Shown: in pieces, positions 1 to 64,000 of the stretch
How positions within the stretch are numbered: the stretch's first letter is position 1
Layout of the letters: each line of letters begins with the position of its first letter
Assembly (NCBI RefSeq): GCF_900215355.1
Contig: NZ_OBEA01000002.1
Coordinates: 62,001 to 126,000, forward strand
Length of the DNA stretch: 64,000 nt
Origin: Pseudooceanicola antarcticus
GTDB taxonomy: Bacteria > Pseudomonadota > Alphaproteobacteria > Rhodobacterales > Rhodobacteraceae
Direction of reading: 5' to 3'
Made by a program: the position numbers and the translations under genes
The notes under the pieces: generated by a model
What the model was told of the DNA's origin: nothing
The model's database searches: none
The model's input: only the letters and a program-made list of their open reading frames with translations

Positions 1-861
1 CTCGAGCCCAAGGACCGCGACATCTCGATGGTGTTCCAGAGCTACGGGCTCTATCCGAACATGTCGGTCTACGACAACATCCGCTTCCCGCTGCGCATCC
101 GCAAGGTGCCGGCCTCCGAGCACAAGGCCCGCGTCATGCGCGCCGCCGAGATGGTCGAGCTGACGCAGTTCCTGGATCGCCGCCCCGCCGCCCTGTCCGG
201 TGGTCAGCGCCAGCGGGTGGCGCTGGCCCGCGCCATCGTGCGAGAGCCCAATGCCTTCCTGATGGACGAGCCGCTGTCGAACCTCGACGCCAAGCTGCGG
301 GTCTCGACCCGCGCCCAGATCGCCAACCTGCACCACGAGCTGCAGACCACCACGGTCTATGTCACCCACGACCAGGTCGAGGCGATGACGCTGGCCGACC
401 GCGTGGTGGTGATGAAGAACGGCGTGGCCCAGCAGATCGCCCCGCCGATGGAGATCTACAACAAGCCCGCCAATACCTTCGTCGCCAGCTTCATCGGCGC
501 CCCGGCCATGAACCTGATCGAGGGCGAGCTGAACGATGGCACCTTCAGCTCTCCGGTGCTGAAGGTCAGCGGTCTGCCGCATCGCCACTCGGGGCCCGTG
601 ACGCTTGGCTTCCGGGCCGAGGACGTCGAGGTGGTCAGCGAGGGCGGCAACCTGGCCGCGCCGGTCTATTCGGTGGAACGTCTGGGTGACAGCACCATGT
701 TCGCCATCCGCGCCAAGGAGGACCTGATCTCTCTCAAGGCCGACAAGGCCGCCAGCCTCGAGATCGGCGAAACCGTCCGTGCAGAGGTCACCCCCGAGGT
801 CAGCCATATCTTCGACGGCGCGACAGGTCAGCGGATCGAACCCGTGCTGACGGCGGCGTAA
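1..861 (+). CDS. aglK: ABC sugar transporter ATP-binding protein (alpha-glucoside type), 5'-truncated by window edge
   Basis: ATPase subunit of a CUT1-type sugar importer; it would power uptake from the cytoplasmic face of the inner membrane. The reading frame is open from base 1, so the N-terminus with the Walker A motif lies outside the window; 286 residues remain. Visible are the Q-loop (MVFQSYGLYPNMSV), the signature LSGGQRQR, Walker B followed by the D-loop (FLMDEPLSNLD), the H-loop (YVTHDQVEAM) and a C-terminal TOBE-like region. The stop lies 12 bases before an alpha-glucosidase gene, so an alpha-glucoside (AglEFG) transporter is the likely partner. The substrate is inferred from this neighbour; a MalK/UgpC-like ATPase serving another sugar is possible. 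Confidence 0.85.
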   Translation, partial: LEPKDRDISMVFQSYGLYPNMSVYDNIRFPLRIRKVPASEHKARVMRAAEMVELTQFLDRRPAALSGGQRQRVALARAIVREPNAFLMDEPLSNLDAKLRVSTRAQIANLHHELQTTTVYVTHDQVEAMTLADRVVVMKNGVAQQIAPPMEIYNKPANTFVASFIGAPAMNLIEGELNDGTFSSPVLKVSGLPHRHSGPVTLGFRAEDVEVVSEGGNLAAPVYSVERLGDSTMFAIRAKEDLISLKADKAASLEIGETVRAEVTPEVSHIFDGATGQRIEPVLTAA

Positions 862-873
862 CGGATCAGGGCA

Positions 874-2577
874 ATGACAGAAGCAACCAACTCCACCGCG
901 CCGGCGCGGATCAACGGCATGCGCAAGATCTGGTGGAAAGAGGCCGTGGCCTATCAGATCTACCCGCGCAGCTTCATGGACAGCGATGGCGATGGCGTCG
1001 GCGATCTGCGCGGCATCATCGGCAAGCTCGACTACCTGGCCGAGCTGGGCGTCGACCTGATCTGGCTCTCGCCGCATTACGACAGCCCCAATGCCGACAA
1101 CGGCTACGACATCCGCGACTACCGCAAGGTGTCAGAGCAGTTCGGCAGCATGGAGGATTTCGACGCCCTGCTGGAAGGTCTGCACGCGCGTGGCATCCGG
1201 CTGATCGTCGACCTGGTGGTCAACCACTCCAGCGACGAGCACGCCTGGTTCGCCGAGGCCCGTCAGGGCCGCGACAGCGCCACGCGCGACTACTACATCT
1301 GGCGCGATCCGGCGCCCGACGGCGGCGTGCCCAACAACTGGCCCAGCTTCTTCTCCGGTCCCGCTTGGACCTGGGACGAGGCCTCGGGGCAATACTACCT
1401 GCACCTCTTCGCGCAGAAGCAGCCGGATCTGAACTGGGACAACCCCGCCCTGCGCGGCGAGGTCTGGGACCTGATGCGCTTCTGGCTGGACAAGGGCGTG
1501 GATGGCTTCCGCATGGACGTGATCCCCTTCATCTCGAAGGACCCGACGCTGCCCGCGCTGCCCGAGGGCGTGAAGCCGCAGCGCCATTATGCCGAAGGCC
1601 CGAAGCTGCACGACTACCTGCGCGAGATGCGCCGCGAGGTGCTCTCGCACTACGATTGCGCCACGGTGGGCGAGGGCAATGGCCTCGACCAGGAGCAGAT
1701 GCGCCGCGTGGTCGATGAGCGCCGCGAAGAGCTGGACATGATCTTTCAGTTCGACGTGGTGGAATTCGACCGCGACGCGGCGGGCAATCCCCGCGACTGG
1801 ACCCTGCCCGAGTTCAAGGAGATCTTCGCCCGACAGGCCGCCAGCATGGACGGACACGGCTGGACCACGGTCTACCTGGCCAACCACGATTGCACCCGCC
1901 CCGTCAGCCGCTACGGCGACGACAGCCCCGAATGGCGCGCGGCCTCGACCAAGGTGCTGAACGCGCTCTTGCTGACCCAGAAGGGCACGCCCTTCCTCTA
2001 CCAGGGCGACGAGTTCGGCATGACGAACTTCCCCTTCACCGAAATCGGCCAGTTCGAGGATATCGCGGTGCGCAATGCCTGGGCCGCCGCTGAGGCCAAT
2101 GGCACTGCGGATGAGGCCGCCTTCCTCGCCCGTCTCAACCGCACCAGCCGCGACCACTCGCGCACGCCCATGCAATGGAACGCCGCGCCCCAGGGCGGTT
2201 TCACCACCGGCACCCCCTGGTTGGCGGTGAACCCCAACCACGCCACGATCAACGCCGAGGCCGCGCTGGCCGAGGTGGACGGCCCCTGGCAGTTCACCCG
2301 CGACCTGATCGCCCTGCGCAAGGCGCAGCCCGCGCTGGTCTATGGCGACTACGAGGATCTCGCGCCGGATCATGCCGCGATCTTCGCCTACAGCCGCGCC
2401 ATCGGCGGGGCAGGCATCGCCGTTGTGCTGAACTTCGGTGCCGAGGCGCAGGTTTTCGACCTGCCAGAGGCGCTCTCGGCACCGCAGGTGCTGCTGTCGT
2501 CCGGCGCGACGTTGCAGGGGCAAAGCGTCTCTCTGCCCGGCTGGACGGCGCTGATCTGCGCATGGGGGCAGGCATGA
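874..2577 (+). CDS. aglA: Alpha-glucosidase, glycoside hydrolase family 13
   Basis: Cytoplasmic exo-acting enzyme that would release glucose from imported alpha-glucosides such as maltose, sucrose or trehalose-like sugars. The 567-residue length is normal for GH13 oligo-alpha-glucosidases. Region motifs are in order: YPRSFMDSDGDGVGDL near the N-terminus, the nucleophile Asp215 in GFRMDVIPF, the acid/base Glu267 in VGEGNG, and the transition-state Asp339 in NHDCTRPVSRYG. The last motif is slightly unusual, because many relatives have Q-P-R after NHD. The gene lies 12 bases after the ABC ATPase and shares an ATGA overlap with the next MFS gene, so the three are probably one transcript. Confidence 0.92.
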   Translation: MTEATNSTAPARINGMRKIWWKEAVAYQIYPRSFMDSDGDGVGDLRGIIGKLDYLAELGVDLIWLSPHYDSPNADNGYDIRDYRKVSEQFGSMEDFDALLEGLHARGIRLIVDLVVNHSSDEHAWFAEARQGRDSATRDYYIWRDPAPDGGVPNNWPSFFSGPAWTWDEASGQYYLHLFAQKQPDLNWDNPALRGEVWDLMRFWLDKGVDGFRMDVIPFISKDPTLPALPEGVKPQRHYAEGPKLHDYLREMRREVLSHYDCATVGEGNGLDQEQMRRVVDERREELDMIFQFDVVEFDRDAAGNPRDWTLPEFKEIFARQAASMDGHGWTTVYLANHDCTRPVSRYGDDSPEWRAASTKVLNALLLTQKGTPFLYQGDEFGMTNFPFTEIGQFEDIAVRNAWAAAEANGTADEAAFLARLNRTSRDHSRTPMQWNAAPQGGFTTGTPWLAVNPNHATINAEAALAEVDGPWQFTRDLIALRKAQPALVYGDYEDLAPDHAAIFAYSRAIGGAGIAVVLNFGAEAQVFDLPEALSAPQVLLSSGATLQGQSVSLPGWTALICAWGQA

Positions 2578-3788
2578 CCTCTCGCCCTGATCCGATCCCT
2601 TCGAGCCGCCCCGAGGTCCATGACAATCACGGCGGCCTGATGCTGCTACTGTCGCTGGCCTGCGGCCTTCTGGCGGCGAATGTCTATTACGCCCAGCCTC
2701 TTGCGGGCACCATCGCGGCGGATCTGAACATGTCCGAGAGGGCGGCGGGTCTGGTCGTGACCCTGACCCAGATCGGCTATGGCGCCGGGCTGCTGCTGGT
2801 GGTGCCGCTGGCCGACCGGCTCGAGAACCGCCGCCTGATCCTGGGCCTCGTCGCGCTGGCGGGGCTGGCGCTTTGCCTTGCGGGGTTCACCGGCATGGCC
2901 GGGGTCTTCCTGGCGGCGAGCCTGGCCATCGGGCTTGGCTCTGTCTGCGTGCAGGTGCTGGTGCCCTATGCCACCCACATGGCCCCGGAAGAGCGGCGCG
3001 GCCGCACCGTGGGGACGGTGACCACCGGGCTGATGCTGGGCATCATGCTGGCGCGCCCTGTCTCGGGCTTCGTCGCGGGGGCCTTCGGCTGGCGGGCGAT
3101 GTTCTGGATCAGCGCTGCGCTGATGCTGGCGCTGATCCTGACGCTGGCGGCCCGGCTGCCCGCCCGCCGTCCGCCCCATGATCCGAACGCCGAGCCCATG
3201 CTGCCCGCCATGGCCCGCGCCCTGGCCTCGATGCCGCTGCTGCGCCAGCGCATCCTCTACCAGATGGCGCTCTTCTCGGGCTTTTCGCTGTTCTGGACCA
3301 CGGTACCGCTGTGGCTGTCGGGCCCCGGCTGGGGCTGGAGCCACGCGCAAATCGGCCTCTTCGCCCTCGCCGGTGCCATGAGCGCCATTGCCGCGCCGAT
3401 CGCCGGCCATCTTGCCGACCACGGGCATTCCCGCGCCGGCACCGCTGCCGCGCTGGCCTCGGGCGTGCTGGCCTTCGCCCTTGCCGGGATCGCGCCTGCG
3501 GGGACGGTGACAGGCGCCGTGACTCTGGTGGCCGCCGCGCTGCTGCTGGATCTGGGCGTGACGCTGAGCTTCGTCATCGGGCAGCGCACGATCTTCGGGC
3601 TGGCACCGGGCAACCGGGCACGGCTGAACGGGGTCTACATGGCCAGCTTCACGGCAGCGGGCGCCGTTGGCTCTGCTGCGGGAGCATGGATCTTTGCCAC
3701 CAAGGGCTGGGGCTTCGTCGCCCTGCTGGGCGCGGTGCTGATCCTGCTGGCGGGGCTGCGCTTCAGTCTTGCGAAAGAGCGCGCGTAG
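2574..3788 (+). CDS. MFS permease, 12-TM type, in the alpha-glucoside operon
   Basis: Inner-membrane secondary transporter of 404 residues with about 12 hydrophobic segments. The start was set at the ATG that overlaps the aglA stop (ATGA), although the frame stays open further upstream inside aglA. The first helix (LACGLLAANVYYAQPL) and the loop 2-3 motif (PLADRLENRRLI) fit the YgaY/AraJ-like drug or sugar efflux branch of the MFS. Translational coupling to aglA suggests a role with sugars, perhaps export of excess sugar or product, but no substrate can be read from the sequence. Its end overlaps the convergent LacI gene by 26 bases. Confidence 0.8.
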   Translation: MTSRPDPIPSSRPEVHDNHGGLMLLLSLACGLLAANVYYAQPLAGTIAADLNMSERAAGLVVTLTQIGYGAGLLLVVPLADRLENRRLILGLVALAGLALCLAGFTGMAGVFLAASLAIGLGSVCVQVLVPYATHMAPEERRGRTVGTVTTGLMLGIMLARPVSGFVAGAFGWRAMFWISAALMLALILTLAARLPARRPPHDPNAEPMLPAMARALASMPLLRQRILYQMALFSGFSLFWTTVPLWLSGPGWGWSHAQIGLFALAGAMSAIAAPIAGHLADHGHSRAGTAAALASGVLAFALAGIAPAGTVTGAVTLVAAALLLDLGVTLSFVIGQRTIFGLAPGNRARLNGVYMASFTAAGAVGSAAGAWIFATKGWGFVALLGAVLILLAGLRFSLAKERA

Positions 3789-4779
3789 AGCCGCGCCGCA
3801 CCAGTTCGACCGGCAACATGACCTGGCGCGGGCCCTCTTCCTTGCGGGCCAGCGCCGCCATCAGGGACGAGACCGCCTGCGCCACCATCGCCCTCCGGTC
3901 CTGGCGCAGGGTGGTCAGGTCGAAGCTGGGCCAGGCGGCGGCGGGCACGTCGTCGAAGCCCACCACGGCCACGTCATCAGGCACCGAAAGCCCGAACTCG
4001 TACCGGATCACGTCGAGTGCGGCGAAAGCCATGTGATCATCGGGCACGAAAAGCGCATCGGGCCGGTCGGGCCGGTCGAAGATCCGACGGGCGGCCTCGC
4101 GGGCGGTGTCGTAGTGATAATCCCCGGCCTCGGTCAGGGCGATCTCGGCGCCGGCCTCGGCCAGGGCCTCGGTGAAGCCGGAAACCCGGTCGCGGTCGGT
4201 CGAGGCGTTCTCGAAACCGCGCAGCAGGGCGATCCGCTTGGGCTGTGCTTCCAGCAGCACCTTGGCGGCCATCCAGCCGCCGGTGTGGTTGTCACTGGTC
4301 ACCGAACGCAGCCCGCTGCCGGGCTGGTCGCGGTTGAACAGCATCACCGGGATCGACAGGCCGACGCAGCGCTCGGCCAGCGTCGATGAGAGCGAGACAG
4401 AGACCAGCACCAGCGCATCGACCCGGTAGTCGAGGATGCGTTGCACCACGTCCTCGACATCGCCGACGGTGCGTTGCGCCATGAAGAGCAGCACGTGGTA
4501 GCCCTCGTCCTGGAGCGCAATGGACAGGCGCTCGACAAGATCGGGGTAAAGCTGGTTCTCGAAGTAATGCACCACCAGCCCGATGATCCGGCTCTTGCCG
4601 GTGATCAGCGAGCGGGCCAGTACGTTGGGACGGTAGCCCAGTTCCTCCGCGGCTTCGCGGATACGCTCGGCCATCTTCTTGGACACGGAGGCGCCCGGGG
4701 TGAAATACCGCGACACGGCGGATTGGCTGACGCCCGCCTTGCGCGCAACGTCAACGGAAGTCACCGGCTTGTCGGTCAT
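3763..4779 (-). CDS. LacI-family transcriptional regulator
   Basis: Repressor-type regulator of 338 residues: an N-terminal helix-turn-helix (TSVDVARKAGVSQSAVSRYF) with the hinge segment ELGYRPNVLARSL, then a periplasmic-binding-protein-like effector domain (IIGLVVHYFENQLYP, SDNHTGGWMAA, GFDDVPAAAWPSFDLTT). It follows the SnoaL-like gene on the same strand by 62 bases, so it is probably co-transcribed with it. Two matching 16-bp palindromes with central CG, typical of LacI-family operators, lie upstream of that gene and of the HisD-like gene, which makes this the likely regulator of that locus rather than of the convergent agl genes. The effector is unknown. Confidence 0.88.
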   Translation of the reverse strand: MTDKPVTSVDVARKAGVSQSAVSRYFTPGASVSKKMAERIREAAEELGYRPNVLARSLITGKSRIIGLVVHYFENQLYPDLVERLSIALQDEGYHVLLFMAQRTVGDVEDVVQRILDYRVDALVLVSVSLSSTLAERCVGLSIPVMLFNRDQPGSGLRSVTSDNHTGGWMAAKVLLEAQPKRIALLRGFENASTDRDRVSGFTEALAEAGAEIALTEAGDYHYDTAREAARRIFDRPDRPDALFVPDDHMAFAALDVIRYEFGLSVPDDVAVVGFDDVPAAAWPSFDLTTLRQDRRAMVAQAVSSLMAALARKEEGPRQVMLPVELVRRGSTRALSQD

Positions 4780-4806
4780 GCCCGGACGGGTCCTCTCTGG
4801 TCAGGT

Positions 4807-4834
4807 GCCCCCGCGCCGGGAAGGGCGCGGGGGC
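4807..4834 (-). terminator. GC-rich hairpin between the SnoaL-like gene and lacI-type gene
   Basis: Perfect 11-bp stem (GCCCCCGCGCC paired with GGCGCGGGGGC) with a 6-base loop, located just after the SnoaL-like stop codon. There is no T-run, so it may be a partial terminator or an mRNA stabiliser that lowers regulator expression relative to the upstream gene. Confidence 0.5.
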
Positions 4835-4841
4835 GGAAGGC

Positions 4842-6011
4842 TCAGCCCTCGATATCGGCCACGGCGGGCCGATCTGCAAGCTGTGCCAGTTTCACCTGTA
4901 CCAGCATGGAGAGTTCATCGTAGACCGTCCAGTCATCGACGATGCGGCCATCCTTGTAGTGGAAGTGGGACATGCCCATGACCTGGATGCGCTTGCCGGT
5001 CGGATCGCCGAGCGATTCCAGCCCGCCGAAGCCCAGGTGGTGGCCCTCCATCACCCAGCGGACGGCGACCTTGGTGCCGCCCTCGACGCAATCGACAGAG
5101 CAGACATGCTGCGGCATGAAGACCGCATCCGGGATGGCGCCGACGAGGCCGATCATCTGGTGGCTGACGGCGGTGACGCCATAGAGCTCTTTCATCAGGG
5201 GGCCGTGGTACATGACGGTCGGCGCATAGACATCGCGCAGCACGCCGAACATCTTGCGGTTATAGGCCGCATGCAGCCATTCCAGCGTCTTCCGCTCGAG
5301 GTCGGTCTCGGCGATGGAGGTATCCAGCGGCAGCTCGGAGGGCGGGTACTGACCCATCATCAGGCCGTTTTCGCCGATATCGAGGCTGGTCAGCCCCTGC
5401 GACAGCTTGGTTGCGGCGATCTTCTCGGCGAAGGCATGGGGGTCGAGACCCAGCTGACGGATGATCGCCATCTGATCAGCGACGACCCATTCGCGGTAGA
5501 TCTTGTTCTCGAAGACCATGCAGTCCGCCACGGTGCGCGAGACGAAGGGACGCCCCGTCGCCGGGCCATAGTGCCCGTTCTGGCTGTGACGGCCCGAGCC
5601 TGTCACCAGGTGCGAGGTATAGAAACCGTCGACGTCATTGCCCTTCCAGACCACCTGGGTGGCCATGCCGCGGCGCTCGGGCAGCGAGACCAGGCGCTGG
5701 ATCGTGTCGCGCACCACGTCTTCGCGGTTATACATGGTGCCCATGGTGCCATAGAGGACGCAGTTATGAGTGTAGTGCGTGTAGATCAGGCCCACGTCGC
5801 GCTCGTCCCAGATCTTGTGGGTGCAGCGGATGATGTAATCCACGATGTCCGTGTAGCAGTCGTCGAAACCCTTCATGGACTGGGCGCGGGGACGGTCCTC
5901 GGGCACCAGGTCGGTGAAGTCGAGCCGCTCGCACTGCAGGACCTCGGGGGCCGCCTGCTTGGCGGGCTTGGGGGCAGCGGGGGCTGCGGATTTCTCGGGT
6001 GTCGTCGCCAT
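4842..6011 (-). CDS. Double NTF2/SnoaL-like domain protein
   Basis: Protein of 389 residues that appears to contain two NTF2-like (SnoaL-like) alpha+beta cone domains in tandem: roughly residues 50-190 (FDDCYTDIVDYIIRCTHKIW onward) and 225-375 (LEWLHAAYNRKMFGVLRDVY onward). The family includes small-molecule isomerases, hydrolases and binding proteins. The start was placed at the ATG preceded by AGGAG six bases upstream; a GTG seven codons earlier lacks such a site. The first 35 residues are Ala/Pro/Lys-rich and look disordered. It is divergent from the small gene and amidase, with a LacI-type palindrome between them. The reaction cannot be assigned. Confidence 0.8.
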   Translation of the reverse strand: MATTPEKSAAPAAPKPAKQAAPEVLQCERLDFTDLVPEDRPRAQSMKGFDDCYTDIVDYIIRCTHKIWDERDVGLIYTHYTHNCVLYGTMGTMYNREDVVRDTIQRLVSLPERRGMATQVVWKGNDVDGFYTSHLVTGSGRHSQNGHYGPATGRPFVSRTVADCMVFENKIYREWVVADQMAIIRQLGLDPHAFAEKIAATKLSQGLTSLDIGENGLMMGQYPPSELPLDTSIAETDLERKTLEWLHAAYNRKMFGVLRDVYAPTVMYHGPLMKELYGVTAVSHQMIGLVGAIPDAVFMPQHVCSVDCVEGGTKVAVRWVMEGHHLGFGGLESLGDPTGKRIQVMGMSHFHYKDGRIVDDWTVYDELSMLVQVKLAQLADRPAVADIEG

Positions 6012-6093
6012 GTCGGTCTCCTGTTGTGTCACGGCCTGCGGCCCGGTTCAGAGGTCTCGGGCGCTTGCCTCTTGCCAAGTCTTGTGCCGCATG

Positions 6094-6109
6094 TTGAATA
6101 CGTATGCAA
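6094..6109. promoter_or_regulatory. Putative LacI-family operator 1
   Basis: TTGAATACGTATGCAA, a palindrome with one mismatched pair and a central CG. It sits between the divergent SnoaL-like gene and the AtzG-like/amidase pair, about 83 bases from the former start and 54 from the latter. It matches the site at 9045-9060 in 14 of 16 positions. Confidence 0.65.
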
Positions 6110-6162
6110 TACGAGTTTTCGGGGAAGCCCCCGAGGACGAGAGATGAAACGGAGGGCAGCCC

Positions 6163-6324
6163 ATGGCTGATGAAAAGCTGAGCCTTGAGGATCTGCTGGT
6201 GCGGCTGGAAGAGAAGGGCGTGACGCTGGCGGAGGATGAGCAGGCGGCCGCCCTTGCTGCGGCGCGGGACCTGCGGCGGCGCGCGGCTCTCCTTGCGCAG
6301 CAGAGAGGGCAGGCCGATGACTGA
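6163..6324 (+). CDS. Small AtzG/DUF4089-like protein, 53 aa
   Basis: Short helical, charged protein (MADEKLSLEDLLVRLEEKG at its N-terminus, then an Ala/Leu/Arg-rich helix). It overlaps the amidase start by 8 bases. Small GatC/AtzG-like partners (DUF4089) are typically encoded immediately upstream of AtzE-type amidases and stabilise them, so this is the likely role. The assignment rests on size, helical pattern and overlap, not on a strong motif. It is somewhat shorter than known AtzG proteins. A purine-rich stretch (GGAGGG) lies 6-11 bases upstream of the ATG. Confidence 0.6.
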   Translation: MADEKLSLEDLLVRLEEKGVTLAEDEQAAALAAARDLRRRAALLAQQRGQADD

Positions 6325-7663
6325 CTGGATCGACCGATCGCTGAGCGCCCAGGCCGAAGCGCTGAGGGCGGGACAGGTGAGCGCTGTCGCGCTGATGGAG
6401 GCTACGCTGGCGCGAATCGATGCGCGCAGCGCGCTGGACGCGGTGACCTGGATCGCCCCGGACGCGCTTGAGCAGGCCGCCGCCGCGGATCGCGCCCTGG
6501 CCGAGGGCCAGGAGACCGGCCCGCTGCACGGGCTGCCCGTGGCGCTTAAGGACCTCTTCGAGGCGGAGGGGCAGCCGAACACCTGCGGCTCCCGCTCGAT
6601 GCCAGAGGGGGGGATGCCTGCCGACAGCGCCCCGGTCGCGGCCCTGCGCCGAGCCGGTGCTCTGCCGGTGCTGCGGGTGGCCACCTACGAGTTCGCCCTG
6701 ACCGGCCCGGCCTGGGATCAGCCCTATCCGCCCGCCCGCAATCCCTGGAACCCCCGGCATATCACCGGCGGTTCCTCCTCGGGCTCTGCTGCCGCTGTTG
6801 CCGGCGGGTTGGTGCGCGTGGCGCTTGGCACAGATACCGGCGGCTCGGTCCGCAGCCCCGCGTCCTACTGCGGGATCGTCGGCTTGAAACCGACGCGGGG
6901 CCGGGTGCCGGACAGCGGGGTATTCCCCCTTTCGGGCACGCTCGACACCGTCGGGCCGCTGGCGGCCAGTGTCGCGGAAGCGGCGCTGATTCTCGACGTG
7001 ATCTCGGGGGAGGGCATGGCTCCGGCCTCGGGCGAACTGGGGCAGGACCCCGCGGGCATGCGCATCGGCTTCGCCCGCGACTGGGTGCTGGACCCCGAAG
7101 CCGATCCGAGTCTGTTGCCGCTGCTGGACGATGCGGTCGGTGTGCTGTCGCGCCTTGGGTTGGGCGTCGATCTGATCGAGATGCCGGATTACGCCCTGGC
7201 CGAGGCGGCGGGCTGCGTCATCATCCAGCACGAGGCCTGGCAGATCCACGCCGCGCGGCTGGCCGAAAATGGCGCTGCCTACGGGCGCGATGCGCGGCTG
7301 AACCTCGTCACCGGCGCGGCCTTGGATCAGGCGGATGTGCAGGCGGCAGAGGCCCATGCGCGGGACCTCACCCGCGCCGTGGACCGCGCGCTTGAGGGAC
7401 GTGATGCCATCGTCTCCGCCACGACGCTGACCCCGGCTCCGGCCTTCTCGGATTTCGAGAATGGTGCGGTCTGGACCCCGATGCGCACCTTCCCCTTCAA
7501 CATCACCGGCCACCCGGCGATCTCACTGCCCTGCGGCCTGCTGGACGGGCTGCCCATTGGCCTGCAGATCATCGGTCGGCATGGAGAGGAGGCGCGGATC
7601 TGCCGGATCGCCGAGGCCTTCGAGCTGGCCACGGATCACTGCCTGCAACACCCGCCGCTCTGA
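6317..7663 (+). CDS. Amidase signature family hydrolase (AtzE/GatA-like)
   Basis: Cytoplasmic amidohydrolase of 448 residues using the Ser-cisSer-Lys triad. Lys78 lies in LPVALKDLFEAEG, the Gly/Ser box ITGGSSSGSAA spans residues 149-159, and the nucleophile is probably Ser177 in DTGGSVRSPASYCG. The start was chosen at the ATG inside the end of the small upstream gene, since the frame remains open upstream. The AtzG-like partner suggests an AtzE-type enzyme acting on a small carboxamide or urea-like compound rather than GatA of the tRNA amidotransferase, as no gatB or gatC is near. It is probably controlled by the LacI-type operator at 6094. Confidence 0.85.
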   Translation: MTDWIDRSLSAQAEALRAGQVSAVALMEATLARIDARSALDAVTWIAPDALEQAAAADRALAEGQETGPLHGLPVALKDLFEAEGQPNTCGSRSMPEGGMPADSAPVAALRRAGALPVLRVATYEFALTGPAWDQPYPPARNPWNPRHITGGSSSGSAAAVAGGLVRVALGTDTGGSVRSPASYCGIVGLKPTRGRVPDSGVFPLSGTLDTVGPLAASVAEAALILDVISGEGMAPASGELGQDPAGMRIGFARDWVLDPEADPSLLPLLDDAVGVLSRLGLGVDLIEMPDYALAEAAGCVIIQHEAWQIHAARLAENGAAYGRDARLNLVTGAALDQADVQAAEAHARDLTRAVDRALEGRDAIVSATTLTPAPAFSDFENGAVWTPMRTFPFNITGHPAISLPCGLLDGLPIGLQIIGRHGEEARICRIAEAFELATDHCLQHPPL

Positions 7664-7678
7664 TCCGCGAGGGGGCGG

Positions 7679-7718
7679 AAAAAAGCCCGGCCGCGATCGC
7701 TCGCGGCCGGGCTTTTTT
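7679..7718. terminator. Bidirectional intrinsic terminator
   Basis: Twelve-bp perfect stem (GCCCGGCCGCGA paired with TCGCGGCCGGGC) with loop TCGC, flanked by six A on the left and six T on the right. It can end both the amidase transcript and the convergent HisD-like transcript; its last base is the first base of the HisD-like stop codon. Confidence 0.9.
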
Positions 7719-9004
7719 CATGCCTGAAGGCGGTCGAGGCGCAGTTGCGCGGCGCGGCGGTGACCTTCCAGGCCCTCGCTCTTGGCCTGGCGCGCGGCGG
7801 GCGGAGCCACCTGCTTCACGCCTTCCGCATCCAGCCACTGGTGCGTGGCGGTCTTGATGTAGGCGCCGACCCAGAGCCCGCCGGTATAGCGGCCCGCCGC
7901 CATGGTCGGCAGCGTGTGGTTGGTGCCCGAGCACTTGTCGGAATAGACCACGCTGGACAGCTCTCCGATGAAGAGCGAGCCGTAGTGGCTGAGCTTCTTG
8001 GCGAAGTCGCGCGGCTCGGCGGTGTGGACCTGAAGGTGCTCGGCGGCGACCTCGTCGGAATAGGCGATCATCGCGGCCTCGTCGGCGACCAGGGCGATTT
8101 CGCCGTAGTCGTTCCAGGCGGGGCGGGCCACCTCGGCGGTCGAGAGCGTCTCGAGCTGCTTTTCCACCTCGGCCAGAACGGCCTCGGCCAGCGGGCGGTG
8201 CGTGGTGATCAGGCCGACGCGGGTGCGCACGTCGTGCTCGGCCTGGGCCAGCAGGTCGGTGGCGATCATCTCGGCGTCGCCGGTCTCATCGGCCAGCACG
8301 AAGATCTCGGAGGGGCCGGCCAGCTGGTCGATGCCCACGGGGCCGAAGACCTGGCGCTTGGCCTCGTTGACGAAGGCGTTGCCGGGGCCGACGATCTTGT
8401 CGACGCGGGGCACGCTCTCGGTGCCGAGAGCCATCGCGGCGATGGCCTGGGCGCCACCGATGCGGAAGATCCGGTCGGCACCCGAGAGGTGGCAGCCGGC
8501 GATCATCGCGCGATGCGCATTCGGCGGCAGGCAGGCCACGACCTCTTTCACGCCGGCGACCTTGGCGGGCACGATGGTCATGATCGGCGCCGACAGAAGC
8601 GGGAAGCGACCGCCGGGGACGTAGCAGCCGACGCGATCCAGCGGGATGTTGCGGTGACCAAGGTGGACGCCCGGCAGGATCTCGACCTCCAGCTCACCCA
8701 GGGTGCCCAGCTGGGCCTCGGCGAAGGCGCGCACGTTGGCGATGGCGAACTCGGTATCCGCGCGGGTCTGCGGGTCCAGCTCGGCCAGGGCCGCTTCGCG
8801 GTCCTCTGCGCTGACCTCGAAGACCTCGAGGTCGGACTTGTCGAAACGCTGCGCATAATCGCGCACGGCCGCATCGCCCTCGGTGCGCACACGGGCGATC
8901 ACCTCGGCCACGGTCTTTTCGACGGGGGCGTTGTCGGCCACGGCGTTGCGGCCCGGTGCCTTGATGAATTCGGGAGCTTGGGAGCTGGTTTTGCTGTTGG
9001 TCAT
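7718..9004 (-). CDS. Histidinol dehydrogenase-like NAD-dependent dehydrogenase (HisD paralogue)
   Basis: Protein of 428 residues with the complete HisD fold markers: [19 protein letters not shown], the NAD-site region [23 protein letters not shown], zinc ligands in LLAQAEHD, the catalytic Glu-His in AAEHLQVHT, and the C-terminal [13 protein letters not shown]. No histidine biosynthesis gene is near. HisD paralogues of this kind in Rhodobacterales oxidise other primary alcohols; HpsN, which acts on 2,3-dihydroxypropanesulfonate, is the best known. None of the other hps genes are here, so the substrate is open. A LacI-type palindrome lies 41 bases upstream, tying it to the SnoaL/amidase genes. 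Confidence 0.85.
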
Positions 9005-9044
9005 GGCCTCACATCCACTGTCTGATGCCCCGTCGATAGCAGTT

Positions 9045-9060
9045 TTGCATACGAATGCAA
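9045..9060. promoter_or_regulatory. Putative LacI-family operator 2
   Basis: TTGCATACGAATGCAA, a near-perfect palindrome with central CG, 41 bases upstream of the HisD-like start. It is nearly identical to the site at 6094-6109, giving a working consensus TTGMATACGWATGCAA. Confidence 0.65.
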
Positions 9061-9228
9061 TATCCCTGTTCGCCCAGCCGCCTTCTGGTGTCTCCGCTGC
9101 CTGTCGCGGCAGCAGGAAAGGCAGGGCGGGCGGGAAGATCCGGCGCGGGGCCGGGCAGAAAACTGGACAAGAGCGGCCCGGATGGGGATGATTCCCGTCA
9201 ACAGTTCCGGATTTTCCGAGATTGACCG

Positions 9229-9714
9229 ATGCTCATCAGACGTTCCTTCCTGCTGCTCATCCTACCTGTCTTCCTGGCGGCCTGCGCCACCGCGCCGGCG
9301 GAGTTTCAACCCGGCACCCAGTTGATCCTGGTGCGTCATGCGGATCGCTCGGGCGATCTGCTGAACCGGATCGGAGAGGCCCGCGCGGCGGCGCTGCCGG
9401 ACGCCTTGCAGGATTACGACATCGCGGCGATCTACCTGCCGGACGTCACTCGCAACCGGCAGACCGCGGCGCCGCTGGCAGCGAAACTGGGGCTCGAGCC
9501 GCAGGTCATCAACGCCGAAAACCCGACTTTCGAGCTGCTGCGCGCAGGCGCGGGACAGACCATTCTTTGGGTCGGAAACAAGGGAAATCTGGTCAGAATC
9601 TGGGAGACCCTGAACGCCCAGGGACCACCCCCGGTAGAATACGGTGACGTTGCCGTAGTCATGCTTTCGCCGGGCGGAAATCTTGTAGTGCACAGATTTG
9701 ATTGGGAAATTTGA
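9229..9714 (+). CDS. Histidine-phosphatase-fold lipoprotein, probably lacking the second catalytic His
   Basis: Secreted lipoprotein of 161 residues: a signal peptide ending in the lipobox LAAC (Cys19 or nearby) and then a short histidine phosphatase (phosphoglycerate-mutase-like) domain. The RHG-type motif is present as LILVRHADRSG, and the conserved Arg in VTRNRQTAAPL is there. Where family members normally have VGHSN, this protein has WVGNKGNL, so the second catalytic His appears to be Asn. It may be inactive or a binding protein. It appears to be transcribed alone. About 225 bases upstream hold the HisD-like operator and otherwise nothing recognisable. Confidence 0.75.
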   Translation: MLIRRSFLLLILPVFLAACATAPAEFQPGTQLILVRHADRSGDLLNRIGEARAAALPDALQDYDIAAIYLPDVTRNRQTAAPLAAKLGLEPQVINAENPTFELLRAGAGQTILWVGNKGNLVRIWETLNAQGPPPVEYGDVAVVMLSPGGNLVVHRFDWEI

Positions 9715-9914
9715 GGCACTCCTGCCTGGGGATAAGACCAAAGGCCCCTGTGGATACCCTCTTCCCGGAGCGCTTCTGATCTGCGATAATTGGGCTGCTA
9801 AAGCGACTTCTATCGATACCCTGTTACTCTACCCGGCGACAGTCTCGACTAGACGAAACTGATGCCACTCCGTCGCAATGACGCGGACGGTATGACAAAC
9901 AGGAGATACGGATC

Positions 9915-10121
9915 ATGGCCACTGGCACCGTAAAATGGTTCAACACCACCAAGGGCTACGGCTTCATCGCCCCCGAGGGTGGCAGCAAGGACGTCTTCGT
10001 CCACATTTCCGCCGTCGAGCGCGCAGGTCTGACCGGCCTGCAGGATGGCGCCAAGATCAGCTTCGAGATCGAGACCGGCCGGAACGGCCGCGAGTCCGCC
10101 ACGGATCTCGCCCTGCTCTGA
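9915..10121 (+). CDS. cspA: Cold-shock domain protein
   Basis: Single-stranded RNA/DNA-binding protein of 68 residues, with RNP1 (KGYGFIAP) and RNP2 (VFVHISAV) motifs in one OB-fold domain. It acts as an RNA chaperone in the cytoplasm. Ribosome-binding site AGGAGA lies 9 bases before the ATG. The roughly 200-base gap upstream is AT-richer than its surroundings and may carry a long regulatory leader as in other csp genes; I could not identify a definite promoter. Alphaproteobacteria often have several csp genes, so the cspA symbol is generic. Confidence 0.9.
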
Positions 10122-10329
10122 GCCCATACGGGCCCTGTCCCGGTGCTCTCGCAGTGCCGGGGCTTCTGCCCCCGAGCTGGCCGCACCCCGCCTTGCCTGC
10201 AAGGCCCGCGAGCGCCAAGGGGGCAACCTTTTCCCAGATACCGACCGTACCCGACACGGCGCGCGCGATGATCACCGCTGCGCCGAGCCTGCGCTTGCCG
10301 CTGGCCTCGGTCCAGGTGCGATGGCCGCG

Positions 10330-11553
10330 CTATTCCCTCGGTGCGCCGCCCTGGAAGGCATTGTCGACGTCGTAGCGGCAGGGGTCTTCCTGCATCTGCA
10401 GATGCAGCTGCCCGCCCTCGAAGGGATGGGCGCGGGCCAGAGCCTCGTCGACCTCGATCCCCAGCCCCGGCGCGTCCGAGAGCATCACATGGCCTTCCTC
10501 GACCCGGATCGCGCTCTTGATCAGGGCGTCGTGGAAGGGGGTCTCGATGGTCTCGGCCATCAGCAGGTTGGGGATGGTCGCCGCCAGCTGCAGGTTGGCA
10601 GCCCATTCCACCGGTCCGGCATAGAGATGCGGCGCGACCTGGGCGCCATGTCCCTGGGCAAGTGCCGCGATCTTGCGGGTCTCCCAGAGGCCGCCGGCGC
10701 GGCCCAGGGCAGGTTGCAGGATCGCCGCCCCGGCCTCCAGCGCGGCGCGGAACTCGGGCAGGGTGGTCAGGCGCTCTCCGGTGGCGACGGGCAGGCCCGA
10801 ATTGCGGCAGACCTCTGCCAGCCCCGTCAGATCATCCGGCGGCACGGGCTCCTCGAACCAGAGCGGATCGTAGGGGGTGATCGCACGGGCCATCCGCAGG
10901 GCACCGGCCGCGGTGAACTGCCCATGGGTGCCGAAGAGCAGATCCGCATGGGTTCCCACGGCCTCGCGTACCGCCGCGCAGGTGCGGGCCGAGAGCGACA
11001 GGTCCGAGAGCGCGGGCATGTGACCACCGCGAATCGTATAGGGCCCCGCCGGGTCGAACTTCACCGCGGTATAGCCTCGTGCCACCAGGTCGCGGGCGCT
11101 TTCGGCGGCCATCTCGGGGTTGCTCCAGAAGGCGGAAGCGTCGTGGTGGGGCAGGGGGTAGAGGTAGGAATAGCAGCGGATGCGCCTGTTCATCATCCCG
11201 CCGAGCAGCGCCCAGACGGGTCGCCCGCGCGCCTTGCCGAGGATGTCCCAGCAGGCGATCTCGAGACCGGAAAACGCGCCCATGACGGTCAGGTCCGGGC
11301 GCTGCGTGAAACCGGCGGAATAGGCGCGGCGGAACATCAGCTCGATGTTCTCGGGGCTCTCGCCCTGCATGTGGCGGGCGAAGACATCCTCGATCACCGC
11401 CCGCATCGCGCCTGGCCCGACCGAGGCGGCATAGACCTCGCCCCAGCCGGTGATGCCGCAGGCGGTCGTCAGCTTGACCAATATCCAGTAATGCCCGCCC
11501 CAGCCGGGTGCCGGCGGGGCGGTGACGATGATCTCTAGCTCGCTCAGTTTCAC
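10330..11553 (-). CDS. Enolase-superfamily (mandelate racemase / muconate lactonizing) enzyme
   Basis: Protein of 407 residues with the superfamily's N-terminal capping domain (residues 1-130) and a (beta/alpha)7-beta barrel. Motifs are the KFD box (YTAVKFDP), a GTHGQ strand where many relatives carry the first metal Asp, the metal Glu residues in WFEEPVPP and ATGERL, and a base-type His in APHLYAGP. Such enzymes dehydrate sugar acids or isomerise lactones. The Thr-His in place of Asp-x-His marks a subgroup whose substrate I cannot name. It lies 22 bases downstream of the alcohol dehydrogenase gene, so the pair may work on the same sugar-acid or polyol. Confidence 0.85.
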   Translation of the reverse strand: MKLSELEIIVTAPPAPGWGGHYWILVKLTTACGITGWGEVYAASVGPGAMRAVIEDVFARHMQGESPENIELMFRRAYSAGFTQRPDLTVMGAFSGLEIACWDILGKARGRPVWALLGGMMNRRIRCYSYLYPLPHHDASAFWSNPEMAAESARDLVARGYTAVKFDPAGPYTIRGGHMPALSDLSLSARTCAAVREAVGTHADLLFGTHGQFTAAGALRMARAITPYDPLWFEEPVPPDDLTGLAEVCRNSGLPVATGERLTTLPEFRAALEAGAAILQPALGRAGGLWETRKIAALAQGHGAQVAPHLYAGPVEWAANLQLAATIPNLLMAETIETPFHDALIKSAIRVEEGHVMLSDAPGLGIEVDEALARAHPFEGGQLHLQMQEDPCRYDVDNAFQGGAPRE

Positions 11554-11575
11554 AGGGTGGCGGCCCCCCTCGGGC

Positions 11576-12661
11576 CTATTTCAGCATGATCACGTTGCGC
11601 CGGGCGCGGCCCTCCAGCGTATCGGCGATTGCCTCGTTGATCTGTTCAAGCTGCCAGCGCCCCGAGATCAGCTCGTCCAGCTTCAGGCGGCCCTGGCGAT
11701 ACATGTCGATCATCCAGGGGATGTCGCGCTTGATCACCACGTTGCCCATCTTCGAGCCGACGATGCCCTGGCCTGCATCCGCCATGATCAGCGGCGAATA
11801 GCTGGAGGTCTTGTCGCCATGCGGCATCCCCACCATGACGACCCTGCCGCCACGCGCAAGGTAGCGCGGTGCCATGTCGTAGACCGGAGCCACGCCGACG
11901 GTGACCAGCACTGCGTCTGCCCCGCGGCCGAGGATCTTCTTCACGGCGCTCCAGGGTTTGCCCTCGGCGCTGACCACGTCGGTGGCGCCGAACTCCTTCG
12001 CCGCTTCCAGTTTCTCGTCCACCAGGTCGACGGCGACGATGCGCCGGGCGCCGGCAATGCGCGCGCCCTGGATGGCGTTGAGGCCGACGCCGCCGGCGCC
12101 GATCACCACCACGTCGTCCCCGGCGCGGATCTCGCTGGCGTAGACGGCGGCGCCGACCCCGGTGATCACCCCGCAGGAGATCAGCGAGGCCGCATCCATC
12201 GGCATGTCATCGGGGATCGTCACCACCTGGCTCTGGTCCACCACCATCTTCTCGGCAAAGGCGCCCGAGGCCATGGCCTGCATCACCGGCGTGCCGTCGG
12301 GCAGGCTGAGAGGGCTCTGGCCGATGGGATCATGGGGGGTCTCGCAGATCGTCGGTTGGCCCGAGCCGCAACAGTCGCAATGGCCGCAGGCGCGGATCAG
12401 GGTGACGCAGACCGCATCGCCGACCTTCACCCCCTGGACGCCCACGCCGATGGCGGTGACGCGGCCCGCAGCCTCGTGGCCGAAGACCGCCGGCGCAGCG
12501 CCGCCGAAACCGCCCTGCCAGAAAGAGATATCCGAATGGCAGATCGCCACCGCTTCCAGCTCTACCTCGACCTCGCCCATCTCCGGCGCGCGCAGCCGCA
12601 CCTCCTCGATGGTCATCGGTGCGTTGAATTCCCGGCAAACCGCCGCCTTGATCGTCTGCAT
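11576..12661 (-). CDS. Zinc-dependent alcohol dehydrogenase (MDR family)
   Basis: Medium-chain dehydrogenase of 361 residues. Catalytic zinc ligands are Cys in AICHSDISFW and His-Glu in FGHEAAGRV. The structural zinc lobe has four Cys in CGHCDCCGSGQPTIC, and the dinucleotide fold has GAGGVGLNA. It resembles the class III/AdhC branch of zinc alcohol dehydrogenases, oxidising or reducing an alcohol with NAD(P). The start ATG follows a GGGGAG ribosome site. It is separated by 22 bases from the downstream enolase-superfamily gene and by 78 bases from the upstream MFS gene, all on the minus strand. Confidence 0.88.
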   Translation of the reverse strand: MQTIKAAVCREFNAPMTIEEVRLRAPEMGEVEVELEAVAICHSDISFWQGGFGGAAPAVFGHEAAGRVTAIGVGVQGVKVGDAVCVTLIRACGHCDCCGSGQPTICETPHDPIGQSPLSLPDGTPVMQAMASGAFAEKMVVDQSQVVTIPDDMPMDAASLISCGVITGVGAAVYASEIRAGDDVVVIGAGGVGLNAIQGARIAGARRIVAVDLVDEKLEAAKEFGATDVVSAEGKPWSAVKKILGRGADAVLVTVGVAPVYDMAPRYLARGGRVVMVGMPHGDKTSSYSPLIMADAGQGIVGSKMGNVVIKRDIPWMIDMYRQGRLKLDELISGRWQLEQINEAIADTLEGRARRNVIMLK

Positions 12662-12739
12662 TTCAAACTCCCCTCGGGTTCTCCGGGACCTTCGTAGCGC
12701 GTTTAGGCGATCTGCGAAATAAATTTCCTCATGTCGGAA

Positions 12740-13987
12740 TTAGCTTCCCGCTGCGGTGGAGCGACGCGGCAGGTAGAGCGCGATCAGCACCATGGCGGGC
12801 AGCATCAGCAGGGCCGAGGCGCCGAAGGGCGCGCCGGGCAGGTAGACGGGGGCGTCCTCGGCGGTGAAGATGCGGAAGATGGTGGTCATCAGCATCGGTG
12901 TGAAGATCATCGCCACCGCCTGCAGCGACGAGAGCACGCCCTGCAGCTCTCCCTGCGCGTCCTCGGGGGCGGCATCGCTGGCGATGGCCGACATGGCGGG
13001 CTGGCTGATCTCTCCGAGCGCGGTGAAGGGGGTCATCACCAGGGTCAGGGTGCCGTTCTTGATCACGGTCAGCCAGGCAAAGAAGAAGGTGTTGATCCAG
13101 AGCCCGGCCAGCACCGTCGTGCGCGGGCCGAGGCGGCGGTAGATCGGGCCGAAGAGCACCGCCTGCACCACCGCCAGCGCGACGCCGTAGATGGTCAGGG
13201 AAAGGCCCACCAGGGTGACCTCCCAGCCGAATTGCGCCTGGGTGAAATAGGCCCAGATCACGCCATAGACATGCAGCCCGATGAGATAGAGCAGATAGGC
13301 CAGGAGCAGCGGCTTCAGCCCCGGCAGCTTGCTGGCGGCCAGCAGGGCGCCGAGCGGATTGGCGCGGCGCCACCGGAAGGCGCGGCGCGCCTCGGGGCGC
13401 AGGCTTTCGGGCAGGATCAGGAAGGCCATGGAGAAGTTGAAGACGCAGAGCAGCGCGGCCGCCCAGAAGGGGGCGCGGACCCCCAGCCCCGCCACGAGCC
13501 CGCCAAGCGCCGGACCCAGCACGAAACCCATGCCGAAGCAGGCCTGCACCAGCCCGAAGTTGCGCGCCTTGTCCGATCCCTTCGAGATATCGGCCATGTA
13601 GGCGCTGGCCGTGGCCACCACCGCCGCCGTCGCCCCGGCCACCAGCCGGCCCGCGAAAAGCAGCCAGATGTTCTGCGCCAGCGCCATGATCACATAGTCC
13701 AGCGCCATCACCGCCAGGGCGATCAGCACCACCCGCCGTCGCCCGTAGGCATCCGAGAGATTGCCGATCAGCGGGCCGCAAAGGAACTGCGTCGCGGCGA
13801 AGGCGGTGATCAGCACGCCGCCCCAGATCGCCGCTTCCGAGAGCGTGGCATCCAGGATCTCTCGCAGCAGGTCGGGCATGACCGGGAAGATCACGCCGAC
13901 GCCCATGGCCTCGATCACCACCGTCAGCAGGATGATCAGGCGGGGCAGGCGGCTGGCGGCTTGCTGGGGGTCGGCATTGATGGTCAT
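12740..13987 (-). CDS. TetA-like MFS efflux transporter
   Basis: Twelve-TM proton-coupled exporter of 415 residues. The loop 2-3 signature GNLSDAYGRRRVVLI, the TM5 motif GFVLGPALGGLV and the start of TM1 (VIEAMGVGVIFPVMPDLL) match the TetA/multidrug DHA1 branch. No TetR-type repressor is adjacent, which argues against a dedicated tetracycline system. It follows pcaB on the same strand by 97 bases, so it could be read with the protocatechuate operon and export aromatic compounds, but that is inference. Confidence 0.85.
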   Translation of the reverse strand: MTINADPQQAASRLPRLIILLTVVIEAMGVGVIFPVMPDLLREILDATLSEAAIWGGVLITAFAATQFLCGPLIGNLSDAYGRRRVVLIALAVMALDYVIMALAQNIWLLFAGRLVAGATAAVVATASAYMADISKGSDKARNFGLVQACFGMGFVLGPALGGLVAGLGVRAPFWAAALLCVFNFSMAFLILPESLRPEARRAFRWRRANPLGALLAASKLPGLKPLLLAYLLYLIGLHVYGVIWAYFTQAQFGWEVTLVGLSLTIYGVALAVVQAVLFGPIYRRLGPRTTVLAGLWINTFFFAWLTVIKNGTLTLVMTPFTALGEISQPAMSAIASDAAPEDAQGELQGVLSSLQAVAMIFTPMLMTTIFRIFTAEDAPVYLPGAPFGASALLMLPAMVLIALYLPRRSTAAGS

Positions 13988-14084
13988 CGGCGCTCCTCGT
14001 CGTGGCGCCGAAGGGCGCGCCGCCAGCTAGGACCGTGGCGCGCCCGTGGTCAATTCCGGAATGAGCCCCTTTGCCCGGCTGTGG

Positions 14085-15413
14085 TCAGATTGCTGCCACG
14101 GCGGCGGCGAAGGCGCGGGCATTGGCGGGGGCATCGCCCATTTGCTCTTCCGGCGTGAACAGGCCCGAGAGGTCGAGATCGGGCAGCGCTTCGGCGGCCA
14201 GCTCTCCCAGCGGGCGGCCGGTGGCCAGCACCTGCTGGGCCAGCTCCTTGACCTTGGCCTGGGCCTCGGGGCGGGGCATCTGGCCGGCCAGCCGGAACGA
14301 CAGTGCCTCGGCGTGCAGCAGGCCCAGGGCCTCGGTGAAGACGGCGCGCATTTCGGGGGCCTTGGGGCTGAGGCCGGGCGCCATGGCGCGGGCCGTTTCC
14401 AGCGCGGCGGAGGCCGAGAGGCAGAGCTGCGGAAAGACCAGCCATTCGGTGAACCAGGCGGCGCCGTCGCGTTCCTGGCGCGGCATGCCCGCGCCGTCCA
14501 TGACGGCTTTCAGCCCCATCACCTGCCGCGCCAGCGCCAGCAGGGCCGAGGGCTGCACGGGGTTCTGTTTCTGCGGCATGGTGGAAGAGCCGCCCGAGGC
14601 CGACAATTTGACCTCGGAGGCAGAGCTTTGCGCCATCAGGATCAGGTCGTCGCCCATCTTGCCCAGCACCTGCGCCATGCGCGCCAGCCATCCGGCGATG
14701 CGCAGCACCGGGCCACGGTCGGCATGCCAGGAGCGGCCTGGATCCCCCAGGCCCAGCCCCTTGGCCAGCGCGGCGCGCAGCTCGGCGCCCTTGCCGGCGA
14801 ATTCCGCGCCGGTGCCGGCGGCACCCGACAGCGAGACCCAGAGAGAGCCTTCGCGCAGCGCGGGCAGCTCTTTCAGCAGATCCAGCAGCGGCCAGCCCCA
14901 GGCGGCCACGTGGCTGCCGAAGCTGACGGGGGTGGCGAACTGGCCGTAGGTGCGGCCCGCCATCGGCAGCTCTGCGTGATCGGAGGCCTGGGTTGCCAGC
15001 GCCGCCAGCAGCTCTTTTAGCCCATCCTCGCAGAGCGCCAGAAGCTGGCGCAGGCGCAGCATCTGGCCGGTGTCCGCGATGTCCTGCGAGGTCGCGCCCC
15101 AGTGGACGTATTGCGCGTGCTCCGGCGCCTCCATGGCCTTGCGGAAACCGGCCACAAGTGAGGGCACCGGCACCCCGTTCTTGCCCACGCCCTCGGCCAG
15201 CCCCCCGGGATCCAGTGGGATCTCGAGCGAGGCCCGGTGGATGAAGGCGGCCGAGACCTCGGGGATCATGCCAAGCTGCCCCTGCGCCTTGGCCAGCGCC
15301 CCCTCGACGATCAGCATCGAGCGCACCTCGGCGCTGTCGGTGAAGAGCCGCCCGGCCTCGCCCGCGTTGAAAAGCTTCGAGTAGATCAGGCTGTCATGCA
15401 CGGAACCGGCCAT
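14085..15413 (-). CDS. pcaB: 3-carboxy-cis,cis-muconate cycloisomerase
   Basis: Cytoplasmic enzyme converting 3-carboxy-cis,cis-muconate into 4-carboxymuconolactone in the protocatechuate branch of the beta-ketoadipate pathway. The 442 residues belong to the fumarase/aspartase superfamily, with the signature GGSSTMPQKQNPVQ and the upstream HWGATSQDIADT box. Its start overlaps the stop of the upstream hydrolase gene (TGATG). It is the last pca gene of the operon, as in other alphaproteobacterial pcaDCHGB clusters. Confidence 0.95.
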   Translation of the reverse strand: MAGSVHDSLIYSKLFNAGEAGRLFTDSAEVRSMLIVEGALAKAQGQLGMIPEVSAAFIHRASLEIPLDPGGLAEGVGKNGVPVPSLVAGFRKAMEAPEHAQYVHWGATSQDIADTGQMLRLRQLLALCEDGLKELLAALATQASDHAELPMAGRTYGQFATPVSFGSHVAAWGWPLLDLLKELPALREGSLWVSLSGAAGTGAEFAGKGAELRAALAKGLGLGDPGRSWHADRGPVLRIAGWLARMAQVLGKMGDDLILMAQSSASEVKLSASGGSSTMPQKQNPVQPSALLALARQVMGLKAVMDGAGMPRQERDGAAWFTEWLVFPQLCLSASAALETARAMAPGLSPKAPEMRAVFTEALGLLHAEALSFRLAGQMPRPEAQAKVKELAQQVLATGRPLGELAAEALPDLDLSGLFTPEEQMGDAPANARAFAAAVAAI

Positions 15414-16126
15414 CAGATGTCCTCCGCGATGCGCGAAAGCAGGGCGGCGAGGCCCTCGGGGTCTTCGAGGAAGGGGGAATGTCCGGTGGGCATGTCGTAT
15501 CTGTCCTTCGGGTCACAGCGTTGCGCCATCTCGGTCTGGGCGTCCGGCGAGATGGTCAGGTCCTTGGTGCAGCGGATATAGGATCGCGGCACCCGGCGCC
15601 AGTTCTCGCCCAGGGCAATCGGCTGGGTATGGGGCCGCATGGGCTCCGCGACGAGACGCGCGCGGGCCTCGGCGCGCAGACCGCCGGGCAGGCCGTGGTA
15701 GAAGCGGCTATCGTCGGCGGCCTCGTCGACCTCGTAGCCTGCGCGGTCGGCGGTCTGCCGGGCGATGCCCTTCAGTGGCGGTTCGGGCCAGGCATTGGCC
15801 ATGTCGACAAGCGAGCGCCCGTCCTCGGGCAGGAAGGCGCAGAGGTAGACCAGCCGCTGCACCCGCCAGGGTGCCAGCTCGGCCGCGCGGGAGATCGGGA
15901 AGCCGCCCGCGGAATGACCGACCAGCACCGAGGGTTGCTCGGCGTGGTCGAGGACCGTGTGGGCGTAGTCCTCGAGCGTCAGGTCTGAATGGGGGCGGGG
16001 GTCGCCACCGTGACCGGGCAGGTCGGGGGCCGTAACGAGATGTCCCCGAGCCAGAAGCTCGGGGATCACCAGGTGCCAGCACCAGCCTGTGTGGCAGGCG
16101 CCGTGGATCAACACGAAACGGGCCAT
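15413..16126 (-). CDS. Alpha/beta hydrolase of plant methylesterase type inserted in the pca operon
   Basis: Protein of 237 residues. The N-terminal FVLIHGACHTGWCWH and DLPGHG, the nucleophile elbow GHSAGG and the catalytic His in TGHSPFLEDPE resemble the plant methyl-salicylate esterase / hydroxynitrile lyase group. It lies 13 bases after pcaG and overlaps pcaB, so it is made together with the protocatechuate enzymes. It is not PcaD, which is encoded separately at 17844. A plausible role is hydrolysis of methyl or other simple esters of 4-hydroxybenzoate or protocatechuate before ring cleavage. This is inference from family and location. Confidence 0.8.
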   Translation of the reverse strand: MARFVLIHGACHTGWCWHLVIPELLARGHLVTAPDLPGHGGDPRPHSDLTLEDYAHTVLDHAEQPSVLVGHSAGGFPISRAAELAPWRVQRLVYLCAFLPEDGRSLVDMANAWPEPPLKGIARQTADRAGYEVDEAADDSRFYHGLPGGLRAEARARLVAEPMRPHTQPIALGENWRRVPRSYIRCTKDLTISPDAQTEMAQRCDPKDRYDMPTGHSPFLEDPEGLAALLSRIAEDI

Positions 16127-16139
16127 CAGGAGAAGGCCA

Positions 16140-16739
16140 TCAGATGTCCAGGAACACCGTCTCGCCTTCGCCCTGCAGGCGGATGTCGAAGGTGTACTTG
16201 CCCTCGGCGGTCTTCTTGGCGATCAGCGTGTCCACGCGGGGGCGCTGTTCGATCCGGTTCAGCAGCGGGTCTGCGGAGTTGTCCTCATCCTCGAAGTAGA
16301 TGCGGGTCTGCAGGCCAATGTTGATGCCGCGCGCCACGATCCAGACCGAGATATGCGGCGCCTGGACCATGCCGCCCCGGCCCTTGGTCGCGCCGGGCTT
16401 GACGGTGCGCAGGGTGAAGAAGCCGGTTTCCTTGTCCGCGGTGAAGCGGCAGAAGCCCGAGACCTTGGGGTCCGCGCCGTCGGTGCCGGGGTAGATCCCG
16501 GCGGCATCGGCCTGCCAGCTTTCCATCATCGCGTCACGCATCGCCCAGCCGGTGCCGTCGAAGACCTGGCCGGTGATCTCGATGATCTCGCCCTTGGCGC
16601 CATCTTCGATGGGCGAAAGGGCCAGGTCCTCGGGGTAGATGCCTTCCAGACCGGCGAAGGTCGGGACACAGCCGATGTGGACGTAGGGGCCAGCGGTCTG
16701 CGACGGGGTTTCCTGCAGCGTATCGAGTTGCTGTGCCAT
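16140..16739 (-). CDS. pcaG: Protocatechuate 3,4-dioxygenase alpha subunit
   Basis: Non-iron-binding subunit of the intradiol ring-cleavage dioxygenase that converts protocatechuate to 3-carboxy-cis,cis-muconate. The 199 residues carry the family start (ETPSQTAGPYVHIG), the beta-sandwich core (DAMMESWQADAAGIYPG) and APHISVWIVARGINIGL. Three bases separate its start from the pcaH stop. It pairs with PcaH to form the oligomeric enzyme. Confidence 0.96.
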   Translation of the reverse strand: MAQQLDTLQETPSQTAGPYVHIGCVPTFAGLEGIYPEDLALSPIEDGAKGEIIEITGQVFDGTGWAMRDAMMESWQADAAGIYPGTDGADPKVSGFCRFTADKETGFFTLRTVKPGATKGRGGMVQAPHISVWIVARGINIGLQTRIYFEDEDNSADPLLNRIEQRPRVDTLIAKKTAEGKYTFDIRLQGEGETVFLDI

Positions 16740-16742
16740 GAG

Positions 16743-17471
16743 TTACATCCCCTCCAGCTTGTTTTCGAACATCGTCTGACGGCGGCCGCGCAGGACCACG
16801 TCGAACTTGTAGGCCAGGAAGTCCATCGGACGCGCCTTGGCCATGTCCAGCGGCGCGACCAGGCGGTCGAGCTGGCTGCGGCTCTTGATCGTCGCGGCGA
16901 TCGGGCAGCGGTCGATCAGCGGATCGCCCTCGAAGTAGAGCTGGGTGATCAGGCGCTGGCCGAAGGAATGGCCGAAGACCGACATGTGGATGTGCATCGG
17001 GCGCCAGTCATTGCCACGGTTGGGCCAGGGATAGGCGCCGGGGCGGATGGTCAGGAACTCGTAGTAGCCGTTCTCGTCGGTGATCGTACGGCCGCAGCCG
17101 CCGAAGTTGGGGTCGAGCGGGGCAAAGTAGGTGTCCTTCACGTGGCGGTAGCGACCGCCCGCGTTGGCCTGCCAGATCTCGACCAGGGTATGGGGCACGG
17201 GGCGCCCGTTCTCGTCCAGCACGCGGCCATGCACGAGGATACGCTCACCCACGGCGGGGGCGGCGCCCTTGGTCCAGTTCAGGATCAGGTTGTTGTCCAG
17301 CGCGCCCAGAAGACCGTGACCGAAGCGCGGCCCCGTTTCCTCGGACGGGGTCGATTCCATCGACAGCAGCGGCAGGTAGGGCGAGCGGGTGATGCTCGTC
17401 TTGTAGCCCGGATCATAAGGAACCGGGTGGACCTCGCGGTTTCGCGGGATCAGCGGGCCGAGATCGGTCAT
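16743..17471 (-). CDS. pcaH: Protocatechuate 3,4-dioxygenase beta subunit
   Basis: Iron(III)-bearing subunit of 242 residues. The ferric ligands expected for intradiol dioxygenases are visible: Tyr in the RYRHVKDTY/GAYPWPN stretches and the His-x-His pair in WRPMHIHMS. The core motif LVEIWQANAGGRY is typical. Its start overlaps the pcaC stop by four bases (ATGA), which supports coupled translation of the ring-cleavage and decarboxylation steps. Confidence 0.96.
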   Translation of the reverse strand: MTDLGPLIPRNREVHPVPYDPGYKTSITRSPYLPLLSMESTPSEETGPRFGHGLLGALDNNLILNWTKGAAPAVGERILVHGRVLDENGRPVPHTLVEIWQANAGGRYRHVKDTYFAPLDPNFGGCGRTITDENGYYEFLTIRPGAYPWPNRGNDWRPMHIHMSVFGHSFGQRLITQLYFEGDPLIDRCPIAATIKSRSQLDRLVAPLDMAKARPMDFLAYKFDVVLRGRRQTMFENKLEGM

Positions 17472-17854
17472 TGGTCTTGCTCCTCCATTTCGGCGTAAGT
17501 GGCTTTTGCGAGCTTCAGCGCATGGTTGGCGCGCGGAACGCCCGCGTAGATGGCGACATGCTGGAACGCCTCCAGCACGTCCTGTTTGCTGGCGCCGGTG
17601 CGGGCCGTGGCCCGGATGTGCATCGGGATCTCCTCGAAATTCCCGGTGGCGGCGAGCAGCGCGAGGGTGATCATCGAGCGTTCGCGGCGCGAGATGCCGT
17701 CGCCGGCCCAGACGTTGCCCCAGGCCCCTTCTGTGATCAGGGTCTGGAACTGCAGGTCGAAGTCGGTCTTCGCGGCCTCGGCGCGGTCGACATGGGCGTC
17801 GCCCAGGACCTCGCGGCGGACCTTCATGCCTTTGTCGAAGCGATCATTGGACAT
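17468..17854 (-). CDS. pcaC: 4-carboxymuconolactone decarboxylase
   Basis: Small AhpD-like all-helical enzyme of 128 residues that decarboxylates 4-carboxymuconolactone to beta-ketoadipate enol-lactone. Conserved CMD features are GAWGNVWAGDGISRRERSM and the C-terminal EAFQHVAIYAGVPRANHAL. It is a separate gene and is not fused to pcaD as in some actinobacteria. It overlaps both pcaD (11 bases) and pcaH (4 bases). Confidence 0.95.
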   Translation of the reverse strand: MSNDRFDKGMKVRREVLGDAHVDRAEAAKTDFDLQFQTLITEGAWGNVWAGDGISRRERSMITLALLAATGNFEEIPMHIRATARTGASKQDVLEAFQHVAIYAGVPRANHALKLAKATYAEMEEQDQ

Positions 17855-18634
17855 GGCCGGTCTCCTTGATGAAGTCAGAGAGGATACGGGCGTATTCCTC
17901 GGGTTTCTCGACGCAGGGCAGGTGACCCGCCCCGCGGATCAGCTCAAGCCGCGAGCCGGGGACCAGGTCCACGGTCTCGCGCACCAGGTCGGGCGGGCTG
18001 GCGCCGTCCTCGGTGCCGGCGATGCCCAGGCAGGGCAGGCGCAGGCCTGAGGTCGGCGTGTAGAAATCCGTGCCCGCGATGGCGGCGCAGCAGCCGGTGT
18101 AGCCCTCGAGCTCCTGCCGGGCGAGCATGTTTTGCCAGGCGGCAAGCTCGGGCGTGGCGCGGAATTTCTTGCCGAACCAGCGCTCCATGGTGGGCGCGGC
18201 GATCGAGGCGACGCCCTCGGCGCGGCACTTGGCGATGCGGTCGTGCCACATCTCCGCCGTGCCCATCTTGGCCGCCGAGTTCGAGATCACCAGCGCGCGC
18301 ACCAGGTCCAGCCGTTTCACCGCCAGCCCCTGGCCGATCATGCCGCCGATGGACAGGCCGACGAACAGCGCATCCTTGACCTTCAGGTGGTCCAGCAGCG
18401 CTTCCACGTCCGAGATCAGCGTGCCCATGGAGTAGGGCGCGGGCGTGCCCTCGGTCAGCCCGTGGCCGCGCTTGTCGTAGCGGATGATCCGCAGCCCGGC
18501 GGGCAGCAGCGGCACCAGCTTGTCCCAAAGCCGCAGATCCGTGCCAAGCGAGTTGGCAAAGACGATGGGCGCGCCCTCGGGGTCGCCCTCGTCGGTATAG
18601 TGGATCTTGAGTCGGTCGAGGTCGGCGATCTTCA

Positions 18635-18635
<1 letters not shown>
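17844..18635 (-). CDS. pcaD: 3-oxoadipate enol-lactonase
   Basis: Alpha/beta hydrolase of 263 residues that opens beta-ketoadipate enol-lactone to beta-ketoadipate. The nucleophile Ser is in VGLSIGGMIG and the catalytic His in GAGHLPCVEKPEE. The start was set at the ATG one base into the pobA stop (TGATG); the open frame extends 47 codons further up inside pobA, but that stretch is not PcaD-like. The downstream CoA-transferase and thiolase genes (pcaIJ, pcaF) are not in this window. Confidence 0.95.
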
Positions 18636-19858
<1,223 letters not shown>

Positions 19859-19915
19859 TTAAAATCCGGGTGAGCGGGTGCAGGAACGGCATTTCTCGGG
19901 GTGTGGCAAACGCGA

Positions 19916-19949
19916 AGGGGCCGCCCGGCCTTGCGGCGGGGCGGCCCCT
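19916..19949 (-). terminator. Hairpin after the threonine dehydratase gene
   Basis: Perfect 11-bp stem (AGGGGCCGCCC paired with GGGCGGCCCCT) with a 12-base loop, 25 bases beyond the dehydratase stop on the minus strand. There is no strong T-run, but the position fits a terminator separating this operon from pobA. Confidence 0.6.
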
Positions 19950-19974
19950 GAGAGCGGTCTTCAGATGCTCTGCT

Positions 19975-20943
19975 CTAGAGCGTGGCGAGGGCGCGGCTGA
20001 ACATCTCGGGGTCGACATTTCCCCCGGAAATCATGGCGATCACCGTATCGCCCTCAAGCTCCTGCGCGTGGTAGAGCGCGGCGGCCAGAGCCACGGCGCC
20101 GCCCGGTTCGGCGACGATCTTCAGCCGCAGGAAGGCCTGGGCCACCGCGGCCAGAGCCTCGTCCTCAGAGACCGCGATGCCGGGGCCGCAAAGCTCTTTC
20201 ATGATCGGGAAGGTGATCTCTCCGGGCTGGGGAGTGATGATCGCGTCGCAGATATTGCCCGACAGCGCCGGGTTGCGGCGAATCTCTCCGTCCTCGAGCG
20301 AGCGCTTCACATCCTCGAAGCCCTCGGGCTCCACGGGGCGCACACGCAGGCCCGGCGCATGGGCGGCGCAGGCCAGCGCCACGCCCGAAGTCAGCCCGCC
20401 GCCACCGCAGCAGATCAGCACCTCGGCCTTGTCGATGCCAAGCGCCTTCGCGTCCTCGGCGATCTCGAGCCCCGCAGTGCCCTGCCCGGCGATGACCAGC
20501 GGCTCGTCGAAGGGCTTGATCAGGGTCAAGCCGCGTTCCTCGGCCAGCCGGCCACCGATCTCGTCGCGGTCCTCGGTGGCGCGGTCATAGGTGACCACCT
20601 CGGCGCCAAGGGCGGCGGTATTGGCCAGCTTCAGCGCAGGCGCATCGGCGGGCATGATGATGACCGCAGGCGCGCCATGCATCTTCGCCGCCAGCGCCAC
20701 GCCCTGGGCATGGTTGCCCGAGGAAAAGGCGATGACGCCGCGCGCGCGCAGCTCGGGGTCCAGCGCGGAAATCGCCGACCAGGCGCCGCGGAACTTGAAG
20801 CTGCCCGTGTGCTGAAGGCACTCGGGCTTCACCAGCACCCGGCGGCCCGCGATTTCGTCCAGGAAGGGCGAAGAGAGCAGCGGCGTGCGGCGGGCATGGC
20901 CCTTGAGGCGCGTTGCGGCGGCCTCGATCATTTCGATGTTCAT
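19975..20943 (-). CDS. PLP-dependent threonine/serine dehydratase
   Basis: Fold-type II PLP enzyme of 322 residues, converting threonine (or serine) to a 2-oxo acid and ammonia. The PLP lysine is in TGSFKFRGAW, the phosphate-binding loop is CCGGGGLTSG, and SSGNHAQGVALAA is conserved. There is no C-terminal ACT-like regulatory domain, so it is the short catabolic or serine-racemase-like type rather than IlvA. Its start overlaps the stop of the upstream alpha/beta hydrolase by four bases. Confidence 0.88.
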   Translation of the reverse strand: MNIEMIEAAATRLKGHARRTPLLSSPFLDEIAGRRVLVKPECLQHTGSFKFRGAWSAISALDPELRARGVIAFSSGNHAQGVALAAKMHGAPAVIIMPADAPALKLANTAALGAEVVTYDRATEDRDEIGGRLAEERGLTLIKPFDEPLVIAGQGTAGLEIAEDAKALGIDKAEVLICCGGGGLTSGVALACAAHAPGLRVRPVEPEGFEDVKRSLEDGEIRRNPALSGNICDAIITPQPGEITFPIMKELCGPGIAVSEDEALAAVAQAFLRLKIVAEPGGAVALAAALYHAQELEGDTVIAMISGGNVDPEMFSRALATL

Positions 20944-21758
20944 GTCAGGTCTTCCAGCCAGGTTCCGAGGACAGAGAGCGCTTCGGGCTCATCCAGGAAA
21001 GGGGTATGACCCCGGTTCGGCACCTCTGCAAGATGCAGCCCCGGCGCACGCGCCTGCATCCCCGCGACTGTCTCTTTGCTGAGCAGGTCCGAGTTCAGCC
21101 CCCAGATCAGCGCCAGGGGTTTCGTGGCCAGGGCCTCGAAGAGCGGCCAGAGGTCGGGGGCGACCTCGGGGGCGTTTTCCAGCACCGCTTCGCGCAGGGC
21201 GGGGTCGTAGTCGATGACCAGCCCCTCCATCGTCTCGCGGGTGTTGTTGGAGATCATCTGGCGCCAGCGGGCGGCGGGCACATCGGGGAAGGCGGGATCT
21301 CCGACACGCACGGCGGCGGCTTCGTCCAGGGTGGCGAAGCCGGGGTTGCGGCCCAGGTAGCCCGCGATGGCGCCGATGCCCTGGGTCTCGATCACCGGGC
21401 CCACGTCATTCAGCGCCGCGCCCAGAAGCCGGTCCGGGGCCATTACGGCCAGCAGCATGGCAATCAGCCCGCCGCGCGAGGTGCCGAGGATCGCCGCCTT
21501 GTCGAGTCCCAGATGATCCAGCAGCGCCAGCGCGTCCTTCGCCTCTTGCGGCAGCGTATAGGTGGCAGCGCCGGTCCAGTCCGAGCGCGCCCGGCCCCGG
21601 TAGTCCATGCGGATCAGGCGGACCCCGGCCAGATGCGGGGCGACGAAGTCGAAGTCGCGCCCATTGCGGGTCAGCCCCGAGAGGCAGAGCAGGGGCAGGC
21701 CCTCTCCGGCGTCTTCGTAATAGAGCGAGGCGCCGTCGGCGGCAGTGAAATGAGGCAT
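20940..21758 (-). CDS. Alpha/beta hydrolase
   Basis: Cytoplasmic hydrolase of 272 residues with the nucleophile Ser in LGTSRGGLIA, an oxyanion region at CLSGLTRNG, and the catalytic His in NRGHTPFLDEPE. The start was taken as the ATG overlapping the haloacid dehalogenase stop (ATGA); the frame is open for another 296 codons upstream, but only as a shadow of that gene. Substrate unknown. The coupling with a dehalogenase and a dehydratase suggests a small catabolic or detoxification operon. Confidence 0.82.
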   Translation of the reverse strand: MPHFTAADGASLYYEDAGEGLPLLCLSGLTRNGRDFDFVAPHLAGVRLIRMDYRGRARSDWTGAATYTLPQEAKDALALLDHLGLDKAAILGTSRGGLIAMLLAVMAPDRLLGAALNDVGPVIETQGIGAIAGYLGRNPGFATLDEAAAVRVGDPAFPDVPAARWRQMISNNTRETMEGLVIDYDPALREAVLENAPEVAPDLWPLFEALATKPLALIWGLNSDLLSKETVAGMQARAPGLHLAEVPNRGHTPFLDEPEALSVLGTWLEDLT

Positions 21759-22441
21759 CAGTAGAAATCCAGATCGGGCAGGGAAGTGAGGTCGGAAAGT
21801 TCCAGCGCCGGGGTGCCCGGCAGGCGCTCTCGTGGCTGGCCAGCGCGATTCACCCAGGCGGTGACGAAGCCGTAATCCGCCGCGGCCGAGGCATCCCAGC
21901 CGTTGGACGAGACGAAGAGCACCTGGTCCGGCGCGCAGCCGAAGTGCTGGCCCACCAGGTCGTAGACGGGGCGCGCCGGCTTGAAGATGCCGACGCTCTC
22001 GACCGAGAGCACGGCATCCAGCAGCTCCTCCAGCCCCGCTGAGCTGACCGCGCCGTCCAGCATGTCGGGCGCGCCGTTCGACAGGATGCCGGTGGCCAGC
22101 CCTCGGCCGCGCAGGGCGGCCAGCATCTGCGGCACCTCGGGGTAGGCGTCGAGTTCCCAGTAGAGCGCCAGCAGGCGTTCGCGCAGCTCCGGGTCCTCCA
22201 GCCCCTCCGAGGCCATGGCCCAGTCCAGCCCGTCCTGTGTCACCTGCCAGAAGCTGCAATGTCGGCCGCGGATCGCGCGCAGCCAGGAATATTCCAGCTG
22301 TTTCAGGCGCCACTTCTCGGCCAGGGCGGGCCAGCGTGCGGCAAAGGCCTCCCGTCCCGGCTCGGCAGCGGCGGCACGGGCGGCGGCGCCGACGTCGAAG
22401 AGCGTGCCATAGGCGTCGAAGATGCAGGTTGTAACGGCCAT
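21758..22441 (-). CDS. (S)-2-haloacid dehalogenase, type II
   Basis: HAD-superfamily enzyme of 227 residues, replacing halogen by hydroxyl in 2-haloalkanoic acids. Motif I is FDAYGTLFD with the nucleophilic Asp, motif II is ILSNGAPDML, the catalytic Lys is in GIFKPARPVYDL, and the type II signature SSNGWDASAAADYGF is present. The start is the ATG next to MAVTTCIFDAYGT; longer in-frame starts lie beyond a GGGAGAGG ribosome site and were rejected. First gene of a three-gene overlapping operon. Confidence 0.88.
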   Translation of the reverse strand: MAVTTCIFDAYGTLFDVGAAARAAAAEPGREAFAARWPALAEKWRLKQLEYSWLRAIRGRHCSFWQVTQDGLDWAMASEGLEDPELRERLLALYWELDAYPEVPQMLAALRGRGLATGILSNGAPDMLDGAVSSAGLEELLDAVLSVESVGIFKPARPVYDLVGQHFGCAPDQVLFVSSNGWDASAAADYGFVTAWVNRAGQPRERLPGTPALELSDLTSLPDLDFY

Positions 22442-22632
22442 GGGCAGTCCTCTCCCGGCCCGTTCGGCGGGCCCTCGGCAAGAGCCTGCCACGGGGCCCT
22501 CGGGGTGGAAAGGGGCGATCCTGTCGCTTGTTTGCGGTTTTTGGCGCGTTGCGATAGCATCGGGGTTGAGAGCAGGCACCCGCGGGCAAGGCCCCGGCCC
22601 TCCAAACCCACCCCGACACGATTGGACAAGCG

Positions 22633-23061
22633 ATGAGCACAGCCAAAGCGGGCGATACCGTCCGGATTCACTATACCGGTACCCTGACCGATGGCACCAA
22701 GTTCGACAGCTCCGAAGGCCGCGAGCCGCTGGAGTTCACCGTCGGCTCCGGCCAGATCATTCCCGGCCTCGACAACGCGATCCCCGGCATGGCCGTAGGC
22801 GACAGCAAGACCGTCGAGATTGCCTGTGAAGAGGCCTATGGCCCGCACAACCCCGACGCGCTGCAGGAAGTGCCGCGCAGCGCCATTCCCGACACGATCC
22901 CGCTGGAGGTTGGCCTGCAGCTGCAGATGCAGACCCCGCAGGGCCAGGCCGTGCCGGTGACCGTGACCGAGATCAACGACGAGGCCGTGACCCTGGACGC
23001 CAACCACATGCTGGCCGGCAAGGACCTGGTCTTCGCCGTGGAGATGGTCGAGATCCTGTGA
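22633..23061 (+). CDS. SlyD-like FKBP-type peptidyl-prolyl isomerase
   Basis: Cytosolic prolyl isomerase/chaperone of 142 residues. FKBP core motifs are VRIHYTGTLTDGTKFDSS and IIPGLDNAIPGMAVGD; an insert-in-flap chaperone domain occupies about residues 72-120, and the core closes with AGKDLVFAVEMVEIL. It lacks the His/Cys-rich metal-binding tail of E. coli SlyD. No signal peptide. Transcribed alone. Confidence 0.88.
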   Translation: MSTAKAGDTVRIHYTGTLTDGTKFDSSEGREPLEFTVGSGQIIPGLDNAIPGMAVGDSKTVEIACEEAYGPHNPDALQEVPRSAIPDTIPLEVGLQLQMQTPQGQAVPVTVTEINDEAVTLDANHMLAGKDLVFAVEMVEIL

Positions 23062-23243
23062 TCTGACCCCGCCGAACATGGCACCCGAACATGGCCCCCC
23101 GCCCCTGGACTGCGCTCCCGTGGGCGGGGGGCATCCCCCTTCGGAGCCGCCTCCGACGATATCCCCCCTTCCGGAAAGACTTGACCGTCATCGCCCTGTC
23201 ATGGCCCGATCCTATTTCGACGGGATCGTGATGGAGGCCTGGA

Positions 23244-23879
23244 ATGAACGACAGGGTCGAAGAGCTGCGCGCGCGGATCGGCGCGTTGCAGGTGCAGCTT
23301 GAGCAGGAATACGAGGCCCGCCGGGCTCGCATCCGGCACCGCATCGAAAACGGCAGGGTAATCTGGGAAGACGGCGTGCGCCGCAGCCACCTGGCCCTGC
23401 GCCAGCGCATCCCCGCCTTCCTGCGCAACAGCTCGGTGCGCTACACGATCACCGCGCCGGTGATCTACTCGCTGATCATTCCCTTCGCGCTGCTGGATCT
23501 CTTCGTCTCTGCCTACCAGGCGATCTGCTTCCCGGCCTACCGAATCCCCAAGGTGCGCCGCGCCGATTACATCCGCATCGACCGCCATCAGCTGGCCTAT
23601 CTGAACTGGATCCAGAAGCTGAACTGCGTCTACTGCGGCTATTGCAACGGGCTCATCGCCTATGTCCGCGAGATCTCTGCCCGGACCGAGGCCTTCTGGT
23701 GCCCGATCAAGCATGCCATGCGCGCCAGCGGCACCCACCCCTACCACGACCACTTCTCGGACTACGGCGATGCCCAGAACTTCCGCCCTGAGTGGGAGGC
23801 CTCCCGCGCGCGGATGCAGGCGCTGAATTGCGAGGCCCTGAAATGCGACAAATGCGCGGGCGGTGACCGGGATGAGTGA
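23244..23879 (+). CDS. Conserved hypothetical membrane-associated protein with Cys clusters
   Basis: Protein of 211 residues that I do not recognise. The N-terminal 45 residues are a charged, probably coiled-coil stretch ([20 protein letters not shown]). One or two hydrophobic segments follow ([20 protein letters not shown]), then a Cys-rich region (CVYCGYCNG) and a C-terminal CEALKCDKC. The paired Cys suggest metal or iron-sulfur binding at the membrane surface, but no function can be given. Start ATG with a GGAGG-like site (GGAGGCCTGGA). It is convergent with irr. Confidence 0.65.
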
Positions 23880-23920
23880 CGGCGGCAAGTGACGGGGGCG
23901 GGGTCCGGGGGACAGACAGC

Positions 23921-23947
23921 AAAAAGGCCCGCGCCAGAGGCCGGGCC
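23921..23947 (-). terminator. Intrinsic terminator of irr
   Basis: On the minus strand, a GGCCCG stem with CGGGCC and a GC-rich 10-base loop is followed by five T. It begins 22 bases after the irr stop codon. Confidence 0.75.
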
Positions 23948-23968
23948 CTTCATCGGTCTTGCGGGCGC

Positions 23969-24388
23969 TCAGCCCTTCTTGCGCAGGCGGATCACCACGT
24001 CGACCTTCGAGATCGCCGCCCCGTCCGGTGCCTTCGGCAGCCGCGCGATTTCCAGCTCGTCCGACGGCGCATCCGACAGGGAGCCGTTCTCTTCCCAGAA
24101 GAAATGCGGGTGGTCGTGCATGTTGGTGTCGAAGTAGCTGCGCGAGCCGTCGACGGTGATTTCCCGAAGCAGCCCGGCGTCACAGAAGGCGCGCAGGGTG
24201 TTGTAGACGGTGGCAAGCGAGACCGGCTGGCCGGCGTCCTTGGCCGCGGCAAAGAGGCTTTCGGCCGTGACATGCCGATCCTCGCCGTCACCGACGAGAA
24301 GGGCCGCCAGGCCAAGCCGCTGCCGTGTGGGGCGCAGGTCGGCCTTTGCCAGCCAGGTCGCTCCGCGTTCGGTTGCCGATGTGCTCAT
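23969..24388 (-). CDS. irr: Iron response regulator Irr (Fur family)
   Basis: Haem-responsive Fur-family regulator of 139 residues, which in Rhizobiales and Rhodobacterales adjusts iron uptake and haem use under iron limitation. The winged-helix region ([14 protein letters not shown] and [13 protein letters not shown]) and the His-rich dimerisation motif ([14 protein letters not shown]) identify Irr rather than Fur, Zur or PerR; the Cys pairs of zinc-type Fur proteins are absent. It is divergent from fabA, a neighbourhood I recall from related genomes. About 170 bases separate the two genes; I could not find a clear Irr box there. Confidence 0.88.
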
Positions 24389-24562
24389 GCCGTTCTTGTA
24401 TCCTTCAGCTCAGCCGACAATATAGGAAAAAAGACCCCTCCAACGCAACCGCTCAGCAGATTGAGCGCTGCGGCGGCGGGTGGCTCGCACCTTGCATGGT
24501 TCGCGCACGCGGTGATAGAGGGGTCGGGATGCATAGAAAGACATGGAAAGGGGCGCGCCTTA

Positions 24563-25072
24563 ATGGCTGACTATCCCAGCAGTTTCGATCGGGACGATCT
24601 TCTGAAATGCGCACGCGGAGAGCTTTTCGGCCCCGGCAACGCGCAGCTGCCCGAGCCGCCCATGCTGATGATGGACCGGATCACGGATATCTCTGCCGAT
24701 GGTGGCGCCCATGGCAAGGGCCATGTCCTGGCCGAGTTCGACATCACGCCGGACCTCTGGTTCTTCGATTGCCACTTCCCCGGCAACCCGATCATGCCGG
24801 GCTGCCTCGGCCTTGACGGCCTGTGGCAGCTGACCGGCTTCAACCTGGGCTGGCGTGGCTGGCAGGGCCGCGGCTATGCGCTTGGCGTCGGCGAAGTGAA
24901 GCTGACCGGCATGGTCCGCCCGGACCGCAAGATGCTGACCTACAAGATCGACTTCACCAAGGCGATCCAGACCCGCCGCCTCACCATGGGTGTGGCAGAC
25001 GGGATCGTGGAAGCTGACGGCGAAGTCATCTATCAGGTCAAGGACATGAAGGTCGCTCTCTCCGAGAGCTGA
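24563..25072 (+). CDS. fabA: 3-hydroxydecanoyl-ACP dehydratase/isomerase
   Basis: Hot-dog fold enzyme of 169 residues that dehydrates 3-hydroxydecanoyl-ACP and isomerises the product to cis-3-decenoyl-ACP, starting unsaturated fatty acid synthesis. The active-site His is in [13 protein letters not shown], and the Asp follows in GLDGLWQL. The start was set at the ATG before [13 protein letters not shown]; the open frame upstream crosses the irr promoter. First gene of fabA-fabB-fabI. Confidence 0.95.
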
Positions 25073-25112
25073 TCCAGCGAAACGACAGCTCCCAGGAGCG
25101 AAGGAGGGCACC

Positions 25113-26342
25113 ATGCGTCGAGTCGTGGTCACCGGATTGGGGATTGTCTCCTCGATCGGGAATAACGCCGAAGAGGTCGAGGCCTCTCTGAAAGCGGGCA
25201 AATCCGGGATCGAAGCATCCCCGGAGATGGCCGAGCACGGCTTCCGCAGCCAGGTTGCCGGGACGCTGAAGATCGACCCTGCCGAGTTCGTGGACAAGCG
25301 CACCCTGCGCTTCATGGGCGGCGGTGCCGCCTATGCCCATATCGCCATGCAGCAGGCCATCGCCGATGCCGGGCTCGAGGAAAGCGATATCGTCAACGAG
25401 CGCACCGGCCTCGTGGCGGGCTCTGGCGGCCCGTCCACCTCGGCCATGTTCCAGGCGCACCAGACCGTGCTGAAGACCGGCGCCACCAAGCGCATCGGGC
25501 CCTTCGCCGTGCCCAAGTGCATGTCTTCGACGATCTCGGCCAACCTGGCGACGGCCTTCAAGATCAAGGGCATCAACTACTCGATCACCTCGGCCTGCTC
25601 GACCTCGCTGCATTGCATCGGCAATGCGGCCGAGCAGATCATGATGGGGAAGCAGGACGTGATGTTCGCCGGTGGCGGTGAAGAGCTCGACTGGACCCTC
25701 AGCTGTCTCTTCGACGCCATGGGCGCCATGAGCTCGAAGTACAACGACACGCCCGCGCTGGCCTCGCGCGCCTTCGACGCGGACCGCGACGGCTTCGTGA
25801 TCTCGGGCGGCGGCGGCATGGTGGTGCTGGAAGACCTGGACCACGCCCTGGCGCGCGGTGCCAAGATCTATGCCGAAGTGACCGGCTTTGCCGCCACCTC
25901 GGACGGCCACGACATGGTGGCCCCCTCGGGCGAGGGCGGCGAGCGCGCGATGCGCCTGGCGCTGCAGACCCTGCCGGAAGGCCGCAAGGTCGGCTACATC
26001 AACGCCCATGGCACCTCGACCCCGGTCGGCGACGTGGGCGAAGTCGAGGCGGTGCGCCGGGTCTTCGGCGAGGGCTCGACCCCGCTGATCTCGTCCACCA
26101 AGTCGATGACGGGCCACGCCCAGGGTGCAGCCGGCGCGCTGGAGGCGATCTTCTGCCTGATCATGCTGACCCGCGATTTCATTACGCCGTCGATCAACAT
26201 CCAGAACCTCGATGAGGCCCTGAGCCCCTCCGAGATCGCCCGCTCGCTGGTCGAGAAGGCAGGGCTGGATACGGTGATGACGAATTCCTTTGGCTTCGGC
26301 GGCACGAACGGCTCGATGCTGCTGTCGCGCTATACCGGGTGA
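25113..26342 (+). CDS. fabB: Beta-ketoacyl-ACP synthase I
   Basis: Condensing enzyme of 409 residues that elongates the cis-3-decenoyl intermediate made by FabA. The Cys-His-His triad is visible in TSACSTSLHC, NAHGTSTPVGD and KSMTGHAQGAAGA. Ribosome site AAGGAGGG stands 6 bases before the ATG. It lies 40 bases after fabA and 7 bases before fabI, so the trio is one operon. Confidence 0.95.
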   Translation: MRRVVVTGLGIVSSIGNNAEEVEASLKAGKSGIEASPEMAEHGFRSQVAGTLKIDPAEFVDKRTLRFMGGGAAYAHIAMQQAIADAGLEESDIVNERTGLVAGSGGPSTSAMFQAHQTVLKTGATKRIGPFAVPKCMSSTISANLATAFKIKGINYSITSACSTSLHCIGNAAEQIMMGKQDVMFAGGGEELDWTLSCLFDAMGAMSSKYNDTPALASRAFDADRDGFVISGGGGMVVLEDLDHALARGAKIYAEVTGFAATSDGHDMVAPSGEGGERAMRLALQTLPEGRKVGYINAHGTSTPVGDVGEVEAVRRVFGEGSTPLISSTKSMTGHAQGAAGALEAIFCLIMLTRDFITPSINIQNLDEALSPSEIARSLVEKAGLDTVMTNSFGFGGTNGSMLLSRYTG

Positions 26343-26349
26343 GTGAGTG

Positions 26350-27138
26350 ATGACAGGACAGATGCAGGGCAAACGCGGTCTCGTTATGGGGGTCGCGAAT
26401 GACCGCTCGATCGCTTGGGGTATCGCCAAGGCAATGCGCGAGGCGGGGGCCGAGCTGGCCTTCTCCTACCAGGGCGACATGTTCGGCAAGCGGGTCGAAC
26501 CCCTGGCTGCCTCGATCGGTGTCGAGTACCTGCTGGACGTGGATGTCTCAGACGATGCGTCGATGGATGCGGCCTTCGCCGACCTGAAGGAAAAGTGGGG
26601 GCAGATCGACTTCGTCGTCCATGCCATCGCCTATTCCAACAAGGACGAGCTGGCGGGGCGGTTCATCAACACCAGCCGGGACAACTTCAAGCACTCGCTG
26701 GATATCTCCTGCTACTCGCTGATCGACGTGGCGCGCCGCGCTGCCCCCCTGATGAAGGATGGCGGCACGATCCTGACCCTGACCTACCAGGGCTCGAACC
26801 GCGTGACGCCCTATTACAACGTCATGGGCGTGGCCAAGGCGGCGCTGGAATCGGCGGTCCGCTACCTGGCCAACGACCTGGGCCCCGATGGCATCCGCGT
26901 CAACGCGATCTCGCCCGGCCCCATGAAGACCCTGGCCGGCGCCGCGATCTCGGGCGCCCGCAAGACCTTCCGCCAGACCGAGGCCAATGCCCCCCTGCGG
27001 GCCAACGCCACGCTGGAGGCGGTCGGCGGCACCGCGGTCTACCTGGCCTCGGACGCCGGCAGCTGCACCAGCGGAGAGATCATCCGCGTCGATGGTGGCT
27101 ACCACGTGCTGGGCATGCCGCAGCCCGAGAACCTCTAA
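26350..27138 (+). CDS. fabI: Enoyl-ACP reductase (NADH)
   Basis: Short-chain-dehydrogenase-type enoyl-ACP reductase of 262 residues, the final step of each elongation round and the target of triclosan-like inhibitors. The N-terminal GKRGLVMGVANDRSIAWGIA and the catalytic Tyr-x6-Lys (YNVMGVAK) are diagnostic. The ATG at 26350 was chosen over a GTG one codon earlier because it matches the usual MTG- start. It ends near a GC hairpin and one copy of the 3'-end element. Confidence 0.93.
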   Translation: MTGQMQGKRGLVMGVANDRSIAWGIAKAMREAGAELAFSYQGDMFGKRVEPLAASIGVEYLLDVDVSDDASMDAAFADLKEKWGQIDFVVHAIAYSNKDELAGRFINTSRDNFKHSLDISCYSLIDVARRAAPLMKDGGTILTLTYQGSNRVTPYYNVMGVAKAALESAVRYLANDLGPDGIRVNAISPGPMKTLAGAAISGARKTFRQTEANAPLRANATLEAVGGTAVYLASDAGSCTSGEIIRVDGGYHVLGMPQPENL

Positions 27139-27146
27139 AGGCAATC

Positions 27147-27169
27147 GGCGCGCCCCTTGCGGGCGTGCC
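27147..27169 (+). terminator. GC hairpin after fabI
   Basis: GGCGCGCCC pairs with GGGCGTGCC (one G-U pair) around the loop CTTGC, 9 bases after the fabI stop. It is followed directly by the repeat element at 27171. Confidence 0.5.
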
Positions 27170-27170
27170 A

Positions 27171-27207
27171 ATGCCTCCGGCGGCAGTATTTTCGGCCGTC
27201 GGATAGA
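27171..27207 (+). repeat. 3'-end element copy A (after fabI)
   Basis: Thirty-seven bases containing GCCTCCGGCGGC followed by AGTATTTTCGGCC. It differs at one position from the reverse complement of copy B (27321-27357), and its core is also found after proS at 63904. All three copies sit just downstream of a stop codon in the orientation of that gene. Confidence 0.7.
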
Positions 27208-27320
27208 GAATATTAACTCTGCTCCAGAATGATCGAAGCGCGGTACAGGGTGCAGACCCGATGACCGCGCCGAAGGATGGGCCTCTCGTCACGTTGGTTC
27301 GGGCGAGAGGTTCTTCTTTA

Positions 27321-27357
27321 TCTATCCGACGGCTGAAAATACTGCCGCCGGAGGCAT
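27321..27357 (-). repeat. 3'-end element copy B (after trmB)
   Basis: Inverted partner of copy A: 36 of 37 positions match on the opposite strand, 113 bases away. Read on the trmB strand, it follows a stop-proximal hairpin, as copy A follows one after fabI. The stretch between the copies holds no gene; it contains a 7-bp inverted repeat (CCTCTCG / CGAGAGG). Confidence 0.7.
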
Positions 27358-27358
27358 C

Positions 27359-27375
27359 GGGCCGTCCTGCGGCCC
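27359..27375 (-). terminator. Hairpin after trmB
   Basis: GGGCCG pairs with CGGCCC around a 5-base loop, 7 bases beyond the trmB stop on the minus strand, immediately before repeat copy B. Confidence 0.45.
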
Positions 27376-27382
27376 GAACCCC

Positions 27383-28102
27383 TCAGCGCTTGCGGAAGGT
27401 CAGGTAGTGGGGCGTGCGGTCTTCGCGCAGCGCCTTCTGCTCGTAGCGGGTCGAGATCCAGTCATCCCAGCTCTGGCGCCAGTCCTCGGGGCCTTCCGCC
27501 AGCCATTCAAACCCGGCCTTGGGCACTTCCTGCAGGGTCTGGCGGACGTAGTCGGGGATATCCGTGGCCACGCGGAAGATCGCGCCGGGCTTCAGCACGC
27601 GGTTCAGCGGCTCCAGGTGTTCCGGCGTGACGAAGCGGCGGCGGTGGTGGCGCTTCTTCGGCCAGGGGTCGGGATAGAGCAGGAAGGCGCGGCTGATCGA
27701 GGCCTCGGGCAGCACGTCGAAGAGGTCGCGCGCATCGCCGGGATGCACGGCCAGGTTCTCGACCCCCGCCTCGCGGATCTTGCCCAGGAGCATCGCCACG
27801 CCGTTGATATAGGGTTCGGCGCCGAAGATGCCGACATCGGGATTGCGGGCGGCCTGGTGGACCAGGTGCTCGCCGCCGCCGAAGCCGATCTCCAGCCAGA
27901 CATCCTTGCCGCCGAAGAGCGCCTCGAGATCCAGCAGGGAGCGCTCGGGGTTTTCCTCCCAGGTCACGGCACCGGGCGAGAGCTTGGCAAGGTCCTCTTC
28001 CAGGTAGGCTTCCTGGTTGGGGCGCAGGCTCTTGCCCTTGAAGCGGCCATAGAAGTTGCGCCAGGGCGCGCCGGAGGGGTGTTTGTCGGGGTTCTGGGTC
28101 AT
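27383..28102 (-). CDS. trmB: tRNA (guanine-N7-)-methyltransferase
   Basis: SAM-dependent enzyme of 239 residues that methylates G46 of tRNA. Motif I is WLEIGFGGGEHLVHQA, the Asp-Pro-Trp-Pro-Lys-Lys motif is YPDPWPKKRHHRRRF, and the C-terminal RYEQKALREDRTPHYL is typical of TrmB. The start is the ATG before TQNPDKHPSG; 12 in-frame codons upstream were left out because they have no TrmB similarity. Located downstream of metK, which makes its cofactor, though a terminator and a gene remnant lie between. Confidence 0.94.
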   Translation of the reverse strand: MTQNPDKHPSGAPWRNFYGRFKGKSLRPNQEAYLEEDLAKLSPGAVTWEENPERSLLDLEALFGGKDVWLEIGFGGGEHLVHQAARNPDVGIFGAEPYINGVAMLLGKIREAGVENLAVHPGDARDLFDVLPEASISRAFLLYPDPWPKKRHHRRRFVTPEHLEPLNRVLKPGAIFRVATDIPDYVRQTLQEVPKAGFEWLAEGPEDWRQSWDDWISTRYEQKALREDRTPHYLTFRKR

Positions 28103-28112
28103 GGCCGCTCTG

Positions 28113-28385
28113 TTAGCCGCAGCCGGGGCGCAGATCAATGGCCGGGACAGCCTGCCAGGAAGTGACGTACCGCGCGGGGCTTCGCAAGGGATGCGGCGGT
28201 TTGCAGTCCGGCCAGTGCTCCGGCAGCCGCGCCATGCCGGGTGCGCGGCGGGGCGTATAGCGAAGCGGGCGGTGCGCGCTGCCGAGGAACGGGGCGCAGC
28301 CGGGGCAGCAACACTGGTCGCAATGGGTGACCGGCAGGGAGAGGGCCAGCGTCGGCTCGCCTGAGCCTGGCCCGCCGATGATCAT
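28113..28385 (-). pseudogene. Decayed P-loop NTPase (topology-modulation/FlaR-like) remnant
   Basis: A 90-codon frame starting MIIGGPGSGEPTLALSLPVT, preceded in frame by LQRI. This closely follows the start of small P-loop ATPases, which read QRIMIIGGPGSGKSTLA, but the Walker A Lys-Ser is Glu-Pro, and about eight codons that normally follow appear missing before LPVTHCDQ. After that the sequence turns into Cys/Pro/Arg-rich text without the rest of the domain. It lies between the metK terminator and trmB. I read it as a degraded copy; expression as a small protein is not excluded. Confidence 0.45.
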
Positions 28386-28411
28386 GATCCGTTGCAGGGC
28401 AGCCTCAAAGC

Positions 28412-28448
28412 AAAACGCCCGGCCCGCAGAGAGCGGGGCCGGGCGTTT
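28412..28448 (-). terminator. Terminator of metK
   Basis: On the minus strand, a long stem (AAACGCCCGGCCC with GGGCCGGGCGTTT, one bulged base) has loop CTCT and ends in a four-T run. It starts 19 bases after the metK stop. Confidence 0.85.
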
Positions 28449-28466
28449 CAGATCAGGCGTATCGCC

Positions 28467-29648
28467 TCAGATCGCGGCTTTCAGCGCCTCGACCAGGTCG
28501 GTGTTCTCCCAGGAGAAGCCGCCGTCTTCATCGGGCGCGCGGCCGAAGTGGCCGTAGGCCGCGGTGCGCTGGTAGATCGGCTTGTTCAGCGCGAGGTGCG
28601 AACGGATGCCGCGCGGGGTAAGGTCCATGACCTTGGCCACGGCCGCCTCGATCTCGGCCTCGTCGACCTTGCCGGTGCCGTAGGTGTCGGCATAGATCGA
28701 CAGCGGCTTCGAGATGCCGATGGCATAGGAGAGCTGGATCGAGCATTTGCCCGCCAGACCCGCCGCCACGACGTTCTTGGCCAGGTAGCGCGCCGCATAG
28801 GCCGCCGAGCGGTCCACCTTGGTCGGATCCTTGCCCGAGAAGGCGCCGCCGCCGTGCGGGGCTGCGCCGCCGTAGGTGTCGACGATGATCTTGCGGCCCG
28901 TAAGGCCCGCGTCGCCGTCAGGGCCGCCGATGACGAACTTGCCGGTGGGGTTCACCCACCACTCGGTCTTGTCGGTCAGCCAGCCCTCGGGCAGGACCTC
29001 GCGGATGTAGGGCTCGACGATCTCGCGGATATGGGCCGAGGTCTGGCCTTCGTCCGCGTGCTGGGTCGAGAGCACCAGCTGAGTGACTTCGACCGGCAGG
29101 CCGTTCTCGTAGCGCAGCGAGAGCTGGGACTTGGCATCGGGGCGCAGGGTCGGCTCGGTGCCGTCCTTGCGCACTTCGGCCAGCCGCTTGAGGATCTTGT
29201 GAGCGTAGAGGATCGGCGCCGGCATCAGCTCGGGCGTTTCGTCGGTGGCGTAGCCGAACATGATGCCTTGGTCGCCTGCGCCTTCGTCCTTCTCGTTCGA
29301 GGCGTCGACGCCCTGGGCGATATGGGCCGATTGCTCGTGCAGCAGGTTGGTCACTTCCACGGTCTCGTGGTGGAACTTGTCCTGCTCGTAGCCGATGTCC
29401 TTGATGCAGGCGCGGGCGATGTCCTCGATCGAGGCCATGTAGTCCTGCAGCTTGTCCTGGTCGGCCAGGCCGACCTCGCCGCCGATGACGACGCGATTGG
29501 TGGTGGCGAAGGTTTCGCAGGCGACGCGCGCCTCGGGCTCCTCCGCGATGAGCGCGTCCAGAACAGCATCGGAAATGCGGTCGCAGACCTTGTCGGGGTG
29601 ACCCTCTGAAACGGATTCAGAGGTGAAGATGTAGTTCTGGCGAGTCAT
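28467..29648 (-). CDS. metK: S-adenosylmethionine synthetase
   Basis: Cytoplasmic enzyme making SAM from methionine and ATP; 393 residues. Motifs: [20 protein letters not shown] at the N-terminus, [12 protein letters not shown], the catalytic loop [13 protein letters not shown], and the P-loop-like [18 protein letters not shown]. The start ATG stands 6 bases after the conserved end of a SAM/SAH riboswitch, so its translation should fall when SAM or SAH is high. Confidence 0.97.
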
Positions 29649-29652
29649 GAGA

Positions 29653-29699
29653 ATTGCTCCGATAATTTCAGACCTGCCCCGTCAGGAAGCCGTTGGGGC
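29653..29699 (-). promoter_or_regulatory. SAM/SAH riboswitch upstream of metK
   Basis: On the minus strand the leader has GCCCCAACGGCTTCCTGACG, closed by GGGGC to form the P1 hairpin, then a short A/T-rich linker ending in ATTATCGGAGCAAT. The ACGGCTTCCTG loop and the GGAGCA segment match my memory of the SAM/SAH class (RF01727) found before metK in Rhodobacterales. In that class the loop pairs with GGAGCA, which is also the ribosome-binding site, so ligand binding blocks translation. Confidence 0.88.
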
Positions 29700-29746
29700 G
29701 GCGTGTAATCTTGGTTAAGACGCTCGGCGGTCAGGGTCAATTCCCT

Positions 29747-31300
29747 TTATTGCAAAGGGCCTAATCTACGGTGAACAAGCCGAGGCAGGGCGGCAAAGAG
29801 CAGCAAAAGGGCCCCGAGAAGCGCCGGGATGTCGCCGAAACGGCTGTAGGGCGTCGGCGCGGAGGGCGGAGGCAGGGCCACGTCGAGGTAGCCCGCCTGG
29901 CCCAGGGGCAGGCTGTCGAGCAGCTCGCCATCGGCCGAAATCAGCGCCGAGACACCGGTGTTGGCGACGCGCACCATGGGCAATCCGCTCTCGACGGCGC
30001 GCAGCCGGGCCTGGGCCAGGTGCTGGTAGGGACCCGCCAATTGCCCGAACCAGGCATCATTGGTGATCTGCAGCAGCAGCTCTGGGCGGGCGGGCGCGGC
30101 GCGGATATCGCGCGGGAAGATCGCCTCGTAGCAGATCAGCGGCAGGGCCATGCCGATGCCCGGCAGATCCAGCAGGCGGGCGCCGGGGCCGGGGCGGTAG
30201 CCGTAGCCCTGCTGCGAGGCCAGCGCCGAGATCCCCAGTTTCGCCAGCTGATCGCCGAGGGGGACATATTCGCCGAAGGGCACCAGGTGGTGCTTGTCAT
30301 AGGTCTGGGCCAAGGTGCCCTCTGCGTCGAGCAGGGCGAGGCTGTTGTAGTAGCTGCCCGCCTCGCGGCGCTGGATGCCGACAACCAGCGGGCTGCCTGC
30401 GGCGGCACGGGCCAGGATGTCGGTCAGGGACTTGCCCTCGTTCAGCAGGTAGGGGACCGAGGTCTCGGGCCAGATCACCAGGTCGGGGCGGCGCCCGTCC
30501 GGGCGCTCGGCGGCGGTGTAGTCCAGCAGGCGGCGAAAGAAGATGGGTACGAACTCGGGCGCCCATTTCAGCCGTTGCGCGGCATTGGGCTGTACCAGGC
30601 GCAGCAGCGGTGCCTCGGGGGCCGCGGGCAGTGCGCGGGGCGGCAGCATCAGCGCCAGAGCCAGCGGGGCGGCCAGGAGCAGCGCGGCCAAGGCGCCGGG
30701 CAGCAGCGCCCGGCCAGCCGAGGGGCGCGCCAGGGCGAGCCCCAGCAGGGCGGCGGGCAGCAGCAGCAGCAGGGTCAGCCCATGGGCGCCGATGTAGCTT
30801 GCCAGGGCCAGTTGCGGCGCGCCGATCAGCGCATGGCCGATCTCGGCCCAGGGGAAGCCGGTGAAGATCCAGCCGCGCAGCGCCTCGGCCAGAGTCAGGG
30901 CCCCGCAGAGCACCAGCACGGCGGCCAGCCCCCTTGGCGCCAGCGCCTTGGCCAGCCAGAGCGCCCCGCCCCAGAAGAGCGCCAGCCCGCCTGCCATGAA
31001 GACCAGCGCGAAGGGAGCCATCCAGCCATCGCGGGCCAGATCGACCAAGAAGGGCTCGACGATCCAGAAGAGCGCCCCGGCGAAATAGCCGGTGCCGAAA
31101 AGCCATCCCATGCGCGCTGCGCGGCGCGGGGAGGGGGCTGCGAGGTGGGCGTGAAAGAGCAGCGCGTAGCCGAGAATCGCAACGGGCCAGAGCGCCAGTG
31201 GCGCCTGGCCCGAGGCCGTGACAAGACCCGCCAGGGCGGGCCGCAGGACGGGCCAGAGACGTTGTAGCCTCGACATCGACATCGGCGTGTCCGGGCTCAC
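29747..31300 (-). CDS. lnt: Apolipoprotein N-acyltransferase
   Basis: Inner-membrane enzyme adding the third acyl chain to lipoproteins. It has 517 residues: about seven N-terminal membrane helices, then a periplasmic nitrilase domain with the Glu in VIWPETSVPYLL, the Lys in TYDKHHLVPFGEYVP and the Cys in LPLICYEAIFP. The start used is GTG 31300, which overlaps the corC stop (GTGA); ATG codons at 31282 and 31276 are alternatives. The window encodes several lipoproteins that would be its substrates. Confidence 0.92.
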   Translation of the reverse strand: MSPDTPMSMSRLQRLWPVLRPALAGLVTASGQAPLALWPVAILGYALLFHAHLAAPSPRRAARMGWLFGTGYFAGALFWIVEPFLVDLARDGWMAPFALVFMAGGLALFWGGALWLAKALAPRGLAAVLVLCGALTLAEALRGWIFTGFPWAEIGHALIGAPQLALASYIGAHGLTLLLLLPAALLGLALARPSAGRALLPGALAALLLAAPLALALMLPPRALPAAPEAPLLRLVQPNAAQRLKWAPEFVPIFFRRLLDYTAAERPDGRRPDLVIWPETSVPYLLNEGKSLTDILARAAAGSPLVVGIQRREAGSYYNSLALLDAEGTLAQTYDKHHLVPFGEYVPLGDQLAKLGISALASQQGYGYRPGPGARLLDLPGIGMALPLICYEAIFPRDIRAAPARPELLLQITNDAWFGQLAGPYQHLAQARLRAVESGLPMVRVANTGVSALISADGELLDSLPLGQAGYLDVALPPPSAPTPYSRFGDIPALLGALLLLFAALPRLVHRRLGPLQ

Positions 31301-32367
31301 TCCGCCGCGTGGGCGCCGAGCCGCACCCGCAACCGCTTGATGCGGCGGGGATCGGCGTCGACCACTTCAAACTCGTGCCCGTCGGGATGCACGACGACCT
31401 CGCCGCGAGCGGGCACGCGACCGGCCAGCATGAAGACCAGCCCGCCGAGGGTGTCGATCTCTTCCTCGTCCACCGAATCGTCTTCCGTCAGGTTGACCGA
31501 GGTCGCCTCTTCAAAGTCCTCGAGCGGCGCCTTGGCCAGCGCGAGATAAGAGCCCGAGGCCTCGCGGGTCCAGAGCGCGTCCTCGTCGACGTCGTGTTCA
31601 TCCTCGATCTCGCCGATGACTTGTTCGATCAGGTCCTCGATGGTCACCAGGCCATCCACGCCGCCGTATTCGTCGATCACCAGCGCCATGTGGCGCCGCT
31701 CGCTCTGCATCTTCTGCAGCAGCACTCCGATGGGCATCGAGGGCGGCACGAAGAGCAGCGGGCGCAGCAATTGGCTGAGATCGAAATCGCCATGTCCGTT
31801 CCAGCCGTGCTTCAGGGCGAAGTCCTTGAGGTGGACGAGGCCCTTGGGGCTGTCCAGCGTCTCGTCATAGACGGGCAGGCGAGTCATGCCGGTGTCACGG
31901 AAGACATCCACCAGGTCATCCTGGGTGATGGTCATCGGCACCGAGACGATCTCGACCTTGGGGATGGCGACATCCTCGACCCGCATGTTGCGCAGGTTCA
32001 GCAGCGAATGGCGGCGGCCGTTCTGCTGCGGGTTCTGCGGGGTGCCGGCGGTGGTCCCGGAGCGGGTGTCGCCCCGGCGCTGGCCCAGCAGGCGGCCGAA
32101 GAACCCCGGACGTGACCCCGTAACGGGCGCGGCCGTGGTCGCCGGCTGCGCCATGGTGGCGGCCGGTACGTTGGCGGTCTTGCCGTTCATGGGGGTCCCG
32201 TGGGCCGAAGTCATGCCGGTCGACATCTGGCCCGCAACGGGGCCCGATATGGGGGTGGTTCTGCCCGTGTTGTCGACCATGCGAGCCGCATTGTGCGGAG
32301 CGGGGTCGGGGGTCTGGGGACGCGCGCGCTGCGCTGCGTTAGAAGACCCGTCTATACTGTCGCCCAT
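31297..32367 (-). CDS. corC: CorC/HlyC-type CBS-domain protein
   Basis: Protein of 356 residues with a CBS pair at about residues 140-260 (VSVPMTITQDDLVDVFRDTG; MALVIDEYGGVDGLVTIEDL) and a C-terminal CorC/HlyC FAD-binding-like domain. There is no DUF21 membrane part, so it is the soluble type linked to magnesium/cobalt efflux or ribosome-associated functions. Start ATG with GGAAAGGA upstream. The first 120 residues are an odd Thr/Gly/Pro/Gln-rich low-complexity extension, longer than in typical CorC proteins. Lies between ybeY and lnt, as usual in alphaproteobacteria. Confidence 0.88.
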   Translation of the reverse strand: MGDSIDGSSNAAQRARPQTPDPAPHNAARMVDNTGRTTPISGPVAGQMSTGMTSAHGTPMNGKTANVPAATMAQPATTAAPVTGSRPGFFGRLLGQRRGDTRSGTTAGTPQNPQQNGRRHSLLNLRNMRVEDVAIPKVEIVSVPMTITQDDLVDVFRDTGMTRLPVYDETLDSPKGLVHLKDFALKHGWNGHGDFDLSQLLRPLLFVPPSMPIGVLLQKMQSERRHMALVIDEYGGVDGLVTIEDLIEQVIGEIEDEHDVDEDALWTREASGSYLALAKAPLEDFEEATSVNLTEDDSVDEEEIDTLGGLVFMLAGRVPARGEVVVHPDGHEFEVVDADPRRIKRLRVRLGAHAAE

Positions 32368-32419
32368 CGTTCCTTTCCAGATACCGGCCGCAACGGTGCG
32401 GCCTCGCGCTATATGGGTA

Positions 32420-32941
32420 TTAATATGGGTCAGCGATACCCATCTTGCCAAGTATTTCCGTCTCGAGCCCTTCCATCAGCTCCGCGTCGCCGTCCCGGAC
32501 GTGGTCATAACCCAGAAGATGAAGGATTCCGTGAACCAGCAAATGGGTCACATGGTCGGAAAAGGACAGCCCGCCGGCTGTGGCTTCGCGGGCACAGGTG
32601 TCCCATGAAATGGCGATATCTCCCAGCTCGGCGGGGCCGAAGAGCGCCTCTTCGGGATCGACCTGGGGCAGCTCGGGCGTGGCGCCCTCGTCTTCCGGGG
32701 CCAGCTCTTCGGCAGGCCAGGAGAGCACGTTGGTCGGCGTGGGCTTGCCGCGGAACTCGGTGTTCAGCGTGGCGATGCGGGCATCGTCGCAGCCCATGAC
32801 GCAGATCTCGAAGGCGGCGGGGTCAAGCCCCAGCCGGTCGCAGACCGCCAGCGCGGCGCGCGCGGCATGCTCGGGCAGCGCGGCGTCTTCCCAGCGGGGA
32901 TCTTCGATCACGCAATCGACGATATCGGGGGTCTCGGTCAT
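32420..32941 (-). CDS. ybeY: Endoribonuclease YbeY
   Basis: Zinc-dependent RNase for 16S rRNA 3'-end maturation and ribosome quality control; 173 residues. The metal motif HxxxHxxGYDH is present as HGILHLLGYDH, with the upstream NTEFRGKPTPTNVLSWP and GDIAIS strands conserved. An acidic insertion (about residues 80-100, EELAPEDEGATPEL) is larger than in E. coli YbeY. The start ATG is taken six codons inside the longest frame, at MTETPD. Confidence 0.92.
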   Translation of the reverse strand: MTETPDIVDCVIEDPRWEDAALPEHAARAALAVCDRLGLDPAAFEICVMGCDDARIATLNTEFRGKPTPTNVLSWPAEELAPEDEGATPELPQVDPEEALFGPAELGDIAISWDTCAREATAGGLSFSDHVTHLLVHGILHLLGYDHVRDGDAELMEGLETEILGKMGIADPY

Positions 32942-33019
32942 GGCAGGCCCATACAGCAACAGCCCGGAGCCGCCAATCCTTGATCGCGGGCTGCCCCGGC
33001 GGGGACAGCCCGAAAGCCG

Positions 33020-34042
33020 TCAGCTTTCCTCGTCGGCCTCGTAGGCCTCGATGATCTTGGCCACCAGGTGGTGGCGTACCACGTCCTTGGCGGTGAAGTA
33101 GTTGAAGCTGATGTCGGGGATCGCCGAGAGCAGGCGCTCGGCATCCCTCAGCCCCGACTGCACGCCGCGCGGCAGGTCGACCTGGCTGCGGTCGCCGGTG
33201 ATCACCATGCGAGAGCCCTCGCCGAGGCGGGTCAGGAACATCTTCATCTGCATGGTGGTGGCGTTCTGGGCCTCGTCGAGCACCACGAAGGCATTGGCCA
33301 GGGTCCGGCCGCGCATGAAGGCCAGCGGCGCGATCTCGATCTTCTTGGCCTCGCGCAGCTTGCCCACGTCCTTGGCGCCGAGGAAGTCGTTCAGCGCGTC
33401 ATAGAGCGGCTGCATGTAGGGATCGACCTTCTCTTCCTGGGTGCCGGGCAGGAAGCCCAGGCGCTCGCCCGCCTCGACGGCGGGGCGGGTCAGGATGATC
33501 TTGTCGACATTGCCCTCGATGAAATGGTTCACCGCCACGGCGACGGCGAGATAGGTCTTGCCGGTGCCCGCCGGGCCGATACCGAAGCTCAGCTCGTGCT
33601 TGAACAGGTTGCGGACGTAGTCCTTCTGCGCCTCGGTGCGCGGCTCGACCATCTTGCGGCGGGTCTTGATCTCGACATCGCCACCCCGGAACATTTCCAG
33701 CTGGTCGCCGTCCGGCGTCGCGGTCGAGGGGTTCTCGGCACCCGGTTCGCGCATGCGGATTTCGCGGTCGATATCGGCGGGCCCGACCTCGCGGTCCGCT
33801 TCGAGCCGGGCATAGAGCGCGCGCAGCACGTCGACGGTTTCCTGGGCAGCGACTGCCTCGCCATGGGCGACCAGGTGATTGCCGCGGCGCAGGATCTGTA
33901 TGCCCAGTTGCTGTTCCAGGTAGGCCAGGTTCCGGTCGTACTCGCCGCAGAGCTCGATCAGGAGGCGGTTATCGGGGAATTCGACGGCAACTTCGGCAAG
34001 GGGGGTGTCGTCCGTGCCGGGGGTCAGCAGGCTGGTGGCCAA
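33020..34042 (-). CDS. phoH: PhoH-family P-loop ATPase
   Basis: Cytoplasmic ATPase of the PhoH/YbeZ family, which partners YbeY in RNA metabolism. Walker A is GPAGTGKTYLAV and Walker B is VVLDEAQNATT; an N-terminal KH-like region precedes them. The start was set at TTG 34042, because AAGGAG lies exactly 6 bases upstream; a GTG at 34078 would add 12 residues but has no ribosome site. That gives 340 residues. It precedes ybeY by 78 bases. Confidence 0.9.
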   Translation of the reverse strand: MATSLLTPGTDDTPLAEVAVEFPDNRLLIELCGEYDRNLAYLEQQLGIQILRRGNHLVAHGEAVAAQETVDVLRALYARLEADREVGPADIDREIRMREPGAENPSTATPDGDQLEMFRGGDVEIKTRRKMVEPRTEAQKDYVRNLFKHELSFGIGPAGTGKTYLAVAVAVNHFIEGNVDKIILTRPAVEAGERLGFLPGTQEEKVDPYMQPLYDALNDFLGAKDVGKLREAKKIEIAPLAFMRGRTLANAFVVLDEAQNATTMQMKMFLTRLGEGSRMVITGDRSQVDLPRGVQSGLRDAERLLSAIPDISFNYFTAKDVVRHHLVAKIIEAYEADEES

Positions 34043-34264
34043 AGAGCGCTCCTTCAGATCTTGGCCGGTGCGTGGCACCGGCGAGCCATGGTCTCAGCGT
34101 GGCAGGGGCCGGGGCGGGGGGCAAGCACCGATTGCGCGAAGGCCGACCATGGGACGGAAAATGCCGCAAGCGAAGGCTTGCGGCATCTGGGTGGTTACTC
34201 TGCGGCAGGGCGCTCGCCCCCTCGTCTCGGGGCGATCTCCGGGGAGCTGCCCCAGCTCCGGGTC

Positions 34265-34588
34265 TCAGGTTCCGGGCGCCTGGGTCGGGTCGGGAACCGG
34301 CGAGCCGCGCTTGAAGCCGCCGGTGGCGGTGTTGGGCGGCGCGGTGCCCGAGCAGACCGGCTTGCCGTATTTGTCCAGCCGCTGCGACAGGTAGCCTTCC
34401 AGGCCATCGTCGATGATCCAGTGGTCACAGCCGTTGGGGTCGACCCAGATGCCGGCCTTCATGGTCGACAGGTGGTGCGAGTTGAAGCCCCGGTCGATGC
34501 TCTTGTCACCGGGCACGTTGGACGGGTGTCCGCAGGCGGCCAGAGAGGCCAGCAGCAAGATACCCGAGGCAGCTTTCATGAGTTGCAT
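34265..34588 (-). CDS. Small lipoprotein with WVDPxGCxHW domain
   Basis: Lipoprotein of 107 residues: signal peptide MKAASGILLLASLAAC with lipobox LAAC, then a short domain (IWVDPNGCDHWIIDDGLEGY ... GKPVC). The same motif occurs in the neighbouring OmpA-like protein, so the two probably share a binding partner or cell-wall ligand. The start is ATG 34588, four codons before the signal-like MKAA; ATG 34579 is possible. Function unknown; outer-membrane or inner-leaflet anchoring is predicted from the lipobox. Confidence 0.75.
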   Translation of the reverse strand: MQLMKAASGILLLASLAACGHPSNVPGDKSIDRGFNSHHLSTMKAGIWVDPNGCDHWIIDDGLEGYLSQRLDKYGKPVCSGTAPPNTATGGFKRGSPVPDPTQAPGT

Positions 34589-34601
34589 GTCGCGGGTCCC
34601 C

Positions 34602-35183
34602 TCAGCGGATGCAGATGATTTCGACGCGCCGGTTGGCAGCCATGCCGGCGACGGTGGTATTGGGCTCTGCGGGCATGCGCTCGCCATAGCCGCGCACATC
34701 GGCGATCCGCGCGCCGACGGAATTGGCCACCTTGGCCACCGAGTTGGCGCGGTTGTACGAGAGCCGCATGTTGTAGGCATCCGAGGCCCGGCTGTCGGTA
34801 TGGCCGACGATGATGTAGGAGGTGGCATTCGCCTGGCGGAAGAAATCGGCCAGACGCTGCTTGTTCGCCGCGCTGATGGCGTAGCTGTCGGTGGCGAAGA
34901 ACTGGTCGCTCGGCATGACGCCGCAGACGTTGCCTCGTCGGCAGACCGGGATGCCCTCGCGGGTGACGTGGGGCGTCATGTAGCCCTCGGCGCCGTCATC
35001 CATCACCCAGTGCTCGCAGCCATCCGGATCGACCCAGATCGTCGGCACATAGGGTTCGTTCCAGCCCTTGCCCTGGGCCCGTGCCGTGCCTGGCACGATT
35101 GCCAGCATAAGCATCATGGCGCAGGCCATGGCCACGACAGCCAAGGGCCGGAACCGCGTTTTCTCCGCAGTTTCAACTACCAC
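34602..35183 (-). CDS. OmpA-like peptidoglycan-associated protein
   Basis: Exported protein of 193 residues with a signal segment (LAVVAMACAMMLMLAIVPGTARAQ), the WVDPDGCEHWVMDDGAEGY domain at about residues 45-90, and a C-terminal OmpA peptidoglycan-binding domain (YIIVGHTDSRASDAYNMRLS, RGYGERMPAEPN, NRRVEIICIR). The start is GTG 35183, chosen because AAAGGAA lies 6 bases upstream; no ATG is suitable. It sits 13 bases before the lipoprotein gene. Likely a periplasmic wall-anchored structural protein. Confidence 0.85.
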   Translation of the reverse strand: MVVETAEKTRFRPLAVVAMACAMMLMLAIVPGTARAQGKGWNEPYVPTIWVDPDGCEHWVMDDGAEGYMTPHVTREGIPVCRRGNVCGVMPSDQFFATDSYAISAANKQRLADFFRQANATSYIIVGHTDSRASDAYNMRLSYNRANSVAKVANSVGARIADVRGYGERMPAEPNTTVAGMAANRRVEIICIR

Positions 35184-35486
35184 AACCAATTCCTTTCTGT
35201 CCCCGCGGGCTTTGGGGCGGCTGCTGTCCCGGCATCCGTCCAAGTCCGGCAATCATATGCGCTTTCACCATGACGCAGCGAAAAGCGCTTGTGAAGAGCG
35301 ATCGCCCCGGCCGCGACCCAAATATGGTTTTGCGGCCACGCGGCTGAACTAGCTGTGGGGAGAGTGCCGAAGGATTGCGCCGCAGGGGCGCGGCAGGTCC
35401 GGCGGCGAGGGGCAGCGCAGACTGGCGAGGTAGCGGGGGCTTGCCGGGGGCAGGCTTCGGGGGCGGGTGGCCCCCGGCGCGGGCGC
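35184..35486. other. Gene-free stretch between OmpA-like gene and miaB
   Basis: About 300 bases. The part nearest the OmpA-like gene is mixed in composition and should hold its promoter. The miaB-proximal half is very G-rich on the plus strand, with loose GC hairpins that could end the miaB transcript. No ORF, RNA gene or repeat was recognised. Confidence 0.4.
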
Positions 35487-36812
35487 TCAGACGAGCTCTG
35501 CGGCCAGGGAGTTCGCCCCGGCGCTGGTCACCCGCACGCGGCGCAGATCGCCCGGCTTCAGGCCCTCGGCGGTGACATGCACCGCATGGAGGTGGTCGGA
35601 CTTGCCGACCATTTGGCCCGGATGGCGGCCCGGCTTCTCGAAGAGCACGCCCACCTCTCGGCCCACCATGTCCTGCATGAAGGCCTGCTGCTGACGGCTC
35701 AGCAGCGCCTGCAGCTCGATCAGCCGGGCAGAGGCCACGTCGCCGGGCACCTGGCCGCCGCGATCGGCCGCCGGGGTGCCGGGGCGCGTGGAGTACTTGA
35801 ACGAGAAGCAGGAGGCGTAATTGACCCGTTCGACCAGGTCCATGGTGTCGCGGAAGTCCTGGTCGGTTTCCTCCGGGAAGCCGACGATGAAGTCACCGGA
35901 AAGCGCGATATCGGGGCGCGCCTCGCGGATGCGCTCGATCAGCGCCATGTAGCTATCGCGGGTATGGCTGCGGTTCATCCGCTTCAGGATGCGGTCGCTG
36001 CCCGATTGCACCGGCAGGTGCAGGTAGGGCATCAGCTTCTCGCAATCGCCATGGGCGGCGATCAGGTCGTCCTCCATGTCGTTGGGGTGGCTGGTGGTGA
36101 AGCGGATGCGCTTGAGGTCGTCGATCTCGGCCAGGGTGCGGACCAGCCGCGCCAGGCCCCAGTCCCGGCCATCGGGCCCCTCGCCGTGGTAGGCGTTGAC
36201 GTTCTGGCCCAGCAGGGTGATCTCGCGCACGCCGCGCTCGACCAGGTCGCGGGCCTCGCGCAACACGCGCTCGACCGGGCGAGAGACCTCGGCGCCACGG
36301 GTATAGGGCACCACGCAGAAGGCACAGAACTTGTCGCAGCCCTCCTGCACCGTCAGGAAGGCGGTCGGGCCGCGCTTCGCCTTGGGACGGGCCTTCAGCT
36401 TCTCGAACTTGTCCTCTTCGGGCATCTCGGTATCGAGCGCCTTCCTGCCCGAGCTGACCTGCGCCTCCATCTCGGGCAGGCGGTGGTAGCTCTGCGGCCC
36501 CACCACCAGGTCGACCATGGGCTGACGCAGCATGATCTCGCGCCCCTCGGCCTGGGCCACGCAGCCAGCCACGCCGATCTTCAGATCGGGCTTCTCGGCC
36601 TTCAGGTGCTTGAAGCGACCAAGCTCGGAGTAGACCTTCTCGGCTGCCTTCTCGCGGATGTGGCAGGTGTTGAGCAGGATCATGTCCGCCTCGTCCGGCG
36701 AAGAGACCTCGGCATAGCCCTGACCGCCCAGGGCCTCGGCCATGCGCTCGCTGTCGTAGACGTTCATCTGGCAGCCGTAGGTCTTGATGAAAAGCTTCTT
36801 GGGCTCGGACAT
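35487..36812 (-). CDS. miaB: tRNA-2-methylthio-N6-dimethylallyladenosine synthase
   Basis: Radical-SAM methylthiotransferase of 441 residues modifying A37 of tRNAs reading U-starting codons. The N-terminal UPF0004 domain has its cluster Cys in [18 protein letters not shown] and AGCVAQAEG; the radical-SAM CxxxCxxC is in [15 protein letters not shown]; the C-terminus is a TRAM-like domain. It is the first gene of the minus-strand block leading to phoH-ybeY-corC-lnt, and it uses SAM supplied by metK. Confidence 0.95.
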
Positions 36813-36934
36813 CTGGGGCCTCTTCGGGGTAGCGGGTCAGGGCGTGTTGCTACACCGAAACGCGGGGTGCTTGCAATCGCCGGGCGGGTCGGGCTTCCTT
36901 GGCGGCAGACGCGACGACGGGGTGCCGGGGGCAT

Positions 36935-37801
36935 ATGCAGTTCGATTCTCTTCAGACCTTCCTGCGAAAGGGCCGGGACCTGCTGGCCAGGGGGCCCGTG
37001 GCGATGATCTTCGCCGAGGACGAGGTCGAGCTCGACAGCACCCTGCGCCACCACCGGGACGCCGGTTTCGCCGAGGTGCTGCTCTTTGCCCCCGAGGCGT
37101 TTACGGTCGCCGCCGACCTGGCCCGCGACATCCACCGCATCAGCTACCTGATGACCCGGCCCGAGGCCCTGAGCCAGGCTGTCAACGCGGTGATCGAGGC
37201 GGCGGCTCCGGGCACCTGGCTCTACTATTGCTACAACGCGGAATATCTCTTCCACCCGTTCTGCGAGACCCGCAACGTCGTCGAGCTTCTGGCCTTCCAC
37301 GCCGAAGAGCGCCGCGATGCGATGCTGACCTACGTGATCGACCTCTACGCCGACGACCTGCAGGCGGCGCCGCAGGCGGTGTCGATCGAGCGGGCCCACC
37401 TGGACCGGGCGGGCTACTACGCCCTGGCGCGGCTGGACGAATGGGGCAACGAGCGCGAGCGTCAGCTGGATTTCCACGGCGGTTTGCGCTGGCGCTTTGA
37501 AGAGCACGTGCCCGAGAACAAGCGCAAGATCGACCGGATCTCTCTCTTCCGGGCGCGGGCGGGGCTGGTGATGGGCGAGAACCACCTTTTCAACGATCCC
37601 GAGTACAACACCTATTCCTGCCCCTGGCACCACAACCTGACCGCCTGCATCTGCTCTTTCCGCACCGCCAAGGCGCTGACCACCAACCCCGGTTCGCGCT
37701 TCGATATCCAAAGCTTCACCTGGCACAATTCCGCGCCCTTCGAGTGGCACTCGCGGCAGTTGCTGGACCTGGGGCTGATGGAGCCCGGTCAGTGGTTCTA
37801 G
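36935..37801 (+). CDS. Probable glycosyltransferase family 2-like protein
   Basis: Soluble protein of 288 residues. The opening (PVAMIFAEDEVELDSTLRHH, then RDAGFAEVLLFAP) resembles the distant GT2_4 family, in which a short nucleotide-binding strand precedes a His-His helix; later parts (DEWGNERERQLDFHGG; WHHNLTACICSFR) are less familiar. Donor and acceptor are unknown. The start ATG has only a weak G-rich site upstream. Divergent from miaB; it appears to stand alone. Confidence 0.6.
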   Translation: MQFDSLQTFLRKGRDLLARGPVAMIFAEDEVELDSTLRHHRDAGFAEVLLFAPEAFTVAADLARDIHRISYLMTRPEALSQAVNAVIEAAAPGTWLYYCYNAEYLFHPFCETRNVVELLAFHAEERRDAMLTYVIDLYADDLQAAPQAVSIERAHLDRAGYYALARLDEWGNERERQLDFHGGLRWRFEEHVPENKRKIDRISLFRARAGLVMGENHLFNDPEYNTYSCPWHHNLTACICSFRTAKALTTNPGSRFDIQSFTWHNSAPFEWHSRQLLDLGLMEPGQWF

Positions 37802-37844
37802 ACCGGGCGCGGATCGCCGGAGGCAATGGGGCCGGAAGATTGTA

Positions 37845-38249
37845 TCAACCGTTCCGCCCCGGCTCGTCTGGGTTGCTTGAGAAGAGCGCGATCTTGTTGC
37901 CCTGCGGATCGCGCAGGTAGCCCACGTAGAAACGTGGCCCATAGGCCTCGCGGAACCCCGGCGCGCCCTCGTCCGTTCCGCCGGCTGCCAGCGCTGCGGC
38001 ATGCAGCCTGCGCACCTCTGCCTGGGTGCCCGCCTCGAAAGCCACCATCGTTCCGTTCCCGGCCGAGGCCGGGGCTTCGTCGAAGGTCGGTTTCACGTAG
38101 AAATCCGGGGCCGCCCCGCCCGCGCGCGGCAGATAGCTGAGCCCCTCCGGCCCGGTCTTGAGCGTGAAACCCAGATCGGGCAGGACGGCCGAGTAGAAAC
38201 GCTCTGCGGCGGCAAGGTCATCGGCGCCGAAGGTGACATAGGCGATCAT
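37845..38249 (-). CDS. VOC (glyoxalase/bleomycin-resistance) family protein
   Basis: Protein of 134 residues with a two-module vicinal-oxygen-chelate fold: beta-alpha-beta-beta-beta starting MIAYVTFGADDLAAAERFY and ending YVGYLRDPQGNKIALFSS. Such proteins are metal-dependent lyases, dioxygenases or antibiotic-binding proteins. It lacks the strict ligand pattern needed to name glyoxalase I. Monocistronic and convergent with the gene at 36935. Confidence 0.85.
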   Translation of the reverse strand: MIAYVTFGADDLAAAERFYSAVLPDLGFTLKTGPEGLSYLPRAGGAAPDFYVKPTFDEAPASAGNGTMVAFEAGTQAEVRRLHAAALAAGGTDEGAPGFREAYGPRFYVGYLRDPQGNKIALFSSNPDEPGRNG

Positions 38250-38309
38250 GGGGGCGGCTCTCCTGTCCTGCCGGGGGTGCTTTGCTTCTACAGCATGGGC
38301 GACGCGGGC

Positions 38310-39200
38310 TCACCCCGCGATCAGGAAACTTCGGGCGGCATCGCGGATCGCGCGGGTCAGCGGTGCAAGGCCCGGCGCCATGAGGCGCGAGACCTGCCAG
38401 AAGAGCGGCGTGTCGTGGGGCGTGTCGGGGATCAGCTCTACCAGCCGCCCCGAGGCCAGGCCCGGCGCCATCAGCACCTCTGGGTTCAGGCCCCAGCCCA
38501 GCCCCGCCTCGGCGGCCAGCACGAAGCCCTCGGTCGAGGGCAGGCGGTGAGTCGGGGGCCGCAGGCCGGGTCCGAAATGGGTCTGAAGCCAGAGGCCCTG
38601 CAAGCCGTCCTTGTCGTTGAAGCTCAGCATCGGTGCCCGCGCCAGCGCCTCGGCGGTCGCGCCCTCGGGCAGGTGGCGCGCCATGTAGCCGGGGCTGGCG
38701 GTGGCGCGGTAGCGCAGGGCGCCGAGCGGCAGTGCATCGCAGCCCAGCAGGCTGGCCCCCTCCGACGTGATCGCGCCCGAAACCTGGCCCTCGCGCAGCC
38801 AGCGGGCCGAATGGTCCTGGTCGTCGACCTCGACCTCGAAACTTGTGCCGGGCATGGCGTCCTGGGCGCGGGCCAGGGCGGCGGGCATCCAGGTGGCCAG
38901 GCTGTCGGCATTGACCGCCAGCCGCACCCGCGCCGCGCCGGGGGCCAGGTTCATCCGCTGTAGGGTCTGGGCCTCCAGCAGGGCGATCTCGTCGGCGTGC
39001 CGGGCCAGCTGTGCCCCCGCCTCGGTGGCGCGGGCCGGCGGGCCCCGGCGAATGAGCGGCGTGCCGATCCGCTCTTCCAGCGCCCGAAGCCGCTGCGAGA
39101 CGGCGGATTGGGTGATCCCCAGCTCGGCCGCGGCCCGGTCGAAGCTGCCATGGCGCAGGATCGCCGCCAGGGCGGCCAGTTGAGCGCGGTCGAGTTGCAT
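38310..39200 (-). CDS. argP: LysR-family regulator, ArgP-like
   Basis: Regulator of 296 residues: N-terminal LysR helix-turn-helix (GSFDRAAAELGITQSAVSQRLRALEERIG) and a C-terminal effector domain. The start at MQLDRAQLAALAAIL matches ArgP/IciA family starts; an ATG 11 codons earlier was not used. It is divergent from a LysE/ArgO-type exporter, the classical arrangement in which ArgP activates export of basic amino acids. Lysine or arginine is the expected effector. Confidence 0.85.
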   Translation of the reverse strand: MQLDRAQLAALAAILRHGSFDRAAAELGITQSAVSQRLRALEERIGTPLIRRGPPARATEAGAQLARHADEIALLEAQTLQRMNLAPGAARVRLAVNADSLATWMPAALARAQDAMPGTSFEVEVDDQDHSARWLREGQVSGAITSEGASLLGCDALPLGALRYRATASPGYMARHLPEGATAEALARAPMLSFNDKDGLQGLWLQTHFGPGLRPPTHRLPSTEGFVLAAEAGLGWGLNPEVLMAPGLASGRLVELIPDTPHDTPLFWQVSRLMAPGLAPLTRAIRDAARSFLIAG

Positions 39201-39302
39201 CAGTTTTTCTAATCCATACTGAAAATCATTCATTGGATATATCGCCCCGCCCGGCATAGGCCAAGCGCCTGAGCATATGGGACCGGGTGAAGGACGAGCG
39301 GC

Positions 39303-39902
39303 ATGGGTGAGGCATTCTGGGCGGGGTTGGGACTGGGGCTGTCACTGATCGTGGCGATCGGTGCGCAGAATGCCTTCGTGCTGCGGCAGGGCATCCTGCG
39401 CCAGCACGTGGGCCCTGTGGTCCTGCTTTGCGCGGCCTCGGATGCGGTGCTGATCCTGGCGGGCGTGTTGGGCTTCGGCGCGCTGAGCCAGGCGCTGCCC
39501 TGGGCGGTGGAACTCATGCGACTGGGCGGCGCGGCCTTCCTGCTGGTCTATGGCGCGCTGGCGTTGCGCAGCGCCTGGCGCGGCGGGCAGGCGCTGGAGG
39601 CCGCCGAGGCCGCGGCAAGGCCGCTCTGGCAGAGCCTGGCGATCTCGGCGGCGCTGACCTGGGGCAACCCGCATGTCTACCTGGATACGGTGGTGCTCCT
39701 GGGGGCGGTCTCGGCGGATTTCGCCGACAAGCGTGCCTTTGCCACCGGGGCCATCTGCGCCTCCTTCGCCTTCTTCGTCACGCTTGGCTACGGCGCGCGG
39801 CTGCTGGCGCCGGTCTTCCGCCGCCCCCTGGCCTGGCGCTGCCTCGATCTTTCGGTGGCGCTGGTGATGTGGAGCGTCGCCCTGTCGCTGCTCTGGTCCT
39901 GA
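39303..39902 (+). CDS. argO: LysE/ArgO-type amino acid exporter
   Basis: Inner-membrane exporter of 199 residues with about six hydrophobic helices; the first (GLSLIVAIGAQNAFVLRQG) carries the hallmark GAQN motif, and the middle has TWGNPHVYLDTVVLLG. It would export arginine or lysine analogues. The 102-base gap to the divergent argP-like gene should hold the regulatory region. Confidence 0.88.
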   Translation: MGEAFWAGLGLGLSLIVAIGAQNAFVLRQGILRQHVGPVVLLCAASDAVLILAGVLGFGALSQALPWAVELMRLGGAAFLLVYGALALRSAWRGGQALEAAEAAARPLWQSLAISAALTWGNPHVYLDTVVLLGAVSADFADKRAFATGAICASFAFFVTLGYGARLLAPVFRRPLAWRCLDLSVALVMWSVALSLLWS

Positions 39903-39978
39903 ACAGCCTCGCGCGCGGACGGCCGCATCCGACCCCGAGGCGCTTGCCTCGACGCCGCAAGGCGCCTAGGACAAATGC

Positions 39979-40929
39979 ATGACGAAAGCACGCAATTCCC
40001 CGGCCCCAGAGCCCGAACCCCCCGAGGCACAGGCCACGGAGTTCCAGCCGCTCGTGGCCATCGGCTGGATGCTGGCGACGGGTTTCTGCTTCGTCGGGGT
40101 CACGGCGCTGGTCAAGACACTGGGCACCGAGGTGCCCGCGCCTCAGGCGGCCTTCCTGCGCTTCCTGATGGGGCTGGTGTTCCTCGCGCCGGTGCTGCCA
40201 CGGCTCCTGCATCTCAGGCTTTCGGGATTCCAATGGCGGCTCGTGGTGGGGCGCGGGGTCTTCCACTCCTTCGGTGTGGCGCTGTGGTTCTTCGCCATGG
40301 CGCGGCTGCCGCTGGCCGATGTCACCGCGCTGAATTACCTCAACCCTATCCTGATCACCCTCGGGGCCGGGATCTTCCTGGGCGACAAGCTGGCCGCGCG
40401 GCGGCTGGCGGCGGTCGGCGTGGCGCTGATCGGGGCGCTGATCATCCTGCGGCCGGGGCTGCGCGAGATCAGCCTGGGCCATATCGCGATGCTGGGCACG
40501 GCCAGCGCCTTCGCGGGCTCCTACATGATCTCGAAGCGGCTCTCGGATGACCTGGATCCGGCGCTGATCGTGGCGCTGATGTCGGTGACGGTCTCCATCG
40601 GGCTGCTGCCCGTGGCGCTGCCGGTCTGGGTGACGCCCACGGGGCTGCAACTGGTGCAGCTGGCGGGCGTGGCGCTGCTGGCGACCCTGGGGCATTACTT
40701 CATGACCCTGGCCTTCCGGGCCGGGCCGATGACGGTGACACAGCCGGTGACCTTCCTGCAACTGGTCTGGGCGGTGCTCCTGGGCGCGCTGGTCTTCGGC
40801 GAAGAGCCCGACCCCTACGTGATCTTCGGCGGCGGGCTGATCCTGGCCGCGGTCAGCTTCATCACCTTCCGGGAAGCGCAGCTGAAGCGCCGCGACGCGG
40901 GTCGCGCGGTCGAGGCGACGAAACCCTGA
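39979..40929 (+). CDS. DMT-superfamily (EamA) transporter
   Basis: Ten-TM permease of 316 residues with two EamA repeats (about 30-165 and 175-300), e.g. FLRFLMGLVFLAPVLP and PVTFLQLVWAVLLGALVFGE. The N-terminus has a 30-residue polar Pro/Glu-rich tail. Substrates of this family are metabolites or amino acids; none can be named. It follows argO by 76 bases and could be co-transcribed. Confidence 0.82.
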   Translation: MTKARNSPAPEPEPPEAQATEFQPLVAIGWMLATGFCFVGVTALVKTLGTEVPAPQAAFLRFLMGLVFLAPVLPRLLHLRLSGFQWRLVVGRGVFHSFGVALWFFAMARLPLADVTALNYLNPILITLGAGIFLGDKLAARRLAAVGVALIGALIILRPGLREISLGHIAMLGTASAFAGSYMISKRLSDDLDPALIVALMSVTVSIGLLPVALPVWVTPTGLQLVQLAGVALLATLGHYFMTLAFRAGPMTVTQPVTFLQLVWAVLLGALVFGEEPDPYVIFGGGLILAAVSFITFREAQLKRRDAGRAVEATKP

Positions 40930-41021
40930 GCCTTCGGCGTCCGCGCTTGATCAAGGTCAAAGCCGCAGGGCGGAATCACCATTAGACCTTTGCTTCGGAC
41001 AAGAAGTGAAAGGACAGGGCG

Positions 41022-41273
41022 ATGTCGCATACCCCTCATACGCTGGACCAGGAGTTCCCGGAATTCGTCGAGCTCATCGACGCTCTGAAGGGCACGGATG
41101 CGCATTTCGCGCGACTGGCAGAAGAGTACCACGAGGTGAACCGCAAGATTCACCGCCAGGAAACCAACGTCGAGCCGGTCGAGGACCTGGTGCTGATCGA
41201 GGCGCGCAAGCGGCGCGGCGCGCTGAAGGACCAGATCTACGCCGTTCTGCGGGCCAACCATCTGACTGCCTGA
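41022..41273 (+). CDS. YdcH-family (DUF465) small protein
   Basis: Helical protein of 83 residues with the DUF465 pattern (HTLDQEFPEFVELIDALKG, HFARLAEEYHEVNRKIHR, and KRRGALKDQIYAVL). The function of the family is not established. Ribosome site AAAGGACAGGG precedes the ATG. It is convergent with pccR, with 23 bases between stops. Confidence 0.85.
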   Translation: MSHTPHTLDQEFPEFVELIDALKGTDAHFARLAEEYHEVNRKIHRQETNVEPVEDLVLIEARKRRGALKDQIYAVLRANHLTA

Positions 41274-41296
41274 AACGTGAGAACCGCGCGCGGCGT

Positions 41297-42697
41297 TCAG
41301 CCCACCTCGTAGGGCAGGGTACCGCGCGCATTGCTGTCGATGGTCAGGCGCCGTTCCAGCGGCGGGACCGAGCGCTGGTGGCAATGCTCGCGCTCGCAGA
41401 TCCGGCAGGAGATCCCGATGGGCTCGAAGGTGCCGGGGCCCGACAGGTCCAGGCCATCCGCGTAGACGAGCTTGTCCGCATGGGCGACCTCGCAACCAAG
41501 CGAGATGGCGTAGCGCCGCACCGGCGCCCCCCAGCGTCCCCCCGATTTCGACACGTCCCGCGCCAGGCTGATGTAGCGCACCCCGTCCGGGGTCTCGGCC
41601 AGCTGGCGCAGGAACTGGCCCGGAGTCTCGAAGGCGCGGTGCACGTTCCACAGCGGGCAGGCCCCGCCGTAGCGGGCGAATTGCAGCCGCGTGGCCGAAT
41701 GGCGCTTGGTGATCGTGCCGGCCTGGTCGACGCGGACGAAAAAGAACGGAATGCCCTTTGCTCCCGGCCGCTGCAGGGTCGAGAGACGGTGGCAGACCTG
41801 TTCGATCGAGGCGCCGAAACGCATCGAGAGCACCTCCAGGTCGTGGCGCGTCTCCTGCGCGGCCTCAAGGAAGCGGGTGTAGGGCATCAGCGCCGCCCCG
41901 GCGAAGTAATTGGCCAGGCCGATCTTGGCGATGGCACGGGCGGTGTCGGACTGGAAGCGCGCCAGGTCCAGCGTCGCCTCCAGCAGCTTGTCCTGCTCCA
42001 GCAGCGCGACCTGAAGCAGCAGCTGGAAGGTCTGGGTCTCGGGCGCGGCACGCAGGGAGAGCGTCAGCTCCTTGCGCTCGGGGTCGTAGCGGCGCAGCTC
42101 GTGGATGTCGTCGAACTTGGTGCGCACTCCGAGGTTGCCGAGCGCCGAGACGGCGCGCACGCGGATGTTGTTCTCGTTCCGCAGGGGCGTGGCGAAGCGT
42201 TCGGCGGCGCGGTCCACGGCGTCGATGTAATTGTCGCAATAGTGGAAGAAATCGCGCACTTCGTCCCAGGGGCTGGGGGTGGCGCGGGCATCGTCGCGGC
42301 CAAGCGCCTCGTCCAGCGAGGCCAGGCGTTCGTGGGTCTGGCGGTAGGCGCGGTGCAGGTGCAGGAAGGCCCGTGCCAGGGCCGGCGCATTCGAGGCCGT
42401 CAGCCGCAGATCCGCCATCGGCGGCGACAGATCGGCCAGCACCGGATCCGCCATGGCCTCTCGCATGTCCGAGACCAGGCGCTCGCTGTCGCCGGTCGAA
42501 AGCTCGGTCACGTCGAAGCCGAATTCCTGCGCCAGGGACAGCACAACCGAGGTCGAGACCGGCCGGTTGTTGTTCTCCATCTGGTTCAGATAGGGCAGCG
42601 AGATGCCCAGCTTGGTGGCGAATTCCTTCTGGGTCAGGTCCAGCTTCTGGCGCGTCTCGCGCAGCTTCGCCCCGGCGTAAAGTTTCTGATTGCCCAT
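41297..42697 (-). CDS. pccR: Short-chain fatty acyl-CoA regulator (PccR/RamB-like)
   Basis: Regulator of 466 residues: an XRE-type helix-turn-helix at about residues 8-62 (LRETRQKLDLTQKEFATKLG; SLPYLNQMENN), a middle region, and a C-terminal domain with Cys residues in GISCRICEREHCHQRS. This architecture belongs to the ScfR family. In Rhodobacter sphaeroides, PccR controls propionyl-CoA carboxylase through TTTGCAAA-type sites. Such sites occur upstream of this gene and of pccB. The start ATG at MGNQKLYAG was preferred over an upstream in-frame ATG at 42757, which lies near the site. Confidence 0.9.
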   Translation of the reverse strand: MGNQKLYAGAKLRETRQKLDLTQKEFATKLGISLPYLNQMENNNRPVSTSVVLSLAQEFGFDVTELSTGDSERLVSDMREAMADPVLADLSPPMADLRLTASNAPALARAFLHLHRAYRQTHERLASLDEALGRDDARATPSPWDEVRDFFHYCDNYIDAVDRAAERFATPLRNENNIRVRAVSALGNLGVRTKFDDIHELRRYDPERKELTLSLRAAPETQTFQLLLQVALLEQDKLLEATLDLARFQSDTARAIAKIGLANYFAGAALMPYTRFLEAAQETRHDLEVLSMRFGASIEQVCHRLSTLQRPGAKGIPFFFVRVDQAGTITKRHSATRLQFARYGGACPLWNVHRAFETPGQFLRQLAETPDGVRYISLARDVSKSGGRWGAPVRRYAISLGCEVAHADKLVYADGLDLSGPGTFEPIGISCRICEREHCHQRSVPPLERRLTIDSNARGTLPYEVG

Positions 42698-42742
42698 GCC
42701 CACCTGTCCCGACGCTGCAAGGCCACCGGAAATCCCGGTGGC

Positions 42743-42779
42743 TTTGCAGATTAACATCCCGAGAGGCTAACTTTGCAAA
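42743..42779. promoter_or_regulatory. TTTGCA-type PccR sites upstream of pccR
   Basis: TTTGCAGA at 42743 and ACTTTGCAAAT around 42771, 46-83 bases upstream of the pccR start. The second is a full TTTGCAAA palindrome in the RamB-like context CTTTGCAAA and suggests autoregulation. Confidence 0.6.
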
Positions 42780-42821
42780 TCTTGCTTAACAAGCCGTAAG
42801 ACAGGACGTGGCACATGCGTG

Positions 42822-43286
42822 TCAGAGCGTCGCGGCATAGGCCTCGAGCTGGCTGGCCACGGTGCCCCAGCCATCGAAGAAGCCCATCTGTTCATGTTGG
42901 GCGCAGGCCTCGGGCGAACGGTGCCGCACGGTGACGGTATAGCGGGTGCCTTCGCCGTCGTCCTCGAAGTCGAGGATGGCGGTCATGAAGGGATCGGGGG
43001 CGGGCTTCCAGCCCTCTGAGTAGGCATCGGTGAAGACCAGCCGGCGCCCCTCGATCACTTCGAGGTAGACTCCGGTGTTCTCCATCACGTTGCCCTCGAC
43101 TTCGAAGGTCGTGTTGAAGCGCCCGCCGACGCGCAGGTCGATGTCGCAGGCCGTCACGCGGTGCGGCGCGGGGATGAAGAAATGCGGGATATGCTCGGGG
43201 CGGGTCCAGCATTCCCAGACCAGTGCGCGGGGCACCGCGAGGTGGCGGGTGAAGCTGAGGTCGGTGCGCGGGCTCTGGTCGGTCAT
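42822..43286 (-). CDS. SRPBCC/AHSA1-domain protein
   Basis: Protein of 154 residues with an activator-of-Hsp90-like START fold: RHLAVPRALVWECWTRPEHI, GGRFNTTFEVEGN, and the end MGFFDGWGTVASQLEAYAA. Such proteins are often paired with ArsR regulators, as here: its start overlaps the ArsR stop by four bases. It may bind a hydrophobic ligand; its function is unknown. Confidence 0.87.
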   Translation of the reverse strand: MTDQSPRTDLSFTRHLAVPRALVWECWTRPEHIPHFFIPAPHRVTACDIDLRVGGRFNTTFEVEGNVMENTGVYLEVIEGRRLVFTDAYSEGWKPAPDPFMTAILDFEDDGEGTRYTVTVRHRSPEACAQHEQMGFFDGWGTVASQLEAYAATL

Positions 43287-43624
43287 GGCTTTCTCTCTTC
43301 CGAAATTTGGGTGACATAGGCGTCGAAACGATCAAGGCGGCCCTGCCAGAGGGCGCGCTGTTCGGCCAGCCAGTCCTGCACCGGCGCGAAGGCCTCGGGC
43401 GAGAGCGCGCAGCTGCGCACCCGGCCCTCCTTCTTGCTGGTGATCAGCCCCGCGCTTTCCAGCTTCTTCAGATGCGCAGTGAACGAGGGCAGAGACATGT
43501 CATGGACAGCGTGCAGCTCGCTCACCGTGGCAGGGCCACGGGCGAGACGTTCCAGGATCCGACGTCTGGTCGGATCGGAAAGGGCCGCGAAGGCCATGTC
43601 GAGGGCGGGATCAAGCTTAGCCAT
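43283..43624 (-). CDS. ArsR-family regulator paired with SRPBCC protein
   Basis: Winged-helix regulator of 113 residues (ALSDPTRRRILERLARGPAT; LPSFTAHLKKLESAGLI). No Cys metal-site motif of ArsR/SmtB is visible, fitting the metal-independent subgroup found next to AHSA1 genes. The ATG lies inside a perfect 18-bp palindrome, so binding of a repressor there would block both transcription and translation. A second copy lies about 50 bases upstream. Confidence 0.87.
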   Translation of the reverse strand: MAKLDPALDMAFAALSDPTRRRILERLARGPATVSELHAVHDMSLPSFTAHLKKLESAGLITSKKEGRVRSCALSPEAFAPVQDWLAEQRALWQGRLDRFDAYVTQISEERKP

Positions 43625-43633
43625 ATGGCTAAG
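43616..43633. promoter_or_regulatory. ArsR operator palindrome 1 (overlaps start codon)
   Basis: CTTAGCCATATGGCTAAG, a perfect 18-bp palindrome covering the ArsR start codon. Its arms recur in the site at 43667, which supports autoregulation by the ArsR protein. Confidence 0.65.
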
Positions 43634-43666
43634 TAATCAGCCTGCCGCGAGTCGGGCAAGCGAAAA

Positions 43667-43684
43667 CTTAGCTGAGTGGCTAAG
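43667..43684. promoter_or_regulatory. ArsR operator palindrome 2
   Basis: CTTAGCTGAGTGGCTAAG: 6-bp arms identical to site 1, with an imperfect centre, 51 bases away (about five helical turns). It lies between the MFS stop and the ArsR start, where the ArsR promoter must be. Confidence 0.6.
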
Positions 43685-43689
43685 TGTCT

Positions 43690-44907
43690 TCAGGCCACGC
43701 CAAGGCGGCGCTCACGCCGCATGACCGCCAGGATGCAGCAGACCGAGGCGATGCCGCAGACCAGCATCAGCCAGATCAGCGGGAAGGCCCCCGTGCCAGG
43801 TGCCAGCAGGCTGCCCGCCAGCGCCGAGAGCGCGGCGCCGCCACCGATCATGATCGCGCCGCCAAGTCCCGCCGCCGTGCCCGCAAGGTGGGGCCGGACG
43901 GACAGCATCCCGGCATTGGCCGAGGGAATCGTCATGCCATTGCCGAAGCCCACGAAGATCATCGCTCCGAAGAAGGCATAGGGGCCGCCGAAATCGGCCA
44001 GGGCGCAGAGCAGCGACAGCAGCATGCCGAGGGTGACGATGAGGCCGCCGGACAGGATCATCCGGTTCATCCCGACGCGCGAGGCATAGAGGCCGGTGAA
44101 CCAGTTGCCGATGAAGTAGCCGATCCCGGCGGCGGCGTTGAACATGCCGAACTGCGCCGGCGACAGGCCGAAGACCGAGGTGGCAACGAAGGGGCCGCCG
44201 CCGATATAGGCGAAGAAGGCGCCGGACGAGGTCGCGGCGGCCATCGAGTAGCCCCAGAAGCGCGGCGAGGTCAGCAGCTCGGGGTATTCGCCGAACTGGC
44301 GCAGGATCGACAGGTCCGAGGGCGCGGCGGTCTCACCCAGGTCGGCCCAGGTGATCCAGAAGATCACCAGGCCAGAGGCCAGCAGCAGCCAGAACGAGGC
44401 CTGCCAGCCGAAGAATTCATCCAGCACCCCGCCGAGGACCGGGGCGAACATCGGCACCATGGACATGCCCATGGTGACATAGCCCATCATCGCCGCGGCG
44501 CGGTCGGGGGTGTTGATGTCACGCACCACGGCCCGCGACAGCGCCATGGAGGTGGCGACCGAGGCCTGCAGGATGCGGAAGACCATGAAGGTGGCGAAGT
44601 TCGGCGCCAGCAGGCAGCCGATGGTCGCCAGAACGAAGATCCCCAGACCCCAGAGCAGCAGCGGACGCCGCCCGTAGCGATCGGCGAAGGGCCCGACAAA
44701 GAGCTGCAGGAAGCCGCTGGCCGCCAGGTAGCCCGCGACGGAAAGCTGGACCACCTTGTAGTCGACGGCGAAATAATCTGCGATCTTCGGCAGCGACGGC
44801 AGGAAGACGTTCATCGTCATCGCACCGATTCCGGCAAGCAGGATCAGCGTCGACAGATGCGGAGGGGTGCTGCGGTCCAGGTACCGGCGGGGTTTGGTCT
44901 GGGTCAT
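43690..44907 (-). CDS. Bcr/CflA-type MFS drug efflux transporter
   Basis: Twelve-TM exporter of 405 residues. The first helix (ILLAGIGAMTMNVFLPSLPK), the loop motif GPFADRYGRRPLLLWG and SRAVVRDINTPDRAA are typical of the Bcr/CflA bicyclomycin-resistance-like family. The N-terminal 18 residues are polar. It is divergent from pccB. The ArsR/SRPBCC pair follows on the same strand but has its own apparent promoter and operators. Confidence 0.88.
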   Translation of the reverse strand: MTQTKPRRYLDRSTPPHLSTLILLAGIGAMTMNVFLPSLPKIADYFAVDYKVVQLSVAGYLAASGFLQLFVGPFADRYGRRPLLLWGLGIFVLATIGCLLAPNFATFMVFRILQASVATSMALSRAVVRDINTPDRAAAMMGYVTMGMSMVPMFAPVLGGVLDEFFGWQASFWLLLASGLVIFWITWADLGETAAPSDLSILRQFGEYPELLTSPRFWGYSMAAATSSGAFFAYIGGGPFVATSVFGLSPAQFGMFNAAAGIGYFIGNWFTGLYASRVGMNRMILSGGLIVTLGMLLSLLCALADFGGPYAFFGAMIFVGFGNGMTIPSANAGMLSVRPHLAGTAAGLGGAIMIGGGAALSALAGSLLAPGTGAFPLIWLMLVCGIASVCCILAVMRRERRLGVA

Positions 44908-44958
44908 TGCATTGTGCTAGACGTATGAAACTCGCATGTCCATGCGCCTGTCACGTAG

Positions 44959-45011
44959 TTTGCAGTTTTGCAGTTTGCTAGAGGGGCTCTGCCAAGACTT
45001 TGCAAATTTGC
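44959..45011. promoter_or_regulatory. Cluster of PccR-type sites upstream of pccB
   Basis: Two tandem TTTGCAGT units at 44959 and 44967 are followed by TTGC, then CTTTGCAAA at 44998 is followed directly by TTTGC. The repeats have 8-base spacing and resemble the TTTGCAAA half-sites bound by ScfR/RamB-type regulators. They end about 95 bases before the pccB start. Confidence 0.68.
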
Positions 45012-45106
45012 CCCTTTTCCCTTTTTACCTGTTCTTTCGGACTCTATGCTTCCCCTGCATGCATGCGAAGATCCGGCAAGGCCGGACCTGAGGGAAGGAG
45101 AGCGCG

Positions 45107-46639
45107 ATGACGGATATCCTGGAAGAGCTGAAGGCACGGCGCGAGACGGCCCGGCTGGGCGGTGGCGAAAAGCGGATCGCGGCACAGCACGCCAAGGGCA
45201 AGCTGACCGCGCGCGAGCGTATCGACCTGCTGCTGGATGCCGACAGTTTCGAGGAATTCGACATGTTCGTCGCGCATCGCTGCACGGACTTCGGCATGGA
45301 GAAGCAGCGCCCCTACGGCGACGGCGTGGTCACCGGCTGGGGCACGATCAACGGTCGGCAGGTCTATGTCTTCAGCCAGGATTTCACCGTCTTCGGCGGC
45401 TCGCTCTCTGAAACCCATGCCCAGAAGATCTGCAAGATCATGGATATGGCGATGCAGAACGGCGCGCCGGTCATCGGGCTGAACGACTCGGGCGGGGCCC
45501 GCATCCAGGAAGGCGTCGCCTCCCTGGCCGGCTACGCGGAGGTCTTCCAGCGCAACGTGATGGCCTCGGGCGTGGTGCCGCAGATCAGCGTGATCATGGG
45601 CCCCTGTGCCGGTGGCGCGGTCTACAGCCCCGCCATGACCGACTTCATCTTCATGGTGAAAGACAGCTCCTACATGTTCGTCACCGGCCCTGACGTGGTG
45701 AAGACCGTTACCAACGAAGTGGTGACCGCGGAGGAACTGGGCGGCGCCTCGACCCACACCAAGAAATCCAGCGTCGCCGATGGCGCTTTCGAGAATGACG
45801 TGGAAGCCATGGCCGAGGTGCGCCGCCTGGTGGACTTCCTGCCGCTCAACAACCGCGAGAAGCCGCCCGTGCGGCCCTTCTTCGACGATGTGAACCGGAT
45901 CGAGACCAGCCTCGACACGCTGATCCCCGACAACGCCAACAGCCCCTACGACATGAAGGAGCTGATCCTGAAGATCGCCGACGAGGGCGATTTCTACGAG
46001 ATCCAGGAAGACTTCGCCAAGAACATGATCACCGGCTTCATCCGACTGGAAGGCCAGTCGGTGGGGGTGGTGGCGAACCAGCCGCTGGTGCTGGCCGGGT
46101 GCCTCGACATCGATTCCAGCCGCAAGGCCGCGCGGTTCGTGCGTTTCTGCGACGCCTTCGAGATCCCGATCCTGACCCTGGTCGACGTGCCGGGTTTCCT
46201 GCCGGGCACCAGCCAGGAATACGGCGGCGTCATCAAGCACGGCGCCAAGCTGCTCTTTGCCTATGGCGAAGCGACGGTGCCCAAGGTAACGGTGATCACC
46301 CGCAAGGCCTATGGCGGCGCCTACGACGTGATGTCCTCGAAGCATCTGCGTGGTGATTTCAACTATGCCTGGCCGACCGCCGAAATCGCGGTGATGGGCG
46401 CCAAGGGCGCGACCGAGATCATCCACCGTGCCGACCTGGGCGACGCCGAGAAGATCGCGAAGCACACCAAGGACTACGAGGACCGCTTCGCCAATCCCTT
46501 CATCGCCGCGGAACGGGGCTTCATCGACGAGGTGATCCAGCCGCGTTCGACCCGTCGGCGTGTGGCGCGGGCCTTCGCCAGCCTTCGCGGCAAGAAGCTG
46601 CAGAATCCCTGGAAGAAGCACGACAACATCCCGCTCTGA
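45107..46639 (+). CDS. pccB: Propionyl-CoA carboxylase beta (carboxyltransferase) subunit
   Basis: Carboxyltransferase of 510 residues that moves CO2 from biotin to propionyl-CoA, giving (S)-methylmalonyl-CoA. It has two crotonase-like halves; conserved parts include [45 protein letters not shown] and the C-terminal [18 protein letters not shown]. Ribosome site GGGAAGGAGA precedes the ATG. PccR-type sites lie upstream. The alpha subunit is encoded about 2.4 kb downstream after several small genes. Confidence 0.95.
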
Positions 46640-46667
46640 ACGGGCATTCACGAAGGGCAGAGGCCAC

Positions 46668-47024
46668 ATGGCGCGCAAAGGCTGGCATATCCTGAAGGAC
46701 GAGGGGCGGGTCACCGTGACCCGTCGCCTGCCGGTGCGCTTCGATCTCTCGGTCGAGGCAGAGCTGCCCTGTGCCCGCACGGTCTCTCTCACCCGCGTGG
46801 CGCAGCAGGTGCGCCAGGACATGTGGCGGCGGCTGCAGGATCTGCGCGGCTTCGCCCCGGCGGTCGAGGTCTCTCGATCCGAGGGCGGGCTGGTGATCCG
46901 GGCCGGCGGCGCGCTGGCGGACCCGGTGACGGGCCGGGTGCGCGACAGCCTGGCCGACCTGCTGGAAAGCCCCACCCACCAGGCGCGCTGGATCGCCCAT
47001 GCCGGGAGGCGCAGCCATGGCTGA
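46668..47024 (+). CDS. Conserved hypothetical protein in the pcc cluster
   Basis: Protein of 118 residues that I do not recognise, probably alpha/beta, with no signal peptide or membrane segment. Visible features are a basic start (MARKGWHILKDEGRVTVTRR), a strand-rich middle (RFDLSVEAELPCARTVSL), a helix (RVAQQVRQDMWRRLQDLRGF) and a C-terminal helix. The start is the ATG 28 bases after pccB, not the longer frame that begins inside pccB. Likely co-expressed with pccB. Confidence 0.75.
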   Translation: MARKGWHILKDEGRVTVTRRLPVRFDLSVEAELPCARTVSLTRVAQQVRQDMWRRLQDLRGFAPAVEVSRSEGGLVIRAGGALADPVTGRVRDSLADLLESPTHQARWIAHAGRRSHG

Positions 47025-47321
47025 TCTTCGCCGCAGGGCCCCCCGCAAGCGCCAGGACCTGTCACGCCCAGACCCCGCGCATGTGCCGCATCTGGAGGCA
47101 CCTCGCCTGCGCCCACAACATGTTGCGGGTCCCCGGCCAAACCCCTATCAGGCTGAGCTTTTCGCACCACAGGAAGTGACCGTGAAAGCGCCCAGATATG
47201 AAATCCATCGTGATCGGGCTATGCTTGTCTCATGCCGCCATGGCGCGGCTGAACCGGAATGTCCCCATGTTGAAGGGCCGCAAAGGCTCCGGGGGACCCA
47301 GAGGCATGTCAGGAGTTTAGA
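47017..47321 (+). other. Translationally coupled ORF start of uncertain extent (possible frameshifted small gene)
   Basis: An ATG with GGGAGG upstream overlaps the previous stop by 8 bases and opens a basic, Pro/Arg-rich frame (MADLRRRAPRKRQDLSRPDP ... NPYQAELFAPQE). That looks like a real gene start, but no stop occurs in frame until 48021, well past two lipoprotein genes lying in other frames. A TGA one base out of frame follows directly after FAPQE, so a single-base slip would give a protein of about 53 residues. Either the gene is broken or its true end is elsewhere. Confidence 0.35.
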
Positions 47322-47465
47322 ATGTCCCGATCCATCCACCTTCTTCTCGCCCTCGCGTTCGCAGGCAGCCTTGCTGCCTGCGCCAAGCCCGCGACCGAGG
47401 AATACGTCGTGGTCGAGCCCGAGCCCATCTCGAGCGAACCCGTCTACACCGGCAAGTACAAGTAA
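47322..47465 (+). CDS. Tiny lipoprotein, 47 aa
   Basis: Short gene with AGGAG 8 bases before the ATG. The signal peptide SIHLLLALAFAGSLAAC ends in the lipobox LAAC (Cys20); the mature part is only 28 residues, acidic and Pro-rich (EEYVVVEPEPISSEPVYTGK). It is predicted to be exported and lipidated. Function unknown. A hairpin follows directly. Confidence 0.7.
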   Translation: MSRSIHLLLALAFAGSLAACAKPATEEYVVVEPEPISSEPVYTGKYK

Positions 47466-47472
47466 GACTGGC

Positions 47473-47496
47473 GGGCGCACGCATCGCCGTGCGCCC
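47473..47496 (+). terminator. Hairpin after the tiny lipoprotein gene
   Basis: GGGCGCACG pairs perfectly with CGTGCGCCC around a 6-base loop, 8 bases after the stop. No T-run follows, so it may be a weak terminator or a transcript-end stabiliser. Confidence 0.5.
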
Positions 47497-47615
47497 CACC
47501 CCCTGAAAGGGGGGAAAAGCGCCGATTTTCGTGTGCCGGCGGAAAACTCTTCCAATGGTTGTATTGGCGGATACGGTTTCTCCCATTCGTGTAGTGTAAA
47601 TGGGAGTTTTGTTTC

Positions 47616-47909
47616 ATGCCGACCTTCAGCCTTCTGCGTCTTGTCGCCGGCGGGTCATGCCTGGCCCTCGTGGCGGCCTGTACGCCTCCTCCGCCAGAGC
47701 CGATGCGCCTCTCGCCGCAGCCTACCTACAACAAGATGGGCGGGCTCGAATCCTGTGGCCAGGGCTACACGATCCGCAACGAGACCTGCGTCCCGGATGA
47801 CGAGTGCTACGAGCTCGACCGCCAGACCGGGCGCGAAATTCCCTGTCCGCCTCCGGGCCGTGATCCCGGCGACGACGACGACGGGCCCAACTACCCGGAT
47901 CCCCAGTAA
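47616..47909 (+). CDS. Cys-containing small lipoprotein, 97 aa
   Basis: Signal peptide with lipobox VAAC (Cys22), then a Pro-rich linker and a small domain with four Cys (LESCGQGYTIRNETCVPDDE, then C-Y and IPC), ending in an acidic Asp-Gly tail (DPGDDDDGPNYPDPQ). The Cys pairs could form disulfides in the periplasm. GGGAG lies 10 bases upstream of the ATG. Unknown function; the upstream 120 bases may carry its own promoter. Confidence 0.72.
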   Translation: MPTFSLLRLVAGGSCLALVAACTPPPPEPMRLSPQPTYNKMGGLESCGQGYTIRNETCVPDDECYELDRQTGREIPCPPPGRDPGDDDDGPNYPDPQ

Positions 47910-48014
47910 GACCTTCCGCGAGGGTCCGGTCTTTGCCCGGGCCTTCGTCCCCGTTTCGCTGCCGGTCCTTCCCGGCTTGCCTCGTACCACCACCAACAAG
48001 GGAAGGGCCGAGGC

Positions 48015-48374
48015 ATGCTGAAGCACCGTGGCTTCCCCGGGCGTCTGCCCGGTTCCGATTTCCAGTTCACCATCCGCCGCGCCAATCCCAAGGGCGTGAC
48101 GCCGATTACCAAGCGCGAGCGCTACAAGGATCGGCGCACCCCCGACAAGCGCGCCGACGAGGCCTTCATGGCCGCCCTCTGGGAGCACTTCGGCGACCAG
48201 CCCTTCGAGCGCGGCAACCTCGATGCGGGGCGCCTGTCCTGGCTTTTTGGCCGCGAGGTGCTGCCCGCGGAAGAGCCTTTCGATCCAGAGAGTTACGAAG
48301 CCCTCCTCGTCATCGACGAGGCCGCCGCACGTGCCGCTTTCCCAGGCGCCTTTGAAGAGGAGGACTGGGCGTGA
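48015..48374 (+). CDS. Hypothetical protein, 119 aa
   Basis: Soluble protein of 119 residues. A basic N-terminus (GVTPITKRERYKDRRTPDKR) is followed by an acidic C-terminal half (FGREVLPAEEPFDPESYEAL), suggesting nucleic-acid or protein binding, but no family is recognised. Ribosome site AAGGGAAGGG precedes the ATG. Followed by a gene-free stretch ending in a strong terminator. Confidence 0.65.
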   Translation: MLKHRGFPGRLPGSDFQFTIRRANPKGVTPITKRERYKDRRTPDKRADEAFMAALWEHFGDQPFERGNLDAGRLSWLFGREVLPAEEPFDPESYEALLVIDEAAARAAFPGAFEEEDWA

Positions 48375-48537
48375 TCCTGCCTATGTCCGTCCGGATTGCG
48401 CGGGTTTCGGCCCAGCTTCGCGGGGCTCCGGTCAAGGGGCTTGCGGGCGTGCGTCCGACGGGCAGCAATGGGCGGGCCGTCATGCCGGGTGCAACGCCCG
48501 GAGGCGCGGCGTGTCAATACCGTTACCCTTCCCCTAT
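48375..48537 (+). other. Gene-free leader to a strong terminator
   Basis: About 160 bases without a convincing ORF, between the 119-residue gene and a strong intrinsic terminator. It could be a long 3' untranslated region or a small RNA ending at that terminator; I see no promoter that decides this. The following 48579-48705 is the upstream region of the next lipoprotein gene and holds nothing clear. Confidence 0.35.
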
Positions 48538-48578
48538 CGGGCAGCCGCTCGTCCCCAATTCGCGGCTGCCCGTTTTTT
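48538..48578 (+). terminator. Strong intrinsic terminator inside the pccB-pccA interval
   Basis: Perfect 11-bp stem (CGGGCAGCCGC with GCGGCTGCCCG) and 13-base loop, followed by six T. It shows that pccA is not simply read from the pccB promoter. Confidence 0.9.
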
Positions 48579-48705
48579 CGTCCCGGTCGCGTATCGCCGG
48601 GGTGCAGGATCGGCGGCAACGGAACAGATGTGTCGCGGCGGCGGAACTTTTTTCAAGTCTCGGCGTTTCTATCCGCAGAACGCTCCAACACGAAGGTAGG
48701 TATCT

Positions 48706-48912
48706 ATGTTCAAGAAAACCTGGATTCTCGCCGGTCTGCTTTGCACCGGTCTCGCAGCATGTGGTGACACCCTCGGCGAACAGGCCGTGCTCGGCGGCGC
48801 CGCAGGCGTTGGCGCAGCAGCCGTCACCGGCGGCAGCGTCGGCAGCGGCGCCCTGGTCGGCGCAGCCGGCAACGTGGCCTACTGCCAGGCCAACCCCGGC
48901 GCCTGCCGCTAA
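48706..48912 (+). CDS. Small Gly-rich lipoprotein, 68 aa
   Basis: Signal peptide with lipobox LAAC (Cys19), then a Gly/Ala-rich segment (GGAAGVGAAAVTGGSVGSGA) resembling the glycine-zipper region of small outer-membrane-associated lipoproteins, and a short C-terminus with two Cys (VAYCQANPGACR). AAGGTAGG lies just before the ATG. Function unknown. It lies 170 bases upstream of pccA. Confidence 0.75.
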   Translation: MFKKTWILAGLLCTGLAACGDTLGEQAVLGGAAGVGAAAVTGGSVGSGALVGAAGNVAYCQANPGACR

Positions 48913-49082
48913 GGCCTTCGGCGCCTGCGCCGTTGACGCCTGCGATGGTGCGGCAACTGCCGCCCGTCTGACAGTACAATCCAAAGCATGCCCCTCGTTG
49001 CGCCTTCCGCGCGGCGGGGGGCTTTCGTTTGCGCGCCGCACAGCTCCGGCGGGCGCTCCAAGACCTCGGGGAGGGGCCTGAC

Positions 49083-51128
49083 ATGTTCCAGAAGATCCTG
49101 ATCGCCAACCGGGGCGAGATCGCCTGCCGCGTCATCAAGACGGCGCGCAAGATGGGTATCTCGACCGTTGCCATCTATTCGGATGCCGACCGCCATGCGC
49201 TCCACGTGGCCATGGCCGACGAGGCGGTGCACATCGGCCCGCCGCCCGCCAACCAGTCCTATATCGTCATCGACAAGGTGATGGAGGCGATCCGGGCGAC
49301 CGGCGCCGAGGCGGTGCATCCGGGCTATGGCTTCCTGTCCGAGAACCCCAAGTTCGCCGAGGCGCTCGAGGCCGAGGGCGTGGCCTTCGTCGGCCCGCCG
49401 GTGAAGGCCATCGAGGCCATGGGCGACAAGATCACCTCGAAGAAGATCGCCCAGGAGGCCGGGGTCAGCACCGTGCCCGGCTACATGGGCCTGATCGAGG
49501 ACGCCGAAGAGGCGGTGAAGATCTCGGGCGAGATCGGCTACCCGGTGATGATCAAGGCCTCCGCCGGCGGCGGTGGCAAGGGCATGCGCATCGCCTGGAA
49601 CGACGATGAGGCGCGCGAGGGCTTCCAGAGCTCGAAGAACGAGGCCGCCAGCAGCTTCGGCGATGACCGTATCTTCATCGAGAAGTTCGTCACCCAGCCC
49701 CGCCACATCGAGATCCAGGTGCTCTGCGACGCGCATGGCAACGGCATCTACCTGGGCGAGCGCGAATGCTCGATCCAGCGCCGCAACCAGAAGGTCGTCG
49801 AAGAGGCGCCCTCGCCCTTCCTCGACGAGGCCACCCGCCGCGCCATGGGTGAACAGGCGGTGGCCCTGGCCAAGGCCGTCGGCTACGCCAGCGCCGGCAC
49901 CGTGGAATTCATCGTCGATGGCGACCGCAACTTCTACTTCCTCGAGATGAACACCCGCCTGCAGGTGGAACACCCGGTGACCGAGCTGATCACCGGCGTC
50001 GACCTGGTGGAACAGATGATCCGGGTGGCGAACGGCGAGCCGCTCGGCATCACCCAGGACGACGTGACCCTGACCGGCTGGGCCATCGAGAACCGTCTCT
50101 ACGCCGAGGACCCCTATCGCGGCTTCCTGCCCTCCATCGGTCGCCTGACCCGTTACCGCCCGCCGGAAGAGATCGCCGCCGGGCCGTTGCTGGAGAACGG
50201 CAAATGGCAGGGCGAGGCGCCTGCGGGGGCCGAGGCCGTGCGCAATGACACCGGCGTCTTCGAGGGCGGCGAGATCTCGATGTACTACGACCCGATGATC
50301 GCCAAGCTCTGCACTTGGGCGCCGACCCGCGAGGCGGCAATCGAGGCCATGCGCGTGGCGCTGGACGGCTTCGAGGTCGAGGGCATCGGCCACAACCTGC
50401 CCTTCCTGTCGGCCGTGATGGACCACGAGATCTTCATCAAAGGCGAGATGACCACCGCCTTCATCGCCGAGCAATACCCCGATGGCTTCGAGGGCGTGGA
50501 GCTGCCCGAGGCCGAGCTGCGGCGCATCGCTGCCGCCACGGCCGCCATGCACCGCGTGGCCGAGATCCGGCGCACCCGCATCTCGGGCCGCATGGACAAC
50601 CACGAACGGGTCGTGGGCACCGAATGGGTCGTCTCTCTGCAGGGCGCCGAGTTCGCCCTGTCGATCAAGGCCGACCGCGAGGGGGCCTCTGTCTCCTTCG
50701 CCGATGGCAGCGCGCTGCGTGTCGAGGGTGCCTGGACGCCGGGCGATACGCTGGCCCGGATGAGCGTGGACGGTGCGCCGCTGGTGCTGAAGGTCGACAA
50801 GATCTCGGGCGGGTTCCGCATCCGCAACCGGGGCGCCGACGTGAAGGTCCATGTGCGCAACCCGCGCCAGGCCGAGCTGGCCCGGCTGATGCCCGAGCGC
50901 GTGGCCCCCGATACCTCGAAGCTGCTGCTCTGCCCGATGCCGGGCCTTGTGGTGAAGACCTTCGTGGAAGAGGGCGAAGAGGTGCAGGAAGGCCAGCCGC
51001 TCTGCACCATCGAGGCGATGAAGATGGAGAACATCCTGCGCGCCGAGAAGAAGGGCGTGGTCTCCAAGATCAACGCGGGCCCCGGCGACAGCCTTGCCGT
51101 GGACGAAGTGATCATGGAGTTTGAATGA
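49083..51128 (+). CDS. pccA: Propionyl-CoA carboxylase alpha subunit (biotin carboxylase/BCCP)
   Basis: ATP-dependent biotin carboxylase with attached biotin carrier; 681 residues. The biotin carboxylase domain (1-450) has KILIANRGEIACRVI, the ATP loop ASAGGGGKGMRIA and EMNTRLQVEHPVTE. A linker/BT domain follows, then a C-terminal BCCP domain with the biotinyl Lys647 in EAMKMEN. The start is the ATG after GGGAGGGG; an 18-codon longer frame was rejected. It assembles with PccB into the carboxylase. Confidence 0.95.
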   Translation: MFQKILIANRGEIACRVIKTARKMGISTVAIYSDADRHALHVAMADEAVHIGPPPANQSYIVIDKVMEAIRATGAEAVHPGYGFLSENPKFAEALEAEGVAFVGPPVKAIEAMGDKITSKKIAQEAGVSTVPGYMGLIEDAEEAVKISGEIGYPVMIKASAGGGGKGMRIAWNDDEAREGFQSSKNEAASSFGDDRIFIEKFVTQPRHIEIQVLCDAHGNGIYLGERECSIQRRNQKVVEEAPSPFLDEATRRAMGEQAVALAKAVGYASAGTVEFIVDGDRNFYFLEMNTRLQVEHPVTELITGVDLVEQMIRVANGEPLGITQDDVTLTGWAIENRLYAEDPYRGFLPSIGRLTRYRPPEEIAAGPLLENGKWQGEAPAGAEAVRNDTGVFEGGEISMYYDPMIAKLCTWAPTREAAIEAMRVALDGFEVEGIGHNLPFLSAVMDHEIFIKGEMTTAFIAEQYPDGFEGVELPEAELRRIAAATAAMHRVAEIRRTRISGRMDNHERVVGTEWVVSLQGAEFALSIKADREGASVSFADGSALRVEGAWTPGDTLARMSVDGAPLVLKVDKISGGFRIRNRGADVKVHVRNPRQAELARLMPERVAPDTSKLLLCPMPGLVVKTFVEEGEEVQEGQPLCTIEAMKMENILRAEKKGVVSKINAGPGDSLAVDEVIMEFE

Positions 51129-52231
51129 GCCATGCGCGGCAGCCTGCCATATCCCCAGGGGCCCTACGGGGCCCGGACCGGAGCCGGGCAGTGCCGCGCA
51201 TTTTCGATGAATTCACCGTTTAAGCGCTTCGTCATTCCCCTCTCCCATAAGGCCGAGAGCATTCTCACCTGGGGGCCGGTGACCGATGGACGTGATCCTG
51301 CATATCGGAGCGCATCGCACCGCGATGACCTCGTTTCAGAGCTACCTGCGGGCCAATGCACCGGCGCTGGCCGGGCGTGGCGTGGATGTCTGGGGCCCGC
51401 GGCGGACGCGGGGCGGGGTGCTGGCGGGGGTGATCCCCGGACCGGGGCCGCTGCCGCCCGCCCGGCAGTTCGACCGGGCCTGCGGGCGCATCGCGCTGAA
51501 CCTTGCCAAGGCCGAGGCGCGTCTCGTGACCCATCTGCTGGTCAGCGACGAGAACATCCTTGGCCATCCGCGCGCCAACCTGCGACGCGAAAGGCTTTAC
51601 CCGGATGCGGGGCCTCGGGTCGCGGCCTTCGCGCGGGCCTTCTCGGGGCGGGTCAGGCGGATCGTGATCTCGGTCCGCGCGCCGGAGCGCTACTGGACCT
51701 CCGTGTTGTGCTTCGCCCTGGCGCGCGGCCATGCGCTGCCGGGGCGTGCCACCCTGGACCGTCTGGTGACTCAGCCCAGGGGCTGGCGCGAGGTGATCGA
51801 GGATGTGGCCAGCGCCGCGCCGGGGATCGAGATCCTTGTCATGCCGCACGAACGCTACGCCGGCCTGCCCGAGCGGCGGCTGGCGCGGATGCTGGGGCTG
51901 CCCCCTTGCTTGCCGCAGGCCCATGCGCGGGACTGGCTGAACCGCTCTCCCGATCTTGCCGTGCTGCGGGCGCGCCTGGCCGAACGCGGCGAGGCGGGAC
52001 TGCCGGAGGGGCAGGGGGCCTGGCACCCCTTCGACACGGCACAGCGCCGGGCACTGAACGATATCTACCGGGACGACATGTCCTGGCTCTCTGCCGGGGC
52101 CTCGGGCCTCGCCCGGCTTGCGCCGGACCCCTGGGAGGAGGGGGTGGAGGAGGCTTACCCGACAGGACCAAACGGCGGGCAGCAGGCGGCGATAGATCCG
52201 CGCGCCCGTCTCAGGAAGAGAGGACAAGGCG

Positions 52232-54361
<2,130 letters not shown>

Positions 54362-54400
54362 GGGTCGGGGCTAGGCCTCGGGCCCGTCGCGCCCGGGGGA

Positions 54401-54838
54401 TCAGCCCGGCGGCTGCCCCGGTACCCAGCCGGGGCTGGCCAGCTCCCAGCCGTCGAAGGTGAAGCCCGGCGTCACCACGCAAGACACCAGGGTCCAGCCC
54501 TTCACCGCCTCGGCGGCCTGCCACATGTGGCGGGGTATGAAATGGCTGGGGCGCTGGCCTGCGGTGACATCGGTGCCCAGCCAGGTCTCGGTCGGTGGCG
54601 TGTCGTCGTTCGGAGACACCAGGCAGCGCAGGGGGCTGCCGATGTGAAAATACCAGGTCTCGTCGCAGTCGATCCGGTGCCAGTGGCAGGTCTGGCCCTC
54701 TTCCAGAAGGTAGTAGATGGCCGAGACGCCGGGCCGGTTGCCGCCGGTCCAATCCGGTTGCCAGGTGTCCCGGTGCCAGCCCCCCTCGGGGTGCGGCGTC
54801 AGTCCGAGAACGTCGATCAACTCCTTCGCGGTTGTCAT
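54401..54838 (-). CDS. Cupin-fold DUF985 protein
   Basis: Protein of 145 residues with the DUF985 cupin pattern (LGLTPHPEGGWHRDTWQPDW, YYLLEEGQTCHWHRIDCDETW, and VVTPGFTFDGWELA). The His residues suggest metal binding; the catalytic role of the family is unsettled. The start is the ATG with GGAG 6 bases upstream, four codons after an alternative ATG. It is divergent from the acetyltransferase gene, with two strong palindromes between. Confidence 0.85.
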   Translation of the reverse strand: MTTAKELIDVLGLTPHPEGGWHRDTWQPDWTGGNRPGVSAIYYLLEEGQTCHWHRIDCDETWYFHIGSPLRCLVSPNDDTPPTETWLGTDVTAGQRPSHFIPRHMWQAAEAVKGWTLVSCVVTPGFTFDGWELASPGWVPGQPPG

Positions 54839-54926
54839 CTTCTGCTCCATTGTGTCCCGCCCCAACTCTTGGGGGAGGGGCTGTGAAAGGCCAGAGCACC
54901 GGGGGCCTATGGGCGTTTCTCGGCAC

Positions 54927-54942
54927 GCAAATGCGCATTTGC
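54927..54942. promoter_or_regulatory. Perfect 16-bp palindrome between divergent genes
   Basis: GCAAATGCGCATTTGC reads the same on both strands. It lies 89 bases upstream of the DUF985 gene and 105 bases upstream of the acetyltransferase gene, and is a candidate binding site for a dimeric regulator. Confidence 0.5.
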
Positions 54943-54947
54943 ATTTG

Positions 54948-54969
54948 TGTGACGCCCTCAGGCGTCACA
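54948..54969. promoter_or_regulatory. Inverted repeat TGTGACGCC-CTCA-GGCGTCACA
   Basis: Perfect 9-bp arms and a 4-base centre, six bases after the 16-bp palindrome. It could be a hairpin in RNA or a second operator; no T-run follows on either side, so a terminator is less likely. Confidence 0.45.
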
Positions 54970-55046
54970 TATGCTCAGCCGTGAGGCACTTGCCAATCCT
55001 GCTGCGCTGCGGAAAGATGGCCTCCGCCAGCCGTGTCGGAGCCCCC

Positions 55047-55541
55047 ATGAGCCTCATCGTTCGACCAATCATTTCAAGTGATTACCCTCGAGTCCTGGAA
55101 ATCTGGACGCCCTATTACCGCACGACGACCGTCACCTTCGCCTCTGCAGAGAAAACGGCAGAGACCTTGCCGCTCTACGTGGAGACCCGCCGGGCCGCGG
55201 GGCGCGAGACCTTCGTGGCCGAGCGCGCGGGCGAGGTGCTGGGTTTCGCCTCCTACGACCAGTTCCGCGGCGGAGACGGCTATGTCCACGCCATGGAGCA
55301 CACGATCATCCTGGCGCCCGAGGCCAGGGGGCGCGGTGCCGGGCGGGCGCTGATGACGGCGATCGAAGAGCATGCGAAGGCCCAGGGCGCCCATGTGATG
55401 GTGGCCGGGGTCTCGGCCGAGAACGAGGCGGGCGTCGCCTTCCATGCGGCTGTCGGCTACCAGACCGTGGGCCGGATGCCGCAGGTCGGGCGCAAGTTCG
55501 ACCGCTGGCTGGATCTCGTCCTGATGCAGAAGTTGCTTTAG
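55047..55541 (+). CDS. GNAT acetyltransferase, phosphinothricin-type
   Basis: Acetyl-CoA-dependent N-acetyltransferase of 164 residues. IRP-type start (VRPIISSDYPRVLEIW), the acetyl-CoA motif ARGRGAGRALM (Q/RxxGxG/A) and the C-terminal AVGYQTVGRMPQVGRKFDRW match the phosphinothricin/methionine-sulfoximine acetyltransferase branch. The start is the ATG before SLIVRPI; the longer frame upstream runs through the palindromes. Probable detoxification of amino-acid analogues. Confidence 0.85.
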   Translation: MSLIVRPIISSDYPRVLEIWTPYYRTTTVTFASAEKTAETLPLYVETRRAAGRETFVAERAGEVLGFASYDQFRGGDGYVHAMEHTIILAPEARGRGAGRALMTAIEEHAKAQGAHVMVAGVSAENEAGVAFHAAVGYQTVGRMPQVGRKFDRWLDLVLMQKLL

Positions 55542-55634
55542 ACGCGGGCGCCGCGACCATTGGCCCCGTGATCTGGGCCCCTCGCGGGCCCAGGGGCACG
55601 GGACATCCCCAGAGAACCACGCTAGACTTCCCCC

Positions 55635-56321
55635 ATGTCCATCTGGTCCCGAATTCTTGAGGCGCTGCAGGCGCTGGCGAAAGGCGAAGCGCTCTCGGCG
55701 GTGTTCGAGAAGCTGCGCACGCCCCGCGAACGCTCGGTCGGCTTCACCATTGCCGTGATCGCCCTTGGCGCCAAGATGGCCAAGGCCGATGGCCTGGTGA
55801 CCCGCAACGAGGTCACCGCCTTCCGCGAGGTCTTCCGCATCCCGCCCGAGGATGAGGCGGGCGCGGCGCGGGTCTTCAACATGGCGCGCCAGGACGTGGC
55901 GGGCTACGAGGAATATGCGCAGCGCATCGCCCGCATGTTCGGCCCCGACAGCCCGGTGCTCTGCGACCTTCTGGAGGGGCTCTTTGCCATCGCGGTGGCC
56001 GATGGCGAATACCACGAGGCCGAGGACCTGTTCCTGCGCCGCGTGGCCGAGATCTTCGGGCTGACCGAAAGCCGCTTCCTGCGCGCGCGCTCCCGCTGGG
56101 TGCCCGATGCCCGTCCCGATCCCTTTGCCGTGCTGGGCCTGCCCTCGGATGCCACGGTGACCGAGGCCCGCGCCGCCTGGCGCGAGGCGGTGCGCGAGAG
56201 CCACCCGGACCGGATGATCGCCCGTGGCCTGCCCGAGGAAGCGGTGAAGATGGCCGAGCACCGCATGGTCGAGGTCAATCGGGCCTGGGAAGAGATCCAG
56301 GCGCGGGAAGCTGCCGGCTGA
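55635..56321 (+). CDS. DjlA-like TerB/J-domain co-chaperone
   Basis: Protein of 228 residues with an N-terminal TerB-like helical domain (about 30-145, IAVIALGAKMAKADGLVTRN) and a C-terminal J domain (about 165-225) carrying the HPD tripeptide in ESHPDRMIARG. It resembles DjlA but has no clear N-terminal membrane helix. It would stimulate DnaK. It lies 93 bases after the acetyltransferase gene. Confidence 0.85.
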   Translation: MSIWSRILEALQALAKGEALSAVFEKLRTPRERSVGFTIAVIALGAKMAKADGLVTRNEVTAFREVFRIPPEDEAGAARVFNMARQDVAGYEEYAQRIARMFGPDSPVLCDLLEGLFAIAVADGEYHEAEDLFLRRVAEIFGLTESRFLRARSRWVPDARPDPFAVLGLPSDATVTEARAAWREAVRESHPDRMIARGLPEEAVKMAEHRMVEVNRAWEEIQAREAAG

Positions 56322-56368
56322 AACCGCCCACCTTTGAGCTGCCGCGACGGGCCCCTATATCTGAGGGT

Positions 56369-56770
56369 ATGAAACAGCTTCTTGCGATTCCCCTCTGTGC
56401 CCTGCTGCTGTCGCCGCTGCCGGCGCTGGCCCAGGATGACCCCGCACCCGAACCCGAAAGCGGGTCCGAGAACTCGCAACTGATGCGGGAAGGGCTGCGG
56501 CTGCTTTTCGAGGGGCTCTCGGGCGGGCTGGACGAGACGCTTGAAGACATGGGAGAGGCGGCCTCGGAAGCGGCGCCCAAGCTGCGCGACTTCGTCGCCC
56601 GCATGGGGCCCGCGCTGATCGAGGCGCTCGGCAAGGTCGGGGATCTGGCCAATTACGAGGCGCCGGTGGTGCTGCCCAATGGCGACATCCTGATCAAGCG
56701 CAAGGACGAGGCGCCGGACTACCTGCCGCCTGTGCCCGGAGAGAACCCCGACGGCTCGGTCGATCTCTGA
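56369..56770 (+). CDS. Small exported protein of unknown function
   Basis: Protein of 133 residues with a cleavable signal peptide (LLAIPLCALLLSPLPALA, cleavage before QDD), then an acidic, mostly helical mature part (REGLRLLFEGLSGGLDETLE) and a Pro-rich tail. Homologues are sometimes labelled AAA ATPase, but no Walker motif is present. Probably periplasmic. Convergent with ppx, 17 bases between stops. Confidence 0.72.
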   Translation: MKQLLAIPLCALLLSPLPALAQDDPAPEPESGSENSQLMREGLRLLFEGLSGGLDETLEDMGEAASEAAPKLRDFVARMGPALIEALGKVGDLANYEAPVVLPNGDILIKRKDEAPDYLPPVPGENPDGSVDL

Positions 56771-56787
56771 GCCCCGCCCGGCGCCGC

Positions 56788-58341
56788 TCAGCCGCCGCGC
56801 GGTCCGGTCTTCAGGGAAACCTCTGCGTTCAGCGACGAGGCCAGCGAGTTGAACCGCGCCTCGGCCACCTCGCCGAAGAGCGGCCAATGGGCCTCGGCAA
56901 GTTGCAGCTCAAGCACCTTCTTCTTGGGGAACCAGCGCAGCTGACCGATGGGGGTGTCCTTCTCGGGCCAGATCATCGCGCCGAAGCGCATGGCCTTGCC
57001 CAGCACCTCGGCCTGTAGCTTCTCGTCGTCCGGGATCAGCTCGTAGAGCTCGTCGAACTTGGTGCCCTCGCGCCGGTTGCGGTAGCGGTGCAGCAGCGCC
57101 AGGCCCAGGAAGACGCGCTCCGAATGTTTCAGCCCGCCCAGGTTGGCGCGGGTGGCATTGTCGAAACAGACCTCGGCCCGGTAGTCGGGATGGGCGCGCC
57201 AGGTCACGTCGTGCAGCAGGCAGGCGGCCTTGACCAGTCGCAGACGCTCGGGCCGCCAGGAGCGGAAGAGCGGCAGGATGAAATCATAGAGCGTGCGTCC
57301 GAACCCCGGCAGGCGGGCGTCCTTCTTCTCGGCAAAGCGGCAGGCCTCGATCAGCGGATCGCGGTCGCGCAGCTTCTCGGGCATCTGCTCGTACAGAAGC
57401 CCCTCGCGGATCCCGTAGGACGAGATGGCGATGTCGTGGGGCCTGTAGCGCTTCACCACCTCCAGCAGCACCTCCGAGGCCATGGGCACCAGGCCCATCC
57501 GGCTGGAGGAGAGCGAGCACCGCTTGCGCAGAACCTCCAGGTCCTGCTCGGCGATCCAGGCGGCGGTGTCGCGCACGGTCTTCGCCGTCATGCGGTATTC
57601 GTGCAGCACGTGCAGCGGGTAGCCGCGGCGCTCCATGTCGATGCGGGCGATGGCCCGCCAGGAGCCGCCGACCAGGAACAGCCGGTTGCGGTCGGCGGGA
57701 ATGGTCTGGGCCAGCTTCTCGACCTCGGCCTTGATATAGGCCCGCCGCCCCTTCTTGCCGCCCTTCACGTCGGCCAGCTTCAGCGGCCCCAGCGGAGAGG
57801 TCTGCCGGTCGCCCACGTGGCCATCGTTGATCCGCGCCAGCTCCATCGACGAGCCGCCGATATCGCAGACCAGGCCGTAGGAGCCGGGCCAGCCCAGCAG
57901 GACGCCCTGGGCCGAAAGCCGCGCCTCTTCATCGCCGCCGATCACATGCAGCTTCATGCCGGTCAGCCGTTCGACATCCCCGGCGAACTCGGGGCCGTCC
58001 TCGGCTTCGCGCACGGCGGCGGTGGCCACGGCCGAAAGCGGCGTCGCCCCCATGCCCTGCGCCAGAAGCTGGAACCTGTGGATCGCGGAAAGCGCACGCT
58101 TGCGGCCCACGGGGTTCAGCCGCCCGGTCTCGGACAGGCCGGCACCGAGGCCGCACATGATCTTTTCGTTGTAGAAATAGGCCGGACTGCGCGCGGCGCC
58201 GTCAAAGACGACCAGCCGGACCGAGTTCGAGCCCACGTCGACCACGCCAACGCGGCTCAGCTTGCGCGCTTCTGGGTCGTCGAAGAGAGGGCGCCCGAAG
58301 GGACCCCAATCGGCAGAGCTTTGCAGGTTATCCCCATCCAT
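56788..58341 (-). CDS. ppx: Exopolyphosphatase, Ppx/GppA family
   Basis: Enzyme of 517 residues that removes phosphate from polyphosphate ends or dephosphorylates pppGpp. The actin-like ATPase fold shows VGVVDVGSNSVRLVVFDG and the second phosphate loop CDIGGSSMELARI; a C-terminal HD-like domain with HDVTWRAHPDYRAE follows. It lies 55 bases downstream of ppk, the matching polyphosphate-making enzyme. Confidence 0.92.
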   Translation of the reverse strand: MDGDNLQSSADWGPFGRPLFDDPEARKLSRVGVVDVGSNSVRLVVFDGAARSPAYFYNEKIMCGLGAGLSETGRLNPVGRKRALSAIHRFQLLAQGMGATPLSAVATAAVREAEDGPEFAGDVERLTGMKLHVIGGDEEARLSAQGVLLGWPGSYGLVCDIGGSSMELARINDGHVGDRQTSPLGPLKLADVKGGKKGRRAYIKAEVEKLAQTIPADRNRLFLVGGSWRAIARIDMERRGYPLHVLHEYRMTAKTVRDTAAWIAEQDLEVLRKRCSLSSSRMGLVPMASEVLLEVVKRYRPHDIAISSYGIREGLLYEQMPEKLRDRDPLIEACRFAEKKDARLPGFGRTLYDFILPLFRSWRPERLRLVKAACLLHDVTWRAHPDYRAEVCFDNATRANLGGLKHSERVFLGLALLHRYRNRREGTKFDELYELIPDDEKLQAEVLGKAMRFGAMIWPEKDTPIGQLRWFPKKKVLELQLAEAHWPLFGEVAEARFNSLASSLNAEVSLKTGPRGG

Positions 58342-58396
58342 CGGCGACAGACCCCCAGACGTGTTTCATCCCTTGTGACAACTGCGCCGCGTCAGG

Positions 58397-60577
58397 TCAA
58401 CCAACAGGCGACTGATGGGTCAAATCCGGCACATCCGAAGCCCCGGCAGAGCCGCGCCCCGAGAGCGAGGGATGCTCCATGAAGAAACGGTGGCAGTTGA
58501 AGGACCCGCCGGAGGCCGGCGGATCGGCGCGCAGGAAACGGCCATCGGGCTGCATCACCCAGCTCTGCTCGGTGTCGCGCAGGTTGGCGGCCATGATCTG
58601 GTGCACGATCTGGTTCTTCACCGTCTGGGTCTTGCATTCCACCAGCGTCTCGACCCGGCGGTTGAGGTTGCGCCCCATCCAGTCGGCGGAAGAGAAGAAC
58701 ACCCGGCAGCCATCCGAAGGCAGCCCCGCGCCATTGCCGAAGCAGACGATGCGCGAATGTTCGAGGAAGCGGCCGACGATGGATTTGACGCGGATGTTGG
58801 GGCTCAGCCCCTCGACGCCGGGGCGCAGCCCGCAGATGCCACGGATCACCAGGTCGATCTGCACTCCGGCCTGGCCTGCGGCGTAGAGCGCGTCGATCAC
58901 GTCGGGCTCGATGATCGAGTTCATCTTGGCCCAGATCTGCGCCGGTCGCCCGGCGCGGGCGTGCTCGGCCTCGGCCCCGATCATGCGGATCAGGTCTCTC
59001 TTCATCGTGTGCGGCGAGATCGAGAGGTTCTCGAGCGCCTCGGGCTGGGCATAGCCCGAAAGGTAGTTGAAGACCCGCGCCGCGTCGCGCCCCAGACCCT
59101 CGTCACAGGTGAAGAACGACAGGTCGGTGTAGATCCGCGCGGTGATCGGGTGGTAGTTGCCGGTGCCGTAGTGCGAATAGGTGACCAGCTCGTCGCCCTC
59201 GCGGCGCACCACGGTGCTGATCTTGGCATGGGTCTTCCAGTCGACGAACCCATAGACCACATGGGCGCCCGAGCGTTCCAGTCGCCGGGATTGCTGGATG
59301 TTCGCCGCCTCGTCGAAACGCGCCTTCAGCTCGACCAGGGCGGTGACGGATTTGCCCTCTTCCGCCGCCTCGCAGAGCGCCTCGGTGATCGGGGAGTTCT
59401 TCGACGTGCGGTAGAGCGTCTGCTTGATCGCCACCACGTCGGGATCATGGGCGGCCTGCTGCAGGAAGCGGACCACCATGTCGAAGGTTTCGTAGGGGTG
59501 GTGCAGCAGCATGTCCTTCTGGCGGATTGCCGCGAACATGTCGCCGTCGTGATCCTGCACCCGCTCGGGCACGCGGGGGGTGAACTTGGGCCACAGCAGG
59601 TCGGGCCGCGTGTCGAGCACCAGCTCAGAGAGCGAGGCGATGCCGATCAGCCCGTCGACCTCGATCACCTCGTCGTCGATGACCTTAAGCTCGCGCTTGA
59701 TGACCCGCGTCAGGGCCTCGGGCGCGCCGGTAGAGATCTTCAGCCGCACCACCTCGCCGCGCCGGCGGCGCTTCAGCGCGGTCTCGAATTCGCGCACCAG
59801 GTCCTCGGCCTCTTCCTCGATCTCGAGGTCGCTGTCGCGCAGCACGCGGAAGGTGCAGTGGCCGGTGGCGCGATAGCCCGGAAAGAGCCGTTCCAGGTGG
59901 ACCAGCAGCACCTCTTCCAATGGCAGGAAACGGTGCTGGCCCTCGGTCGAGGGCAGCGCGACGAAACGGTCGATCTGGTGCGGGATCGGCAGCAGGGCCT
60001 GCAGCGGGCGGCGGTCGCGCTTGCGTTCGAGCTGCAGCGCCAGAGAGAAACCGAGGTTGGGGATGAAGGGGAAGGGATGCGCCGGGTCGATGGCCAGCGG
60101 CGAGAGCACCGGGAAGATCCGGCGCAGGAAGATATCCCCCAGGAAGGCACGGTCGTCCTCGGTCAGGTCCTCGCGGGTCAGGATCGCGATGTCCTTTTCC
60201 AGCATCAGCTCGCGCAGCTCCGAAAGCACCTTCTGCTGGTGCTCCATCAGGCGGCGGGCGTCTTCGTTAATGCGTCCGAGCTGCTCGGCCGGGCTCAGCC
60301 CGTCGGCCGCCGGGTTGGTGTTGCCGGCCTTGGCCAGCTCGCGCAGACCCGCGACGCGGACGGTGTAGAATTCATCTAGGTTGGTGGCGCTGATCGACAG
60401 GAAGCGCAGCCGTTCGAGCAGCGGAACCGAGGGGTTCTCGGCTTCCTCCAGCACCCGCCAGTTGAAGCCCAGCCAGCTCAGCTCCCGATTGTGGAACCGC
60501 GAGGGGCCCTCGGGGTCGATCTCGGGCATCTGGACAGGGGCACCGGCGGGGCGGTGAAGGAAATTCGCGTCGATCAT
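58397..60577 (-). CDS. ppk: Polyphosphate kinase 1
   Basis: Membrane-associated kinase of 726 residues making polyphosphate from ATP. It has the four-domain PPK1 pattern: [20 protein letters not shown] at the N-terminus, the [19 protein letters not shown] box with the phosphorylated His, and [15 protein letters not shown] near the end. Second in the minus-strand order hdaA-ppk-ppx, giving paired synthesis and breakdown of polyphosphate. Confidence 0.95.
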
Positions 60578-60636
60578 GGGACCTGAATGAAGGAAAAACG
60601 TAACGGTTTTACGGGGCTGGCCCCGATGAACCTAGG

Positions 60637-61335
60637 TTATTCCTTCGCCGCGTCATCTTCCAGACGTTCCAGCAGCCGAGCGGCCATGGCGCGGGTGACG
60701 GGCTTCTTTTCGGCCAGCGATTGCGCGTCCAGCGCCGCGGCGACCTGCCGGGCGGCGGTAAAGGAGCGCTCGATCCGCCGCAGCAGGTAGGGGATGACAT
60801 CGGGATTGGGCATGACCTGGCGCTCGGCGAAGAACTTGGTCAGCAGCGCGCCCAGCAGGATGTCGTCGGGGGCCTCGATGGTGACGGCAGGACAGGCCTG
60901 CATGCGGCTGGCCAGGTCCGGGATCACCAGGGGCCAGCGCGCGGGCGGCTGGTCGGCGGTGACCAGCAGCGAATGGCCCTCGGCCAGCACCAGGTTGTGC
61001 AGATGGAAGAGCGCCTCTTCCGCGGCGCGGTCACCGGCGATGGCGGGCACGTCCTCGACCGCGACGGGGCCATGGGCCAGGGCGGGGATGTCCTGGTGGG
61101 GCAGGGCCGTGGCGGGCAGGATGCGGGCCCCGGCGGTCTCGGCCCAGATATGGGTCAGGTGGGTCTTGCCTGCGCCGCGCGGCCCGACCAGCGCCAGCTT
61201 GCGCGAGGCCCAGCTGTCGGGCCAGCTCAGCAGCATCGCCAGGGCCAGCTCGTTGCCCGGTCCGGTGATGTAGTCTTCACGCGTCATGGGCCCCGGCGGC
61301 AGGCGCAGGTCGAGGGGTTTCTGCGGTTCGCTCAT
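60637..61335 (-). CDS. hdaA: DnaA-related replication regulator HdaA
   Basis: AAA+ protein of 232 residues with Walker A GPRGAGKTHLTH, a weak Walker B (VAVEDVPAIAGDRAAEEALF) and a sensor region RMQACPAVTIEAPDD. It lacks DnaA's DNA-binding domain. In Caulobacter, HdaA with the clamp promotes DnaA-ATP hydrolysis to limit re-initiation. Three bases separate it from the permease gene upstream; ppk follows, as in other alphaproteobacteria. Confidence 0.88.
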   Translation of the reverse strand: MSEPQKPLDLRLPPGPMTREDYITGPGNELALAMLLSWPDSWASRKLALVGPRGAGKTHLTHIWAETAGARILPATALPHQDIPALAHGPVAVEDVPAIAGDRAAEEALFHLHNLVLAEGHSLLVTADQPPARWPLVIPDLASRMQACPAVTIEAPDDILLGALLTKFFAERQVMPNPDVIPYLLRRIERSFTAARQVAAALDAQSLAEKKPVTRAMAARLLERLEDDAAKE

Positions 61336-61338
61336 GTT

Positions 61339-62409
61339 TCAGCTCTGCGCATCATCGGGGTCCTGCCCCTTGTAGAGCTTGCTCTGCCGGTACTGGCGGA
61401 CCATGAAGCGGGCCAGCACGCCGATGGCAGCGGCCAGCGGCACCGCGGCCAGCATGCCGACGAAGCCGAAGAGCGACCCGAAGACCGAGAGCGCGAAGAT
61501 CAGCCAGACCGGGTGCAGCCCCACCGACGAGCCCACGAGGCGCGGCGTCAGGAAGTTGCCCTCGGCCACCTGGCCGGCGACGAAGATCGCCACCACGATG
61601 CCGATGTGCAGCCAGTCGCCCCAGAACTGGAACAGCGCCAGCCCGATGGCCAGCGCGCCGCCGACCAGCGCGCCCACGTAGGGGATGAAGGTCAGGATGC
61701 CCGCAACGGCGCCGATCACCAGCCCGAAATTCAGCCCGGCCAGCATCAGGGCGGCGGCGTAATAGGTGCCCAGGATCAGGCAGACGGAGCCCATGCCCCG
61801 GATGAATCCCGCCATGGACTTGTCGATGTCGCGGGCGATGGCCCGGATCGTCGGGGCATGGTCGCGCGGCAGCAGGCTGTCGATCTCGGCCACCATGTTG
61901 TCCCAGTCGTAGAGCAGGTAGAAGGCCACCACCGGCACGATGACGAAGAGCGTGACGACCGAGATCAGCGAGCCGACCGAGGCCAGCGCCGTGTTCAGCA
62001 CCTCTCCGCCCTTGGACTGGATGGTCTGGCCGAGCGCCGACAGGGACTGACGCAGGACCGAACCCTCGTCGGCCAGCTCGGGGAAGCGCTCTGTCAGGAA
62101 ATTCTGCAGGTTCTGGAAGAGCTTGGGGGCCGTGTTGAAGAGGTCGAGCGCCTGGTTCACCGCCGTTGGCAGGATCAGCAGGGCGCCAACGACGAAGATC
62201 ACCACCGCGCCGAGGGTGATGATCGCCGTGGCCGCGGCGCGCGAGGTGCCTATGGCCTCGAGACGGTCGGCGACGGGGTCGAGGAAATAGGCGATGGCCA
62301 TGCCCAGCAGGAAGGGCAGGATCACGTCGCCGAGCCACCACATCATGAGCAGGAACACCGCTGCCGCGATGCCCCAGTATTTCATCTGCTGACGAACCGG
62401 CAAAGCCAC
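61339..62409 (-). CDS. perM: AI-2E (PerM)-family membrane transporter
   Basis: Inner-membrane protein of 356 residues with about eight helices and a long central coiled/amphipathic part ([20 protein letters not shown]). The C-terminal [15 protein letters not shown] motif is typical of the family. Start is GTG 62409, selected by AAAGGA 7 bases upstream; the open frame continues 44 codons further into the proS leader. Substrate unknown for most members. Forms an operon with hdaA. Confidence 0.87.
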
Positions 62410-62542
62410 CCCGATATCCTTTCTCCGCTTTTCCCCTATGTCGCCTTGCAGGGCGCAATTTTCAAGCGCGAAGGGCGCAGGCCATTGCCGGGCCGCGTGG
62501 GTTTCAATAAACCAAGGCCCAACCCTAGATGAGAGGCCCAAT

Positions 62543-63880
62543 ATGCGTCTGTCCCGCTATTTCCTGCCCGTCCTGAAGGAGACCCCTTCGGAAGCGCAGA
62601 TCGCCAGCCACCGCCTGATGCTGCGTGCCGGCATGATCAAACAGGCCAGCGCGGGGATCTACTCGTGGTTGCCGCTTGGCTTCAAGGTGTTGCGCAAGCT
62701 CGAGAACATCGTCCACGAAGAGCAGATCCGCGCCGGTCACGTGCCGATGCTGATGCCGACCCTGCAGTCCGCCGAGCTCTGGAAGGAATCGGGGCGTTAC
62801 GATGCCTACGGCCCCGAGATGCTGCGCATCCGCGACCGCCAGGACCGTGACATGCTCTATGGTCCGACCAACGAGGAGATGATCACCGACATCTTCCGCA
62901 GTCATGTGAATTCCTACAAGGACCTGCCGCTGACGCTCTATCACGTGCAGTGGAAGTTCCGGGACGAGATCCGCCCGCGTTTCGGCGTGATGCGCGGCCG
63001 CGAGTTCTTCATGAAGGACGGCTACAACTTCGACCTGACCAAGGAAGACGCGCTGCACGCCTACAACCGTCACCTGGTCAGCTACCTGCGCACCTACGAG
63101 CGCATGGGCCTGCAGGCGATCCCGATGCGCGCCGATTCGGGCCCCATCGGGGGCGACGACACCCACGAGTTCCTGGTGCTGGCCGAGACGGGTGAGTCCG
63201 AGGTCTTCTACGACAGCCAGATCACCGAGCTGACCTTCGGCGACCGCGAGATCGACTATGATTCCGTCGAAGCCTGCCAGGCGGTGATGGAGGAGTTCAC
63301 CTCGCGCTACGCCCGCACCGACGAGACCCACGACGAGGCCGTCTTCGCCGAGGTCCCCGAAGAGCGCCGCCGCGTGGCGCGTGGCATCGAGGTTGGCCAG
63401 ATCTTTTACTTCGGCACCAAGTACTCGGACGCCATGGGCGCCACGGTGCAGGGGCCGGATGGCAAGTCGGTGCCGGTTCACATGGGCTCTCACGGGATCG
63501 GCGTCAGCCGCCTGGTGGGGGCGATCATCGAGGCCAACCACGATGACCGCGGCATCATCTGGCCCGAGGGCGTGACCCCCTTCCACGTCGGTATCGTCAA
63601 CCTGAAGTCCGGCGACGCCGAGGCCGATGCGGCCTGCGATGCGCTTTATTCCGCCTTTGTTTCCAAGGGGCTGGAGCCGCTGCTGGATGACACCAACGAG
63701 CGCGCCGGTGGCAAGTTCGCCACCATGGACCTGATCGGTCTGCCCTGGCGCATCACCGTCGGTCCGCGCGGTCTGAAGAACGGCGTGGTCGAGGTCACCT
63801 CGCGCCGCACCGGCGAGAGCGAAGAGATGTCGCCGGAAGCCGCGATCGAGAAGATCGTGGGCATCTACGCGGCGCTCTGA
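62543..63880 (+). CDS. proS: Prolyl-tRNA synthetase, short alphaproteobacterial type
   Basis: Class II synthetase of 445 residues, charging proline to tRNA. The N-terminal [17 protein letters not shown], motif 2 ([21 protein letters not shown]) split by its variable loop, and motif 3 ([13 protein letters not shown]) are present, with an anticodon-binding domain at the C-terminus. It lacks the about 180-residue editing (INS) insertion of the E. coli enzyme, as is usual in alphaproteobacteria. The start is the ATG before RLSRYFLPV. Confidence 0.95.
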
Positions 63881-63903
63881 CGTTGCGCCCGGCCGGGGGC
63901 GGG

Positions 63904-63928
63904 GCCTCCGGCGGGAGTATTTTCAGCC
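63904..63928 (+). repeat. 3'-end element copy C (after proS)
   Basis: Core GCCTCCGGCGG, then G, then AGTATTTTCAGCC. It matches copies A and B in 24-25 of 25 positions, begins 24 bases after the proS stop, and has the same orientation relative to its gene. It follows the palindrome CCCGGCCGGG. Confidence 0.7.
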
Positions 63929-63939
63929 TGGTGATGAAT

Positions 63940-63963
63940 GGGGCGGGTGCGTAATCCCGCCCC
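63940..63963 (+). terminator. Terminator after proS
   Basis: Perfect 8-bp stem GGGGCGGG with CCCGCCCC and an 8-base loop, followed by TTCTGCTTTTT. It lies 12 bases beyond repeat copy C. Confidence 0.75.
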
Positions 63964-63988
63964 TTCTGCTTTTTGGGGGAGAGATCTG

Positions 63989-64000
63989 ATGGGCAATGTG
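63989..64000 (+). CDS. Start of a gene cut by the window edge
   Basis: ATG preceded by GGGGGAGAGA at 7 bases; only four codons (M-G-N-V) are in the window. No function can be given. Confidence 0.4.

Follow-up and report, generated by a model that had tools for sequence, protein, structure and literature searches.

What do the genes gathered around a LacI-family regulator in Pseudooceanicola antarcticus do together? The stretch of 64,000 nucleotides analysed here (the window) contains a region that had been read in a first-pass annotation as a possible pathway for an amide, with a LacI gene, a double SnoaL-fold protein, an amidase with a small partner and a HisD-like dehydrogenase (HisD1) under one shared operator. 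Domain matches agree with the four main gene calls, and the LacI gene does lie inside the cluster, where it adjoins the SnoaL gene. The features of the region are listed in Table 1.

Table 1. Genes, operators and terminator-like hairpin of the LacI-associated region, in window coordinates.
Feature	Position	Strand	Remarks
ABC transporter ATPase, 3' part	1..861	+	Gene start upstream of window; best NCBIfam match UgpC, below cut-off
GH13 alpha-glucosidase	874..2577	+	Oligo-1,6-glucosidase / sucrose isomerase type; directly 3' of ABC genes
MFS transporter	2574..3788	+	PF07690; overlaps glucosidase stop; 81% counterpart in G042
LacI-family regulator	3763..4779	-	PF00356 47 bits, PF13377 91 bits
Double NTF2/SnoaL-fold protein, 389 aa	4842..6011	-	SnoaL domain in two stretches
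Operator 1, TTGAATACGTATGCAA	6094..6109		Divergent gap between SnoaL and small ORF/amidase
Small ORF, 53 aa	6163..6324	+	8-bp overlap with amidase start; placed like an AtzG/GatC-type partner
Amidase-signature hydrolase	6317..7663	+	PF01425 302 bits
Terminator-like hairpin, bidirectional	7679..7718		A6-GCCCGGCCGCGA...TCGCGGCCGGGC-T6, between convergent amidase and HisD1
HisD1, HisD-like dehydrogenase	7718..9004	-	PF00815, histidinol-dehydrogenase fold
Operator 2, TTGCATACGAATGCAA	9045..9060		40 bp before HisD1

Operators in the window and the genome

Both 16-bp palindromes lie where they had been placed before. Operator 1 is separated by 82 bp from the start codon of SnoaL (minus strand, first base 6011) and by 53 bp from the small ORF on its other side. 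Allowing three mismatches, the window contains four strand matches, solely at the two operator positions, and shuffled controls gave a mean of 0.30 matches (largest 2). Genome-wide, at up to two mismatches, the only sites beyond this pair are a third operator, ATGCATACGTATGCAT, and one degenerate site. The latter is near a contig end, and its neighbour looks by eye like a transposase gene. Genome G042 likewise has the operator 1 site and retains the third operator as ATGCATACGTATGCAC. No sigma-70-like promoter match was found at the operators.

The third operator (C8:58258) is located 3.7 kb before the window and precedes the substrate-binding protein (SBP) gene of a sugar-type ABC transporter. 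The set is ordered SBP, permease, permease and ATPase (C8:58345-62861), and the last gene extends into the window. The transporter that the first-pass annotation reported as missing is therefore present, starting just outside the window with its own operator. The transporter is orthologous to those of related clusters. Its SBP, encoded at L006:8345-9586, and its permeases are 74–85% identical to those of one such cluster (L012) and about 57–81% identical to those of others, and an SBP is present in 29 of the 80 best loci described below. Similar palindromes thus precede the ABC/alpha-glucosidase/MFS genes and HisD1 and occupy the gap between SnoaL and the small ORF/amidase.

The regulator contains a LacI helix-turn-helix and a periplasmic-binding-like ligand domain. 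It is 65–70% identical to the regulators of nine of ten related clusters (L009–L018) and 54% identical to that of the tenth (L016). A second LacI gene (L006:7156-8175), with the helix SQSTVSR, adjoins the third operator and may encode its regulator.

Conservation of the operator

We compared the best 80 of 107 related loci, picked by SnoaL similarity; as the loci were selected in this way and are mutually related, counts among them are not independent. The motif TTGCATACGTATGCAA occurs at 169 sites in 78 of the 80 best loci with up to two mismatches, and at 92 sites in 60 of them with up to one. The reversed motif gave no site in the 80 loci, and up to 20 shuffled palindromes gave a mean of 1.3 sites (largest 18). 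All but two of the 169 sites (167) precede a cluster gene, within 400 bp upstream or up to 60 bp inside, where area alone would predict 19%, and 45 of the 80 loci contain at least two sites serving different genes. The recognition helix AGVSQSAVSR, found in the window LacI, is shared by 69 of the 72 LacI-cluster proteins of these 80 loci. A CG-centred palindrome near the regulated genes is thus conserved along with its regulator. The search in relatives that had been suggested earlier bears out the single shared operator.

Exact operators are present in 12 of 149 family genomes, our own included, and the reversed control in none of the 149. In nine of the 11 other genomes the exact operator has a cluster gene no more than 1.5 kb away. 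A SnoaL homologue is found in 11 of the 12, compared to 62 of 149 overall (p = 0.0003). There are exceptions: at L107 (G099) the exact operator precedes a TAXI-type TRAP-like gene and no cluster gene, in G086 it is 1.2 kb from the closest cluster gene, and in G065 the operator is accompanied by HisD2 (see below), SDR and LacI genes with no SnoaL match. We inspected 11 plasmid clusters; three of them, from Phaeobacter piscinae, P. inhibens and Vibrio, carry SnoaL with a whole or partial ABC transporter and are devoid of HisD, SDR, cupin and any site at up to two mismatches. Enterobacterales, Deinococcus and Priestia have comparable clusters and operators too, which extends the conservation of the operator to three phyla (Pseudomonadota, Deinococcota and Bacillota).

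A larger conserved gene set

The linkage anticipated for the four genes is seen in relatives. SnoaL, HisD1 and LacI occur together in 65 of the 80 best loci and are joined by an amidase in 45 or, counting only the 65 loci that reach 20 kb, in 42. Fuller clusters add a second HisD-like dehydrogenase (HisD2), an SDR, a cupin, a PcaD-like alpha/beta-hydrolase and an RraA- or HpaI-like aldolase. The four genes described originally are merely the upper part of this larger set. In genome G311, the ABC genes, HisD2, SDR, LacI, SnoaL, cupin, hydrolase and RraA form one row with two operators. By eye, a chemoreceptor-like gene heads the row. A TRAP transporter is located inside the Roseibium cluster, and a MetE-like protein is encoded in some clusters. 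In our own genome HisD2 was not found, and a single cupin query, run without a positive control, gave no match.

The cupin of the fuller clusters is a bicupin that matches quercetinase and gentisate/salicylate dioxygenase folds. It retains HxHxxxE. Compared with quercetin 2,3-dioxygenase, gentisate 1,2-dioxygenase and oxalate decarboxylase, its identity is 9–17% and the His of the second motif is missing.

The HisD-like dehydrogenases

Two hisD-family genes are present in the genome. A role of HisD1 in the histidine pathway was rejected, since the hisD on contig C16 scores higher (530 versus 453 bits) and is the biosynthetic gene. HisD1 is 41% identical to this protein versus 63–82% to HisD1 of other clusters, including 81–82% for three alphaproteobacterial loci. 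The fold is shared with HisD and with HpsN, the (R)-DHPS dehydrogenase, and the alignment preserves the metal-binding Gln/His, Asp and His as well as the catalytic Glu-His pair.

Two solved HpsN/DHPS dehydrogenases, mutually 54% identical, are 42–45% identical to HisD1 and 46–48% to HisD2. Both cluster enzymes share the feature GTNHTLPT...GGLWVG, whereas the solved pair has GGLSVH in place of GGLWVG; HisD1 differs from solved HpsN in its C-terminal stretch. Judged by these sequences, the HisD-like enzymes are distinct from biosynthetic HisD and not clearly assignable to HpsN, and the hydroxy-sulfonate substrate suggested earlier is disfavoured.

SnoaL protein, small ORF and amidase

Relatives of the SnoaL protein are annotated as 'ester cyclase'. 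Its SnoaL/NTF2 folds match the polyketide cyclases AclR, SnoaL2 and IdmH. Unlike SnoaL, AknH and IdmH, which have the same fold, it combines two domains per chain and has catabolic neighbours. Assignment as a SnoaL polyketide methyl ester cyclase was rejected (19.9 bits against a curated cut-off of 200, NF033407). In 20 of the 80 best loci, SnoaL shares a single reading frame with the alpha/beta-hydrolase.

Of 37 related loci searched, at least 14 have a similar small ORF ahead of the amidase; 15 gave none, and eight ORFs were left out of the alignment. At L090 and L093 a 'hypothetical protein' is annotated at this position. Neither the single sequence nor a 15-member alignment matched the AtzG/GatC entries of Pfam or PDB. 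The ORF has the position of the partner gene proposed earlier, but its AtzG label is unsupported.

The amidase is 45–61% identical to relatives in alphaproteobacterial loci. An AtzE-type enzyme was rejected (239 bits against a cut-off of 425.75 for TIGR02715; 250 against 461 for NF006631). No amidase is found within the analysed stretch of 34 of the 80 best loci (15 of the 80 are shorter than 20 kb), and nine of the 46 amidase-bearing loci have a distant one only. The amidase is an optional cluster member, and an amide as obligatory substrate is doubtful.

Proposed function

On the sequence evidence, the region probably contributes uptake and the upper catabolic steps to a conserved LacI regulon that handles a sugar-like compound. 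Without the compound, a LacI dimer would occupy the operators and repress; the compound or an early product would release it. The sugar-type transporter would take up the hydroxylated, sugar-like compound, in our genome perhaps as an alpha-glucoside that is cut by the GH13 enzyme. HisD and HpsN oxidise primary alcohols to carboxylates, using NAD+, and HisD1 would do the same. The amidase would strip an amide group where the compound bears one, and the double NTF2-fold protein may catalyze an acid-base reaction, be it an isomerisation, a hydration or an aldol-type opening. In full-set genomes the product would pass to HisD2, SDR, the quercetinase-like bicupin, the PcaD-like hydrolase and the HpaI- or RraA/LigK-like aldolase, possibly ending in pyruvate and a small aldehyde or keto acid.

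Mycosporine-type sunscreens are aminocyclohexenones, among them mycosporine-glutaminol and its glucoside, and glutaminol resembles histidinol. That the regulon serves them is a long shot, the fit being one of functional groups only. Here the aglycone would be released by the glucosidase; oxidation of the amino-alcohol side chain would fall to HisD1 and that of the ring CH2OH to HisD2, the amidase would split the carboxamide, and the MetE-like protein would accept the O-methyl group. Ring opening by the cupin, the SnoaL protein and the PcaD-like hydrolase would come first, and the LigK/HpaI-like aldolase would then cut at the tertiary alcohol. Against this, few clusters have the glucosidase, and the amidase is optional. 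As hosts, marine roseobacters, bacteria of leaves and the rhizosphere, and Deinococcus are a loose fit.

Alternative explanations

An ordinary alpha-glucoside (AglR-like) regulon is improbable; in it, ABC, GH13 and LacI would serve glucosides of the sucrose type, and the SnoaL, amidase and HisD1 genes would be passengers. The GH13 enzyme does resemble oligo-1,6-glucosidase and sucrose isomerase (the best PDB match, 625 bits), it directly follows the ABC genes and is kept in L012 (72%) and G042 (83%), and the second LacI adjoins the ABC operator. However, just one of the 29 SBP-bearing loci among the best 80 of 107 has a glucosidase, and operators precede HisD1, SnoaL, HisD2 and cupin genes where it is absent. 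An AglR-type regulon needs a constant alpha-glucosidase; apart from the window and G042 we saw it only in L012 among these 80 loci, a 59-bit local match in L048 having been set aside before counting. Chance palindromes between unrelated genes, for which nothing but the general frequency of palindromes speaks, have practically no probability, being already refuted by operator conservation in the window, the 149 genomes and the 80 loci against controls.

Two further readings concern the compound. Hydroxy-sulfonate (DHPS-type) catabolism, with the HisD-like enzymes as HpsN relatives yielding sulfolactate, draws on the top-scoring solved relatives of HisD1 (340 bits) and HisD2 (398 bits), both DHPS dehydrogenases, and on the Roseibium TRAP transporter. 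It is highly unlikely, given the identities and GGLWVG difference above and a pathway that is not known to have a role for the cupin, SnoaL, PcaD-like hydrolase or aldolase. That the target is not a nutrient but a cyclic secondary metabolite (polyketide, flavonoid or herbicide-like), to be detoxified or degraded, is unlikely. The polyketide cyclase and dioxygenase fold matches and the PcaD-like hydrolase fit it, but a single row of genes that joins sugar-type uptake and LacI control with an aldolase and an apparent chemoreceptor speaks for a nutrient.

Discussion

Local catabolic regulons of the LacI family collected in RegPrecise (Ravcheev et al. 2014, PMC4052901) share with this one a CG-centred palindrome, a repressor gene in the cluster, a sugar-type ABC transporter and several enzymes. 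The main text of that paper contains neither 'amidase' nor 'histidinol'; in our case, the operator spans three phyla. In cyanurate catabolism, AtzG-AtzE-AtzH likewise cluster a small ORF, an amidase-signature enzyme and an NTF2-fold protein (PMC6219798). AtzH belongs to the DUF3225 proteins and is a possible decarboxylating amidohydrolase; the double SnoaL protein stands in its place here, and the small ORF has no AtzG sequence match. Our literature search found no description of such a regulon or compound breakdown.

The orderly regulon, its own transporter, the apparent chemoreceptor (in one genome) and the three-phylum operator imply a common environmental compound. The operator is an easy handle for finding regulon members, and biochemical work on the SBPs, HisD1/HisD2 and the amidase could lead directly to the identity of the compound. 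This would assign functions to genes annotated merely as 'ester cyclase', 'histidinol dehydrogenase', 'cupin' or 'RraA family'. The gene set, part of which lies in the window, is widespread, and it seems to be switched as a unit by one conserved DNA signal and devoted to the import and breakdown of a sugar-like compound.

Putative operators and transporter genes

The first-pass annotation had described two palindromes, and both lie where it had placed them: TTGAATACGTATGCAA in the SnoaL/amidase gap (operator 1) and TTGCATACGAATGCAA before HisD1, the first HisD-like dehydrogenase (operator 2). They are the only places in the 64-kb window that match at up to three mismatches, and shuffled sequences give a mean of 0.30 matches. 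At up to two mismatches, the only additional places in the whole 4.23-Mb genome are ATGCATACGTATGCAT, the third putative operator, and a single degenerate site close to the end of a contig. Promoter scans detected no sigma-70-like match at any of the three operators; their sole match lies away from operator 2.

Coordinates of the features (window positions unless a contig or locus is named)
Feature	Position	Strand	Remark
LacI	3763-4779	-
SnoaL	4842-6011	-
Small ORF	6163-6324	+
Amidase	6317-7663	+
HisD1	7718-9004	-
Operator 1	6094-6109		TTGAATACGTATGCAA
Operator 2	9045-9060		TTGCATACGAATGCAA
Third putative operator	C8:58258		ATGCATACGTATGCAT; 3.7 kb ahead of window, 71 bp upstream of solute-binding protein gene
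GH13 alpha-glucosidase	874-2577		between ABC ATPase and MFS gene
Sigma-70-like match	9164-9192
Second LacI-family gene	L006 7156-8175	+	ahead of window
Small protein	9229-9714	+	divergent from HisD1
MR/MLE gene and zinc alcohol dehydrogenase	10330-12661	-	no operator
Apparent protocatechuate 3,4-dioxygenase cluster	14085-17471	-
Exact site in G099 (L107)	G099:C3:250190		before apparent TAXI-type TRAP gene
Chemoreceptor-like gene of G311	L159 5472-7545		exact TTGCATACGWATGCAA ahead of it

From the third site, the gene order is solute-binding protein (SBP), two permeases, ATPase (whose 3' end opens the window), glucosidase and MFS. The cluster had been thought to include no transporter gene; instead, an ABC set with its own putative operator runs into the window. 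Its SBP and permeases share 74–85% identity with their counterparts in a Pseudoroseicyclus cluster (L012), where the same glucosidase is found, and about 57–81% with the ABC genes of other clusters; we therefore regard the transporter as part of the cluster. The glucosidase itself occurs in L012 only among the best 80 of 107 SnoaL-relative loci, a local 59-bit match in L048 being left out of the count. A relative genome, G042, keeps all three putative operators, with identities of 91% (HisD1), 73% (amidase), 93% (SnoaL), 85% (LacI), 81% (MFS) and 83% (glucosidase).

The motif AGVSQSAVSR is found in 69 of the 72 cluster LacI proteins (best 80 of 107 loci). A second LacI-family gene, with the recognition helix SQSTVSR, adjoins the third operator. 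Judged by sequence it may be a different regulator from the window LacI, and the third operator may serve it rather than the window LacI.

Genes of the window

Pfam agrees with the identities assigned earlier, namely LacI, SnoaL (two stretches), amidase and a histidinol-dehydrogenase fold. The proposed AtzG-like partner of the amidase, a 53-aa ORF, is AtzG-like in its position, but has no match to AtzG or GatC in Pfam or PDB, either alone or as a 15-member alignment. Among 37 loci with a close amidase, 14 gave an ORF that entered the alignment, 8 gave doubtful or near-duplicate ORFs that were set aside, and 15 gave none.

The small protein divergent from HisD1 has a partial histidine-phosphatase match and a signal-like stretch at its start. 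Further along, an MR/MLE enolase-superfamily gene adjoins a zinc alcohol dehydrogenase, and the pair is possibly a separate sugar-acid route. Outside the cluster, the apparent protocatechuate 3,4-dioxygenase genes comprise two Dioxygenase_C subunits, a fumarase-type lyase and an alpha/beta-hydrolase.

The gene set in relatives and on plasmids

When bacterial genomes were scanned for relatives of the SnoaL protein, 107 came up, and the best 80 were kept as loci (1.57 Mb). Going by record titles, their hosts are, among others, Rhodobacterales, Devosia and other Hyphomicrobiales, and Enterobacterales. SnoaL is present in 80/80 by construction, since it selected the loci. The other counts are tblastn labels within the stretches covered, in mutually related loci: LacI 72, HisD1 68, HisD2 (the second HisD-like dehydrogenase) 63, SDR 60, alpha/beta-hydrolase 53, bicupin 53, amidase 46 (9 distant), ABC binding protein 29, RraA-like 27, HpcH/HpaI-like aldolase 25, MFS 24 and MetE-like 12. 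The linkage by which the first-pass annotation proposed to judge its pathway is seen in 45 of the 80 loci, where SnoaL, HisD1, LacI and amidase occur jointly, and in 42 of the 65 that span at least 20 kb. The cluster does not always include the amidase. In 20 of the 80 loci (L025, L030, L031, L033, L035, L037-L041, L043, L045-L051, L055, L056), the alpha/beta-hydrolase and the double SnoaL protein are fused in a single reading frame of 638–720 aa, which suggests that the two catalyse consecutive steps.

Matches were found in 53 plasmid records, 11 of which were examined. Eight carry more complete or reduced versions of the set (Sinorhizobium medicae, Alloyangia, Novosphingobium, Roseibium, two Deinococcus, Priestia from a cigar leaf, and Ruegeria THAF33). 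The Priestia cluster contains LacI, SDR, cupin, hydrolase, aldolase, SnoaL, HisD, two MFS genes and amidase, and HisD is followed by a carbon-nitrogen hydrolase in both Deinococcus records. In the other three (Phaeobacter piscinae, P. inhibens and Vibrio pelagius), SnoaL is accompanied by a whole or partial ABC transporter, and no HisD, SDR or cupin lies near it. The cluster on the Ruegeria sp. THAF33 plasmid (L097) is a variant that contains a SAM methyltransferase, a MetE-like protein and a gene of the amidohydrolase family; this may point to a substrate that carries a methyl group.

Conservation of the operator

Across the same best 80 of 107 loci, TTGCATACGTATGCAA matches 92 sites in 60 loci at up to one mismatch and 169 sites in 78 loci at up to two. 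The reversed motif matches none at either threshold; up to 20 shuffled palindromes give a mean of 0.05 sites (largest 1) and 1.3 sites (largest 18, in 16 loci), respectively. The sites stand at the starts of cluster genes: 167 of the 169 fall no more than 400 bp ahead of such a gene or no more than 60 bp into it, compared with 19% expected by area, although formal p-values mean little because the loci are related. In 45 of the 80, at least two sites serve different genes. The spread of the operator exceeds recent descent, as TTGCATTCGAATGCAA, ATGAATACGTATGCAA and TTGAATACGTATTCAA precede genes of the Novosphingobium, Deinococcus and Priestia clusters, respectively. The P. piscinae plasmid cluster has one site with three mismatches, and those of P. 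inhibens and Vibrio have none at up to three.

We also searched 149 genomes of the family without selection by gene. The exact operator occurs in 12, the P. antarcticus genome included; the reversed control occurs in none. In 9 of the 11 others, a cluster gene (HisD1, SnoaL/amidase, cupin, SBP or HisD2) lies within 1.5 kb, the gap being 1.2 kb in G086. The site in G078 accompanies another apparent double SnoaL protein (by eye), adjoining an ABC ATPase. In G099 the exact site precedes an apparent TAXI-type TRAP binding-protein gene distant from cluster genes, perhaps a further uptake route; the genome's own cluster, located elsewhere, has two near-matches. A SnoaL homologue is present in 11 of the 12 exact-site genomes versus 62 of the 149 overall (p = 0.0003), and a close orthologue (at least 68% identity) in 6 of the 149, P. 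antarcticus included. The exact-site genome without a homologue, G065, has HisD2, SDR, LacI and a MetE-like gene.

In the class, 289 genomes were searched for exact TTGCATACGWATGCAA, which occurs in P. antarcticus and two others (control 0). In G311 and G409 it stands ahead of an apparent methyl-accepting chemotaxis protein gene (by eye). In G311 this chemoreceptor-like gene (at L159) heads a full catabolic row. SBP and permeases come next, with an ATPase and an NTF2-like protein (both identified by eye), and the row goes on with HisD2, SDR, LacI, SnoaL, cupin, hydrolase and RraA-like aldolase. A second putative operator in G311 lies upstream of SBP.

Comparison with known systems

Local LacI regulons are of a known kind, and the cluster has the same build; the main text of PMC4052901, on LacI regulons, contains neither "amidase" nor "histidinol". 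AtzG-AtzE-AtzH (PMC6219798) offers an earlier example of an amidase that is accompanied by a small partner and an NTF2-fold protein. However, the window amidase scores far below the AtzE cut-off, and Pfam assigns the window NTF2-fold protein to SnoaL rather than to DUF3225, unlike AtzH. Among the matches listed in openly licensed PMC papers, none describes the cluster. As read from the sequences, the architecture is ordinary, while the combination of genes and its reach are not.
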